A stretch of DNA of 64,000 bases from Eudromia elegans (lineage: Eukaryota > Chordata > Aves > Tinamiformes > Tinamidae): positions 36,861-100,860 of the forward strand of contig PTEX01000333.1 in the NCBI GenBank assembly GCA_003342815.1. The letters run 5' to 3'. Below, piece after piece: positions 1 through 64,000 of the stretch. Both the position numbers and the translations under genes were made by a program. The notes under the pieces are model-generated. The model was not told the DNA's origin, searched no databases, and worked only from the letters and a program-made list of their open reading frames with translations. Position 1 is the stretch's first letter. Every line of letters begins with the position of its first letter.

Positions 1-1288
1 ACTGCAGAATTAAAGTCTTCGAATGAAATCCAAAGAACCATTTTATTGCCATTTGTAACTTTATGTATTAGTTGAACTTTTAGAAAAACACTAAGTATGA
101 GTTTTTTTAAATTTTTTTTTAAGCTAAAATTGGTAGACTAACCTAAAGTAGCAAACCAACAAGCAAATAAATGCTAAAAACACACTGTCACCTTGAGTTC
201 AGGACATTTCAAGACAAAAACATATTTATATTTTTAAATAAAATTCTTAAGAGACTTTTGACAGATATGGGGAACAATCAAGGGAGATTCATAGTTTACA
301 GAATTTCACGGTATTCGTTTTATTTCCTTTTTTTTTTTTTTTTTAACTGTAGTGGACCTGATTCAGCACGTTGAATAGACTTTACCCTTAAGAATAATCT
401 ACTGATTTGAAATACTGACAATAAGTTGTCATAAAACTGTTCTGTCAGGAATCATGGCAAAATATTTGAGATGTGCCCTTCAAAATCTACATGTGATCAG
501 CTTTAAGTGCAGGATCTGTGCTAGCTTATTGCATAGTCCTTTTCTATAAAAACTTAAGCAAAGCAATTTTGTAACAAAACTGATAGCCTGCACAGTACTA
601 TCAGATTAATTTTGCATTTGTTTAAGCTATAAAGCACATTAGTGTTCTTTAATGTTGAATAGGCATTCATGTAACTTCCGAAGGACAACTCAGCTAGAAC
701 AAACTGGCTTCAGTCAACATCAGTCAGTTACAGAAGGATTCGGAACACTAAATCATCATGTTCTCATTAAACATGGCCTCCAAAAATAATCCACATGCTA
801 CAGCAAATGTATAAATTCATGATTAAATTAAGGTTTAATGCCACTACTGCAAGATTGAAATTGATCTGATCAATCAAGAAAAATAAGTGTTGTATTTCTT
901 GATTTTATTTCTAGCTTTATGTGACTAGCTGGAAAAATACACTAAATTCCATGCCACCTACTCCACACCTGCAAAGTCTCTGTTATAGCGCACATTTTTT
1001 TCCCCAAAGTACTACGGAATTTCAGTACCGGAAGTACAGATTAGTTTTCAAGATTGAGCCTATGCTCAACAATGTTATTAAGTTTTTGAAGTTACAGTCT
1101 GTGTACTTCATTAATCAGTATCAGTATGTCAGCAAATTACATACTCCTTTATGGAAGTGATGATCTTAGTATCGAACACCCAACGCCCCATGAAATTCAA
1201 ATGCTTGTTTTAATATCTTTCTCTTCTCAGGATGCTGCAGTGGCCCATATAAAAAGCTGAAACTAGTTGTTCTTCTTTCAGTGTTTAC
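1..1288 (-). other. Start of the next ADGB intron
   Basis: Lies 3' of the exon at 1,289-1,476 on the minus strand. No further ADGB exon, polyadenylation region or repeat family recognised; the intron continues beyond the window. Confidence 0.75.
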
Positions 1289-1476
1289 CTGAATATTATA
1301 CGCTTGTCATTGGGTATATAATACTCTTTAATTTCCTTAGTGGAATACAAGTTGTTTATAGCCTCACGAGAGAGGAAAGGGAGTGGACTGTAGGATCCGA
1401 TGAGCCGGAGCTTCCATTTCCCAGATGCCATATGTAGGTCACCACTATGTGCTTCAGCCATAAAAGTATATCCTTT
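1289..1476 (-). CDS. ADGB: ADGB exon ([13 protein letters not shown], last exon in window)
   Basis: 188 nt, phase 0 to 2: [20 protein letters not shown] then [20 protein letters not shown], and further [12 protein letters not shown]. It matches mammalian [28 protein letters not shown]. The acceptor is TTACTTTCAG; the donor is TCAG|GTAAAC. No further ADGB exon was recognised in bases 1-1,288, so the next lies beyond the left edge. Confidence 0.96.
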
Positions 1477-4400
1477 CTGAAAGTAAAAAACAGGACATTT
1501 TCTCTAGGAAACAACATTACTCAAAATGCATGCTATGACTGCATGCAACAGACTTCTCATGTGTAACAAAATGTACTTTATAAGCAAGAATATCATAGTA
1601 TCATGATATCATATCAGGCATTTTATTCTGGAAAGTCTTTTTATAACAAAGTTCAATAGAAACAAATATATTCAATAGGTTTTCCTATTTGGTACCTCAT
1701 ATTACCATACAAACAGCTCCTACATAAATCACTATATATGTCTGGGTTCTGTAACACTATCATGATTTCTTACAAAAGGATCAGCAATAGTAGCAATTAA
1801 ATTCTGTTTTTTATGGTTTTTTTCTCTTCTTTCTATCACAGCAAAAATATATGTTGTAGCAATAGTACTAGTTGTAAATAATGAAGAAAAAAAATCAATA
1901 TGAAAGACTTTCATAAGCCAAGACCTTTAAATCCAAGCTCAGAGCCAGCCACATCAAACCGACACTTTACTATTGCTCAGTACACAGCAGCATGTTACAC
2001 TCCCCAAAGACATTTCCAGAAGTTTAGCCTTAGGGATATCTTCTAGAAAAGCAATTATCATACTAAATTCTTGCCATAAGACATAACAACATATTATGTC
2101 AGTATAAAAGAAAGCAAAAATCCTAGCAATCATTTTTTGTTTGCCCTAAATCTGAGCAAATTTTTCATATGTAGGCATGGAAGTTTAAATTGAAAAATCA
2201 TAAAGCAAAGGGTAAATGTAGTCTATAAAACTGAATTGAAAGCAGTAAGAATGGAGTTAAGATTTGCCTATTGACTAAAAGAAAAAGAAAGTCAAACATG
2301 AGAATTGAATAGTGAAATATGATGTTGAACAAAGTGAAAAGGTATGCAAAATATAAATAAAGTATGAAATAGTTCACAGAAGTCTGAACTTTATCAAGCA
2401 AGATTAACATAGAAGTCTTTTCTGACATTAAAGGTAAGATTTTTAAACAAATTCATATTCTTAAGGTAGATTTTTTTCTTATAATATGCAGTGTAATACA
2501 TAAATAAGTCCTCTTACTTAGGCACAAATGAAAATTAAATATTCAAAAATACAGATGCTATAAATAAAACATTTAGTCAAATTTAGAATTCTAGCCTTAT
2601 GTCAGGAAATTTAGTACAGTTAATCTCCAGATGATTATGTCACCTATTGGACACCCTGATTTTGATTGAAAAGGGAAAAAGCAGTTGATAATGAAGATTA
2701 AAATGAAGATTTGTTCTCCAAACTATTCAAAGTTTTAGTTTTCTTATCTTCCTCACTAGTGCTCTGAAAGACCCTCATATGATATCTTGGCTCCTTAACT
2801 GTCTATATTTTTCATCTGTCTTGAATTGTTTGCCTAATTAGGACTGTGTTTTCATTAGAACCAGGCCAAATTACTCAGCTCAGTTCAGCTGTTGTTGAAA
2901 ATCAGAGGGAGATTGCTCTAAAGAACAACATCGAGTTCTCCACTTCTGAAATAACTTTCAAAGCCAAATTTAAATAAAAAAAATCTCCTCTCCTTCTGCC
3001 TAAATCTATTCCCACTGCAGCTTTTAAGAACAAGACCATTAAATTCAAATGGAATTAAGAGAAAAGTGAGACTGAACACTTTTGAAAGTCTACCCTGCAA
3101 GACTTATTTCCCAGCTGCAGTTCTCAATATTGCAAACATCTTCAGTTATTTAGATTTCAGCTCATTAGCCCTTCTCAAACAGCCCTAAAGAAGGCTGCTT
3201 TATTGTCCGTTCTCTCAATCCTTGATACTGAAAAGAAAGAAGTAAAAAAAATCCTACAGTGCAAAAAAGATTGACACAAATCAGTTCCCAGAGGCTACTG
3301 ATACAACAAAGGAGTGAACTACAAGAGCTTGCCAAATTCTAAATAACAGAACCTTTGATTTGCTCTAGAATATTAACAATACAAGCTGTTTTCTGTATGA
3401 GAAGGAGAAGGTGACAATGAAGAAAGAGGAAACAGAATTTTGGGAAAGGATACCAAAAAGGGACTTCATAACAGTCAGGGGCAGGAGGTGAGCTTCATTG
3501 AGCATTACTTCATTAATGTATTACCCTTATGTGAACTAAGTTGCCACATTATTTTTTTCAGTGCTATGTTGAGAAGACTATAGGAAATCTCATTTCCTGT
3601 AGAGTAGGGAATTCTTAGAAGATGCACCAGAGGAAAAAAATCCCCCATGGCTATGCAAAAGAATTACTTAGAAAAGCTAACCTATCTGCTTTTGCCCGTA
3701 CAAAAGAGGTGTGTTGTAAAAGCTTGATTAATCATAACTTAAAACTGTGAAAAGATTTTGAAATGCAAAATAAGAAGAAGAAACAGTCAAATATTTGAGG
3801 TTAAAGACAACTTTAACTTCAAAGGTGAGCAGAGCTAAGATTAGATGACTAATATTGCTAGCAACTGATGCAGAAGTTACTTAGAAAAAGATACCAGTCC
3901 TTGTATATATGAATGCAATTTTAGAAAAGGATAAAGCTGAAAATAACTTCATTCATTGATGAGAAGAAAGATGGAAAAATGTCCATTCATACTGGAAGCA
4001 CTGCAACAATATAGATAAATACAATCTGATGCACGGGAATTTAAATTTGCAGTTAAGTATGTTCTTAAAGTACCCCATCCTTAGCAAGCTAATTTGTTAA
4101 CTGAGAGAGACACAGCTGCATATTCATATGCTTTCTGGCAACAAGGCACATGTGAGAAAAAAACCCCACTCTTTTGTGTGCCTATTTATAATAACTTACA
4201 CATTCTGTCCAAGCGTAATGTTCACAACACATATTCAGAAAAATTAGAATTAATGTTAAAAAAAATGGATGAGTGGCCATTTCAACAGACCATAATTAAT
4301 TAGAAAGCACAGTAACTGAATGTTGGAGTTGATAGGACCATTAAGTAATCATCAGCAGGAAATAATCAAATACACCTAGGCAACCCCTGTCAGATTTATG

Positions 4401-7400
4401 TCTTATTTTTATAAACCTCCAGTGAGAAATATCATGACCTACTTAGGTATCTTGTTTCAATTCAATTCACTGTCCCTACAATCAAAAAGTGGTTTGTTTT
4501 TTTTTTTTCCCCCTAATATATTACCCATAAAAAACATTTCTGAAAAGCAAACTAATTTCCTTAGGTCCTTTCACAAGTTGTCAAGATGAATAACTGATCA
4601 GTGTCTCTGCCTACTTAGAGTTATATTTTCCATACTAAGTAGATTGTAAATCATGATTATTTATATTCTTTATATTCTTATATTTGTTACTGACTTGAAG
4701 TTCGAGGAATGCATATCTCTTTAACACTTTCTACAATGTGTTCAGAAGACTTGTGAATAATAAAGTGAGGGGCAAAAAAAGGTGTATTCAGTAACAGAAA
4801 ATATGACCCCAGAAAGAGAAAACTTAATGAAGAAAATCCAAATACTGCAAAACAAGTAGCTATAGTTGTGTCTGGATTGTAGTGGCTGCAGAAAACAAGA
4901 CAGGCTTTATTGCTGCTCTGCAGATTTTATCCTTAGTGTCGATCATTTTGAAATGAACTTCAATGGTTCCAGGAGTGGCTGTGGCAGCAGACTATCAATA
5001 CCTGCTGATATATATTTTTTTAGCTCTGATTGCTGATACATAGTTTTGAAACAGAAACACCTACATGGTGGGCTCTTTCAAGAAAAGCACTTGATCTGTA
5101 CTAATGCTGACACTTGGAATTCAGGCATGCTGAATAATTTCTTACTATATGACACTGCTGACATTTTTTAAAACAAAATACTATTAAAAGGAAAGGTAAA
5201 AATTAAAATAATACCGCTGTATCCTGTATTTAAAAATAATCACATAATGTCTTGTTAAAATATCAACGGAGCTTTTGATAAGTATGCAGGCCCACTGAAA
5301 CCATACTAAATCATTTATAAATTGGGGGAAACAAACTAAATTGTACAGTATAAGGTTATATTTTTATTGACAAACTCAGCAGCAGGCCTAGCATTAGTAA
5401 CAAGTAGAAAAATAGAGCATAACTATACCATTCTGTTCTAATACTCTTCAATCAAAATCAATCTTTACTCTTACTAAGCATATTTAATATTATGAAGTGT
5501 AAAGCTTAGAGAATAATAGCCTCAGCTTTAAGTATGGAGTTCTTCAGCAAAGAATAGGAGTAGAAAAAGGTCTGTTTTAATTAGTGTACAATAGAATCAC
5601 TGAGAATTACACATTATGTACCATACTCCTAAGAAAATATTATAATTCTAGAAAATAACTGGGGGGGTCAGAGTATAGCAAAAGGAATATTTCCTACAAT
5701 AAAACTACTGTACTGCACAAATGTCCTGGTAAGATATTATTTGTAATACTGCATATAACATTGGATATTTTTATTCAAGAAAACTATCTTGCCTAGTAAG
5801 AGCACTGAGAAAGAATTAGCAGAATCAGGGGAATGGAAAGTCTGTTGTACAAGGCAGAACTAGACAACTGTAGCAAAACAGATGCCAAATGGGCGTCTAG
5901 AACGTATCTGAAGCTATGATTGTGCTCTTCATGACCTGTCACTTTTCTTAAAGGCAGTAAGTTATGTTTCACCACTGAGATTTCTTTTTTGCCTTCTGTC
6001 ACTTGCTGCTGTCACTCTTTGGTGGAATACTCATCCCATCACTGAAGGTCATAAATCTGTTGTTGAGAACTAATCCAAAGGACCTGCCTGCTACCCTGTT
6101 TTTTAAACCCCGTTCCTTCAGCAGCAGCAATTCTTACTTGGGATTTTCAGCCAGTATTTACTTTAAATACCAGATAATTTGAGCTTATTCTAGCAAAAAA
6201 TTCTTTTTATGTATAAAATAGGAAGTAGAGTTACAAAACAAAACACATAGAAGGAAGCTACCCCTCCAATATTAGGGTATAACTGACAGCAATTCCTTGC
6301 TATTGATAGATGACACTAGGAAGACTAAAATGTGAATCTGTTTTCACTAAAAGGTCAGCTGTGAATATGTGAATAATATAGTTAATATTAATGGTAAGAG
6401 CAATCTAGAATAGAGAAAGGAGTAGCAGATGCCTATTAAGGTACTGGAAGACCACAAAACCTATGGGGTTTTTTTTGGTTTTTTTTTATGGATAAAGATG
6501 TGGAAAATGAATCTGCATAGCCTCAACAGCTGAAAATATTTTGAAATAACTAACAAAATGAACTATTCTCATTCCTCTCAATACCGCAAAAAGGTGAGTA
6601 ATAGCTAAAAGGATTCCAAAGAACAACATCAAAGCAATTAAACGCCCCTCTATAACAGAGTAAATACACTGCAGAGGTGGAGCAGAAACAGCAGATAGCA
6701 TCTATCTTGACTTGAGTAAGGCTATTGACATTGTCTCTCTGGTCATTCTTCTAAGTCAAGTGAAACGTGATCATGATGAAAAGTTGTGTGGCTGTTGGTT
6801 TGATAAGCAAATTAACTTTAATCTGGGGAAATGATCCTGCAAGTAGCATAAAAATCAAGAGTGAAATACATTGTATTTGCTCAAGAATCATAAACTCCAC
6901 AAATATAGGACTGGAAACAATCAGAATTCAATGCTTTAGGAAAGCATCTAAGATAGCACAAGTCAACAGTGTTTTTGAAAAATAAAAAGGTAAACACCAG
7001 AGATATAAGCAGGAGTAAGGCCTAAAAAACATGTAAACTAATCATTCTGTGCTCATCATTTGCACAGCCTCAAGATAATCCTTGTCACACATTTCACTAC
7101 GCACAATGGTAAAAATCATAAAGAAAGAAAAAGATAGAGCAATTGGTAAGAGTTCAGAGGGGGAAAGAGACATAATAACCAAGAACGTAGAAAACATAAC
7201 GCAAAAGGTGAGACTGAGAAAACCATCTTAGCTTAAGGCAGGAGGAGGAGGAGAAGTTGTGAGAAATACATTTAATAATATAAGGTTTTTTTGTTGTGAA
7301 TTTGGATATACTAATGCTGCTTTGCTTTGAGGGAGGCTTTTTATATGAAGCTGTATTTGGCATCCTTGCTTCAATTATCACTGTCATGTGAAGAGTATGT

Positions 7401-10400
7401 TTTCTGTGAGGGTAAGTTACACAAGCTTACATGTAAGGCTACTCCTGCCTCATTCTTACTAGGGTTTCTGATTCCTCAGAGTATATCTGCAGCCAGTTGG
7501 ACTGCATCAGCATCTACCAGATAGTCACTGAGTACAAAAGCACAGAGAAGCTGAAGATATGTCTCCATACGGAGATAACCACAAATACCAAAGAAAAGTA
7601 AGGCCAATCCTTCAATGTAAAAGACTTCTGTCTTTAAAATGGTATTTTTTTACAACCACTCTTTACTCTTACCTTATTCTTGGGATAAATGCGAGGTGCC
7701 ACTTTGAAAAAGACGTGTGGCATTTCCTCCAGTGTGTCATTATCAATTACATGGAGCCTACACGTAGGGATAGAGGTATACATCTTTGGCACTATAAGCA
7801 TGTCTTCTGGAACATAAAACGTCTCTCTATTAAAAAAATAAATACATAAAATAAATTAAAATAAAGGAAAATCACTTTAAAAATATGTCAAATTTCTTTT
7901 CACTAATAAAACAATTTCTGGAACACACAATAATAGCAACCATTAGAATTACAGGAAAGTAAAATCATATTTTTATAGCAGGTAGGTGATAAACTACAGT
8001 GAGTCAAAAACACTACTTCTCCATAGGAGTTATGTAAGGCATGAACTCACCTAAAAACCACAAACCAAACATTTGGTGGCTGATCAGCATATGTTACGAC
8101 ATAGTCAGAAAATGAGATCTTGTACCATTCATCTTCATAACAAGGAAACTTTTCAATTGACTTACAGTTACTTTTAAACATTTCTCTAGAAAGCAGAAAA
8201 CAAGATAAACATTTAAATCTAATCACAAAAGGGCACATAATCTGACATTACTATATGCTAATCATGAAAAATACTGCTTTTTATGTTAGTGTAAAATAAT
8301 GTGTGTTACCAGCATTTAGTAGCTGTTCCAAATGTAGTACTTCAAAAAAATTTAATTTATTTCAGTACCTCAGAAATGGTAAATCTACACGGATGGGGAA
8401 GGTGCTTTTCAAGTTTAAGAGCTAACAACTTGTAATTGCCAACATGAATAACTGTATCTGAGAGTCTGTCCATAGGTGCAACTGCTTCTAGCAACCCCAA
8501 ATATTATGGCTCCTGTAATGTTTCTTTGTATTTTTTAAATCAGGTAGCAGAGCTTCAATTTTCACATTAAGCTCACATTAAACTGTCATCTTAAACCTGT
8601 AGCTCCACTAGGAAATAAAAAAAAAAGTTTTTTCCCTCCTTTTTAAGGCTTTTTTGAACAAGAAAATGATTATATAATATAACCATATAACTTAAAGGAT
8701 CATTTAAAGATGATGATAACAGCCAACCTTGATATTTAATTAAGGTGAGAACCACAGAACAGATCCATACACCACTGAAAGTAATTTAAAGCAAAACCAT
8801 TTGAATCCTTAATTTTTGATGTTTTGTGAGGATTTTTTTCCACAAATAAAAGTACACAGATGTGCAAAAACAGTATCAGAAAACCTCAAACCTGTAAATT
8901 CTTTAAAGATTAGAAGAGGAACAAACCATCATGAATAGGACATAGATGTCAACTCCAACACAAACTTAGAAGTTTTAGGGCATTTTGAACTAGGGCTTTG
9001 TGTTGTAAAACAGTAGTGCTTTTGGACCCTTCTAAGCCTGGGCTTAGAGAGAAGAAAAGCCTCTACTCTAATAGCTGCCATGAAATTCCTACATGTCTGT
9101 CAACTGTAAATAAATAAATAAATAAAAACACAGTAACATGACTTTCACACTCAAATATGTCTATTCCTAAGAACTATGCCTAAGAATCTAGTCTAAAAGT
9201 TTGAAAAAATTGAAAGTAGACTAAAAACTGCATTTGATCTTTGCTTCTTGAGAAATGCTGCAAATCTGAAATTCAGATTCATTATTTTTTTTTAATTCTA
9301 AAAATGTTCAGAACTAGGACTTGATGTTCCTCTCTGCATGCAAATGTTTTACTGACTCTAGAAAAGTGGATTAGAAATGCCAAAAACTGAAAAAAAGAAT
9401 AACACCCCATGAGAATTCTTCAAATTACTGTTTATAAGAAGAGAAAATTTGTGCCGACAGCTAGTAATTACTGACAGTTCTTACTCCTCAGCACTGCCAC
9501 AACTGAGCTACTGCTGAAATTATGTGAACACCTGCAGAGGGGTATTTGAAAGACTTCATGAAGACACATGATCTCCAAACAGCGCCATGCTTGCAAATAA
9601 TTTAAGGAACACTGCTGTAATTAACGTAGTCAACTTCATAGAACCCGTAATTAAATACTAGGGAAAGCATCCACCTGGAAATACACCTACTTTCCTTGAA
9701 GTAAGTGATACAAACAAATCCTTTGATGCTAAAAACTGTATTACAATTAAACAAAGTTTCTGGCATAGTTGCCACCTTTGTTGATCAAATAATGTTGATA
9801 AGGCTTCCCTAAAAGACAGTAGGAATCAAATGCTTCTTTAATGCAACTTTAGGTCCTTAGTCAAAGAATCAGTATCAGATTTATATTTAAGAAAAAGTTT
9901 ATGAGATATGAAATAAATAAATAAATAAATACAGAAGAAAGGCAATATTCTAGCTCAAGCTGCAGGAAAACATGTTGTACATAGTAAAATGCATAGGTAA
10001 AGATTAGATTGTCATACAGTTTGTTTTTTTTTTTTTTTTTTTTTGCTATAGCTTAGCTTCACTGAAAGAATCTTATTTTTTATAGTTTAACTGAATTTTG
10101 CAGTTTTAAAAATAGTAATGCTCTTGCAATATTTACATTGTGAACCAGCAATTTATATCAATTCTCTGCAACAGAATGCACAAAATCTATGCAATATGCT
10201 GCACTGATATTTGTTAAATCATTACCTTAACAACATTATAGCATACTGTTCAGAATTTAACTCAACCAAAGCCCACAATTTTTTCAAGGTTTCTTTGACG
10301 TTAGCATTTTCTTTAGTACCTGAAAATAATGGAAATAAATTAGAAAATTTAAATATCTCTTTCTAAATCCATGCCTGAAAAATACTTATGAAAAAAAAAA

Positions 10401-13400
10401 CAAAACAAAAGAAAACAAAAAAACTACTCACACAAGTCAATTTTCTTATGAATCATTGTTTTACTATCCAAAAATTTATAGAAGTACCACACAACTGAAA
10501 GCTAATCTTTGATAGGGGAAATTCTCTTAATCATATTATTGCTTTCTGCTTACCAGCATTTCTGCTAAAAATGATGAGATCAATATCTTCTCTGATTTAC
10601 AGGTGTTCTTTGTAACATACTCTATCTTAGCATGAGATAAGAGGTGATTTCCGCTCCCAGGAAAGACAGTTTGTCTTCCAGCAGCTTTTATTTGCAGATA
10701 CTAGTAAGGTGTAAGTAGGTGCCTAGGCAATCTCTACAGACAATAAAAAGAATCAGGCAACTCCAAAGGGTAATTCATCCTGCCTGAGATCGATACCTCT
10801 CAGATGACAGGACATGCTGCCCTCTCAAGGTGTTTATTTCTATCCACAGATAAAAATAAAAGATGATAATAAAAACAAAGATGAGACAAACTAGTTTAGA
10901 CCTAATGTCTAACTTTTCCTGCCTAAACTTTAGCAAAATCCTCCTCTATTGTATAATGACAGAATTGAAGAGGAAAATAAAAAGGACAGGGGAATAGTAA
11001 AAATACTGTAAGGACAAATAAGAAAGCAAGATAAAGTAGTACAGATAATGAAGAAAGGATGCAGAAAAGCAGTATGAATGAATAAAAAGGTGAAGTAACG
11101 GGGAAAAAATGATCAGAATAAAAGGTAACAAAGATTAGGGAAGTTTTAGCAAACTTTCACTAGTGTTATTAATTCCTGCAAATCTCAGAGCCCAGAATCT
11201 GCTCATCTTTAGATTATTTTTTAAGCACAGAGTATTGCAAAAGACTTCTTGTGTTGTATATGTCTTTCTTTTCCTCATCTGATTTGTCTCCACTCCATTA
11301 CCTTTTATTCTGATCATTTTGCTCTAGGTGATCCTGTTCTAGATGTCAGTCAGAGGTCTCTGCCTACCTTGACTGTTCTGTGATTCTGGGGACAACTTAT
11401 TAAAGAAGGAATCCATCTCTCACAATGGAGCAGTTTTCCTTGTCAGGTTTTTCAGACATTCATATATTGTGAGACTAGAAGAATTATTCTTTGGGATCAA
11501 TTTGACTTGCTGTGTAACAGGCTTGTTACACATTAACTGTTATTTCATCCTATATAAATGATCAATTAAATATTTTCTGAATCGTACAAATATGATTTTA
11601 AAGTTGCAGTGATGGAAAACCCAACACAAATCTTGTGGTCTGGTTTTACCATTATTCCTTTAAATTCAATATAAAACTCTTGAAAATACTTTTGAAAAAA
11701 CTCTTGAAAAAAGTTTTAACAATGATATTTTAACAATGATATTTAGATTTCTTGGAGCCTTAATTCATACTGTTAAATATAGTTTACTATATAGATTAAA
11801 AAAAAAAAAATCCAGAACACTTGAGTGTATAGCATGTGACTGGCAACCCCCCTCCCAAAATCTCACACAAAACTATTTGTGGCAAAGACATAAAAGAAAG
11901 ATATGTATTTTAAAACTTTTACTTACTTTCTGAACAGCAAACATCCACTCCAGTTCTAAGCTAAAACTGTATTAATGCTGCTTTAACATCTACCAAAGTC
12001 AATGCGGTAGGTCTTTCCTCTACCTCAATCACTTTTTAGTGCCTTATGTGCTATGTTTTATTGTACTGCAGTTCATTTTAACCAGATATTAATTAGTAAA
12101 AAAAAATCCTTAGTGCAAATATCTGAACAAGATGCAAAATGAAGCTTTCTAGAAAAAGAAGGGACATACCCGGTTTTCTGCCTTTTATCACTTTCCTAAC
12201 ATAGGTCCCCCTCCAGCTGGCTTGAAGTTTGACTGCTGCTGCTTCTTCTTCAGAAGTGGGAGTTCTGTTCTGCCAGCTACTAGGCAAAGACGTTTCAACA
12301 GCCTCTGAAAGAAGAGAACGACAAAGAATGACAACAATGGAAATCACATAGATGCTTTCTATATGATTAAAAAAACCCCAGAAATATAATCCATAAATAG
12401 AGTAGTTTGTGCACAAAACCTCCGTTTATGACAGAAATAACACTCTGGCAACTTTTCTCTATAAAAAAACCCAGAAATTAATTCATGATAAAAATAAATA
12501 CAATTTACTGTGTAATTACATAAAGTTATCATGCAACTACTGTGTTAATGCCAAAGGCTAAATAATTGAGGCCTTACTTCTTACAAACAGCTATTACAGT
12601 ATTTTTTAAATTGTCTTCCAATGTAATTTTAAAATAATTTTCCAAATATGAATCAAGATAATTTAACACATAATTAAAGTCTGACTCTGAATACATCTTA
12701 AAAGAAAAGCTTTACAAGATTTTAAATATTTAAATCTACTGAACTGATCATCTTATTAACTAACAATTTCAAAACAGATACTGTTGAAAATGAATTCAGC
12801 TTTCACTATGGAGCCACGGAATATGCATAAGAATCTCAATAAAGCCGTGCATTCACCTGACTGTGATACTCTGTCACTGATGGGACTGGAAGTGGAACAG
12901 AAACTGGTTGGTTCTGACAGTGTTAGTGAGGAGATCTTTGTCGTAGCCCTTGGCAGTGCCCAGAATTAGCACTCCTGGGAGCCATCAGCATCAGGGCTTT
13001 GTGGGAGTGTTTGGGTATGCAGCACTAGAAGGAGGCAGAGCCAGGAAGCCAGTTTGGAACTGCACAGAGACTAAATGAGGGCAGTGAGAGACGGAGGGAA
13101 AAAAGGACAAAGTGCTCCAAAAGGAAGTTCCAATAAACAGACATGAGAAGAATGTTGAGATCCACTTGAAAAAGAGGACAAACTGGAGTTAAAATTGCTG
13201 TCTCCTGACAAGAGATTGCCTATTTTAATCTAACATCTATTGAATGTTGTTAAATTTGGCTGTGTTTCTAACTCTCATTCCTGATTACTATCTGATTTCC
13301 AAACCCAAGAAGGCAATCATTAATAATTAGTGACTCTGAAAGAATACACAATATTACTTCAACAGACGGCAGATTAGGCCTCAACAATACACACAGCACA

Positions 13401-16400
13401 ACCATTTTTTATAAAATGGAAGTATAGAATCATAGAATAATATAAGCTGGAACCACTGGAAGCCACATAGTTCAAGCCCATGTTCAAAACACCAAAAACT
13501 TAGAGTAGGTTGCTCAGTGTCTTGAACAGATGTTCAATTTTCCTAACATCCAGTTGGAATTTCCTATTTTCCAGCTTGTATCTTACCACTTTGCACCTCT
13601 GAGGAGGTCTGTCTTCTCTATACTCTTCCATTTATGTGCCAAAGTAATCTACATTTCAAAATGAACTTGTCCCAGCTACATGCTTGTTTATTTTACAATT
13701 AAATAATCCAGTGGCAAAGCACCGTGTTGTACCTTCTGACCCTACTCATGTTACTTAGTGACACTGCTAATGCTGTGCAACTCAACACTGGCTTCACTTG
13801 GAATGGAGGGTAAAGAGTTATGGCTGTGGCCAACAATCATAGACTTAGTCTTGTGCACTGGAGCGAGTTACTCAGAGACAAAGGAGCTGAAAGGGCTGGC
13901 ATTTTCTAAAATCTGAAAATCACAGTGTCATAAGCACTTAGGTTTTCTTACACTAATTGATCACAGAGTTTCTTCAGTTCTATATGTTCTATGACACTGC
14001 ATACTATTTTTTACATTTGAATATCTAAGTGTCTTCAAAACTGTGAGAAGGTTAATCCCATGCTGAAAACTTGAAGCACTGAGAATTTTCTGAAATTTTC
14101 ATCGAGGTTTAATATATTTTGTTCTAACCTTTAAAATAGATTTTTGATTTGTATGACAGAAGTCAAAATAAAAAATCAGAATGAAATATTTGGACTTTAA
14201 ACAGGTCTATGTTGCATTGGAGAGGCATTTTATGTATTCCTGGTAATGGCAAGCTTCCCTAACCTGTTACTGCAACTAAAGTTCAAATCCAAAAGAAGTT
14301 CATGAATAAACAATTGTCTACAAGGATTTCTCCAGCCTCACAGCATAACTGCATGACCACTGATCTTATATCAAGTTTCTAGAAGAAAGAGAAGCTTATT
14401 CCGAAGAAACGAGGAATAGGGCTCTTAAATTATGTCAAACACAGAAAAGTTTATAGTCTATTCAATTTTTTTGAAGTCAAGAGTTTGACTTCAAGGCAAA
14501 ACAAAATCTCAGACAAGGGTGTTCTTACAGAACTGTACACACAAAGTACTCTACAACTTCAAAGCTGCGACTCTCCCTGAGAAAGAAACCTATCCTTTGA
14601 CTTATGCCTAAATGATCGTCAGGCGACTGAGGCTCCTGGCTTGGAAATCAGTCCACAGACCTCCAGTGAGATCATAAACGGACCTGACTCATTACAGGGC
14701 CCAGTGAAAGCAGCACAAGGTGAGCAGAGGCAAGCAGCAATGAGCAATTAAGACTATTGGCCTCACTTGTGTAACCTCCTGGTGAGAGGCTTCCCGTCCT
14801 AGGAACCTTCACATGCATCTGTAAATTCAGCATCATATGACTGCCAAAAGAGCACGGCTCTTTACCTCTCTCTTTCCAAACGACTACAGAAGAGCTGTGC
14901 AATGGAGTAGCACTCAGCTTAAGCAATGTCCACCTTTTTCTCATGTTTACCCGCTGTGCCCTCCTGTTTGCTTCTCACGGCTCCTGTGCTTGCTGTTCCA
15001 GAGGGGTGGGTGGTAGCTGGTAGACAGATCGATGTTACTAGATTCTTTTCAGGTTGGCTTCTCAGAAACCTTACCATGCAGGACTTCTGCCTGCAGCATC
15101 CTTGCTGGGGTAATCAATAATGTGCAAAATGGACAAGCTAATGTAAAATGGAGGTGGCATTTCAAAAGAAAAAAAAAAAGTTCAGCTTTGACTTCCCCTC
15201 CTGTGCCTACCCTTCCCCTCCTGTGTCACACACAGTCAAGAAAATAATTCCTTGCACCTCTTACAGTACTTCGCATTGACGCTTACTGTATTCCATGGGA
15301 TTCTAACTTAAATCTTGACAGGATCCAAGCAACCACAGTGACAATGCTGCAGTGCTAATGATGGCCAAGTAAATATCAGACTTTCTACGCCTTCCTATAA
15401 TGCATCTTTCACTTCTGCTTTCATTTTGTCTATCTATTTTTTCTACCACTTAGCTTCCTTTTAGGGTTTTGTTTGTTTGTCTGTTTGTTTTTGAATGTAG
15501 ATGTCTTCATTTAAATTTCTGGGACAACATCTGAACAAAAGAATTTTTTTTTCCCATGTAAAATTAATTAAGCAAAGCAAAATACATAACCAAGGTGAAT
15601 ATAGCTAAAATGAAACAACGTACTTCCCAAATTGATGGGAATTTCTGCTATTTAAGTTTGTGATTAAGTAGCCTTTCCTCAGGAAAGGAAAATGAATTTG
15701 AAAGATAAATTAGACACCGTAAGAAACCAAGCTAAAATAAAACTTGCCTCTTCCACACATTTTTTTTCTCTTTTTTTCTGTTCCACTCCAAATTCTAAAA
15801 ACACTCCGTCACAGTTCATCTTATGATTAACTATCATATATAAGGTCTTGTTAGAACATTTCAGCTGCAAACATTTATCTGTGCTGATTATTCAAGTCTA
15901 ATTAAAAATGCCTTCTACTGCTGACAAGTAGTAAATTTTCCTCAGAATAGAGAAATCTTGAAAAATGTGAAAGGTGTTGGTGACTCTTTCAAGTGCTGTA
16001 ACAAATGCCAGTATTCTGACTCTTATAACCTATACCATTGCTGTTCTGAATCATAAATAAACCCTCTATTAATAAATAACCTTCTATTAATAAATTATTA
16101 TTTAAAAGTTATAAAGACTTCAAAATAAGCCTCTTAAAATGAAAGAGAGCTATGCATTTGGTCAATATAAAATCCAGAAAAACAAAAATATGGTTTCTGT
16201 TCTGAGATCTGGCTTACTGAGGAATTACAAACACTTCTTCCCAACAACAGAAAATCTAGACATCTCATAAGGTACAAACCATGCTTACCTAAGGAAGAAA
16301 ATACAAGATCATTGAAAAGTTAATTCCCTCTATCTTAATAAGAGGCAAAGACATTTAAGGTGTCTAGAAATACTGGTATTGTACCTGAAGACACACTGTC

Positions 16401-19400
16401 ATCCTCAGAAACCTCAATGGCTTTAAAATCCAAAGTGAAGGATCTGAAAGCAAATCGATAACTGGGAGGAACCTTGTTGGCTAATACATGTTTGATCAGA
16501 CACCAAAATGCACTATTGAAAACCTAAAATGAAACAGAGAAAAAAGGATTTGTTTTTAAAAGCTGATTTATATTGCTTCCTATTAATATTTCAGATACCT
16601 TTTTTCCTTCTTTCTGTAAAAACGCAGTCTGTATTTCTAAGTTCCTCTAGCAAAGATAGTATTAAAAAATTAGTCCTTGCTGTGAGACCAAAATGCTTCA
16701 AGATGCGAATGAAGACAAAACCTGTTCATATCTGGGTTCTTAAACACAGAACAAATTCTACAACAAAAGCTTATCATCTAAGGCATCTTAGTGGTTTATA
16801 TGAAGTGAATTGATTGTCTCAGTCCACAGCATTAACACATCATTATTATCATCAGGAGGATTGGCTTTTTTGTTTTAAGAAGACAGATCAACAGCTGAAT
16901 GGGCACGTGTACTGAATAAGGAGATGACATCAATAACAAAAATACAAATGTATTGGTAGACAGAAGGAGATTTGGTGCCCTACTTATGTGACCAAATTGA
17001 TTACTTTATTTTTGCTTTCATCATACTGATGCCCTTTAAGCAGAAATTCAATCTCCCCTTTCTTCTTCCACCAGCTGGAAATGGTAGACTGTTTTTCAGA
17101 GCCTGTACCATAATTTGAATACAAAGAAAAATGATAACAGAAAATTAATTTAAGAGAAAAATATTTATCAGACATTTCTTCTCTTTTCACTTTTCTTATT
17201 TCAGATTGTTCTGCTTACTGGAATATTTTATCCTGAGTTATGTATGGTAACATTAATAATTTCATTTGTTTTGAAAGATTTAAAACTAGTGAAGAAACAA
17301 TCTACTTTCTTACATGCTTATGTTCAAAGCAATTTTTCATTGTTTGTATGGAGATGGATCACTTCCACATTTTTATGCTTGAAAAACTGCTAGCTAATTC
17401 AGTGCCTCTCTTTTGAATTTAGTTTGTTTGTTTTCTTTAAACTATACATTAGTTTTCTTCAGGGAGCAGGAAATATAGATGTTCCCTCCTACTGATTTTT
17501 TTTTAAATCTCTGATTTTTACATACATATCTTATATGAGCCTATGCACTTAACATTGCCATTATCTATTTTAGAGAGGTCACACTATTTTTCACACTAGA
17601 CCTGGCATTAAAAATAAAGCTGCTATAAGATATGGACCTGGAACCAGTTGTGACTTATTCCTCACTGTTATTGTCTTGCTGAATTTTAGCCTCATGACAA
17701 GCCCATATACAGAAGTAGTGACTTCTGTGTGCTACTTTTTAAATATCAGTGTTTATAAAAATATGAATCTCCTTTTATTCAGTCTTCTAAAATAAGCAGT
17801 CTAAATGGCAATGAGGCCACCACTACTTTGCTAAAGGTTACTCAAGTTGAAATATAAATTGATTATTGAAAAACAAATTTGTAATAGTACTATCAAAATG
17901 TGCATAAACATATACATTAGTCTATCTTCTGTAACACTTGTTTTAGTAGTAAACTATTTATGCACTGAAGAGCTACACTACAGAGATTTATGTGAAAAGC
18001 ATAACTGTTTAATCATGCATATGGAGACTTTTGAATTCATCATTCATAAAAGCTAAGTAAGAATATAGTACATCAAAAAAAAATGCAGAAATACTGCCTT
18101 CAGTACCATAAACCATATCAATGCCACCTTTATTGGGCACAGAAAAGAACCATCCTGTCTTTTGCTTTCTGAATTTCTGATTGTATCTTTCAAATCCCAA
18201 ATTAGATGATAAAATTAAGAAAATTAAGAAAACAAGATACTCAGATTTAGAATGTGCTACTCTGAGCATATTAAAATTTGTTCATACCAAGAGAAATACA
18301 GCTCATGGTTGCAAACTCTGTCCTTTGTGCTTACACTTAATAATGAGTGCCATATTTGGAGCACTCAGGAGATCCTTCTTGAAAGTGCAGTCAGTGTTTT
18401 GAAGAGGCTAGTGACAATGTTAAGCTGTTATCTAACTTTAGTAGCCTTCAGTTATATATTTGCTAAAACTGTTTGTTCACCTTGATGTGTTCTTCAACTA
18501 TTCTAGTACCCCGGATGCCAGGAGGACCGTATGTCAGTTGCAACCCCTTCAGAGCTCTAGGAAGTTCAAGCTTACTGCTGAACTTTTTTATCACATTTCC
18601 AATAGATTTCATGATAGCTGTAGCCTGTTCTATAAACCGGTAGCTCTCCTGGGGAAGAGAAGAAAAGCAATCATTGTTAGCCAAATTGTTTCAAGATTTT
18701 CTGTTGTTTTATTTTGATATTGTAACAGTATATATATAAAAAATCTGTGCTAAGGTATCAAACTTTTTTTTAAAATCAACCAATTGCAATTGATTTTATC
18801 AACTGTCAAGTTGATTAGGTCTCTGGTATCAAAAGCATTCCAAATAACACTGATTTGAGCTACTGAGATGAAAATAATACAACACTAAAACAGGCAGTAT
18901 AATATATCTGGTTATCGTTTTCAATTTTCCCGTATTACTAGTCCTAGAATTAATCAAAAATAAGGTGCTTGTTAGTGAAATACAAAACTTTGCTTGTGTT
19001 ATAACAGGACAGAGATGAGTATTTGTACTCTGCTGAATACAGTGTCCAAAAACATTATGCCGAAAGCATCGTTAATCTTCACCAGGGTTTCTGTGCAAGA
19101 ACAGGGATACCATTTTGCAGAAGATAGATACTGCGAGAAACTGTTCTCTCAACAAAAAAATGCAGAGAAGACTCCTGGATTTAATTCTTCATTACTTTTA
19201 GGACAAGGAGAAGTCTTCCTCCTACGATCTGAAGAGGATAGTCCAGAGACATTATTTTTTCAGTGGCTCTACTTCTTTCCTAAAATAAGTATCAATTGGC
19301 ATGAGACACTATACTAAACTGTTACTGGACCCTGAAATTACAGTGCTACATAAATGGCTGTTAAACGCATGTTTCAATTATTTTTTTTTCTTAACTCTGC

Positions 19401-22400
19401 TCTAGAAGCTATACTGCTTTGCCCAGTGCCCATGCCCAGATAAGTGGGCCTCCTTCTTCTTGCCAAATAAATATTGAAAATGTGGCAGGCAGTGACATCG
19501 TGTGGATTGTATAAAACCAAGACAAAAGCTGTAATGATTACTTCCCAGGGCCTCTTACTGCAGGTATGCAAAGCTTCTTTGAATCAATTATTCATTTTAT
19601 GTAAAAAAGCTACCCTGAGACTCATTGAGTAATATGTGATCTCATGGGACGAAACAAAATTACTGATGTGAAAGTTTATGTTACTAAGTAGGTATTTTTG
19701 AATAGAGATAGTATATTGGTATCTGTACATATATTTTATCACATTTTTATCACACCTACTTTTATCAAAACATTAATTAATTTCATATTGGAATTAATAT
19801 TGTACCATTAAATTCAGCAATTATATTTTAAAGTAAGACAATATTTCATTTTAAAAATAGATAGTACTCCCATATTTAGCACAATCGTCGACTAGTTCTG
19901 GCTACACATACCTTCTCAAGACTTGACATCACAGTATCTTCTTCTCCAAAAACACACGGCACAGAGGTACACAAATGAACATGATGTCCTATGGGAGAAC
20001 TTACAGTGAAGAGCAATACATGCCGCCTACATTAAAGAAAAAGAAATAAAAAACCCCCCTCTTTATCATGCAGAGTCTTAAACTTTTATTTTCAAAAGAA
20101 GAATTTAATTTAATGCATTAAATTTCATAAAATAATTATTTTCATATAATAATCATTCCCTTGCTTCTCCTGCTCCTCAAATCTTGCAGTTCTAACTCCT
20201 TGCTTCTCAAAGACCTCCAAATATAGGTTACAGAGGCAATCAGAAAATTCACTATTTTATTTTTGCATCTTAACATAATTTGTTTAGATTTGTTTTAGTT
20301 TTCTACATGAAATATAAATATTTTGACTATTTCAGATGGATAAAACCTCAAGTTTCTTTAGTCAGTAGTCACTGATATAAGCAAAAGTTTAAAATAAGCA
20401 TTTTAGCTAACTTGCTTGAAAACTTAAGAACATATCTATTCTGGAAAGCTTGGCATGAAAATCAAGTGTTCTGGTCATACCTAATGTACATCATAATTTC
20501 CTTATTTGCATTGACGGTGATCAGAAAAATGTAACACAATCACACCAGGCTAAAATAATACTACAGAGTGACAATACTATTGATCAGTTGTGGGCCAAAC
20601 CATTCTTTCTCAGCTGGCAAACCTCAGAAATTCAGTATGTTTAATGGGGAATCATCCACCTCAGTTTATTCTTGTTCAGCTGATGGTACCTTTTAACAGA
20701 TTCTCAGTATAAATAAAATATTTTTTTAAATCTGTTAAAAGGTACCATCAGCTGAACAAGAATAAACTGAGGTTTGTGCAGGCCAAAAACTTAAGAGTTC
20801 AACAGAGGTCCAGAAATGAGACTAAAGAAGGAAGCCTGGATATTTTCTCCCCTACACATGCTCTTTTTCAATCTTTTTCTGAGTAAAATCTGAAATGTTA
20901 CCAGACAACTGCCAAAGAGAGGGAAGAAAGAGCCTTCCTGGCTTAGCAAGGCATTTTTCATCTGGAATGAATGAAATGGAGGAGCAGTCAATAAGCCTAA
21001 TTCTCTCCCCCACACACTGTAAGTCAAAGGTTGCTCAAAGCCTGCTGGCAGGGAAGAGCAAAGGACGGGCTATTGTCTCTGGTAGCACCCCTGGTCGCTC
21101 TGAAATCTGCAAACAGTGCAAAAAGATGCTTGCCTGCCTTCAGACTTCTGTTAAAGGAACAGTTATCCACTCAAAATTTCTACAGTGGTACCTCCCCACA
21201 GGATAGATATGTTACTTCTGGAAACTGCAGAGAGAAAATGCATATACTGACAAAACTAGCCTATAAATGTAATAACAACGTTTCTGGTTTTACTCTGATC
21301 TAAAGACAGAAGGAATCTCTATCAGAGGTCTTTTATGTAGTATGAACACGTTATACTTTCTTTCTGTGCCTATTTATTTGAAATCTTCCCTCATTTCAGT
21401 TTGTTTCTATTGATTTAAAATATTTTATAGCTCTATTCAATTTTCTAAAGTTTTTTTTTTTGTTGTCCTATAACTATGTGACTTGTGTTATTGATATGTA
21501 TTTATATTGTAGGAATTACAAACTGTCCTAGAACAAGAAAGTTGAAAGTTAAATTCATTACTTTTTAAATACATTTTGTCTCATGTCTTTGAAATTAAAC
21601 TGCTGGTTAGTATTATTTCAGAAAAGGAAAAGGCTGCAATGAATTCTTGAATAATATTATAATTGTGTAAGATATTATAATGCCATCTTTTCTTCACTGG
21701 AAACATTTTTTCAGAAACTAACAAATAACAAAATATCAAAAGATTTTGGTATTCATTATATTTAATTCAATATAATATATATTATATCTATATAAAATAG
21801 TCATAGAATAATTATTAGATTTAACTTTAATTTATTTAATTTAATATTTGTTATATTAACTAGGCAGTACTCCAAACTGATTATCTGGAGTTATGCGGAA
21901 GGAAAAATAAATCATACTAAGCACTAGTAACATGGTATTGATACAGGTTATGTTTGGAATATGAAGTAAGCTATGCAAGACTCCTGGCAGATTACCTGAG
22001 ATTTTTTTTTCTTTCATGCTTTCATAAAACCTATTTCAAGAAGAGCTGTGAAATTTCCTGCAGTATCTTACCATTCTTTAACAATTCATCAAAAATCCTG
22101 ATCTTTGGATTGCTGTTGATACTTTGAGAAACATTTCAAAAGACTATAATTCTAGTCAGAATTTTAAGTAAGAATTTGCATTCTAGTTTTGCTTTTAGAA
22201 AACCAGTGTGATTCCTCCTCTTACTGCTTATCAGTAAAACTAAGGAATTCATCATCTTTTTTTAAGACGTGTTACCATGTCTTAGCTATTGAACGCAATT
22301 ACGTTTTAGTAAACAAAGTCGTAGTTCTTGTGTAAAGTAAAAGATCCTTTCAAGCCTTAGTAATAATATTTTATGATAGAAATGAAGAGTCATACATACC

Positions 22401-25400
22401 CAACAGGAAGATTTAACACAGTAGCTTTGGTTGCATATGTATGCATTTTTAACAGAAGTTGACCAAGTGCTACACGTTTCCAAGAGAAATGTTCCACCAT
22501 CAGTACCCCTTTTGAAATATCTCCTTGTGTAGATGCTAAAAACAAAGCAAAGATAAACATCTGTGAGGAGGGAATAAAAGTAAAATTACAACAAATACAT
22601 TTATGCAGAATTTCAATCTGGTTCACAGCCACAGAAGTCTTCATTTTAGGCTTTGAGCTCCCAAGGAAAAGAGCAGTTAGTCAAAATGTTGATAGAGAAT
22701 ATGATTTAAGTGTACAATCTATTAGAAAACCTTGGTTAAAACAATGTGTTAAGACAATGTGTAAATCAGACGTCTTCCAAATTGACTAAGACTGCTCTGT
22801 CCTCATGCAAAAGAAGCAATTAGCCAAAACCAGTTTATATTTATATTACAGTAGAGCTATTTGAATAGGTCAGTTTCCTTTCCTTCTTTTTTTTTCTTTT
22901 TTTTTTTTTAAACATTGTCTTATAGCTACTTTAGTCTGAATGCACTACAGTTATGTCCGTACATTTATACATTTGATTAACTTAAGCTAATTAACAGGAG
23001 TTAAGCTAATTAACAGGAGTAAATGTCACTCTACAATTCCCATAAAACACAAGTAATTTTTATTTAAATTGGCCACTATGCTGGATTTCAATATAAACTG
23101 GTATAAATATATTTAAGAGCTTAGTGTGTACCAGTATTAAAATTATATTAAAAATTTACTTAATTACACCGCTGACATAACTCAGTTTTGGTCAGCTCAG
23201 AGAATAAAGCAGTTAGCAAGAATGGAAATTATGCAGAAAAAAATACAATGAAACAAAAGGAAATCCATTAACTGGAAGACATGGATGAAAAGTGTATAGC
23301 AAATGAAAATAAGCAGTAATGCTATCGGAAAAATATTCATCATCAATGGAGAACAACAGAAAAATGCGGCTTTGACATTGATGCATTCCCTAAAATTAGT
23401 ACATCTAAATTAATTCTAAACCACAGAACTCTGACAAAATAATCTACAGCGAAACACAACAGCACAGACCTATTCAAGAGTGTGAAAACCCAGTATCAAC
23501 ATAGACTTTTTTGTGTTGGCCTTACCTCCAGAGTCACCCCAGCGTACCAATGCAGAAAAGCTAATCAGGATTTCAATGGGCTTCAGGCTATCCACAAATA
23601 AGTAATAGAAGACTCGATCATCAGTAGACTGCACAGAAAAACAGATTTCATTCCTCTTGCATCTCCACTGAATATCATCTGAACAGACCGCTATGAAGGA
23701 TGACTTAGAATTCAGATACTGTGGCTATAAATATAGCATGCGAACTAATTAATTGTCACTACTGCTTACAAATTATAGACATTTGAGCCCAAATTCTCAT
23801 GCTGTACCTATAAACAGTAACTTTCAGTTAAGAGACCAAAGGAAAAAAAAAATACTTGGATGAGAATATATTTACTTTCATGGACTTTTCTTTGTACTTA
23901 CCTCAGTTTAGTCCTACTTGTCACACAGCATTAATCAGAAGACTGAAAGGTTTTTGCTCTGCAGTTTTCTAATTCCAATTCTAATTACAGTGAGCTTCAA
24001 GGAAATAAGTTCCATTCTCTTAACGTGTTATACACCAGCGTACAGGCATACATTGTTTTGACGTTCGTTACAGCTTGTGAAGTGTATCACACAACGAATG
24101 AGAAAATTTCCTCTGCTTTGATTATAATGCAGAGGGCTATGAAATTACATACAGGTGTACAACAATTATGGAACATAATCCATATAATTAACATTTTCAA
24201 TATAAAATTTTATACGGAATTCATGCCTGAAGTTTACAATTTTCTACTCTACAATTATTCTCTAGTTAAGAGTATGAAAGTATAGCTGGAATGACCTTCT
24301 GATAACATGAATTGCCGAGTAATGGCAGGTTAAAAAATATACTGTAATAGCACAGTAATTAACGGGTAATTCTAGTCTCTAGAACAAGAATTGCACATAT
24401 CTAACCAAAGTACTTAGCATGTAAAGAGAAAATTAAAAGCTAGGATACATATCTAGACTCCTGACTTATGTTTGAGGCGACAGGTGAGAGAAGAAAGGGT
24501 AGCTGAAGGATGGTTTCAGAAACTATTTCATTAATGAATTCAATTTGAAGTCCCTAAACTGTTAGACAGCACATTTAAGGCAAGATAAAAAGAGCATGGA
24601 AATGTCATCCCCTGTAATGCATACTCTCACTAGAAACTTTCATGATTTACATACTCAATATGTTTTTGGATTACTATGCAACAGCAATCCATAACAGTTT
24701 TGTTTATTCTCATCTTAAAAACAGTGAAATTCTTCTTGGTAATTGTTAGCATTTTATTGTAATGACTAATGTAATACTAAAGATATCCATACGTTTGCCT
24801 TACTATTTTTTCAGTCATAGTATTTCATGTATCATGTATCAATAAAATTTTATATATATATGTATTAGACAATTAAAGGTTTCTTGGCAAAGATAAAATA
24901 AATAAATGTATAATAATTTAATACAACCATATACCTTAAAATCTGCCTTCTGATAGTTATACGCATATGTATGTGGTTTGTGGAAAACATGCAGGTTCCT
25001 AAGGAGAAAATAAAAGAAATATGTATGTAGGAAAATAATCATTTTCTCAATGATATATTTCATGTAAATGTGCTCATCACTGCATATGATACTGACTTTT
25101 ACTTTGCAAATGGATTAAATTTTCATAAATTAGACTCTAAGATATCTCTCAAAAATGTTAAAACATTTTGAGTTTCATAAAAGGTGAACACAATCCATCT
25201 CCAGTGAAAGCAGCTAACATTAATTTCTACTTTTGCCACATTTCTATATCTTTCTGTGGAGGTCAGGCCATTAATTTTTCCGACTTGAATTTACAAATGG
25301 TAATAAGCTTTTAGATTTCCATGCCTACCTAAAAATTACTTTCATAAATATAATGTATTACTGTAAGGAAGAATTTTTTTTATATAGCTTATTAATGCTT

Positions 25401-28400
25401 CTTTTCAATTTTTCAGTGTTCACATCACTCCAGAAAACCACGCAAGATTTCTGACATTTTTTTTTTCTGGCCTTGATTTACTGAAAGGCAACATAAATGA
25501 CTTCATCTTTTATTGAAGACAGAATCAGATATAAAAACTTTTAAAACTCTAAAATAGTCCTCCTTTCTCAAACTTAATACAAACTTGGAATATTCATCCA
25601 ATTTTCCATGTATCTGAGATACAGACATATCACACAAGGAAATTATTTCCATAGAATCAACTAGTGTAAGATTTTTGAGTAGCATCTAAAATCTTCTTGA
25701 AAAAATGAAACCTTCCTCAGTTAATCAAGATGATTTTGTCAAGGACTATTTCACCAATTTAGTGCAAAATTAAGCCAACTGTTTCCCCTTTAGAGACAGA
25801 AATATAAGAAAGTGACAAAAGGTTGATATGCTTAATATTATCACAGTCTTCAAAAGACCAGCAGTCATTTAAAATTAGAGTGATAAGTTAAAAAAAATGT
25901 TCATAATTTATATTCTCTCTGTATCAGGCTTACTGTGAGCAAGACTTTTAAAGGGAAGGGAATGAATTTGCTTAGGATTCTTCTTTCTGGAGGCAGTAGC
26001 TCGCTGGACATAGGGGTCAAAAAAGTGAGTCAGAGAAGTCTTAACAAGCTCTAGTATGACCTACGTCCTTTTCTGTAGTGCTGGTAGTTTAAAAGGTATA
26101 CCTTTGCCCTCATATACTCCCTCTGAATTTAGTATCTCCTCAAAGAAAAAAAAAAAAACATTTATGAGAATAAGAGATTGAGAAAAATTTTTTTACAAAA
26201 ATAAAATGAGAAAAACAGTGAATTTTCTGAGAAATTATTCCTCTTGGAAATGCTAGATTCTTTAAAAACCCATATTGTTTCAGGCTTCTTAAGCCTGAAT
26301 GACAAGCTAAAGACACTCCCCAAAATGTGGGGAAAAAAACCAAAGACTTCAGCAAGAAGTAAATGACAGGCAAACGAGGTGACAATAACTAGAAGGTGAT
26401 TTGAATCACCAACAGAACAGGCTGAACGTTCTGTTAGCTCCCAGGCCACATCTGAAAGTTGAAAAGAAGAAAAAAAAAAAAAAAAAAGAAAATCAGCTAC
26501 ATCTTTTTTCCAGAAGAAATTTTAAAACTGTTGAAAACAAAACAAAAACACCAAAGTTTATTTTTTTCTGGCGAAAGCTCTGCAATAGAGGGAAAGCTAA
26601 ACTGATTGAAGGATGAATGTGGAAAATGAATGTTGTACTGATCTTGAACTGACTCCTCTATGCTTTGCATGCTTTTGCATGCAAAATACCTAGCGCTAAA
26701 TATGAAAGTCAAAACACTACGTTTCTAAGTGTCACTCTTGCAAATGCACGACACTGTCCAAAGCCCATTAACTTAGAGAATTTGTACCACTCCAGCTAAA
26801 TAAATTTTGAAATATTAAAATTACAGACAGATAGAATCACTGAATTAAGTTATACAGCTTAGACTGAAACTTCATCAAATATTCTCACACTATAACTGAC
26901 TTTTTATTTATAGGCCTTTTTATTGACAAGCTAAATTTTGTCTTTTATAAAAGCACTGCAGGCAGTGCTTGGATCCTGAATGATGTCAGTTCAACTGCAT
27001 TATCTTTTTTTATGTTTGCAGAAGTAATAATGCCTGGGAACTTAAACTTGTAAGGGAAGGAAAGAAAGCATCTATTTGACCAAAATGAACCGTGCTGACA
27101 GCATCAGAAAATCCTTACAACTTTGTTTCGTAATTATGTTGATTGGACATCCCAAACACCCAGATTTTTTCTGACTAGGAGCTGATGTGTCAGGTGTAAG
27201 AGCGCTGTATGCTCCCCGACCTACCATCTTTCACCCACACTGCATTCTGGCATGCACTCTTTGTAGGTGATGGTTGTGTCCCTCTCTGTACTTTGGAGGA
27301 CGCTATCTGGGGCTGTAACTGCGGGCTACTGTCAGTAGAGACAGGAAGCCTGGTCTGAAGGGCGGTCATGGGAAGGGCAGTATAGTTATATCCATGCAGG
27401 GAAGATCTGTTGAGAATAGAATGGTTTTATAGACTCACTTTTCAACTTTCACCATTGCTATACTTCATATTTTAAGGAATAAAACCCTAAACTGCTGTTC
27501 CTTACTGGAAACAAATACAGAAGTCTTCAAAGCTAATCCAAGTTTCCTTGGAAACAGAATTCTTTTCTGACTCAATTTTTGCCTTTGATTTATTCACCAT
27601 CTGGCAGTTAATACCAATATCAGCTGTTTGTGATGTTTGTGATGCTTCAAAATTCATATTCTCATGTAATTCTTCTGCAAAGACAAGAAGACACAAAGAT
27701 TCAATACAGTAACAATATGCACATAAAAATAACATCATTCTTATACTTAAAGATTATGCAAAACTTACCAGGATATTTTCTATGTGCCTTAGAGTTTAGA
27801 ACTGAAACTAAAATACTAACATAAATGGCTCAAAAAGTGACTGAAACAAATCTATATTGATTTTAATTGCAACTGCTTGTGTATTCTGCTACAGTACATC
27901 ATCACATATTGTCCTGTGCTCATATGAGCACATTCGGTGAGCATACACACAAATTCTGCAAACTAAAGAAAGAAAAACATAACCCCATTTCCAAAGCTTC
28001 TCTTCAGACAAAAGAAGATATGGCAGAATGCTGAATTTTTTATAATCCTCTGAGGATCAAAAGTATACTGAATTGCAGAGGACACTGAGACCTATAAAGA
28101 TTGAGGTGTATCCTTGCCCCTGCTACACAGAGCACTTTGCTTGTAAGGCTCCTCACAGAAGTCAGTCTAGGTACTTCTTAAAGGAGAGAAACAGATGTTA
28201 ACAATATTACATGAATTTCCTTGTAAAATCCCCTGTCAGATTCATAATAAAATATCAACACAGACATATATACATATGTTGTGCATATACATTTTGCAAT
28301 TATTTTGTTATTATTATTTTAAGTTGTGCTAAAATCCTCTCTAACTGATACAACAAAAGAGAAAGCTAATTAGAAAAATAAATAATGCATTTTTAACTTT

Positions 28401-31400
28401 CCTTTTAATATTTCATGATCAGTGAAATATACAGTGATCTTCTGGGTTACCCTTATGATGTGGGTGGCTCTAAATTATTTTGTAATTATTTCAAGAATTT
28501 ATAAGAATGTCATGTAATGAAATGTGCCAAAGACCTTTTCTGCTCTCTTACACTCTGCAAAAACTACTTGTGAGCTATAAACTCACAAATTATATATAAA
28601 AAATTATATATTATATATATTTTTTTTTAGATTAAAGTAACACAGGTTTACTACAGTGTCTGACTTACACAACCATCACCAGAGCAGAGCTATGTCCCTA
28701 ATCGTCTTTCTGGGGCTCAGTGTTGCTATTCTTTTTTCACGATAACAAGGGGACTATCAGCTGATGTTGCTCAGAATCTATAGGGTCAACATATCTCTGC
28801 AACCTTCAGACAGAAGGTGGCATCCGTCCAATTCAGAGGTTAATGAATAAATATATCTATTGAGATATTTATGCGTGCAGATTGGAGCTGGGGGGAAGGT
28901 ATCTCTCCAGTGCACCTAAAGGAGGGCAAAGCTGTGTCAACAGAACGGCTGAATTTTTCTCACTTCTCTTTGAAGAGGTGAGAATCCTGTGACAAAGCAA
29001 TAAGAAAAAACATGCTTTATCCTTTTTGATCTACTTATTCAAATCACAGTGCACTGTTCAGATGTTTGCTGGCACCACACAGAAATATGATTTAAAAAAT
29101 AATGTAACAAGCTGCTATGTCTTGTTTACCTGATACACAAGAAGTACAATTAACAGCCATGAGAAACCACAAACACTGGATGATATAATGAAGATATGAT
29201 TTACAGAACAAATCTATAAATAAAGTGTGAAGTAAATAGCTTAGGAGACAGTCAGGATTAATTAGCATTTTAAGATGGACAAATGGAAGACAATTTCAGC
29301 AAATAATTGTCAGTAATTATCAAAAAATATTCTTTGAACAAATCCAAATACTAATCAAATACAGAGGGATATGACAAGAATATATTTTAAAACTAGACAC
29401 CGCAGAGAGCTTCATGAAAGGGCAAAGCATATTTGAATTCAAGGACATTATGCTAGCTAAGAGTCAAAGATTAAAGATTAATGTAACAAAATCACGTCCC
29501 GAAGAAAAATAGTAACTTCTGAATACAACAAAATACTCAGGTGTATGCTCGGAAAAGTGTCTGCTATAATAACATATTGAAGTTTATAGCAAAACTGAAG
29601 AACATGGGAGTTGTAAACTGAGTCAAAAAACAGCAAATAAGAAGCATGAAATATGAACTCTGTATTTTAAATAATTTTCATGATGTTAATGAAATGAGAA
29701 GCACTCCACATCTCTTGACCTATTTTTTCTTTCAGAATTAGGCTGACAGCTGCACCAGATGCTTTTATTTAAAAAAAAACTAGAAGATTAATAGTGACAT
29801 AAATGGTCATAGACTTTCATACCTCAGTAAGTTCAAATTTTCAATGGAATTAAGCAGCCTAAAAAGCTTAGGGAATACTTAACTGGATTTTTTTAAAAAC
29901 AAACAGAAAACTTACTAAAATAAAAGGTGCTGGAGATCAATTATATATCCAAGCAATGATGTGTTTGGATATAGCAATTTACTTATAAAATACCATTTGT
30001 CTCAATAAGACCATATTTCCACTTGTGAAACTTTTCAAACTTGTTTCAAGTGAACAGAAAGAGCTTTTCTGATGTCAGACTATTCATATGTTGAACTGTC
30101 TAATGGCTTGTAACCAAATTTCAAAGAGATTAGGTTATTTATTTCCATTCCAATGCTTTGCAGACTTTGAGCAATTTTCAGTTATAGGAAAATGTTCCTT
30201 TGAACACTTCTTCTTCTCTTAAATAAAACACTTTCTAAAGATTCGCTTCTTTCAGTTTTGGTCTCTGACCTATACTCTGAGATATTCTGATGAGTTGATA
30301 GACATAAAATGTTTTGACATAACAGGAATCTGAAGTAACTCATACAGCATACAGTGCATCATAGTGCAAAGCATTAAACCGAGATGTATTACTAAGCTTC
30401 TTTCCTCATGTTTCCTCTGAGGATTTTGAAGATAAGTTCAGTTAATAATTAAGATTTCAAAAAGAACTGTACTATTTAAAGAACAGCAATCATACCTGTA
30501 CCACAGGCAGGATTCCACTCACTGAATCCCATGATAATTAGTAATATTACATAAAGCTGGAGTAAATGGATTTTCTTTAGAGAAATGAGAAGATATGGGT
30601 TCAGGTGGCCTGAAGATGGTGAAAAGAGGACCAGAACACAGAAGATAGTTACAGTCCTTAAGTGAATCATTAGCACTGTAGGCCAGAGGCTGGCAGAACA
30701 CAGAACATGAGCTTGCTGAATGATCTTTAGTTGGATGGACTTACACAACATATCAGTACAGCTACCATTCAGCTTCCTCACGTATTCCCGTGTTGCCCGC
30801 CGTGCAGATTGATAACAAAGCAAGAAGACCTTTCAACAGACAATATGCACTAGGTGATATGCACAAAGGAACAGTGAGAACAGGAGGAATTTTCTCCAGC
30901 ACAGCTAAGTCACTCAACCTTTTCCAGCCTGCTCTCTTTCAGGAACAGGAAAATTCTCTGAGGATGCAGCCAACCGAGGCTGGTTGTACAAACATTATAT
31001 TTATAAAGACATACAAAAATGTAAGATGTATAAAGAGGCTGCATTAAGATTGTAGGATTTTTCCAAAAGATTTAAGACTTCAAAAGCACACGGATTTCAG
31101 GAGAAGATAATCATACACTCTCTTATTCTGTGTTCTGTGTACAAAATCCAGCACAGATAATACTCAGAGTAACTCTGTAATGTCTGAAGTGCCATTTTTT
31201 CAAAATATTCCTGTAAATTAAGGATTTTTTTAATACTAGTCTGGAAACTGTATTGTATGAAGTCACATATGGAGCTGGTGTAACTGAATATTACACTAGT
31301 TCTTTGAAAGTTTTTGTTGTAAAACCAATAGCCATAAATAAGTAATGTTGTTACTCTACATGAAGATTAACACTGATGTCAAATCATATGAGAGCAGCAG

Positions 31401-34400
31401 AAATCTGAACAAAAACTTAAAACATTCATACCTTTTGGGGGGTTCTCTGCATTATGCTGCTGGAAGGAGGTATCCTGTAAGTGAAAAACAGTGGTGTGGT
31501 GGGGATAATATTTTATTATTTTTTAAAGAAAATAAACATTTTATTTAATTTTCTTTATGTCAGTCTTTCCTGAGCTGGAGAAAAAAGCTAGGCAGTTTAC
31601 AGTGTAGTATAAATTAAAAAGTATCATAGAAATATCAGAATTCACAGTAATACCTACACATTTATCACCAGTTGACTTTTTTTCCAAAACCTGGGAAAGT
31701 ACATGCGATCCGGAGTCTAGGATTAAAAATGCCTACTCCTCTGTTATTAAAAATCCTCTCTGATATGACTGTTCTTTGACAATAAAATGGTTCTAAATAT
31801 CTCCAAAACAATAAGCATGGTCTTTTCAGATAAGCATCTATTTCTTTGCTTTGCAAACATATATACAATTGTCACTTGAAACAGCCTGCCTCCTTGTTCC
31901 AGGATCTTTTGTTTTTCATCAGCAACATAAATAAAAACATTGCCTGTTCTTTTCTTTCTGCTAAACATAATTTTATTCTGGTCAACATCCTGCTTTTCAA
32001 GCCACAGGAGTTGCACTAATCCGTGTGCAATATCCAATTATGCTTGCAGCTGAAATAAGTTCACCAGCCTCTGTGAAAGTCAGCTTATTACATTTATAAC
32101 AAAGCTGCAATCTCCTCTTTGAGAGAGCAAAATATTCAACAAGCTTAAAAATATGTCCCTTATTTGTTTTACCTCTTACCTTCAATATGATAGAACTCTG
32201 CACAAGACTCACTATCTTTTTATGAGGAAATTTGGCAACATGGGGGAAGTTCTACACTTCCTTGCTGTTTCTTAGTTGGATACAGTAGTATTAACATGTT
32301 AAATGATCCAGCTTAAACTTTGCACAGAAAAATACTAGAGCCTATGAAAGCTATCAAAACTAAGTTGCAAGCTTCTTTTCATGCTAGCTGTCATTTTATC
32401 AAGCATTTGCATTCTTTCTCCCAGTCAGATTCCTCATCTACACATTTTTTTTTTAAAAAAAAAAAACAGGTGTCAAAGGTGATAATTCTGAAACTGGTAC
32501 CACTGAGCTAGAAAATCTCAACATAAATGATCTTCTGTTCTGCATTTCAAAGGGGAAGCTTAGGGGCTACACTGACGCAGAGCTGCTTTTATGCTTTTCT
32601 CAATGCAATCTAGAAAGTTGTTCTAAGAGGTGGATTGGCATAATTTAAACAGTCGAAACTAGACTACAGCATGACCATGATACCTAAGGGCTGCACCACA
32701 CTGTTATGTCCTGTAACTCCACTTCTAATGCAATCCTCGTATCATAGCCCCACTCTTGCACTTTAACTCGTTGCTGAAATTCTTAAGCATTTTACAGCAC
32801 GTCTACAGCACAAAAGGCCCAGAATAAGCTTGGGAATCTTGCCAGTTATCTTCTTTGAACTAATTACAAAGAGCTGTTAGAATAAACTACAGATCCAGGA
32901 GTCTCTATCCTAAACCAGGAGGTGCTTTCACCAACAGTTTAATGCTAATAATTTAACTGCATTGCTACTACATTTAATTAAGAGTATTTGAAAGGGCCAT
33001 TTTTGCACAAAAAATCCTAAATTCTACTTCAAATCCATATTTTTAAGAAGGTTCATAAGTCAAAACTGATGATAAGCCTAATATAAACAGAAGTTAAGAG
33101 TAAAATATACAGGTTTTTTAAAAGGGTTAACAGTTTCTTTTAAAAAATGGATAATTGAAATATGTTCAATTCTTGCATATCTCTTTTTAGACTTGTATCT
33201 AGCTTTTCTAGAGCAAAAGCACTGAAGGCACCATAAGAGGATGTTGCAATTAATGGCCTGTGTACTTCAGTTTCTCTTTCCAAGTTTCTTGTCATGTGAC
33301 AATCACAACTCAGCACTTGGGTCTGAGAAGTCTCCCCTTCCAACCTTAGAACCTGCACACACAGATATTGTATTACTGCATGGGAGTCTACAACTTGTGA
33401 GGTTCCAGTACATGCAGGTTTCTTCTGGGATGCACAGGATTTACCAGACAGGTACACACCAATTGCACAATCTCTCAAGTTTCTCAGAAATCCTGAGTGT
33501 GTGTTGACTGTGTGCTTGATGGAAGGCCTGTAGGAAAAGAGGAAGTCCTCAAAAGCTTCCTGGATAGAATTTCCATTGAAGAACAGACCATGGAAAATCT
33601 GGATGCCTAGTATTGTTATTTAAGCCAGTTTCAGTAACTGAGCCACAGATGCACAAAGACCCCTATAGGCTCCCTTATTCTGTTTTCTGCAGTGCAGATT
33701 TAACATAATCAATAGCTGCCCAATTCTAATGGTATGTGATGTGTCTGTTTACCTAAACCTCACAGATTTTGGAGTAACAGGGAGTGTTAAGAAAGCTCTC
33801 ATTCTATTTTGCTATTTCCTCAGCAATAGTGGCAAAGACACTGGCACAGAAAGAGAAACTAAAGGCATCTTTCCTCTTTAATAAGCCTGTATCATCTGAA
33901 AAGGTCAAATTTGCTTCCACAGTATCCGACAAAGAATGAGATAAAAGAAAACTGGGATCCAACTGTGAAACATGAAAGGATGCACACGCTTAGACTCGGG
34001 GAGAATTTAGTTATATAATGTTCGTTCTGCATGTCAATCAAATTGATGAAGAGAAATTCACTATGAGATTTGAATGCAAAATGGATAATGGGTAGAAAAT
34101 ATGCAGATTAACTTGAAATCTGATTTGTTGTCTTTTATGCTTTATAATTGTTAATATGTTACTATAGAATATCCTGTTCATTTTAGTAATTAATTTGTAT
34201 GGCTCAAGCTCTTAACGTCAGCTGTGTATTTATTTCATTCAAATCCACCAAATAATAGGATGTTTTTATAAAAGTGGTATCTTTTTATTTATGGTAGAAA
34301 CGATGCATGACAATCATTTCATGACAACTGTCTTCCTCTAGAAATAAGCCTTTCAGCTATAATTAATTGCAAATGAAACAACAAAGTTTAAAATATCTTA

Positions 34401-37400
34401 TTTTTATGAGTAAAAGTGCATTATAAATCTCCAAAATGGAGAAGAAGACTAAAATATCTATTATGATCGAACTCTGCATTAAATTTTGGGGATTGATGTT
34501 GGCCTGAGAAGTAGATCATCAAAGGGCTTCACATCTACATTCACTTGGACACATTCTTTTATTCATGAGATTCCTGTTTTCACTAAATTCAGTATTAGAA
34601 TTAATTTTAGCTGTGATGTGGGAGAGGGTAATGGAACCGACTTTTGAGATAACGCAACAGTTCAACAGTAAGAACTGAAGGTATAATGTAGAAATGGCTT
34701 AAAAATACTGCATTATCAGCTCATCTTCTCTATTAAGCAGTCTTCACTGTTAGCATTATCCCAGTCTGTATAAATAAGTGGATATTCACAAGCCTATTCA
34801 GAAAGATTCTCTCTAAAGCGTTTAAATGAAAATTCACTTCTAAATCAGGTTTCTCACACCTGTTGTGCACTTCCTTTTCCTAAAGAAATTAAGAGGGGAA
34901 TCTTCATCACATGCAAATCAAAATCAATTTCCAAAACACCATTATTCAAGAAAATAGACTTTTTTATTGGCTATTTAGACGTTCTGTTGACTCAACAGCA
35001 CTTCACTGGGCTTATGAGATATGTTATGAGAAAAAGAGAAAGGCTGGTATGACACACCAGTGCTGGAATATTTATGGAGACTATGAAAAAAGTAAAAAAT
35101 AAAAGCACCAACACAACTGGCATACTAATCAGAATACTGAGACTGACATCAGTGGTAAAGCAGAAGGTATGGCTGAGCTTGCAAGTGTGAAGATGTCACT
35201 AAAAGTAAGGAAAAGAGGAGGTAAACATGAATATTTAAGAATAAGGGTACTGTGTTTAGGTCAAGGAGAGAGAGAAGTGATTTAACCCTTCTGCTCTAGA
35301 AAGTAGTTATGCCAAGGAGTATGAGACTGAAGAAGCCACAAAGATAAATCAAGTGGGAATATCCTGCTTATGATATCTGGAGATGGCAATCAGGTAAGCC
35401 CACTAAAATGCTTAATAGCCTTTGTCAAATTCGGAAGACAAACATATTTGGATTAACTTTTCCTCAACATGATACTGTTCAACATTTTCTCAAACGATAA
35501 GGTAAACACCTTTTTTCTTCCCAATGGTTTTGGAGTTATCTTGAATTACAGAATCCAGGCAGGTTTGGAAGATCTCCAGAGAAGGAGACTCTACAGCCTC
35601 TCTGGGCAGCCTGTTCCAAATAAAAATTAATGATTTTAATATCAATAAAGATTAAATAACTGGACCTAGTTCATGGAGTTTTAAAACGCACCGTTGCTCA
35701 AAATCTATTTTTCTTTATTTATGGAGTGAATCAAGAACATTTTATCTACAAAAAAACAGAGATAAAAAGAGATTTTTTTTCTAATTATAAAACCACAAAA
35801 CTTTTAGAACTGCAAAACCAGGAGGAATGGGAAATTCAAACAGAAAAGAAAATCTTTGAAAAAATCAATAATGAAGCAGTTTCTATTCTTTGGCATAATT
35901 ACTTTGGGGACAGGAGGAATAATCTCCTATCCTTGAATGTGACGGCATATTGAAGGCATATCAGCTCCTTCAAATTTATCTTTCAAGTATCAGCGTCTAC
36001 AGATATCACCTCAGTTTCTGTGACCTCAGAAACAGTGAAGTAAATATTCAGTCATCGTAACTTCAGATTGTTCCACGGAAGTGAATTGATATCTCTCAAT
36101 TTAAACTTAATAGGGATCTGGTACAATGTAATTGCTGCATCCCAAAGATCTACCAAATCTACTCTAAGGGTGTTAAGCAGAGATTTGCCCAAAATAATAA
36201 CCACACAACTTAAAATGGAGGCAGTTATTCACATTCTGTGCACTAAAATATGAAAGTCTCAAAGTTTTTCTCTCAGTGCTTTGTAACCACTAGTTGCTTA
36301 ACAAAAACCAAACCAAACCAAACCAAAAACCTCGATATTTATTGTGTAAATATTTACTGTTATTTCAAGTATTAAAATTAGGGAAAGAAAGCCCCTCCCA
36401 GCCTTCCAAGGACTCCCCTCCTAGAGCTATCTCTGTACCTTTAAGAGAGCATTTCTGTTGATTAAGATTTTGATATGCAAATAAAATTATTCAGCAAATT
36501 AAAAACATTACTTCTGCAGTTTGAATGCAGCTCAATTTACACACTTCAGCTATTGAGAGGTACAGTATATTTCAGCTGAGGTTTAAACTAAGGCAAAAGT
36601 AAATATCCAAGCGCAACTCAATGAGCTGCTCATGGTTTCTTACACATCATGATCACATCAGATCATGATCACTGGCACGCAGAGGTAGCCTCATTTTTCC
36701 TTCCTACCTTTCCATTTTTATCAATGTCTGTCTGTCATGTGTTGTCATACTTGCCCTTGACCCTCCTTGAACACACTCACTACTGGGGCAGATCAGCATT
36801 CTGCAGTCAGAATGGTTTTTACACTTATGGGCAGGAGGAGAAAATCAAAGTGATGTTCCAAGCTGCTCTTGTGCTTTTAGCACATAGATGTCTATCACTT
36901 TGTAATTAACTATATCTATGTTTGTACAGCTGGAGAGATTGAAGTCATACAACTAATAATTATCATACATCTTAAGAAGCTGCTTACTGCCTTTTACCCT
37001 GCTGGTTTTGTAATGGTTTTCATGACTTGCAATTATTAAAAAGACTCTAAAAAGGTCATGAAGTATTATTTAAAACATTACTTGTGGATAAAATGTATAC
37101 AAAATACAGAGTAGCTAACAATATATTCTATTGCAAAGACTTTTCCTTCACTACAGAATTGTCTTATTTTTAATTCATAAGTGCCCACTAATATACACCC
37201 ACACCTGCATACTTTCCATATACACAGTAGATATAAAAAAAATTAAAACAACTGAAATTCAGATCTAGAATATTAGAATGGCATTGTAATATACTCCGAA
37301 GAAGTAAAGAGCATGGAATTTTAAGGTATATTTTACAAAGTTTAAATTTTCCCAGTAACCATGTGCATAGGTACAACCTTCATTGTAGGTGAAATATGGT

Positions 37401-40400
37401 TAATTAATTCATTAAATAAACATTTATTTATAAAGGCACATGACTATCTTATTAAAAATTTCCCTATCAAATTGATTTAAGGAGCCAACTCAAAATATTT
37501 TATAGTATTAGTAATAATGTTGTAAAAATCTGAGGAATAAATTATAGAAAAAAGTTTAAATGGGAAACGTTAGTACACATACCTCACCCAGCAGGCCTCA
37601 ATGTAACTATAAAATGAAAGAACAGGAGTGTTATATAAAAAGAATAAGCTTACTAAAAAGATTTTTTAAAATCCATATTTCAACGCTCAGTATATTTTGT
37701 CTTGCACTACCCTTTGCAACATAAAAGCAGATTGTGTTAAATAAATAGGATAATTATTACCTTATTATCTTCTGCTTTCAAGTGTCTCATATTTTGATCC
37801 ATACCCACAATAATATCATTTTCATCTTCTTCAGTAAGAGAAGGGAAAAGGTATATGGAGTGAGATCTTCTTTTCATGATAGTCCTTGAACAATGACTAA
37901 TAAAACAAAAGAAAGTTCAAAGGCATTAATCCATACATTTGCTTGCAAACCACAGGCTTTATAACTACTATTTTTAACAACATTTTTTCCAAAAAATAGT
38001 CTGACGAGCAAAACTAAGTGACACAGTTAGAAGGAAATAAATTTCTATGGCCCGGAAGAAAAAAATAGAAAAAAAAAGCACTCTACCCAAATGAAGGTAG
38101 GGGAAAGAAAAAAAAAAAGTGTGTTTCTGCCAGTGGAATAGTTTTGTCTTTTTTGTCAAAATTGATCTCCATGGCTCCTGGAGATCTACTCCTGCTGTAC
38201 ATGGAAGCTTTTTCTCTGATTTCAGTAGAGGCAAATAACTGACAGAAAATAACTGACAGAAATAAAAATTACTCTTTGCTTGTCAAACAGACAAGAAGAA
38301 CTACATCAAAACAATGTTGCACACATGCCAATTAGATGCAAATTTGTAATTGTTTTATTAGCGCAATAAAGATCATAAAGACTGTTTCATCTAGTCTTTT
38401 CTTAAAGACTGAAATAATGAAAGATCAAGATCTCTAGCAACAACTCTTTCGAGTGTTTCAAAATATTTAATTGGAATTAAAGTAAGAAACTAAAACCAGT
38501 TTCAGTGTCAGTTTTGATTATAAACTCTTATGTTATTTATGCAGCTATATTATTTTAATAAGAAGTTCATTATTACTATATTTTTTTACTACCTGTTAAT
38601 TAAATTGCAAGACTAAATTAGTTGATTGTCATGGAAGCTTGTACATTAAGAAAACGGTCCTTGACAAATGATAAGTGAACAATGAAGCAATCTATTAAAT
38701 ATGAAAATACAGTTATGTTAACCCACAAATACTGCATTTTAATTATTATTCAATCATTATTTTAATAAACTTATGGGCATTATTATTTAAATATTTTTAT
38801 GTATTCTTAAATAATCCTATGATTTGAAAACAACACTAACAAAAATGTAATTTAGTGGACTCTTAACTGTAAATTGAAACTTTTACCAGCACACATTCCC
38901 AGAATATTCTACAATAATCTAATCTTATTTTTTCCATGGAAAAATGCTGGTGTTCAAAAAAAAAAAAAATCAGAAGGGCTTCAGAAGTTTGTATGTGCTA
39001 AACATTCTTTAAGTGTCTAGCATCACAGTTTAGCTGTTGCATTGCTGATCTTAATCATGCACTTCTCTGAATGCCTATTAATTGTTATCAATAAATCAAT
39101 AAATTGCTTTGATCTTGATGTGCTTTAAAATACATCTACCAAGCAGTTTTTTCCCCTGTGAGACAGATAATTATAAGCCACTGTATTCTTACAGTGTAAC
39201 TGATTGACAGAATGATGTGAATGCTGAAACTACATTAAATACTTACGTATCTGTTGGTATTGTGACAATGTCTATTTTATAATTCAAAAATAGGCTAGCA
39301 ATCTCAACGTGTTCTTCAGGTTTCTTTATTACAGGCTCTGTAAAAAGTGTAACTTATTAAAGATACATTCACATGAAATATTTACTACTACTTAACAACA
39401 TAATTTTCCCTGATAAATAATTTCCATTGGGCATATCACCCTAAATAATTCTTAAAAGACTTCAGGAAAGATAAGTATTCTCTCACACACTTGAATGGAA
39501 AAGAAAAGCCTGGGATGGCGTCAGATGAAACATCATCTCAGAACTATGGTAGGACATTATGTCTTTGTCTAATTTAATCTGTTTCTTATTCCAGTATATT
39601 TTGCATGTGTAAAGCTTTCCTATCCATGTTACCTCATGTCACTCATGCAACTGTATTATACAGCATAAGCAAACCCTAAAACAAGTGTTTCCTCCTAAAA
39701 CTGAGTTGTTAGTTACAGCAGGACTAGTCACTATTTCCAATATTTAAAAGGTGTAATGACTCTGCATTAAAGCCTCTCCTAATTTTCTCCAATAGAGTAG
39801 ACAGTTTTCTTGGAAACATGGTAAGACATTTCTCAAAGAATTTAAGAAATAATGAGGAGCTGAGGGGGAGTATCACATAAAAACAGACCCCACCACCAAA
39901 GGAAGAAAAATAATCCCCCAGACAGTTCCACTGAAACTGTGCTAAAAGAAGATGATGGTAAATATGACCACAGGAATGCTTATAATGACTCAGGTGTAAG
40001 TGACAATTACAAAATTTCTTCTGGAGGTCTGACTAGACGAACCTTGAGGTTCCGATGTCACGATAGTTTCTTTCTTCTGACGGAAAAGTTTCCAGCGAGG
40101 AACCACCGGCGACTGTGGCGGTGCTATCAGGGGGCAGGACCTAGTTCTAGTAACCAGGACAGGATGGCTGTATCGGTGGGAAAGTCCATATTGCCTCAGC
40201 TTCTCTGAAGAATCAGACTACGAAACACAGGAAGATAATCTGACCAAACAGAGCTCTCCTCTCTCATCATTCCTCTTGCAAAAACCAACAGCATGTGCAC
40301 AGAAGCACCTCATGGTTTTGGATTATTAATGAAAAAAGAACAGTTTACCTGACAATAATATTATCAAAAAACATTCTAAGATTGAAGTTCAGCAGAAACT

Positions 40401-43400
40401 GTATTATGGAATACTTACAAGTGTATGTACGTATTTTACTTTTCATAATAGATTTATCACTTCTTTCAACTTATTTATACAACCATATGCCGTATGTCTT
40501 CTAGACATACAAGTGAAGCAGAATGAATAAATAGGAGTGATGCCGTTTTGTTTTAAGTATAGATGTCTTAAAATACTTTTTCTGAAGAACAGTCCTTACA
40601 CAATCTTGTCTTTATAAAGAAGTGGCAGTATCCTAACAGCAACTGGTCTTTTTGATAGTTTGTGAAATCTTCATAATATAGTATCACCATGAACCAATAT
40701 GTCATTAAAATTAAGCTTTTTATGGCTAGTTTAGAAAACACATTACAGAACCATATAACAGAGGCCAGTTAAGCAGCGAGCTTAGAAGCAGTTATAAGTG
40801 TGGACATTGAGTGGTGCTCTTCCCACTAAAATATGGTCCAGTACTTAGGGTTTTTTTTTTCACTATTAATGTTCTTTTTCAAGATTTGTATATCCTTAAT
40901 TTTTATTTTAAAAATACACCTTCTGTTGCTTGCTAAATAAAACATCCATTACGTATTTCTTTAACATGCTTATCAACAAGTCTCTCATCGTCTCTGCTCA
41001 CTGAAAATGTTCCTGAGCCTATAGGTATAAATTCTGCAGAGAGGATTGTAGTTGTAATTATTGGGGTGGTTTAAATGGAGAGGATCAAATTAATCATGTT
41101 AATATTCAAAGGCGCTTTATAAGGCTCATTTAATCTTGGAATTTACATGGATAGGTCATAGAAGTAGTGACTATCTACACACATTTAAACGACTTAGAAA
41201 TCTAAGTGAAACATCTGAGACTGAAAAGGATTCTGAAGAGGAGTGGGCTAGCTGCCATTAAGGAGATATTGCCAGGCAGTTGCTGAGCAGGAGACACACT
41301 TGAATTGCTCAATTGATTTTTTTCTTCTTATTTGAGCAAGATTAAGATAAATTAAATTCTATCTACATACATCCAACAATATATGCCCTAGGAAGCCCAG
41401 TTACAATGGAAACTGCAAAAATCCTGGATGGAAATTCTGTCATGATTGCAGATGATGAAAAAATGTCTACTGAGTCTAGAGAGCCACTCTTATACTAAAA
41501 AAAATTAGTCTATCTCTCCAAACTTTAATTATTTACATAATAAAACACTAGACCAATGGGCAAAGTATTTCTCAGTCACCCAAAAACTCTGAGAAAAGAT
41601 TTTCTTACCTGAGTCGCAGAAGAAATACACTGTATTTCTATATTTACTCTCCATCAGCTTCTATTCTTCTATCAGTTTTTACCAAAATACTATTTTAGAC
41701 ATGTAGATTAATCTGCCTTATCCTATCTAGCCTGTCATGCCTCTTTTTCCATAATCTCTGTACCGTAATGGACTGAGGCCAAGTTTGAGATTCCAACTCA
41801 AGACCTTACATGTCTGGAAACACGTAAGCGCTGCTGCTTACAAAATGCTTCTTGTTGACCATTAGCAGAAAAGTGCCAATATTGTCTAAGATATTTAGAC
41901 AAGCCAGTCTTTAAAATAACATAAAATACTATTGCAATTCTAAGGAAGAAAACAGTGCAAGAATTAAATGCAGTTTATTGTAAGACCTACAAAACAGTTT
42001 TGGAAATGTCCTTTCTTTATTCTAATGAAGCCTACCATGTTCATGAAAAGACATTATATTTTAATGTTCTAATTATGTGAATTATGATTAAAAATATAAG
42101 GAAATTAAATATAATTAAGAATCTAAACAAGAAAGCTTGCTCTGGTATTTTTAAACAATTTTCTGTGAAGGATGAGTGGCTAAATGGTTTAAATATTGGT
42201 TTTTTTATCTCAGATATATATACACTATTCTCCAGCTGCTTTCATCATTTACAATACTAATGATATAAATGTACAAAAACATGCTATTTCTTATAGAACA
42301 ACCAATCAGAAAGTATATACTAGAGAAGGCCTGAACGGTAGTCTAAAAAAAACTACAATTCACGTTTTTCAAGTAGCAGCACTTACAATAATTAGACCAG
42401 CTATTTTTTTTCCATTCATAAATATCACATGATGATGTATTTTCTCATTAATCAGAGGCTTAGGGGCTCCAGAGGACAGGGAAGCAATACTGAAGGATGA
42501 TCAGGGTTACAGTTGGAAAATGCATGATCAGTATTTGGAAGAACTAAAATATAAATTTCACTGATGGTCACTACATAGGGACTGTTCTACTGTATTACTT
42601 TTTTTTACAATGTAACTGCTACCAAAATAAACACTTTAATAAACACATATAGAACATTTTCTTGTCTGGAGAGTGCAGTATCTTACCATCTGGCCTAATG
42701 TAAAAATCTTCTCTTCAAACAAATGTAGTGGTATACAGCTAGCGTACACGATCATTTGTGGCTGGGTTGACCCTAAGGAATTTACAGAGAAAACATTAAT
42801 ATCTATTAAAACAAGACAAACATTACATAAATGCTGTGGAATCTCTCCTTAAATAATTCTGCTTTCTTACAGATCACCTCTTTCTCCAACTAGCTTATTT
42901 TATTCATAACAGGAGCTTATTGTAAAGTGCACAGATGAGAAGCCTCTGTCATTGGCAAGGTAGAACATGACCATGTTCACTTGGCTGTCCCTAGAATTCA
43001 TTCAATCCACTCATGCCTACCTCACCTTGACCCCTGAATGAAAAAAAAACCCAAAACAAGGACTTTTTGGCTGACGGCCACTGCATTCATGCTTCAGAAA
43101 AAAAAAAGTTTAAGAAATACCACATTTGAAACATAGGTTGGTGCTCTGATCTAAAAAGCTGCTCAAAAGGGTTATCTACTTTTCTATACTGTTATTTAGC
43201 CATCTGAGAAAGCATGTAAAACTGGATTTCAGGACACAGGTTGTGACACCTTCTTCTGCCAGACTGTTCTGTTGTTGCTCCTTTCACCTGCGCTGTAAAT
43301 GCAGGATCATTATCTCTTAGGATTTCATATATTTAATGAGTATTCAGCTGCACTTGCTCTAAGAATAAGTAGCTGCATTGTGATTGTGGAACAGAATCAG

Positions 43401-46400
43401 TGTTGCTTGCATACAAAACAAACAAAAAAAAAATGAAAAGGAAAGAAAAGCAAAAAAAGGCAACTGCAAATAGGCAAGAAAACACAATGTATCAAATATG
43501 TTAAAAATCTCTAACTTAGAAAGTAAGCAGTATTTTTTTCTCAAAGCACTAATATATCTCTGCATATTAAACAATTTTTTTTCCACAAAATTAGGCTTCT
43601 TATTCAAACATAAGCTGATTGTAAGCTAGACTTACTTCTCAGTAGACTCCTAACATCTCCTTTTCCGTGCTTGTGATTTCCATGTTAACTAAAGCTCTTG
43701 TACTAACTATGGGTTTCAACTTACTCAGAAGCAAGTATATAATTTAGGTTTGGTCTCAGTTCTCCACTAACACATGTGATCTACTATAAATACAGCACTA
43801 GCTGTGATGTACAACATGGTGCAGAATGGTACAAGCCACAAGCCGTACCAATCTCATGTGAGATGTATTTGTCAAACAGAAGTATTTCACCAAACACCAG
43901 GTGGAAACTAAAGCTGTCATATTCAGTCCAGATGGGTTGTGAAATGAAATGTCTGCAGGGCACTGAAAAAATTATTAGAGCTACCAAGAACATGGCATTC
44001 ACTTCAATAATACTATTAGAATAGCAAAAAGATTTTGTGCTTTACACCACTGCCTTTTAAAAATAAAACATTACTTGATCAAAACTGAGGAGGATGTTCG
44101 CAAACTATCACCAAGGGTACTGTTGATTAGTGTGAACTCAGTGTCTACGGAATCTACTTAAAACTGATAGCCTTGATAAAATTGTATTATTAGATGGAAT
44201 ATGTTATGACATATTGTACAAAACAGATTCAGTAAAGCCTATTATTTACATCCATCAGAGAGGACTTAAGAATTAAGTTAAGAATTAAGTTAAGTTAAGA
44301 ATTAAGAATTGTTAAAGATATTTGGATCTTTGTAGCTAAGTTTCACAACTACTGTTCTGCAAATTCATTTCCAGACTGAGTGAATGCTACACAAGCTGAA
44401 TAAACAACTCAGTCTCCAAAGAACTGAGAAAGTACCAGTGGAATTTATCTAGGTAAAATAAAAAAACTGTATAAAGCTGTAGGCAATCAATTAAAAAGAA
44501 AGGTCAAGGATGGGAACTGCTAGATTTTGAATAAATCTTAATGATGTAAATTTTAAAAACAAAAAAAATCGTACGACTTGCAACACATTTTCTCACTGTA
44601 ACGTGAGAAACTCTTAAATGTTTTCATTGGTAAACAAGATCTGATTTCGAGTTATGACTGCTTTTCCAAATTTTTCATCTGGCCTATAACACCCTTCTTC
44701 TCAGGCATGCTAGGTATGGATTGGCTGTGGCTAACAGGACTGTTTTTTGTGTGTGTGCAGAAAAATGACTGGTATGCTTTTCAGGATTTACATATATATT
44801 GCAGAATGATAATATGCATTTGAAAAAACACATCAAAATATTCAACTCCTCTCTTTATTTGTACATAAAAATCTTTCAAAAAGGCGAAAGGAAAGTGGAA
44901 AGAACTTATGGATGTTTTCATAAGTATTACCCATGTAATTTATTCTGACAGTTAAAATTACAGATCTACTTGTACGACTTACAAATTTTTAATATAATTA
45001 TATTCTTCAAACACTATGCTGACATTGAAAAGTGACATAGAAGTTATTATTATTCCTAACTGTGAAAGTAACATCAAGGCACACTGCGAGTTAGCAAAAA
45101 TAGGTCTAGCTGGTCTATAGAAAAACAGACTCCCAAATTCCTGGCTAGTGCTCTCTTCACTAGAATTGCATTCTCTTTGCAGCAGCTCAGAAGTTATTGG
45201 GAGAAAATTAGTCTAGAGGAGTAATTGGGAGACAGAATGGTCTTCTGACTTTCTTCATCTTCTATTGATGAAACAGACCCAAGGTAATAAGAGTTACCTG
45301 ATCATCAAAGGTTACATAAACTCTTGACTCACCATTATATTTATAGATAAATAAATTGTGTTTTATATGGTAAAGACCAAAACATCGTGTGTTTCCACAC
45401 TCCTTGATAATCTTAATATCCTTTCACTGGTTTAGTAAAATAACTCATCATTTAACTAGAATCCTTCTGCTCCTCCTTTCTCCCTTTTCCTCATGATATA
45501 CTGGAGAGTTTGATCATGCTCTCTTTTCTTTATATTCAGGTGAAATGTTTCATTTTCTATTTCACAACTACTACCATTGAAATAACTGTGTCCCATTAAT
45601 AGATTTGAAAATTTAACCTCATTAACAATATAAAATATAGGAAATCAAATTAATAACTTTTATAATATTTGCTATCAGCAAACAGCAGTGTTGGATTGAT
45701 ATAATATGAATGATTTAAACCACAAATTTTAATCAGGATTTGCATCAAGAAGCAGGAAACAGATTTAAATAAGGGTATTTAATACTTCCTGCAATTTAAA
45801 TTAGAAAAACTAAAATTAAAAACAAAATCCTTTTCTTTGTGTATATCTCTTTGCTGATACTTCTAGCATTGAAGGCACAGCATTTACCCTCAGCCAAGGC
45901 TTGAAGAATGCTTTGGATATCTGACGACATTCGTGAGGACTGAAGTGATGATTTATGTTTCTCTTTTTCTCCATCTCTGCTTCTCTTCTTTCCAATTTCT
46001 TTCTGCTCTGCTTTTTCTGTTAAACAAAATACAGATGAATTATTTTTGCTTTTCAGACAAAAACTTTCATTCATTAGGTCTAGTACTCAGCAAATGGCAC
46101 ACGGACATTTTAGATAAATTTTTAAAAAATCATTATTTCTAAAAGAAGCTGATGTCCAGTAAGAAGAGTTCATGTCATTCACTGAAAAAAGAATAAGTGG
46201 CATTTTCATACAATTTAAATAAAGACTAATTGAGAGAGGGTTAGGGACGCTCCAGTCCCACCTCTCAGTTACAGCTCAACTCTCACTTTCCCACTACAAA
46301 GTTTGCAATTTCCGGAAGAGCATCAAATCATTTCTTCAAGTCCCTGATCCAATGCACCAGCAATTTCCAAATGAATCAGCTGAAACGGACGATAGGTTTC

Positions 46401-49400
46401 CAATGGACTAGTACTTAACAATTGCTGTTTCAGGATATGGAGGCAATAGATATTTCAACAAAAAATCAACAAAACCGTTATAAAATTTCAAAGAAAAAAA
46501 GAAAAAAAAACTTTGTCACTAATATTTCTCAGAAGTTATTCCATTTTTCTGGGCTAACTTTTCCAAAACACAAATAGCCAGCAAGGAAACTATCAGCCTG
46601 AAGGAGGAAAGTTAGCAATGTTTTACGGGTCAGAAAATAAAGACATACATGGGAAGTACTGAACAACATAGAAGAGGATTCTGTCAGGAATGCTTGGAAG
46701 AAAAAAAGTAAAAGTCTGTTACTGCTTCTAATGAGGTCTATAATTAAGACAGAACTTCTTCTCAATGATGCTTGGCTTACAAAGATAACACAGACCTTTG
46801 CCAGTTTTATCAGCCTTCTCTGCTTTCTCAGTTTTCTCTGACTGCTTATTCCCAGGTGAAATTTCATTTTTTAATTCAAAAGTTTTGGTCTCTTTAGGCT
46901 TTTTCTGTGGCTTATCAAGTTCTGGAGTTTTCCCATTTGGCAGCTTGAATTCTGGCACAATGTTTTTCAAAAAGCCCCAAACTTTATCCATGTTACCAGG
47001 CCTTAAAAAAACAAATGCATGTAATCATTAACGATATTTGTATCTGCAGCAAGATAAGAACGTGTGGTCTTCACTTGGAGAACATTATCAACCTCACTGA
47101 CAGTCCAACTCTTTGAAAAAATGATTAGGTTATTCTAGTAAATAAACAATATTTACCTAATTTTGTATACATGCAGAAACATAACATGTTTGTTAAAAAA
47201 GATGCCCAAAACAAAGAGATGTTTGTTAGAAAAGCTAGTAATAACATTCTTTCCTCAAGCCTTTTAGCAGAAAAAAATATGGCCCAATATTGTATTGTGC
47301 AATTACTGGAGAAAATTTATACACCACTTTGCAACTGTATTATTTAATAACTTGATCCTACACACTAAAAACTTTTCTCAAAGGTGCTTTCAGACTCAGT
47401 TTTCCTATTTGTTTCAACACATGCAGTTCCATGAATCTTCCACTGATTCCATGAGCTAAAACAGCATCTTAATATGATGGTAGGTAGCATGCAGTTTCTT
47501 CACAGAAAATCAGTGATTCCAGAAATAAACTGAAATTGAATGAATTATTCAGGACCATAAATAAGTTTCATGCAATCTAACTGCATGCTTATTTAAATAA
47601 TTGGTTGTAAAGCAAGCAGAAACCATCTTTGTATTATTACAGCAATAATTTTGTGGTATTCACATTTTCCCTCTGCAAAAGTTAATAAATTTGTAATAAA
47701 TGCCAGAGTCATGAATATATTTTTGTTGTTGGAAGAACGAAATGCATAAAGAACCTAATTCAGGTCATTTATATATCCAAATCCATGGGCTACAGGCACA
47801 CAGCAGGACAGAGCTATCTCAAAAAAATAAACCACAAATATAAAAGGGACAAAAAAAATATGACTACTGAAATGAAGAGCAAAATAGGAGAAGACTGATC
47901 TTACTTTATACTGAAATATTATTAAACCTAAACAATAACATCTAAACAAATTATACCTAAACCAAAGCAACCATATCTAAACAACTTATTCATTTAAAAT
48001 GGCGAAAAAGTACAATTAAAAAAAAAATTGTGAAATGAACTAAAACACATAGAAAACAAGTAAAAAATATTACCAGAAATTGAAAATATTATTTATATTT
48101 GAAATAAGAGCATACCATCTACTCCAGTTTAAAAAGTGAAAACATCGCACTAGCCAAATTTATTTACTTCACACCATATAGTATACTTTCTATAGTACAT
48201 TCCCATATAAAATTATTACTGTTCCTGACAGACAACTTATAGTATCTATGATATAAACTTAACTCTTAATCTTGTTTTCACCACAAGCCTTGATATCAAT
48301 TAAAATATAAATTAATTTTAATAATAATAACTATCACCTTAACACAAGAGGTATCTGCACAAGTATCACACGTATTCACAAGTGCATAGGTATTCACAAG
48401 TATCTGTGTGACTTGTAAAGAAAAACACAATAAAATTAGATTCCTTGTAGGTACATTTTTCTAGTGCTAGAACTAAAAGACTTACATTACCTCAAATTCA
48501 TGCTGATGAATTTTTAAGTTCGGCCTTATTTTTCCTTAATGCCTTATAAAACTAAATAAGTAACATGATATTTTTTATTAGAAGAACTTACTGGATAGGA
48601 ATAAGTTCTGGTATCCATCCAGTCAGGGCATGCAAAACTGTAAATTCTTCTAGCTCTCTTTTTCCACTTTCACGTACACTACAACAAAAAAGTAGATGGA
48701 ATGTAGAATTATGGAATTATAATATTTATTTATATAATTAAAAATAACATAAATATAGTAACATTTGGACTAGAAAATCTCCATAGGTTCCTTCCAATCT
48801 CAACCATTCTGTGGTAATATAGCCAACTCATGGTGAACTCTACAGTCAATAGTGCTTTCTGTAAGAGCTAGATAAGATGTGCGCAGGTACAGATAAGTAA
48901 ACTTCAAAAGAACAAGGCACTAGTCACAACTTTAGCAGTTCAGTTGATGTGCTCCTTAATGTGTGATATCAATAGTTGTAACACAAACGTTAGCAAGTAC
49001 ATTATATTCTCACATTGCAGGATTTTTTTGCACAGATTAGAGATGCAGGTGTGATATCTCTCATGCTATAAGATGGAAATGAACCTAGAACCTCCTGAGC
49101 AGATTCTCCCAAATTATTATGCTAAAGTTGGTTGCATTTCCAGGGTACCATACCTGACACTTTCAAAGAGAAAAGGGCTCCTATGTTACAAAGAGGTTTC
49201 CATCTGTATATCCTGAGAGGACCTAGGTTAAAGGTGCCAGCCTTTAGCCACGACTCAAGCCCCTGTGACTTAAGACTTCAAACACAATCCTGCAAACAGC
49301 ATTTTCTACTGGGCCGCTCAAGGTGACTCCCTGTCCTGTGTGGAAGTCCTTTAGATATCTATCATCAGACAAACCAAAAGGGAAACTACACATTCTGCTC

Positions 49401-52400
49401 AGTATGATATAATGATACTGTGCCTATATTTCTTTCGCTTGTTTACACAAACATTTCCATTCCTTATAGAATGGTTAAGCCTCACAGTTAGAACTGCAGT
49501 CTCTTGGACATTTCTATTTGGCAAAAAACAGCACATTGAGTCTTTTCTGGAATAAATGTAGACAGACAAGGCAGATATGCAGAAGAGATAACTCAAATTT
49601 CTTTGTGAATCTTTCTGTGTGCATATATACATAAACAAACACATAAGAAGAAATCACAGTTTCTTCAATAATCATTGAGGAACATGATTTACTAATTTGT
49701 TGTGCCAGCTTTGAGGAAAGTGCTTATGTGTCATATGTGTCATTACAACATTTGTAGTAACATATTTTTTTCTTGTGCGCATTAAAATCACCCTTTTTTT
49801 TTTTTTTGGAAATTCCATGCAATTTCACATAACAAATCGAAAATGAGCTGACTAAACATACAATGTATTTGCAAGCTTAATGATAGCTTTGGACAGCAGC
49901 ATTGGCCAAAGTTCAGTTTCACAGGTTGTAGCTGGTAGTAACAAATTATCATCTTCACTGAAAGGCATAGTATCATCCACAGTGATCTTTCTCCAGCATC
50001 CCTATGCCAGGAGGGGGAAAAAAAAAAAAAAAGAAAAAAAAGAAAAAAAAGAAAGAACATTGAATTTGTGGGTTGGAAAAAGAACTTATATGTAGGAAAA
50101 TGCACATCCTTTCCTAAGAATTCAGTTCCATTTTAATTTATGGTAGAGAATTTCTCATGTAGTATCTCAGAAAGATGGAAATAGTATCCATAATATTTGA
50201 TTATTGATCTATTTCATAGAGTAATCCAACTCTTCTCTTCCTATGAAGGATACACGAGTCCCTCAACCATCACAGTAGCCCTTTGCTAGACTCCCTGCAG
50301 TAGCTCCACATGTCTTGTATTGGGAAGCTCAGCACTAACCCCATCACTCCATTGGACATCTTTGCCACAAGGGCACATTTTTGGCTCATAGTCAACCTGC
50401 TGTTCACAAGGACCCTCAGGCCTTCTCTTATAGGTGCTTCCCAGCAGGTCAACCCTAGGATGTGACAAAAATCACAGTACTATTGCAGCTCAAAGAAATT
50501 AACCTTGTTTTTAGCAGAAAAAAAATTATATTTAGATACTTATTTCATAAAACAGAATGACCTGTTTTTTTATTTTTCTTTTGGAATTGTTGTTTGTGCT
50601 AGGAAATAATACTGAAAATTGTTGTTTGAGTATCTGAAGTTATTTCAGTAGACTTTTTAGCATACATGTAACTTTAGCAACTAACATTATTATATCTTCT
50701 TTCTACAAAGTAAGCAAAAAAAAAAAAAAGCAAGCATAGGATCTTCTTGTACAGACCAAAGGAAAAAAGCACTCATGTTTTAATGTCAAAGCTTAATGAC
50801 AGAGTATTAAATTGTACAAAAGTCCCATGGGATGCATTTTGTTTTTCATTCACCAACAGTTTTTTAACGCTTTTATTTCTACAAACATCTATGTGTTCTA
50901 ATCATAAACACTTACCTTAATCATTAAAAGTTTGGCTTTTTGGCTGTAGAAATTGTACAGAGAAATAATGTTTTATAATACTAAAAGCAACTACTCACCA
51001 TCCAATAAAGTTTCACTATATATTTTCCATAGCTATTGTACAGTGGCATGTGATCGCTAGTAGCTTTACATAAGGAGTAAATATGTTCCCATGGTTTCCA
51101 AAAAAGTGAGGATGTTTCACTAGTTGAAACCTTGTCATTACATATCCTCCAGGCTAAACAAATTTCACTTATAATCCATCTCATCAGCTGAAAGAAAAAC
51201 ACAGAAATATGAAAAGAAAAAATATTTCTACTTAAAACTTTTAGAAAAATAAAATCAATATTCTATAATGATCAATGGACATGAAGAAGCAACATAAAAG
51301 CAACTATAGATTTATTCAATATTTACTTTCACTAGTAGAAGTTTTTCTTTCTTTTTTGTAGTTCTGTAACAACACAATACTATCCAAATCAGAACAGATA
51401 TAACAAATTAGGTTGTCCATCCACCAAAAAAAAATGCGGATATTTTAAAGTAAATTATATTATACGTAGCTTTTAAAAATTAGTATCAGACTCAATACTC
51501 AGTAGAAGAATATTAAACTATTTTAAGTATTTAATAACTTTTTAAAATTTAAAATAGAAGCTTTAACAAACAAGGCTCTGTCAAGTATGTATCTTTCTAA
51601 CATACAGATTTACAATGTACGCTGTGGTTTCATAGTATTACTAGACTGTGATTTCTAGAAACAAGAATGAGAATCAGCTTTTATTACAGTGTATTTGCCC
51701 TAAAAACAAGCAGTAGTTCTGTGGATAGGAAAGTGTTCAGCATCCCTTTTTGGTTAGATCTTCCCATACAATTTCTCTTACACTTCATTTTAAACTTTCA
51801 TTGAAGACTGAATTTAGTTGAATTTATGAAGAAGCATATACCCAGAGAGGCACTCACTTGGTGCCTTACTCAAATCTGTAGAAATTCTATGTCTTTGACA
51901 CATCCATTCTAATCTGTGCAGAATAACAAGGCTGGCTGGTTGGCAAAGACATTCATAAAAAAATCAGGTTTAGTAAGAATATGACTTCAGGAAAGCTAGA
52001 GTAAAAAGCAGAAATTCTCTCTAATCTGGCTTTTCTTTTATATTATCTTTAGAGATGATCGCTCCATTAACAGTCTCCACAGTTCAGAGCCTCTATATTT
52101 TCTTAAGAAATCATATTTGGAAAAAAAAAAATTATTTTTACAAATTCTAAAAAATGCAAACAGAATTTTACAAATCCAGATTTTTTTTATCACTGTTTCC
52201 CTCTCATTCTTTTGTTTTCATGTAAGGAACTTGTAACAATTTGTTTATTCATAGCAGAAATCTGGAGTGAAATATACCCTTAGAAGAGAAGAAATATAAA
52301 AAAGTGCATTTATGTATGTCTACCTACCTCACTACAAAATATATGGTCATTTGCTGAAAAAAGGTCAAATGTGGTTTCATTTTTGACTACCGTTGGAACC

Positions 52401-55400
52401 TGGGAGAAAGATGAGTTAAATGCCCATTATCCACAAAATAATTAATGAACAGCAATGTTTAACAGTAGCTATATACAAATGTTATACATATCAGACATCA
52501 ATTAAAAGGCTGTAATTTTGCAAGCCTTTTTTCTGCTTTGGTATTTTTATTTTGGTATTTCCCTTCAAATGCTCTTCTAAGAACAAAAGAATCACTGCTG
52601 TGGAGTCTCCTGCTCTGGAGATCTTCCAAACTCGCTCGGATGCCACCCTGTGCCTCGTGCTCTAGGTGTCCCTGCTGGAGCAGGGGGGTTGGACTAGATG
52701 AACTCTAGAGGTCCCTTCCAACCCTAAAGATTCTGTGATTCTGTGATTTTTAGTAGATGATTAAAAAGTTGTCCTGAAGATAATTTAACTAAAACCAGTG
52801 TGTAAGAAGAACTTGAGCATAAAGCGTAAGGGTTAGGAATCACAGGACAGTTCAGCCAATTCAATAATTTACTGTTTCTGAAAGGAGCAGTCTTACTCCT
52901 CTACCCCAGCTCTGGTTTTAATTACACAGTCTCACCCTTTTTCTTACTCAGTGCTGGAATCTGGCTGACCCCCCAATAGCTGTCTCAGATCTCTAAAACA
53001 GAAGAGTTTAATTGTCTTTTTTTTTTGCTGCCAGTTTTCTGCCAAGTTTAGCATGCCGACTGGCTTGTCAGAGCTGGATGAGCAGAAGAGCTGATTCAAA
53101 AGCAGAGTTAGAGTGTGGGGCTGGGATCCACACGATGGTAAGCAGAGCAATTTTAACACTTTTGGGCGGCAGAGACTTTTTATATGGGCTTAGACATCTT
53201 GTGATGTCTAATGAATACTTTCAAGAAAAACAATATCTAATGTACTCCCTTCTTTTTAAATACTGCTCTTTCATGTTCTATCCTCAGTGCAAACACTTCA
53301 AATTTCCTAAAAGTGAGCCAAACCTACTATGCTTGTATCTTATCTGTTGTTCTATTCAAAATTCTGTAAAAAAACTTAAAGATATATACTTTATGTAAAT
53401 AAAGTCTCTTCTCTGTATCTTGAAATCTTAAAAGTGAAACTAGATAACTGGGTATTTTTTGACAAAAATCTGTTCATAACTGAAAGCTTGTTAAGATTAT
53501 GACAGATACCTCAGGATTAATTCCTGGCTGTCAGCAAAATCACTACCCATCTCTCAGCCAATCTAGGGTGGGCTGGGGATGGGGGAAGAGAAAAACAAAC
53601 AGAATGTTTGAAGAGAAAAAAATGAGCCTTCCTCCTGCCAAGAAGGATTCCAAGATATCAGACTCTTGAGTACTCTAAGGGGCAAGGTTCTTCCCTTCTC
53701 ATTTCTCATACTTAAAAAATAAAGTTCATGTCCTGTGGGAAATTAAAACATACAATGGAATCCTAACTTCTTTTTCCCCAAAAATCTTAACTCTTGACTT
53801 CTAATTGACACTATTAAAACTACCAACTCTGTATAAATACAGGACATTCAAACAGAACTTAATTTTTTATGTCTTTTCTCCTAACAGAAAATCATGTTTC
53901 TCAGATAGCATGTTTCTCGGGTGTCAAAATATAACTCTGCATATTTCTAAGCAGCTATAGTCATGCACGAAATCAGTTTTGATTGTACTAGTAGATATAA
54001 ACAATGTATTTAAGAAACGTTGAACTTCATTACAATGTTTTCATAACTGCTACTATTGAATACAGTCTATTTTCTAATTGCAAGCAATTCAAAGGACTAA
54101 ACATGTGTACTCCTATTAGCTATTGGTAATCATCTGTTTGATTCTTTGCTTATCACACTAAATAGTTTTTTTCTTTCATAGTTTCTAGCCTATTTGGCAG
54201 CAACATATATCATTAGAAAGTCTTTCATCACTTGAGATTTACAATAATTTTATAATAACTTATCATGCTTCTAGTAACCACAGCTGCTTGATCCCAAAAT
54301 ACACTGACATCAAAACAAGTATGAAAGTTTTTATCAACTCTTAAAGAACTAAATGCTTTCTTGACAAGATGCCCAAGATAGATTTTATAGTCTGTTTTTA
54401 CCATAGGTACATATGTTTCCACGGCGTTCTGGGTTGCCATATCTTTTGCCCTCATCTTTCTGGCATCTCTATTCAGTCTACATATTTTGGCAGCATTTCT
54501 CATCCAATTTTTCAGTCTTGTCAAATAGTGTCCTGATCCTCTCTCTCTTTCCCCCATTAAAAATTAAACTTGGAGCGCTTAGTGTATATTTAATAAAAAA
54601 TGAAACTGACAGGCTGACAAAAGTAAAACTGACAGGACTGGTAAAATTGGAAGGCTGGTCAAAGTGCTTTAAAACTTTGGCATTTCATCTGAAGCAAAAC
54701 TGCTTTAAAGCTCCAGATTAGCAGCAGAGATGGAGAGCACTCCAAGTTTTCATATGGTAGGCAGATTATATTCTATGTAATTTATGTTTGAAAGTAACCG
54801 AGTAAGAGCTTTGTACAATTATAAAGTGTTAAGAAATGTACAAATATAAAACATTCCAGACAAGCACTATCAAAGATGTGGACATGTTCTGCATGCAGTC
54901 AGGAGAAATAAAATACTTGATGTGTGAGGGGTGAAAAAGTTCTGTACTTTTGGTAGAGCTAATTCATGGTTTCAGGACACATATTTATTTCAGAGATCTG
55001 CTGAAAGGATGCCTCATCTGGAAAAAAGAAATCTGTTTCTGGGCTCTCTCACTTAAATTTGTTTTGCCATAAAACTGATTTTAGAAGTGAGAACACAAAG
55101 GAAAACAGGTGGACATCTCTCTGTGCAGGTGCCTTCTACCTTCTACATTCAAGTGGAAAAAAAAAAGCTGAAGAGAGCTAAAGGATATACTACCATGGGC
55201 ATGCAGCCTTAAAAACATACAAATGACTTTGTCTATTGAAATAATTCTCTACTACTTGTGACATAGCTAGGCAAATAGCATCTTTTCATTCTGACCTTGC
55301 TTGTTTCCTACCTTATTTGTTAAGAACTCATTTGGACGTTTCCATGAATTCACATTTAGGGACAATGGCAATTCTATCTTCCCTTCAGGATCCTCAAAGA

Positions 55401-58400
55401 CAGGCTACATAAAATATGCATATACAAAAAATGAACTTTTTAAAATTAGTTATATTATCGGATGATCTTCCACAAGATTTAAAATGTTTCATTGCTCACA
55501 TGATAATTCACTTAAGAGGAATAAAAATAGTACAAAAATGAACTAACAAATCTGTAACTCTCCGAATTAAACAGTGAAACTGAATTAAACACTGAATTCT
55601 GGTTAGCTGCTTCAATCAAAACTGACCATTTTAGAAAATTGTTTGGATATCTGGTCACATTTGATATGACCAACACCTTTAACAATTCCATTAAATATGT
55701 AAAGAGAGCAATGTGTCATATAGTTTAGTAGCTGGAGAACTTAGCAGTCTGACAAACAGGTCATAATGCTCTTATGGTAAATCTTTGTACATTTTATCTG
55801 TTACAGTAATGTCTGGGAGACATAGCAAATAAGCATTTTATTAATGTTTAGAGCCCAGCCCAAAGATACCAAGTGTAGTTATGGATCAGAAGAAAAACAC
55901 AAAGGAACATTATTTATCTGGCAAGTTAATACGGCATTCAGCTCAAAGCTGTAATTCAGTCAAAGAAGTTCTTTGGCCCAAGCAGGCTACACGTTTGGGA
56001 TAAGAAAAAAGATCTACATATCTAAATATGTATGCTAAAATAGTCATAACACACAACAGTACATATGGAAGACATATAAGAACAATGTAGAACTTTTATT
56101 TAAAATAGAAGAACGAGCATGGTAGTATATGGATTTAAAATACTACTTAATAATTAAGAGTTTAAGAAATACTTTAAGAATTTTTCTACTATGCTGCGTA
56201 AAACACATACATTCTTTAATGACAGTCAGTTTGAATGAGAAGTAAAAATCCTGAGGAGATTTGGAAGTCATGCAAAAGTTAGAAAGACATGAATTTCTCT
56301 GCATCTGGTAGGCAACTGCAGTTTGCAAAACAATTTTATCTCCTCAACCCACTCTCTGCACACTTCAGCTTGTGTTTCACCTGCCACCAGACTGAGTTGT
56401 GGAGAAAAGAAGACTTCAACCTGCTGCTCTTTCCATAAAAAACACTGCAAAGATGGATGCGTTCAGCCCTTTAAGTACATGGAAACCAGTGCCCAAAGAA
56501 AGGATTGATCTATCAAACTGCAACAATTAATTTTGTTCTGATATACTCAGTTTTATTTATGATATGAAATAGGTTAAGGCCTTCCATCTTTTTAGCCATT
56601 AATACTTTAACAGCACACACCTATTAATGCGTTCATTTAAAAATTAACGAATAGACAATGCACAATATTTTTGGTTAAATAACCTAGAATAACGGGAAAA
56701 TACTTATTGAAAATATATGCTTGGAAAATATTGTTAACCAGCAACAAATTATTTTGAAGTTGTGACAGAGTCATCATATACAGACAAGTTCCAAAATTAA
56801 GTAAAACTAATATATTTGTGTCATACGTTACTTACTAAAATAGGACTTCTTCGAGATTTTTCTTTGTCTTTTCCAGATTTTCCTGCATCCCATTTTTCTG
56901 CATTGATTTCTGCTTCATTCCATTCTGGCCAAATGGGAACTTTTGCTTTCTTTGCCTCACCGCTTGTACCTGTTTGGAAAGACATAGTCCTCCTGGGACA
57001 ACCAGAGGAATGAACAAAAATAAATACTAGACAGGCAAGTGAAATAGAAAGATTTCTATTTCATTAATTCATGTTTCTAATGTAATTTATTTAAGATAAA
57101 TGTGTCAATAATGACAATAACTTTTTATCACTAAAATAAGCTAGCCTATAGAATTGTTAGATAGCATTTTAAGGTATTAGTTAGAGCGAGGATACCAGCA
57201 GCTCCATTCCTTCATCGATGCAATCTGGAGAGCAGTTACAATATGTTCAGGTCACATCTAAATCAAATTCTCCCAAACCCAGAGCAAACTGCCGATTTCA
57301 TCACTGAAAGGCTGAAAAACAACCTGGCTCCCAAAACTGAGCAAAAGGATTTAAATAAATCTTATTGCAGAAAAAAATGAAATAAAAAAGTATGTCTACT
57401 TCAGCTAGTTAGAAAAAAAGGGACTCAGATTAGAATTCCCTCTTTGATACTCATCAGTGTCCTAAAATCCATATGTATGGTAACAAAATAGTAATATCAA
57501 AGAGAGATTGGAATCTCAATATAGTTTATATAACATGTCTATTTTATTATACACAAAAGCTAAGGATATTGGAACTCCATCTTTCCTTTTCTTATATACC
57601 ACACCTTTTCCACTTTTTTTTTTTAAACGAGCAGCAGCAGAATTCCCAGAAAGATTTTTCAGAGAGCTGGAAGATAACAGGGCACTGGGCTATGATCACA
57701 AAGCTATTTTTGCAACCATGTGTCCCAAATTATAACAATCCTTTTTAAAACTAAAACATTAACTTCTTCCTTAACTGATAATTTCAGGAGGCCAATTTGA
57801 AAGGACAGATTCCTATTTTTATATTTGATAAGAGTTATTTGACACCTGCCCATATAATGTATATTGTGGATATTTATCCTTTATAGAAAGCACACCAATG
57901 ATAATATACAAAGATATGATCACATTTATGCTCCAGAAGTATAGCTTCCTCCCGAGATTTTGGTGACTGCACAAAACATGTAAATATTTCTATTCAGCAT
58001 TTGCAAAACCACATTTGGAGCACTGTGCCCAATCTGGGGTTAACCAGTACACGACAGAAACAGATATATGGGAGCAAGTCTAGAGGAGGGCAAGAAGATA
58101 CTGGGGGCTGGAGCACATGAGATATCAGTAGAGGCTTTTAGACAGTGGAATTTGTCCAGTCATAACAATTGTAAAGGTAGAATATGTTTGCTGGCTTCAG
58201 CTATCAGGGGTGGACAGTGGCAGGACAAGTGGCAACAGACAAACTGGAATATAGGAAACACTCATCGTACATAAGGAAAAAAAGGCTCACTGTGATGGTG
58301 GCAAGCACTGAAACAGTTCTCTGAAAGGGGCTGTGGAGAAAGAACAAATTTAAGCAGAGAAAGCCCTATGTAATTGTTTTTAAGTTATTCCTGTTTTGAG

Positions 58401-61400
58401 TGAAGTGGTTGGACTAGATGACCTTCCAACACTTGCTTATATTAAGGTGATTCTGTGATTCATTCATACCCTGTATCTAGCAATGCTAAGGACAAACAGA
58501 CAGTCAAAAAAAGATTCCTTACTGTTTAGTCGATAACTATGTGGATACACTACCAATAACTCTCACTGTAAGAAAGCTGTGAAAATTCAACACCATCTGT
58601 GCCTTCTGCAGGGTAAATAAAAAAGTATAGCTTCTTCCATTCTAAAAACATAGAAGGATGTACTCTCTGGAGTGATACTTTGCTTTTCCTTATCTTCAAA
58701 TGTAATCAACCTCCAGCCTCTCCCTATAATGTCTGATCTTTCATTAATCTGAAGATTTCTTCTAAAGTATTTTCTTGGAGAGTTTTAACAATATTTTAAC
58801 ATATTCAACAACACTCAACAAGCAAGTGAATATCCAAAAGTGTTTATTGGTATTTGTTTGGATTACTAGGTAGGTCTACAACAGTTACAGTTATTTCAAA
58901 GAATCTACTGTGTCCACATTAACTACATGTATGACGAGTAACGAAGGACTGAACATGAGTTGTACCAACGATTTCACTATTCATGACATTTTGAACCATG
59001 GTCTTACTGAACACTGATCAAAATACAGCTTCTGGTAACCTCTTACATATGCTCATGATTGAAAAAAGAAAAAAAAAAAAAAGAGACAAATTCTTACTTT
59101 TTTAAGTAAGCAATTTTAAATAAATATTAAAGGACTGCTTCTAATTATGTCTTTTTTTTCCTCTAAGTGGATGCATTTGGTCTTTTAAGTATTTATGGAG
59201 AAGCATGGAAGATTCATTCAATAATAAAAAAGATGTTCAGAAACCATTCCGGAAAACTACTGAAAATAAATGCAAAGTTCGGAGTCCATCATTAATGGGC
59301 ATTAAATAAAACACACAGTCACACTGGGATGGAAGGAAAGACTCTTAACCAGTATCTCCCAACACTAAAATTCAATTTGACTTTTATTGAGATGAACAAA
59401 TCTTGGACCTGTTCTCCCAGTAATTTTGACTAGGAATATTTGAAACAGATGAATTCCCAGAAGATTCCACAATATCCATGACTCTCCTTCAGGGTTTCTG
59501 ATCTTTTTTTCTTTTTTTTGCATATGGACATACCCACTTTTTTTCCATCTGAAAGCCCTGACATTCATTGTGACACAGATTGCAAAGATTATTCTCTTTT
59601 GCAGCTCTTTTTGTGAAAGTCTCCTTAGTGTTTATTTTCCCTAAACCTTCACTGCTTTACTCTATTAAACTTTCTCCTTACACTTCTAGATTTAAGATTC
59701 ACTTTAGACTATATCATTACAAGAGAGCTGTAGGAAGATTTTAATGCTGTCTCCACAATCTTAGGAGATAGTGCTGTGATCTCTAATAGGAACTGAGATG
59801 CACATTTGAAATTAAAGTTTTCAGTGGCTTTATGAGGTACTACTCAGCACTTCAGCTATAGTTACTCACTATAGATCTGTTCTTCACTAACTTCAAATGT
59901 GGAATAAAATATGTGTTTCCTTAAAGTACAATATAGAGAATTGCCTAATCCTGCCACACTGCCGCTTGGGTAACATAGCACAAGTATCATTGCTGATTTG
60001 TTTAAGCAGTTGATGCTACAAGTGCCAATACTTTTTTTTTTTGTTACCCAAGTGGCAGTGTGGCAGGATTAGGCATATTTGTATGCTTCTGCAGAAAGGG
60101 AGTTTTGGGGAGTTTTGTGAGTTTGATTTCTGGTCTTCTTTTGATTCATTCTGATAATTATCTGTTTATTTCCACGGCATGGCATTTATTGCTAAGTAAT
60201 TAACACTGTCGTGTCAGTTACTTGTACAGTCAGAGTGTAATAGCCTGACACTTCATCCCATCTTAGTGTTGTTTCCTGTACGTGTTTTAAATAGTCATCA
60301 AGGTTAACTTGGGGTAAACTAAGGAAATCCATGATAGTATCTTGCACCCAGTGTTTCTGATAGCCAGGCTTCAAGTTACAGATACACTTCTCCCTTTGGT
60401 CTGCAGTTAGAAGCCCTGAAATCCCGTGACATTACAGATTTATGTTGCTTCTCAACTATCTGGGAGAACAGGAATAGCCTTGGGATACTGATATTGCATA
60501 CAGCCAATGCATCCTTTCCAAAGGCTTTGGTCAATAAGTTGAAACATAAAAGAATTCTGCTCATCTTAAGAGTGTTTGTTGTAATTCACAATGTAGTTCA
60601 TGAAACACTCATATGAAAATGCCTCTTCCTCAGGATTATTTGTATCACAGAGCTGCTCTCTTAGACAACAAGCCTAAGACTGGCAGCACCAGATCAGAGC
60701 AGAGGTGAATTAACGGCCCAACATCTTGTCTCCAACTCTACTCATAAGTGTATGCTTAGAGAAGAGCATCACAAAATGTATAATATATTCTCATTATAGT
60801 TTGACAGTCTCCAAGCATTTCTAGCTTGTGTGCTTGCTGAACTAGATGTGTTCCAGGTATTTGGCAGATTTCTCTTTCACATACTTGTCCCATGACCCAA
60901 TGCAATTTTTCACCTCTCATTAGAACTTACACTAACCAATGATAGCAATGCAACATAGCACTAAAACCAGCTCCAAGTTCAACCATCAGGCAGCTATCAG
61001 TGAGACACTAGGTTTATCATTCCCAAAGCTTGGTCAAGCTAGCTGGCCTCAAAGGATCCCATAAAAAATGAGTCTGTTCAGTCTATGTTCTCTAAACTGG
61101 CAATGCAGCCCAAACTTTAATACTTGTTTCAGGAGCAGATAACAGCAACAGATAAAACCACAATTGTAAGCTTTGCTGACTCCTTATCCTAGGCCTACGG
61201 GAACTCAAGGCTGAACGAGTAGTGGGACTCCTCTTTTTTCTTTCCTGTTCTTACTGTTCCAGCCTTTAATCTTAATAACATAGACTAGATAATCTCAGGC
61301 TTTGGTGCAAGCCCCAAATAAGCAGCAGTAGAACAGCAATATGCTATTGATTGCAATCAGGCACAAAGCTGAGCATGAATCACTTCTCCTGAACAGTCCA

Positions 61401-63946
61401 AGCTTCAAGCTATCTCTGCAGGTCCTGAAGGATCCATCAACAGTAAATATTGCCCTTAGCTGCCATGCTCTCTGATAAGAGCTCTGCCACCACTCTGACC
61501 TTGCCCTGTGCACTGATGACTCCTGCCTGTGCCACAGTTATCCTTAGACCACTTGTCTCTTGGCACTGATCATTAACTCTTCACTATGAGCCTTGTGGGA
61601 ACAAAGCAATAAACCAAAACCCTTTATTCCCTAATAACCCAAATCTTAATTCAGTTTTATCTTCATGCTGGCAGATGCCGACAGCTGAAGTTTAATTCAA
61701 AAGATTAGGGTTGATGGCATAGATGGCATCATCATATTCATTTTAAAAGCATTTTAACTCATTATCACTGTTTCTAGCCAAAACCTCTTTCATTGCTAAC
61801 AAAGACATCAATTCCAGTGATTCACTCTAGTGGCTAAAACCTGGGAAAGATTACGCTCTCAGTATTCTCTAATGGTGCAATTAAGTAAAGCTGTAAGGAC
61901 AGTAGTAGCCTCGAGCTCCTCAGCCTATCTGTGCTCTCCAGCAACTGCTCCGCTCCTGGGGGAAATTGCTGCCTAATTAGAAGGCAGTAATGAAGAGAGG
62001 CCACACAGAGCATCCTATAGAGACACTTCCAGAAAGCCCAGGTTAGCAAGTCTGAAAGAATTTTCCTGCCTTTTGTGCATGCCTCTGATATCACATTCCA
62101 GCATCGCAATATTCCACCAAAAATCACTGCTGATCTTCTATGGCTCAGATGTACTATGCTGGAAGACTTAAGTCCTCCAGTTATGTACTGGAAGACGTAA
62201 CCGTGGGGGAGTCTAATCTCACTATACAACTAGCATAGTAATTTAAAGGTGATCAGAATATATATTCCAGATGTTTGCATATACTGGTCTCAAAGTACTT
62301 CTGCATAAATGGCATCCATATGAGAGAAAAACAAAATGTTCTTTTTAGTAAGTATTCATAAGTCTCAAGCCTTCTTCTTACAAATGATTTTAAAAAGTAT
62401 TAATCTTTCCTCTTTTTTTTTCATACTGGTGATAATTTTATTGAGTATTCAGTCACTGCAGACATATGATAAATACCATTTACTAGCAGAAAAAAAGTAG
62501 GTAAAATAAAAGGCAAAATTTTTTTGACATTTTTATCTCTGAAACTGCAGGCTGTGTTTAAAAATAAAAGTGAGGGAAAACCTACCTTGCAATTACTAAA
62601 GAATATTAAACTTACGAGGCAATATTTTTTCAGGCAGCTTGCAAATATTCATTGCCTTCTCCAATACAGCAACATTAACACAATGTAAACTCTCACAGAT
62701 AGCCTTCCTTACACAAAACTTGTACACTAGAATGCCATAAAGTTTTCTGTCTCACAAACGGATTAAACAAGGACACCAAAAGAACAAGGATAAACGGATG
62801 TTGGGAAAATATATAATAATTGCCACATATCCAACATGCACAATTCTAATCTCACAGCCTGTGCTGTACTCTCCATAACCTACTAGAAAAAAAATGGTAT
62901 ACTACCTTTGATAATTGACCCCAAAATTCACCAGAAATATTAGCCTATCATTATGACATAATCATTCATTGAGGAAATTGAGCAATCTCTCCAGCACCCA
63001 GTCAGTCTGGCAATAAAAAAAGCCTAGATCAGGGTCAGAAGGCTGCACAGTTAAGTTGTTTTACCACAATGGTCAGTATTTTTTTTTCTCAGGGAATGTA
63101 AATATAAATGGCAGCAGTGTTAATCCTTTTGCATTTTGTTCCAGGATAGACACCTGCAAAATCAACTCTATTCTCTCCTGGGTTCTTTTTGTTTGCTTTG
63201 TTTTTGTTTTAAGATTTTACCGATCTACCGATCTAGCCCTAAATCAGCACAGAAAATGGAACGCTCTCTGCATTTCAGGCTGTTAACTACACCTTAGTAA
63301 GCAAATGGCCTTTGTGCATCCTCTCACAGATCTGCAAACACGGAATATCTTTTCTGGTGCATGGATATTCCTTACTGTAAGAGCTTTTTTTTTTTTAACC
63401 TCCAGATAAAGAAATAGCCTGACACAAATAGAAAGCTCTGCATAGGTTTTAACAGATCGTAGTTCAAAACTTGAACCTCTCTTGTTGCAAGTTAAAAGAC
63501 TCATGGCTTATCCACAGCTAAAGAAAAGAAATAAATTTCAATAGTTTGGTGTTTTCAATGGGACTAAAATGCTAAAATATCTTTTTGATATTGAGACAGG
63601 AGTTCATAGCTCAAATCATTTGAGAAACAAGGGAGCTCTACAAGCAGTTTGCTCTACACCCGCGCCCCTCAGGCATCGCTTTCAACGGCGCCCTCGGGCA
63701 GGCCGCGCCGGGCAGCGCCGGCGCCTCAACGGCCGCGCGGGGGCGTCGAGGGCCGCGCCCGAGCCGCAGCGGCGGCAGCGAGGCCGCGAAGCGCCGGGCC
63801 CGATCCCGCCGCCGGCTCCCCGTTCCCGCCCGGGTGCGCGGCGCCCTCGCGCCCCGCCGCGGCTCTTACTCCCTGGGGGGCGCGCCCAGGAGCCCCGAGC
63901 TGCTGCGGCTCAGCAGCTCCCTCCTCCTGCTCCCCTTGGACGCCAT
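1289..63946 (-). CDS. ADGB: Androglobin gene, 5' and central parts (26 exons located; 3' end outside window)
   Basis: Joined minus-strand exons read as androglobin, a chimeric protein with an N-terminal calpain-like domain, a central circularly permuted globin domain interrupted by an IQ motif, and a long C-terminal region. In mammals it is expressed mainly in testis and ciliated cells and is needed for sperm formation (established knowledge). All 26 located exons have AG/GT borders and no internal stop, and 24 of 25 junctions join in phase. Diagnostic stretches include [62 protein letters not shown] and [10 protein letters not shown]. The located CDS is about 3,258 nt against a mammalian protein of about 1,650 residues, so the last third lies beyond base 1. 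One or more small exons between 56,970 and 63,869 were not found. The gene looks intact and functional. Confidence 0.95.
1477..7672 (-). other. ADGB intron, 6.2 kb
   Basis: The flanking exons join in phase and match a continuous mammalian segment (KNK|KGYTF), so no coding exon is expected here. AT-rich; no mobile element recognised. Confidence 0.85.
7673..7826 (-). CDS. ADGB: ADGB exon ([18 protein letters not shown])
   Basis: 154 nt, phase 2 to 0: [20 protein letters not shown] then [20 protein letters not shown] and [11 protein letters not shown], matching mammalian ETFLVHQDMILVPKVYTTLPICILHIVNNDTMEQ. It lies in the conserved region after the globin. The acceptor is TTTTAATAG; the donor is AAG|GTAAGA. 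Confidence 0.96.
8051..8185 (-). CDS. ADGB: ADGB exon: end of globin, FPCYEDE and VTYADQPPN
   Basis: 135 nt, phase 2 to 2: [20 protein letters not shown], then [20 protein letters not shown] and FVVFR. It matches mammalian FKSKCKSLESYPCYQDEETKIAFADYTVTYQEQPPNSWFIVFR. The acceptor is CTGCTTTCTAG; the donor is TTAG|GTGAGT. Confidence 0.96.
9107..9127. repeat. (TAAA)n microsatellite
   Basis: Five units of TAAA in a row. Confidence 0.95.
9911..9931. repeat. (AAAT)n microsatellite
   Basis: Five units of AAAT in a row. Confidence 0.95.
10024..10044. repeat. (T)21 run
   Basis: Uninterrupted homopolymer of 21 T's within an intron. Confidence 0.95.
10226..10319 (-). CDS. ADGB: ADGB globin exon: A/B helix region
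   Basis: 94 nt, phase 1 to 2: [20 protein letters not shown] then [11 protein letters not shown], matching mammalian TKENISVADTLQKVWAVLEM. This is the N-terminal globin helix placed after the IQ motif, the signature of the circular permutation. The acceptor is CATTATTTTCAG; the donor is TAAG|GTAATG. Confidence 0.94.
10320..12169 (-). other. ADGB intron, 1.85 kb
   Basis: AT-rich intron sequence; nothing recognised. Confidence 0.8.
12170..12304 (-). CDS. ADGB: ADGB exon with calmodulin-binding IQ motif
   Basis: 135 nt, phase 1 to 1. After a Ser/Thr-rich start ([16 protein letters not shown]) comes [20 protein letters not shown]. The core L-Q-x-x-x-R-G-x-x-x-R-K (nt 12,192-12,233) fits the IQ consensus and replaces mammalian IKIQAMWRGTYVRL. 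In androglobin this motif sits between the two halves of the permuted globin and is thought to bind calmodulin. The acceptor is TCTTCTTTCAG; the donor is CCGG|GTATGT. Confidence 0.96.
12305..16384 (-). other. ADGB intron, 4.1 kb
   Basis: Contains an old CR1 fragment at 13.4 kb and a moderately GC-richer stretch around 14.6-15.1 kb in which I recognise nothing. Confidence 0.8.
13424..13615 (-). mobile_element. Old CR1 LINE 3' fragment, minus orientation
   Basis: It starts ATAGAATCATAGAAT, the reverse complement of the CR1 tail, and continues through GGTTGCTCAGTGTCTTGAAC and CCTAACATCCAGTTGGAATT. The second half joins directly to a part normally further upstream, so an internal segment is missing. 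Heavily worn. Confidence 0.85.
16385..16523 (-). CDS. ADGB: ADGB globin exon: G/H helix region
   Basis: 139 nt, phase 0 to 1: [20 protein letters not shown] then [20 protein letters not shown] and DDSVSS. It matches mammalian VFHLSLWRLMKKVQITKPPPNFKFAFRAMVLDLELL and continues the C-terminal globin helices, which come first in the permuted order. The acceptor is TTCATTTTAG; the donor is TCAG|GTACAA. Confidence 0.92.
16524..18480 (-). other. ADGB intron, 2.0 kb
   Basis: AT-rich intron sequence; nothing recognised. Confidence 0.8.
18481..18648 (-). CDS. ADGB: ADGB globin exon: E to F helices, Gln at E7 and Tyr at F8
   Basis: 168 nt, 56 codons, phase 0 to 0. It reads [20 protein letters not shown], then [20 protein letters not shown] and [16 protein letters not shown]. 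Aligned to neuroglobin and mammalian androglobin, the Gln of IEQ (codon 18,627-18,625) is the distal E7 residue, as in other androglobins. The proximal F8 position, His in mammalian LKDLQTAHYPVPF as I recall it, falls on Tyr (codon 18,531-18,529) in an ungapped alignment of equal length. No His occurs between the E helix and EEHIK. The acceptor is CTTCCCCAG; the donor is AAG|GTGAAC. Confidence 0.95.
18649..19911 (-). other. ADGB intron, 1.3 kb
   Basis: AT-rich. A 107-codon plus-strand frame at 18,994-19,317 has no recognisable domain and is treated as chance. Confidence 0.8.
19912..20026 (-). CDS. ADGB: ADGB exon (entry to permuted globin domain)
   Basis: 115 nt, phase 2 to 0: [20 protein letters not shown] then [18 protein letters not shown], aligning with mammalian RHMLLFNAYSPVGHSIHICSMVSFVIGDE. 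It precedes the E helix. The acceptor is TTTAATGTAG; the donor is AAG|GTATGT. Confidence 0.93.
20027..22399 (-). other. ADGB intron, 2.4 kb
   Basis: Holds the long perfect inverted repeat at 20,658-20,773 and an AT-rich palindromic patch around 21,768-21,800. No element family recognised. Confidence 0.8.
20658..20773. repeat. Perfect inverted repeat, 45-bp arms, 26-bp spacer
   Basis: The left arm 20,658-20,702 begins ACCTCAGTTTATTCTTGTTC. The right arm 20,729-20,773 is its exact reverse complement. The spacer is AT-rich. No target-site duplication or known terminal repeat is visible at the outer edges. Confidence 0.97.
22400..22535 (-). CDS. ADGB: ADGB exon (HTYATKATV segment before globin)
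   Basis: 136 nt, phase 1 to 2. It includes [20 protein letters not shown] and [17 protein letters not shown], matching mammalian [32 protein letters not shown]. The acceptor is TTGTTTTTAG; the donor is TGG|GTATGT. Confidence 0.95.
22536..23525 (-). other. ADGB intron, 1.0 kb
   Basis: Contains a T-rich run near 22,888-22,910 and a 19-bp perfect tandem duplication. Confidence 0.8.
22982..23019. repeat. Perfect 19-bp tandem duplication
   Basis: TTAAGCTAATTAACAGGAG occurs twice with no spacer and no mismatch, a recent local duplication or replication slip. Confidence 0.95.
23526..23628 (-). CDS. ADGB: ADGB exon ([20 protein letters not shown])
   Basis: 103 nt, phase 0 to 1: [20 protein letters not shown] then [14 protein letters not shown], matching mammalian [20 protein letters not shown]. 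The segment lies between the protease-like and globin domains. The acceptor is TTCTGTGCAG; the donor is GGAG|GTAAGG. Confidence 0.95.
23629..24934 (-). other. ADGB intron, 1.3 kb
   Basis: AT-rich intron sequence; nothing recognised. Confidence 0.8.
24935..24998 (-). CDS. ADGB: ADGB exon ([11 protein letters not shown])
   Basis: 64 nt, phase 2 to 0: [20 protein letters not shown] then K, matching mammalian NIYIFHKPSSYCLNFQKSEFK. The acceptor is TTCTCCTTAG; the donor is AAG|GTATAT. Confidence 0.94.
26470..26487. repeat. (A)18 run
   Basis: Uninterrupted 18-A homopolymer inside an intron, without a recognisable element attached. Confidence 0.95.
27190..27426 (-). other. 78-codon GC-rich open stretch with exon-like borders
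   Basis: Open between stops on the minus strand: [20 protein letters not shown], then [20 protein letters not shown] and further. It is clearly more GC-rich than the surrounding intron. A good acceptor (TTCTATTCTCAACAG, exon start 27,406) lies only 99 nt below the ADGB exon at 27,506 and is phase-compatible with it. The donor at 27,225 (GATG|GTAGGT) would leave phase 1, which breaks the frame into the next exon. I do not recognise the peptide. It could be an alternative exon, a piece of a processed copy of some gene, or chance. Confidence 0.4.
27506..27674 (-). CDS. ADGB: ADGB exon (linker end and [10 protein letters not shown])
   Basis: 169 nt, phase 1 to 2. A Ser/Gln/Lys-rich part ([20 protein letters not shown]) is followed by [19 protein letters not shown], nearly identical in pattern to mammalian NSVSKEIWLDFEDFCVCFQ. 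The acceptor is GTCTTTGCAG; the donor is CCA|GTAAGG. Confidence 0.95.
27675..31431 (-). other. ADGB intron, 3.8 kb
   Basis: Contains an AT-dinucleotide-rich patch near 28,585-28,628. No mobile element family was recognised. The 115-codon minus-strand frame at 30,476-30,823 has no recognisable domain. Confidence 0.75.
31432..31474 (-). CDS. ADGB: ADGB short exon, 43 nt, in the variable linker
   Basis: A 43-nt exon reading [14 protein letters not shown]. It was found because the flanking exons require a segment entered in phase 0 and left in phase 1, and this one fits with a strong acceptor (TGTTTTTCACTTACAG) and donor (AAAG|GTATGA). The joined junction gives [11 protein letters not shown], resembling the mammalian QEEL context. 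Similarity alone would not identify it; splice quality and phase do. Confidence 0.75.
35536..35622 (-). mobile_element. CR1 LINE fragment, minus orientation
   Basis: GGAGACTCTACAGCCTCTCT and GGGCAGCCTGTTCCAAAT are the reverse complement of the CR1 segment that reads ACAGGCTGCCCAGAGAGG then GTGGAGTCTCC. Only about 90 bp remain. Confidence 0.85.
36305..36328. repeat. (AAACC)n microsatellite
   Basis: About four to five units of AAACC/CAAAC in a row. Confidence 0.9.
37583..37606 (-). other. 24-nt exon-like segment (possible poison micro-exon)
   Basis: On the minus strand it is flanked by a good acceptor (CTTTCATTTTATAG) and a consensus donor (GAG|GTATGT). Included after the exon at 37,761-37,896 in phase 0 it would read Leu-His-stop. 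It is either decoy signals or a regulated premature-stop exon. Confidence 0.3.
37761..37896 (-). CDS. ADGB: ADGB exon (start of variable linker)
   Basis: 136 nt, phase 2 to 0. It reads [20 protein letters not shown] then [20 protein letters not shown] and AEDNK. The first half matches the mammalian pattern around HFVRSLIKKG...LPSVSE; the acidic second half is weakly conserved. The acceptor is TTTTATTAG; the donor is AAG|GTAATA. Confidence 0.88.
37897..39246 (-). other. ADGB intron, 1.35 kb
   Basis: AT-rich intron sequence; nothing recognised. Confidence 0.8.
39247..39337 (-). CDS. ADGB: ADGB exon ([18 protein letters not shown])
   Basis: 91 nt, phase 1 to 2. It reads [20 protein letters not shown] then [10 protein letters not shown], matching mammalian IVKKPERFLEISSPFLNYRMTPFTIPTE. 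The acceptor is TTTTTACAG; the donor is ATAC|GTAAGT. Confidence 0.93.
39338..40042 (-). other. ADGB intron, 0.7 kb
   Basis: No repeat or extra exon recognised. Confidence 0.8.
40043..40217 (-). CDS. ADGB: ADGB exon (calpain-like catalytic-His segment)
   Basis: 175 nt, phase 0 to 1. It reads [20 protein letters not shown] then [20 protein letters not shown] and [18 protein letters not shown]. The His of SHPVLVT (codon 40,166-40,164) aligns with calpain's catalytic His in GHAYSVT. The R-x-R-N-P-W motif carrying the third catalytic residue is replaced by FRQKKE. The exon is more GC-rich than its neighbours. The donor AAG|GTTCGT is atypical but is the only one that keeps the frame. Confidence 0.94.
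40218..42686 (-). other. ADGB intron, 2.5 kb
   Basis: AT-rich intron sequence; nothing recognised. Confidence 0.8.
42687..42772 (-). CDS. ADGB: ADGB exon (calpain-like domain, MIVYAS segment)
   Basis: 86 nt, phase 1 to 0. It reads [20 protein letters not shown] then KIFTLGQM, aligning with mammalian TPHMVVYATYTPLYLFENKIF. Choosing acceptor TTCCTTAG at 42,773-42,774, rather than the later CCCAG, keeps the frame with the preceding exon. The donor is ATG|GTAAGA. Confidence 0.92.
42773..45887 (-). other. ADGB intron, 3.1 kb
   Basis: AT-rich; a short irregular tandem repeat (44,264-44,311) is the only structure seen. Confidence 0.8.
44264..44311. repeat. Irregular TTAAGAA-type tandem repeat
   Basis: Units of TTAAGAA and TTAAG repeat about seven times (CTTAAGAATTAAGTTAAGAA and on). 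A simple low-complexity array. Confidence 0.85.
45888..46016 (-). CDS. ADGB: ADGB exon (basic [11 protein letters not shown] linker)
   Basis: 129 nt, phase 1 to 1. It reads [20 protein letters not shown] then [20 protein letters not shown], matching mammalian IGKKRSKDGEKEKFKFSLHGSR. It closes the disordered insert. The donor is GAGG|GTAAAT. Confidence 0.92.
46017..46795 (-). other. ADGB intron, 0.8 kb
   Basis: AT-rich intron sequence; nothing recognised. Confidence 0.8.
46796..47001 (-). CDS. ADGB: ADGB exon (PEFKLP then Lys/Glu-rich insert)
   Basis: 206 nt, phase 2 to 1. It reads [20 protein letters not shown], then a charged, low-complexity stretch with repeated [15 protein letters not shown]. 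Mammalian androglobin has a longer K/E/G-rich repeat at the same place, so the insert is shorter here. The segment is likely disordered and splits the calpain-like domain. The donor is AAAG|GTCTGT. Confidence 0.93.
47002..48591 (-). other. ADGB intron, 1.6 kb
   Basis: AT-rich. A locally repeated ATTCACAAGT-type motif occurs around 48,360-48,410; no known element recognised. Confidence 0.75.
48592..48678 (-). CDS. ADGB: ADGB exon (calpain-like domain, [10 protein letters not shown])
   Basis: 87 nt, phase 2 to 2. It reads [20 protein letters not shown] followed by WIPELIPI, corresponding to calpain's E-A-F-E-D-F-T-G-G region. Acceptor TTGTTGTAG and donor CCA|GTAAGT are both good. A short worn CR1 tail begins about 85 bp upstream in the intron. 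Confidence 0.94.
48679..49861 (-). other. ADGB intron, 1.2 kb
   Basis: Apart from the short CR1 tail at 48,764-48,814 nothing is recognised. Confidence 0.8.
48764..48814 (+). mobile_element. Short CR1 LINE tail remnant
   Basis: TTGGACTAGAAAATCTCCAT followed by GGTTCCTTCCAATCTCAACC and ATTCTGTGG is recognisable as the last 50 bp of a CR1 3' end. It is worn and lacks anything upstream. Confidence 0.75.
49862..50001 (-). CDS. ADGB: ADGB exon (calpain-like VDD/LP segment)
   Basis: 140 nt, phase 0 to 2. It reads [18 protein letters not shown] then [20 protein letters not shown]. The pattern W-x-x-V-x-V-D-D-x-x-P ... E-L/F-W-x-x-L-L-x-K-A matches the calpain core strand and helix (W-V-x-V-V-V-D-D-x-L-P ... 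E-F-W-S-A-L-L-E-K-A). The acceptor CATAG is preceded on the minus strand by an unusually long T-rich simple repeat. Confidence 0.95.
50018..50056. repeat. A-rich simple repeat forming an exon's polypyrimidine tract
   Basis: A run of about 15 A's followed by GA8-type units. On the minus strand it is a T-rich tract lying roughly 17-55 nt upstream of the ADGB exon starting at 50,001, so it doubles as that exon's polypyrimidine tract. Confidence 0.9.
50262..50462 (-). mobile_element. CR1-type LINE fragment (end of ORF2 region), degraded
   Basis: On the minus strand the reading [18 protein letters not shown] resembles the near-C-terminal part of CR1-family reverse-transcriptase ORFs (VLV-S-RL-MSQQCALVA). 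The segment is short and loses the frame on both sides. The assignment rests on this peptide pattern alone. Confidence 0.6.
50999..51187 (-). CDS. ADGB: ADGB exon (calpain-like core, degenerate Cys site)
   Basis: 189 nt, 63 codons, phase 0 to 0. It opens [15 protein letters not shown] and continues through [14 protein letters not shown] and [14 protein letters not shown]. The WIISEI helix aligns with calpain's CWLLAAI, which places Arg (codon 51,181-51,179) where calpains carry the catalytic Cys. The same Arg is present in the mammalian sequence as I recall it, so it is a family trait and implies no classic cysteine-protease activity. The acceptor is TTTCTTTCAG; the donor is ATG|GTGAGT. Confidence 0.95.
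51188..52327 (-). other. ADGB intron, 1.1 kb
   Basis: AT-rich intron sequence; nothing else recognised. Confidence 0.8.
52328..52399 (-). CDS. ADGB: ADGB exon (start of calpain-like domain)
   Basis: 72 nt, 24 codons, phase 0 to 0: [20 protein letters not shown] then FCSE. It leads into the segment that aligns with the calpain catalytic-Cys helix. Borders are CTCCCAG acceptor and GAG|GTAGGT donor. Confidence 0.94.
52400..55311 (-). other. ADGB intron, 2.9 kb
   Basis: It contains a CR1 tail at its left end (52,592-52,749). The 128-codon plus-strand frame at 53,012-53,398 shows no recognisable domain and is taken as chance. Confidence 0.8.
52592..52749 (+). mobile_element. CR1 LINE 3' tail, relatively well preserved
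   Basis: GTGGAGTCTCCTGCTCTGGA, then GGTTGGACTAGATGAACTCT, AGGTCCCTTCCAACCC and two copies of ATTCTGTG at the end. This is the canonical CR1 3' end with its octamer tail, better kept than the other copies here and so probably the youngest. Confidence 0.92.
55312..55404 (-). CDS. ADGB: ADGB exon ([11 protein letters not shown] segment)
   Basis: 93 nt, phase 0 to 0, 31 codons: [20 protein letters not shown] then [11 protein letters not shown]. This is near-identical in pattern to mammalian androglobin upstream of the protease-like core. The acceptor is TATGTAG; the donor is AAG|GTAGGA. Confidence 0.95.
55405..56835 (-). other. ADGB intron, 1.4 kb
   Basis: AT-rich intron sequence. I see no repeat family, RNA gene or additional exon in it. 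Confidence 0.8.
56836..56969 (-). CDS. ADGB: ADGB exon (N-terminal Trp-rich conserved segment)
   Basis: 134 nt, entered in phase 1 and left in phase 0. It reads GT, then [20 protein letters not shown] and [20 protein letters not shown], close to the mammalian segment around PLWPEWSEADINSEKWDAGK. The acceptor is CAAACAG; the donor is TTTTA|GTAAGT. It lies just before the calpain-like domain and ends in a Lys-rich linker. Identity is very sure; the acceptor and the codon shared with the missing upstream exon are less so. Confidence 0.92.
57999..58464 (+). mobile_element. CR1-type LINE 3' fragment, degraded
   Basis: On the plus strand the text runs from a worn version of CR1's last coding stretch (GAGCACTGTGCCCAATCTGG, GCAAGTCTAGAGGAGGGC) to the typical 3' tail GGACTAGATGACCTTCCAA and ATTCTGTGATTC. 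It is divergent, with many small changes and a truncated 5' end, which is usual for old CR1 copies. Confidence 0.85.
59942..60075. repeat. Inverted repeat, 34-bp arms, 66-bp spacer
   Basis: The left arm 59,942-59,975 begins TGCCTAATCCTGCCACACTG. The right arm 60,042-60,075 is its reverse complement except at one base, which would be a G-U pair in RNA. The spacer contains an 11-T run. No target-site duplication is evident. Confidence 0.95.
61834..62229 (-). other. 131-codon open frame of unknown meaning in intron 1
   Basis: This is the longest open minus-strand frame in the intron, starting [20 protein letters not shown] recognise no domain, membrane pattern or splice context for it. Its base composition is slightly more GC-rich than the flanks. 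It may be chance or a remnant of something old. Confidence 0.2.
63870..63946 (-). CDS. ADGB: ADGB exon 1 (start codon, basic N-terminus)
   Basis: The exon reads [20 protein letters not shown] and then GAPPR, ending in phase 2. Mammalian androglobin also begins MASK followed by a run of Lys/Arg. The ATG sits in a strong Kozak context (GCAGCCATGGC) inside the CpG island, which is why this start was chosen. The donor is GGA|GTAAGAG. The next located exon (56,836-56,969) needs phase 1, so this exon cannot splice straight to it. Confidence 0.85.
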
Positions 63947-63974
63947 GGCTGCGGCCCCGCGCCGCGTCCGCCGC

Positions 63975-63987
63975 GTTGCCCGGCGAC
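63975..63987. promoter_or_regulatory. Putative RFX X-box in the ADGB promoter
   Basis: GTTGCCCGGCGAC is an inverted pair of RFX half-sites with a 1-bp spacer. It fits the consensus GTNRCC(0-3N)RGYAAC except for one base in the second half. It lies 29 bp upstream of the start codon. RFX factors drive ciliary and testis genes, which agrees with androglobin's known expression, but binding here is inferred. Confidence 0.5.
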
Positions 63988-64000
63988 CTGAGGCGGCCCC

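Follow-up and report, generated by a model that had tools for sequence, protein, structure and literature searches.

The minus strand of the Eudromia elegans window, by which we mean the whole 64,000-nucleotide stretch of DNA analysed here, carries the androglobin gene (ADGB), and the globin domain that this gene encodes has Tyr at residue 824, where human ADGB has His824, the proximal heme ligand F8. The codon is TAC, at 18531-18529 within a minus-strand exon of 56 residues, with both coordinates and letters as described in an earlier, sequence-only reading of this DNA. The bird gene is apparently intact and single-copy. Judged from the sequence, the explanation that we favour, by a modest degree of belief, is that the globin fold has been kept, that proximal heme coordination has been lost or weakened, and that the domain works without heme.

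The features of the gene within the window are as follows.

63944..63946, minus strand: ATG of ADGB exon 1 (MASKGSRRR...), a MASK start as in human ADGB
56839..56964, minus strand: N-terminal exon piece, given as the extent of the tblastn match to a provisional human ADGB sequence and not as exact exon ends
50999..51187, minus strand: exon of the calpain-like region, from a splice-site scan and tblastn
49867..50001, minus strand: exon piece of the calpain-like region (match extent), 84% identical to the provisional human ADGB sequence over 45 residues
23526..23690, minus strand: domain II exon, Pfam Androglobin_II E=1.3e-15, acceptor candidates at 23690, 23678 and 23628
19912..20026, minus strand: exon for the end of domain II and the D region (residues 747-784), Pfam Androglobin_II
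18481..18648, minus strand: exon for residues 785-840, spanning helices E and F plus the FG corner, with Gln792 (E7) and Tyr824 (F8)
18529..18531, minus strand: codon TAC, Tyr824, the F8 proximal ligand position, placed by numbering, Pfam Globin and a hagfish alignment
16385..16523, minus strand: exon for helices G and H (residues 841-886)
12170..12304, minus strand: exon encoding the IQ motif for calmodulin binding, whose Pfam IQ score of 14.7 bits is under the cut-off of 20.3
10226..10319, minus strand: exon for helix A (residues 933-962)
8051..8185, minus strand: exon for helices B and C, with Cys970, CD1 Phe976 and Cys978
7673..7826, minus strand: domain IV exon, the spliced protein matching Pfam Androglobin_IV at E=3.2e-51
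1289..1476, minus strand: domain IV/V exon

Eight of these exons, from 20026 down to 1289, join in compatible splice phases into 375 residues free of stops. The window protein clears the Pfam cut-off of 27 bits for both Androglobin_II (44.9) and Androglobin_IV (172.3), with Androglobin_V reaching 13.8 bits, below its cut-off, on the 18 residues present. Residues 37-1121 of the provisional human ADGB sequence map piecewise by tblastn onto the minus strand of the window, and residues 1122-1665 match piecewise on the adjoining part of the same contig as far as the C-terminal KKKKGK, with some parts between the pieces having no match. The N-terminal calpain-like region and the C-terminal extension of androglobin are both present among these pieces; the Pfam matches of the one calpain-region exon scanned (50999..51187) did not include a calpain family. 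Exon order and colinear numbering show the circular permutation, with helices D-H followed by the IQ motif and then by helices A-C. His at F8 has served as a criterion for a heme-binding globin (PMC4527676), and the window protein does not have it; as this His is missing, and is likewise missing from hexapod orthologs, orthology to androglobin rests on the other features given here. In turtles, chicken and anole, androglobin is flanked by RAB32 and STXBP5, according to PMC4524481.

The exon for helices E and F (18648-18481) is open, with a high acceptor score and a moderate score for the donor AAG/GTGAAC under a simple splice matrix, which supports the intact frame and splice sites claimed earlier. 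A pseudogene is rejected on the eight exons whose junctions were examined, which are open and in compatible phase, and on the continuation of the gene to its C-terminus. A hidden second copy with His824 was also considered, with none found among the best-scoring genome matches of the exon or the spliced protein: the exon has one match in its own assembly, 100% identical, and the 375-residue protein has eight, all at the present locus, among the best 12 candidates scored. Elsewhere in the window, the frames at 63641-64000, around the start codon, are rich in Ala, Gly, Pro and Arg, perhaps reflecting a promoter CpG island. Sequences resembling CR1 retrotransposon 3' ends lie at 52710-52745 and 48786-48799 on the plus strand and at 13423-13438 on the minus strand, as fits a bird genome, the 3'-end motifs used to spot them being presumed typical of CR1. 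Feather keratin likewise marks the assembly as a bird's: a chicken feather keratin sequence finds 27 matches in it, the best being 84% identical over all 98 residues. Rfam gave no match at its gathering score over the whole window.

The heme ligands of human ADGB are given as H824 (F8) and Q792 (E7) in PMC9249397, and further residues of the human domain are printed in PMC11077535, including PVPFHDKEL ending at 834, which we placed at 826-834 as the printed start of 828 does not fit nine letters. With the exon for helices E and F set to begin at 785, no gap is needed against the published human numbering. Thirty human residues could be compared, with 10 equal in the window protein (761, 792, 826, 866, 872, 933, 939, 951, 970 and 978) and 20 different, mostly in 827-834 and 873-877. 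In this ungapped register Tyr stands opposite His824, Gln792 is retained at the distal position, and there is no His in 785-837, the only one in the exon being residue 838, in EEHIK; the replacement of the F8 His, the retention of the distal Gln and the absence of a rescuing His, all claimed by the sequence-only reading, are thus borne out.

This placement was also examined with profiles, for which the globin domain of the window protein was re-ordered from A to H (residues 934-980 followed by 775-884) and scored against Pfam Globin, with a cut-off of 22 bits. The native domain scores 17.0 bits, below the cut-off, and replacing Tyr824 by His in silico raises this to 23.7 bits and lengthens the profile match from 3-66 to 3-105. 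Single His substitutions at 820, 821, 822, 823, 825, 826, 827 and 830 give 15.3, 16.8, 18.7, 18.2, 18.1, 17.9, 18.1 and 17.1 bits respectively, and Y824A gives 16.7. We regard the register of residue 824 as secure, because the human numbering is followed without gaps and because His at 824 gains 6.7 bits, compared with at most 1.7 at the eight other places. Tyr is probably the derived state, with His at F8 both in published human ADGB and in the preference of the Pfam Globin model. The provisional human domain sequence scores 22.8 bits, falling to 15.2 with H824Y, and the bird domain with His824 (23.7 bits) is therefore, F8 apart, as globin-like as the human one. A degenerate globin fold is unsupported on the same comparison.

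Searched against PDB, the re-ordered domain in its native form had 80 chain matches with E no higher than 10, and of the 60 listed, 58 are hemoglobin or myoglobin; all are weak, the best (E 0.011) being hagfish hemoglobin 1it2. With the native Tyr this alignment stops at LKGLQ, three residues before 824, and with His at 824 it extends to place LKGLQLTH on LKDLSQKH, whose His, residue 103 of 1it2, we take to be the F8 His. On its own, the 56-residue exon matched nothing in PDB or Pfam at E up to 10, and no relatives of it were confirmed in viral contigs (12 pattern matches) or in prokaryote genome contigs (586 pattern matches). An AlphaFold2 model of the exon alone, from a single sequence, has a mean pLDDT of 69.7, but helix F is modelled poorly, averaging 57, 52 and 50 at exon residues 31-40, 41-50 and 51-56.

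A His inserted before Tyr824 also scores 23.7 bits, equal to replacing Tyr by His, so that among the places tested the His column of Pfam Globin falls at 824 or just before the Tyr. This bears on an alternative in which His824 was deleted and the Tyr now observed corresponds to Tyr825 of the human AHY, an insertion further downstream having restored the length. As the inserted and the replaced His score alike, Pfam does not decide between deletion and substitution; however, a deletion requires the second, compensating event, and the numbering fits without gaps at 792, 866 and 872, making this course of events decidedly improbable. It would leave the functional outcome, the lack of an F8 His, unchanged.

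Another residue may instead bind the iron in place of the F8 His, with His838 (G8 by ungapped count), His852, or a cysteine such as Cys765 or Cys770 as candidates. Residues 747-985 do offer His at 748, 760, 761, 763, 838 and 852 and Cys at 765, 770, 848, 970 and 978. The His of EEHIK, however, lies 14 residues past F8, and the provisional sequence of human ADGB, whose ligand is His824, has a His aligned with it; it is rejected on this ground as a shifted F8, and replacement by any other ligand appears improbable.

The surroundings of residue 824 were compared with the provisional human ADGB sequence, to which all of the following identity counts refer. Over 747-1121 the identity is 192/375, with 22/37 over 785-821, 2/19 over 822-840 and 16/46 over 841-886. 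Divergence is not confined to F8, since each of the 19-mers starting at 873-878 and 880-886 has just one or two identities. When the 375 sites were shuffled 20,000 times, some 19-mer with 2 or fewer turned up in 447 of the shuffles. Residues ~873-904 (16385-16523 and 12170-12304), covering the last part of helix H and the linker that leads to the IQ motif, are the most diverged part of 747-1121, at 1/19 in places. The provisional human sequence and an equally provisional mouse one agree at 15/19 residues over 822-840 and 27/37 over 785-821. That the whole of 822-840 is unlike this human sequence, and not one base of it, argues against a private variant or assembly error masking a His in the species and in other birds. 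A single genome was seen, which leaves some room for such an error, and the assembly comprises 943,969,204 bases in 723 contigs with no N in the window, which argues against a wrong base without excluding it; we consider this explanation highly unlikely.

Within helices E and F the core of the window protein reads E4 F, E8 A, E11 I, E12 M, E15 I, E18 V, E19 I, F1 L and F4 L, all the same as in the provisional human sequence except for E8, where Ala stands for Ser. The bird protein further resembles human ADGB in its domain order, in the IQ motif between helices H and A, in colinear numbering, and in Gln792, Cys970 and Cys978. It differs in having Tyr for His824, Tyr for Cys787, Pro for Cys894, Phe for Tyr976 and Cys for Phe770, as well as in 822-840, where nearly all residues depart from the provisional human sequence. 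The aromatic CD1 is kept as Phe976; CD1 is Tyr in ~82% of androglobin sequences and Phe in most others, and Cys770 occurs in ~22% of species (PMC11077535). Of the four cysteines in the human domain, those at 970 and 978 remain in the bird, and further cysteines are at 765, 770 and 848. With Tyr at 787, the proposed Cys787-Cys978 (CD) disulfide is impossible here.

Globins with Tyr at F8 can hold ferric heme, as in hemoglobin M, which counts against a heme-free reading of the bird domain. Tyr824 could accordingly bind ferric heme through its phenolate, which would make the domain a globin inert to oxygen and mostly in the ferric state, with possible redox or NO chemistry; this alternative, a natural counterpart of the human hemoglobin M variants with Tyr at F8, we consider less likely. 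Hemoglobin M Hyde Park is altered at codon 92, which we take to be F8, with its Tyr presumably binding the iron. The beta-globin change is CAC to TAC and brings a tendency to methemoglobin (PMC5225734). Daphnia HbC, E, F and K, for which the authors call oxygen binding questionable, also carry Tyr at F8 (PMC7457136). These globins share with the bird domain a Tyr instead of the proximal His; however, they are conventional globins, whereas the bird domain is permuted and lies within a large ciliary protein, its ligation being putative. The retention of Gln at E7, of the aromatic CD1 and of the fold signature is consistent with Tyr ligation, while the FG region, unlike that of the provisional human sequence, and the loss of Cys787 speak against it. 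The fuller proposal, that birds or one bird lineage have fixed the His-to-Tyr change at F8 and retain in this protein of sperm and cilia a ferric heme that is ligated by Tyr and inert to oxygen, we think quite improbable.

The diverged stretch 822-840 and the loss of Cys787, neither of them mentioned in the sequence-only reading, make plain loss of heme coordination somewhat likelier than a tuned Tyr ligand, although the weight of the former is lessened by the similar 19-mers elsewhere and by the human comparison sequence being provisional. Under the favoured explanation, loss or weakening of proximal coordination, the permuted globin fold would be retained around the IQ motif with conventional His-Fe coordination gone, and the domain would serve chiefly as a structural module linked to calmodulin and independent of heme, within a protein of cilia and sperm, or would carry heme at most weakly. 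Calmodulin binding by the isolated human globin domain needs neither F8 nor E7, being retained in human cells with H824G, Q792G or both (PMC9249397), so a calmodulin-linked role could persist without heme. This argument is limited to the isolated domain, as full-length ADGB showed no calmodulin binding under basal conditions in the same study. The retained Gln792 and aromatic CD1, which a heme-free domain would not need, count against the favoured explanation, as do the new oxygen- or redox-sensitive functions that the globin domain, argued to have joined an already existing ciliary protein at a later stage, is suggested to have brought (PMC13331133, 2026). NO binding and nitrite reduction are reported for the recombinant human domain (PMC11077535).

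Loss of F8 in androglobin has published precedent. All hexapod androglobins studied lack both E7 and F8 and have degenerated domains, according to PMC7457136; they resemble the bird protein in losing the F8 His from a retained androglobin, but in hexapods E7 is gone too and the globin domain is no longer recognisable, whereas the bird keeps the E7 Gln and the globin signature. What appears new here is the bird case, from one genome. Among the openly licensed PMC papers listed, judged by titles and the starts of abstracts, no report on F8 of bird androglobin was found, and the 2012 paper defining the family may show a bird sequence.

The role of the androglobin heme is unsettled, and a vertebrate that keeps the gene without the F8 ligand offers a natural experiment. 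If Tyr824 does ligate heme, this would be an unusual natural globin, a vertebrate one using the ligation known from hemoglobin M disease. If birds instead do without the F8 ligand, heme chemistry would not be essential for the role of androglobin in sperm and cilia.
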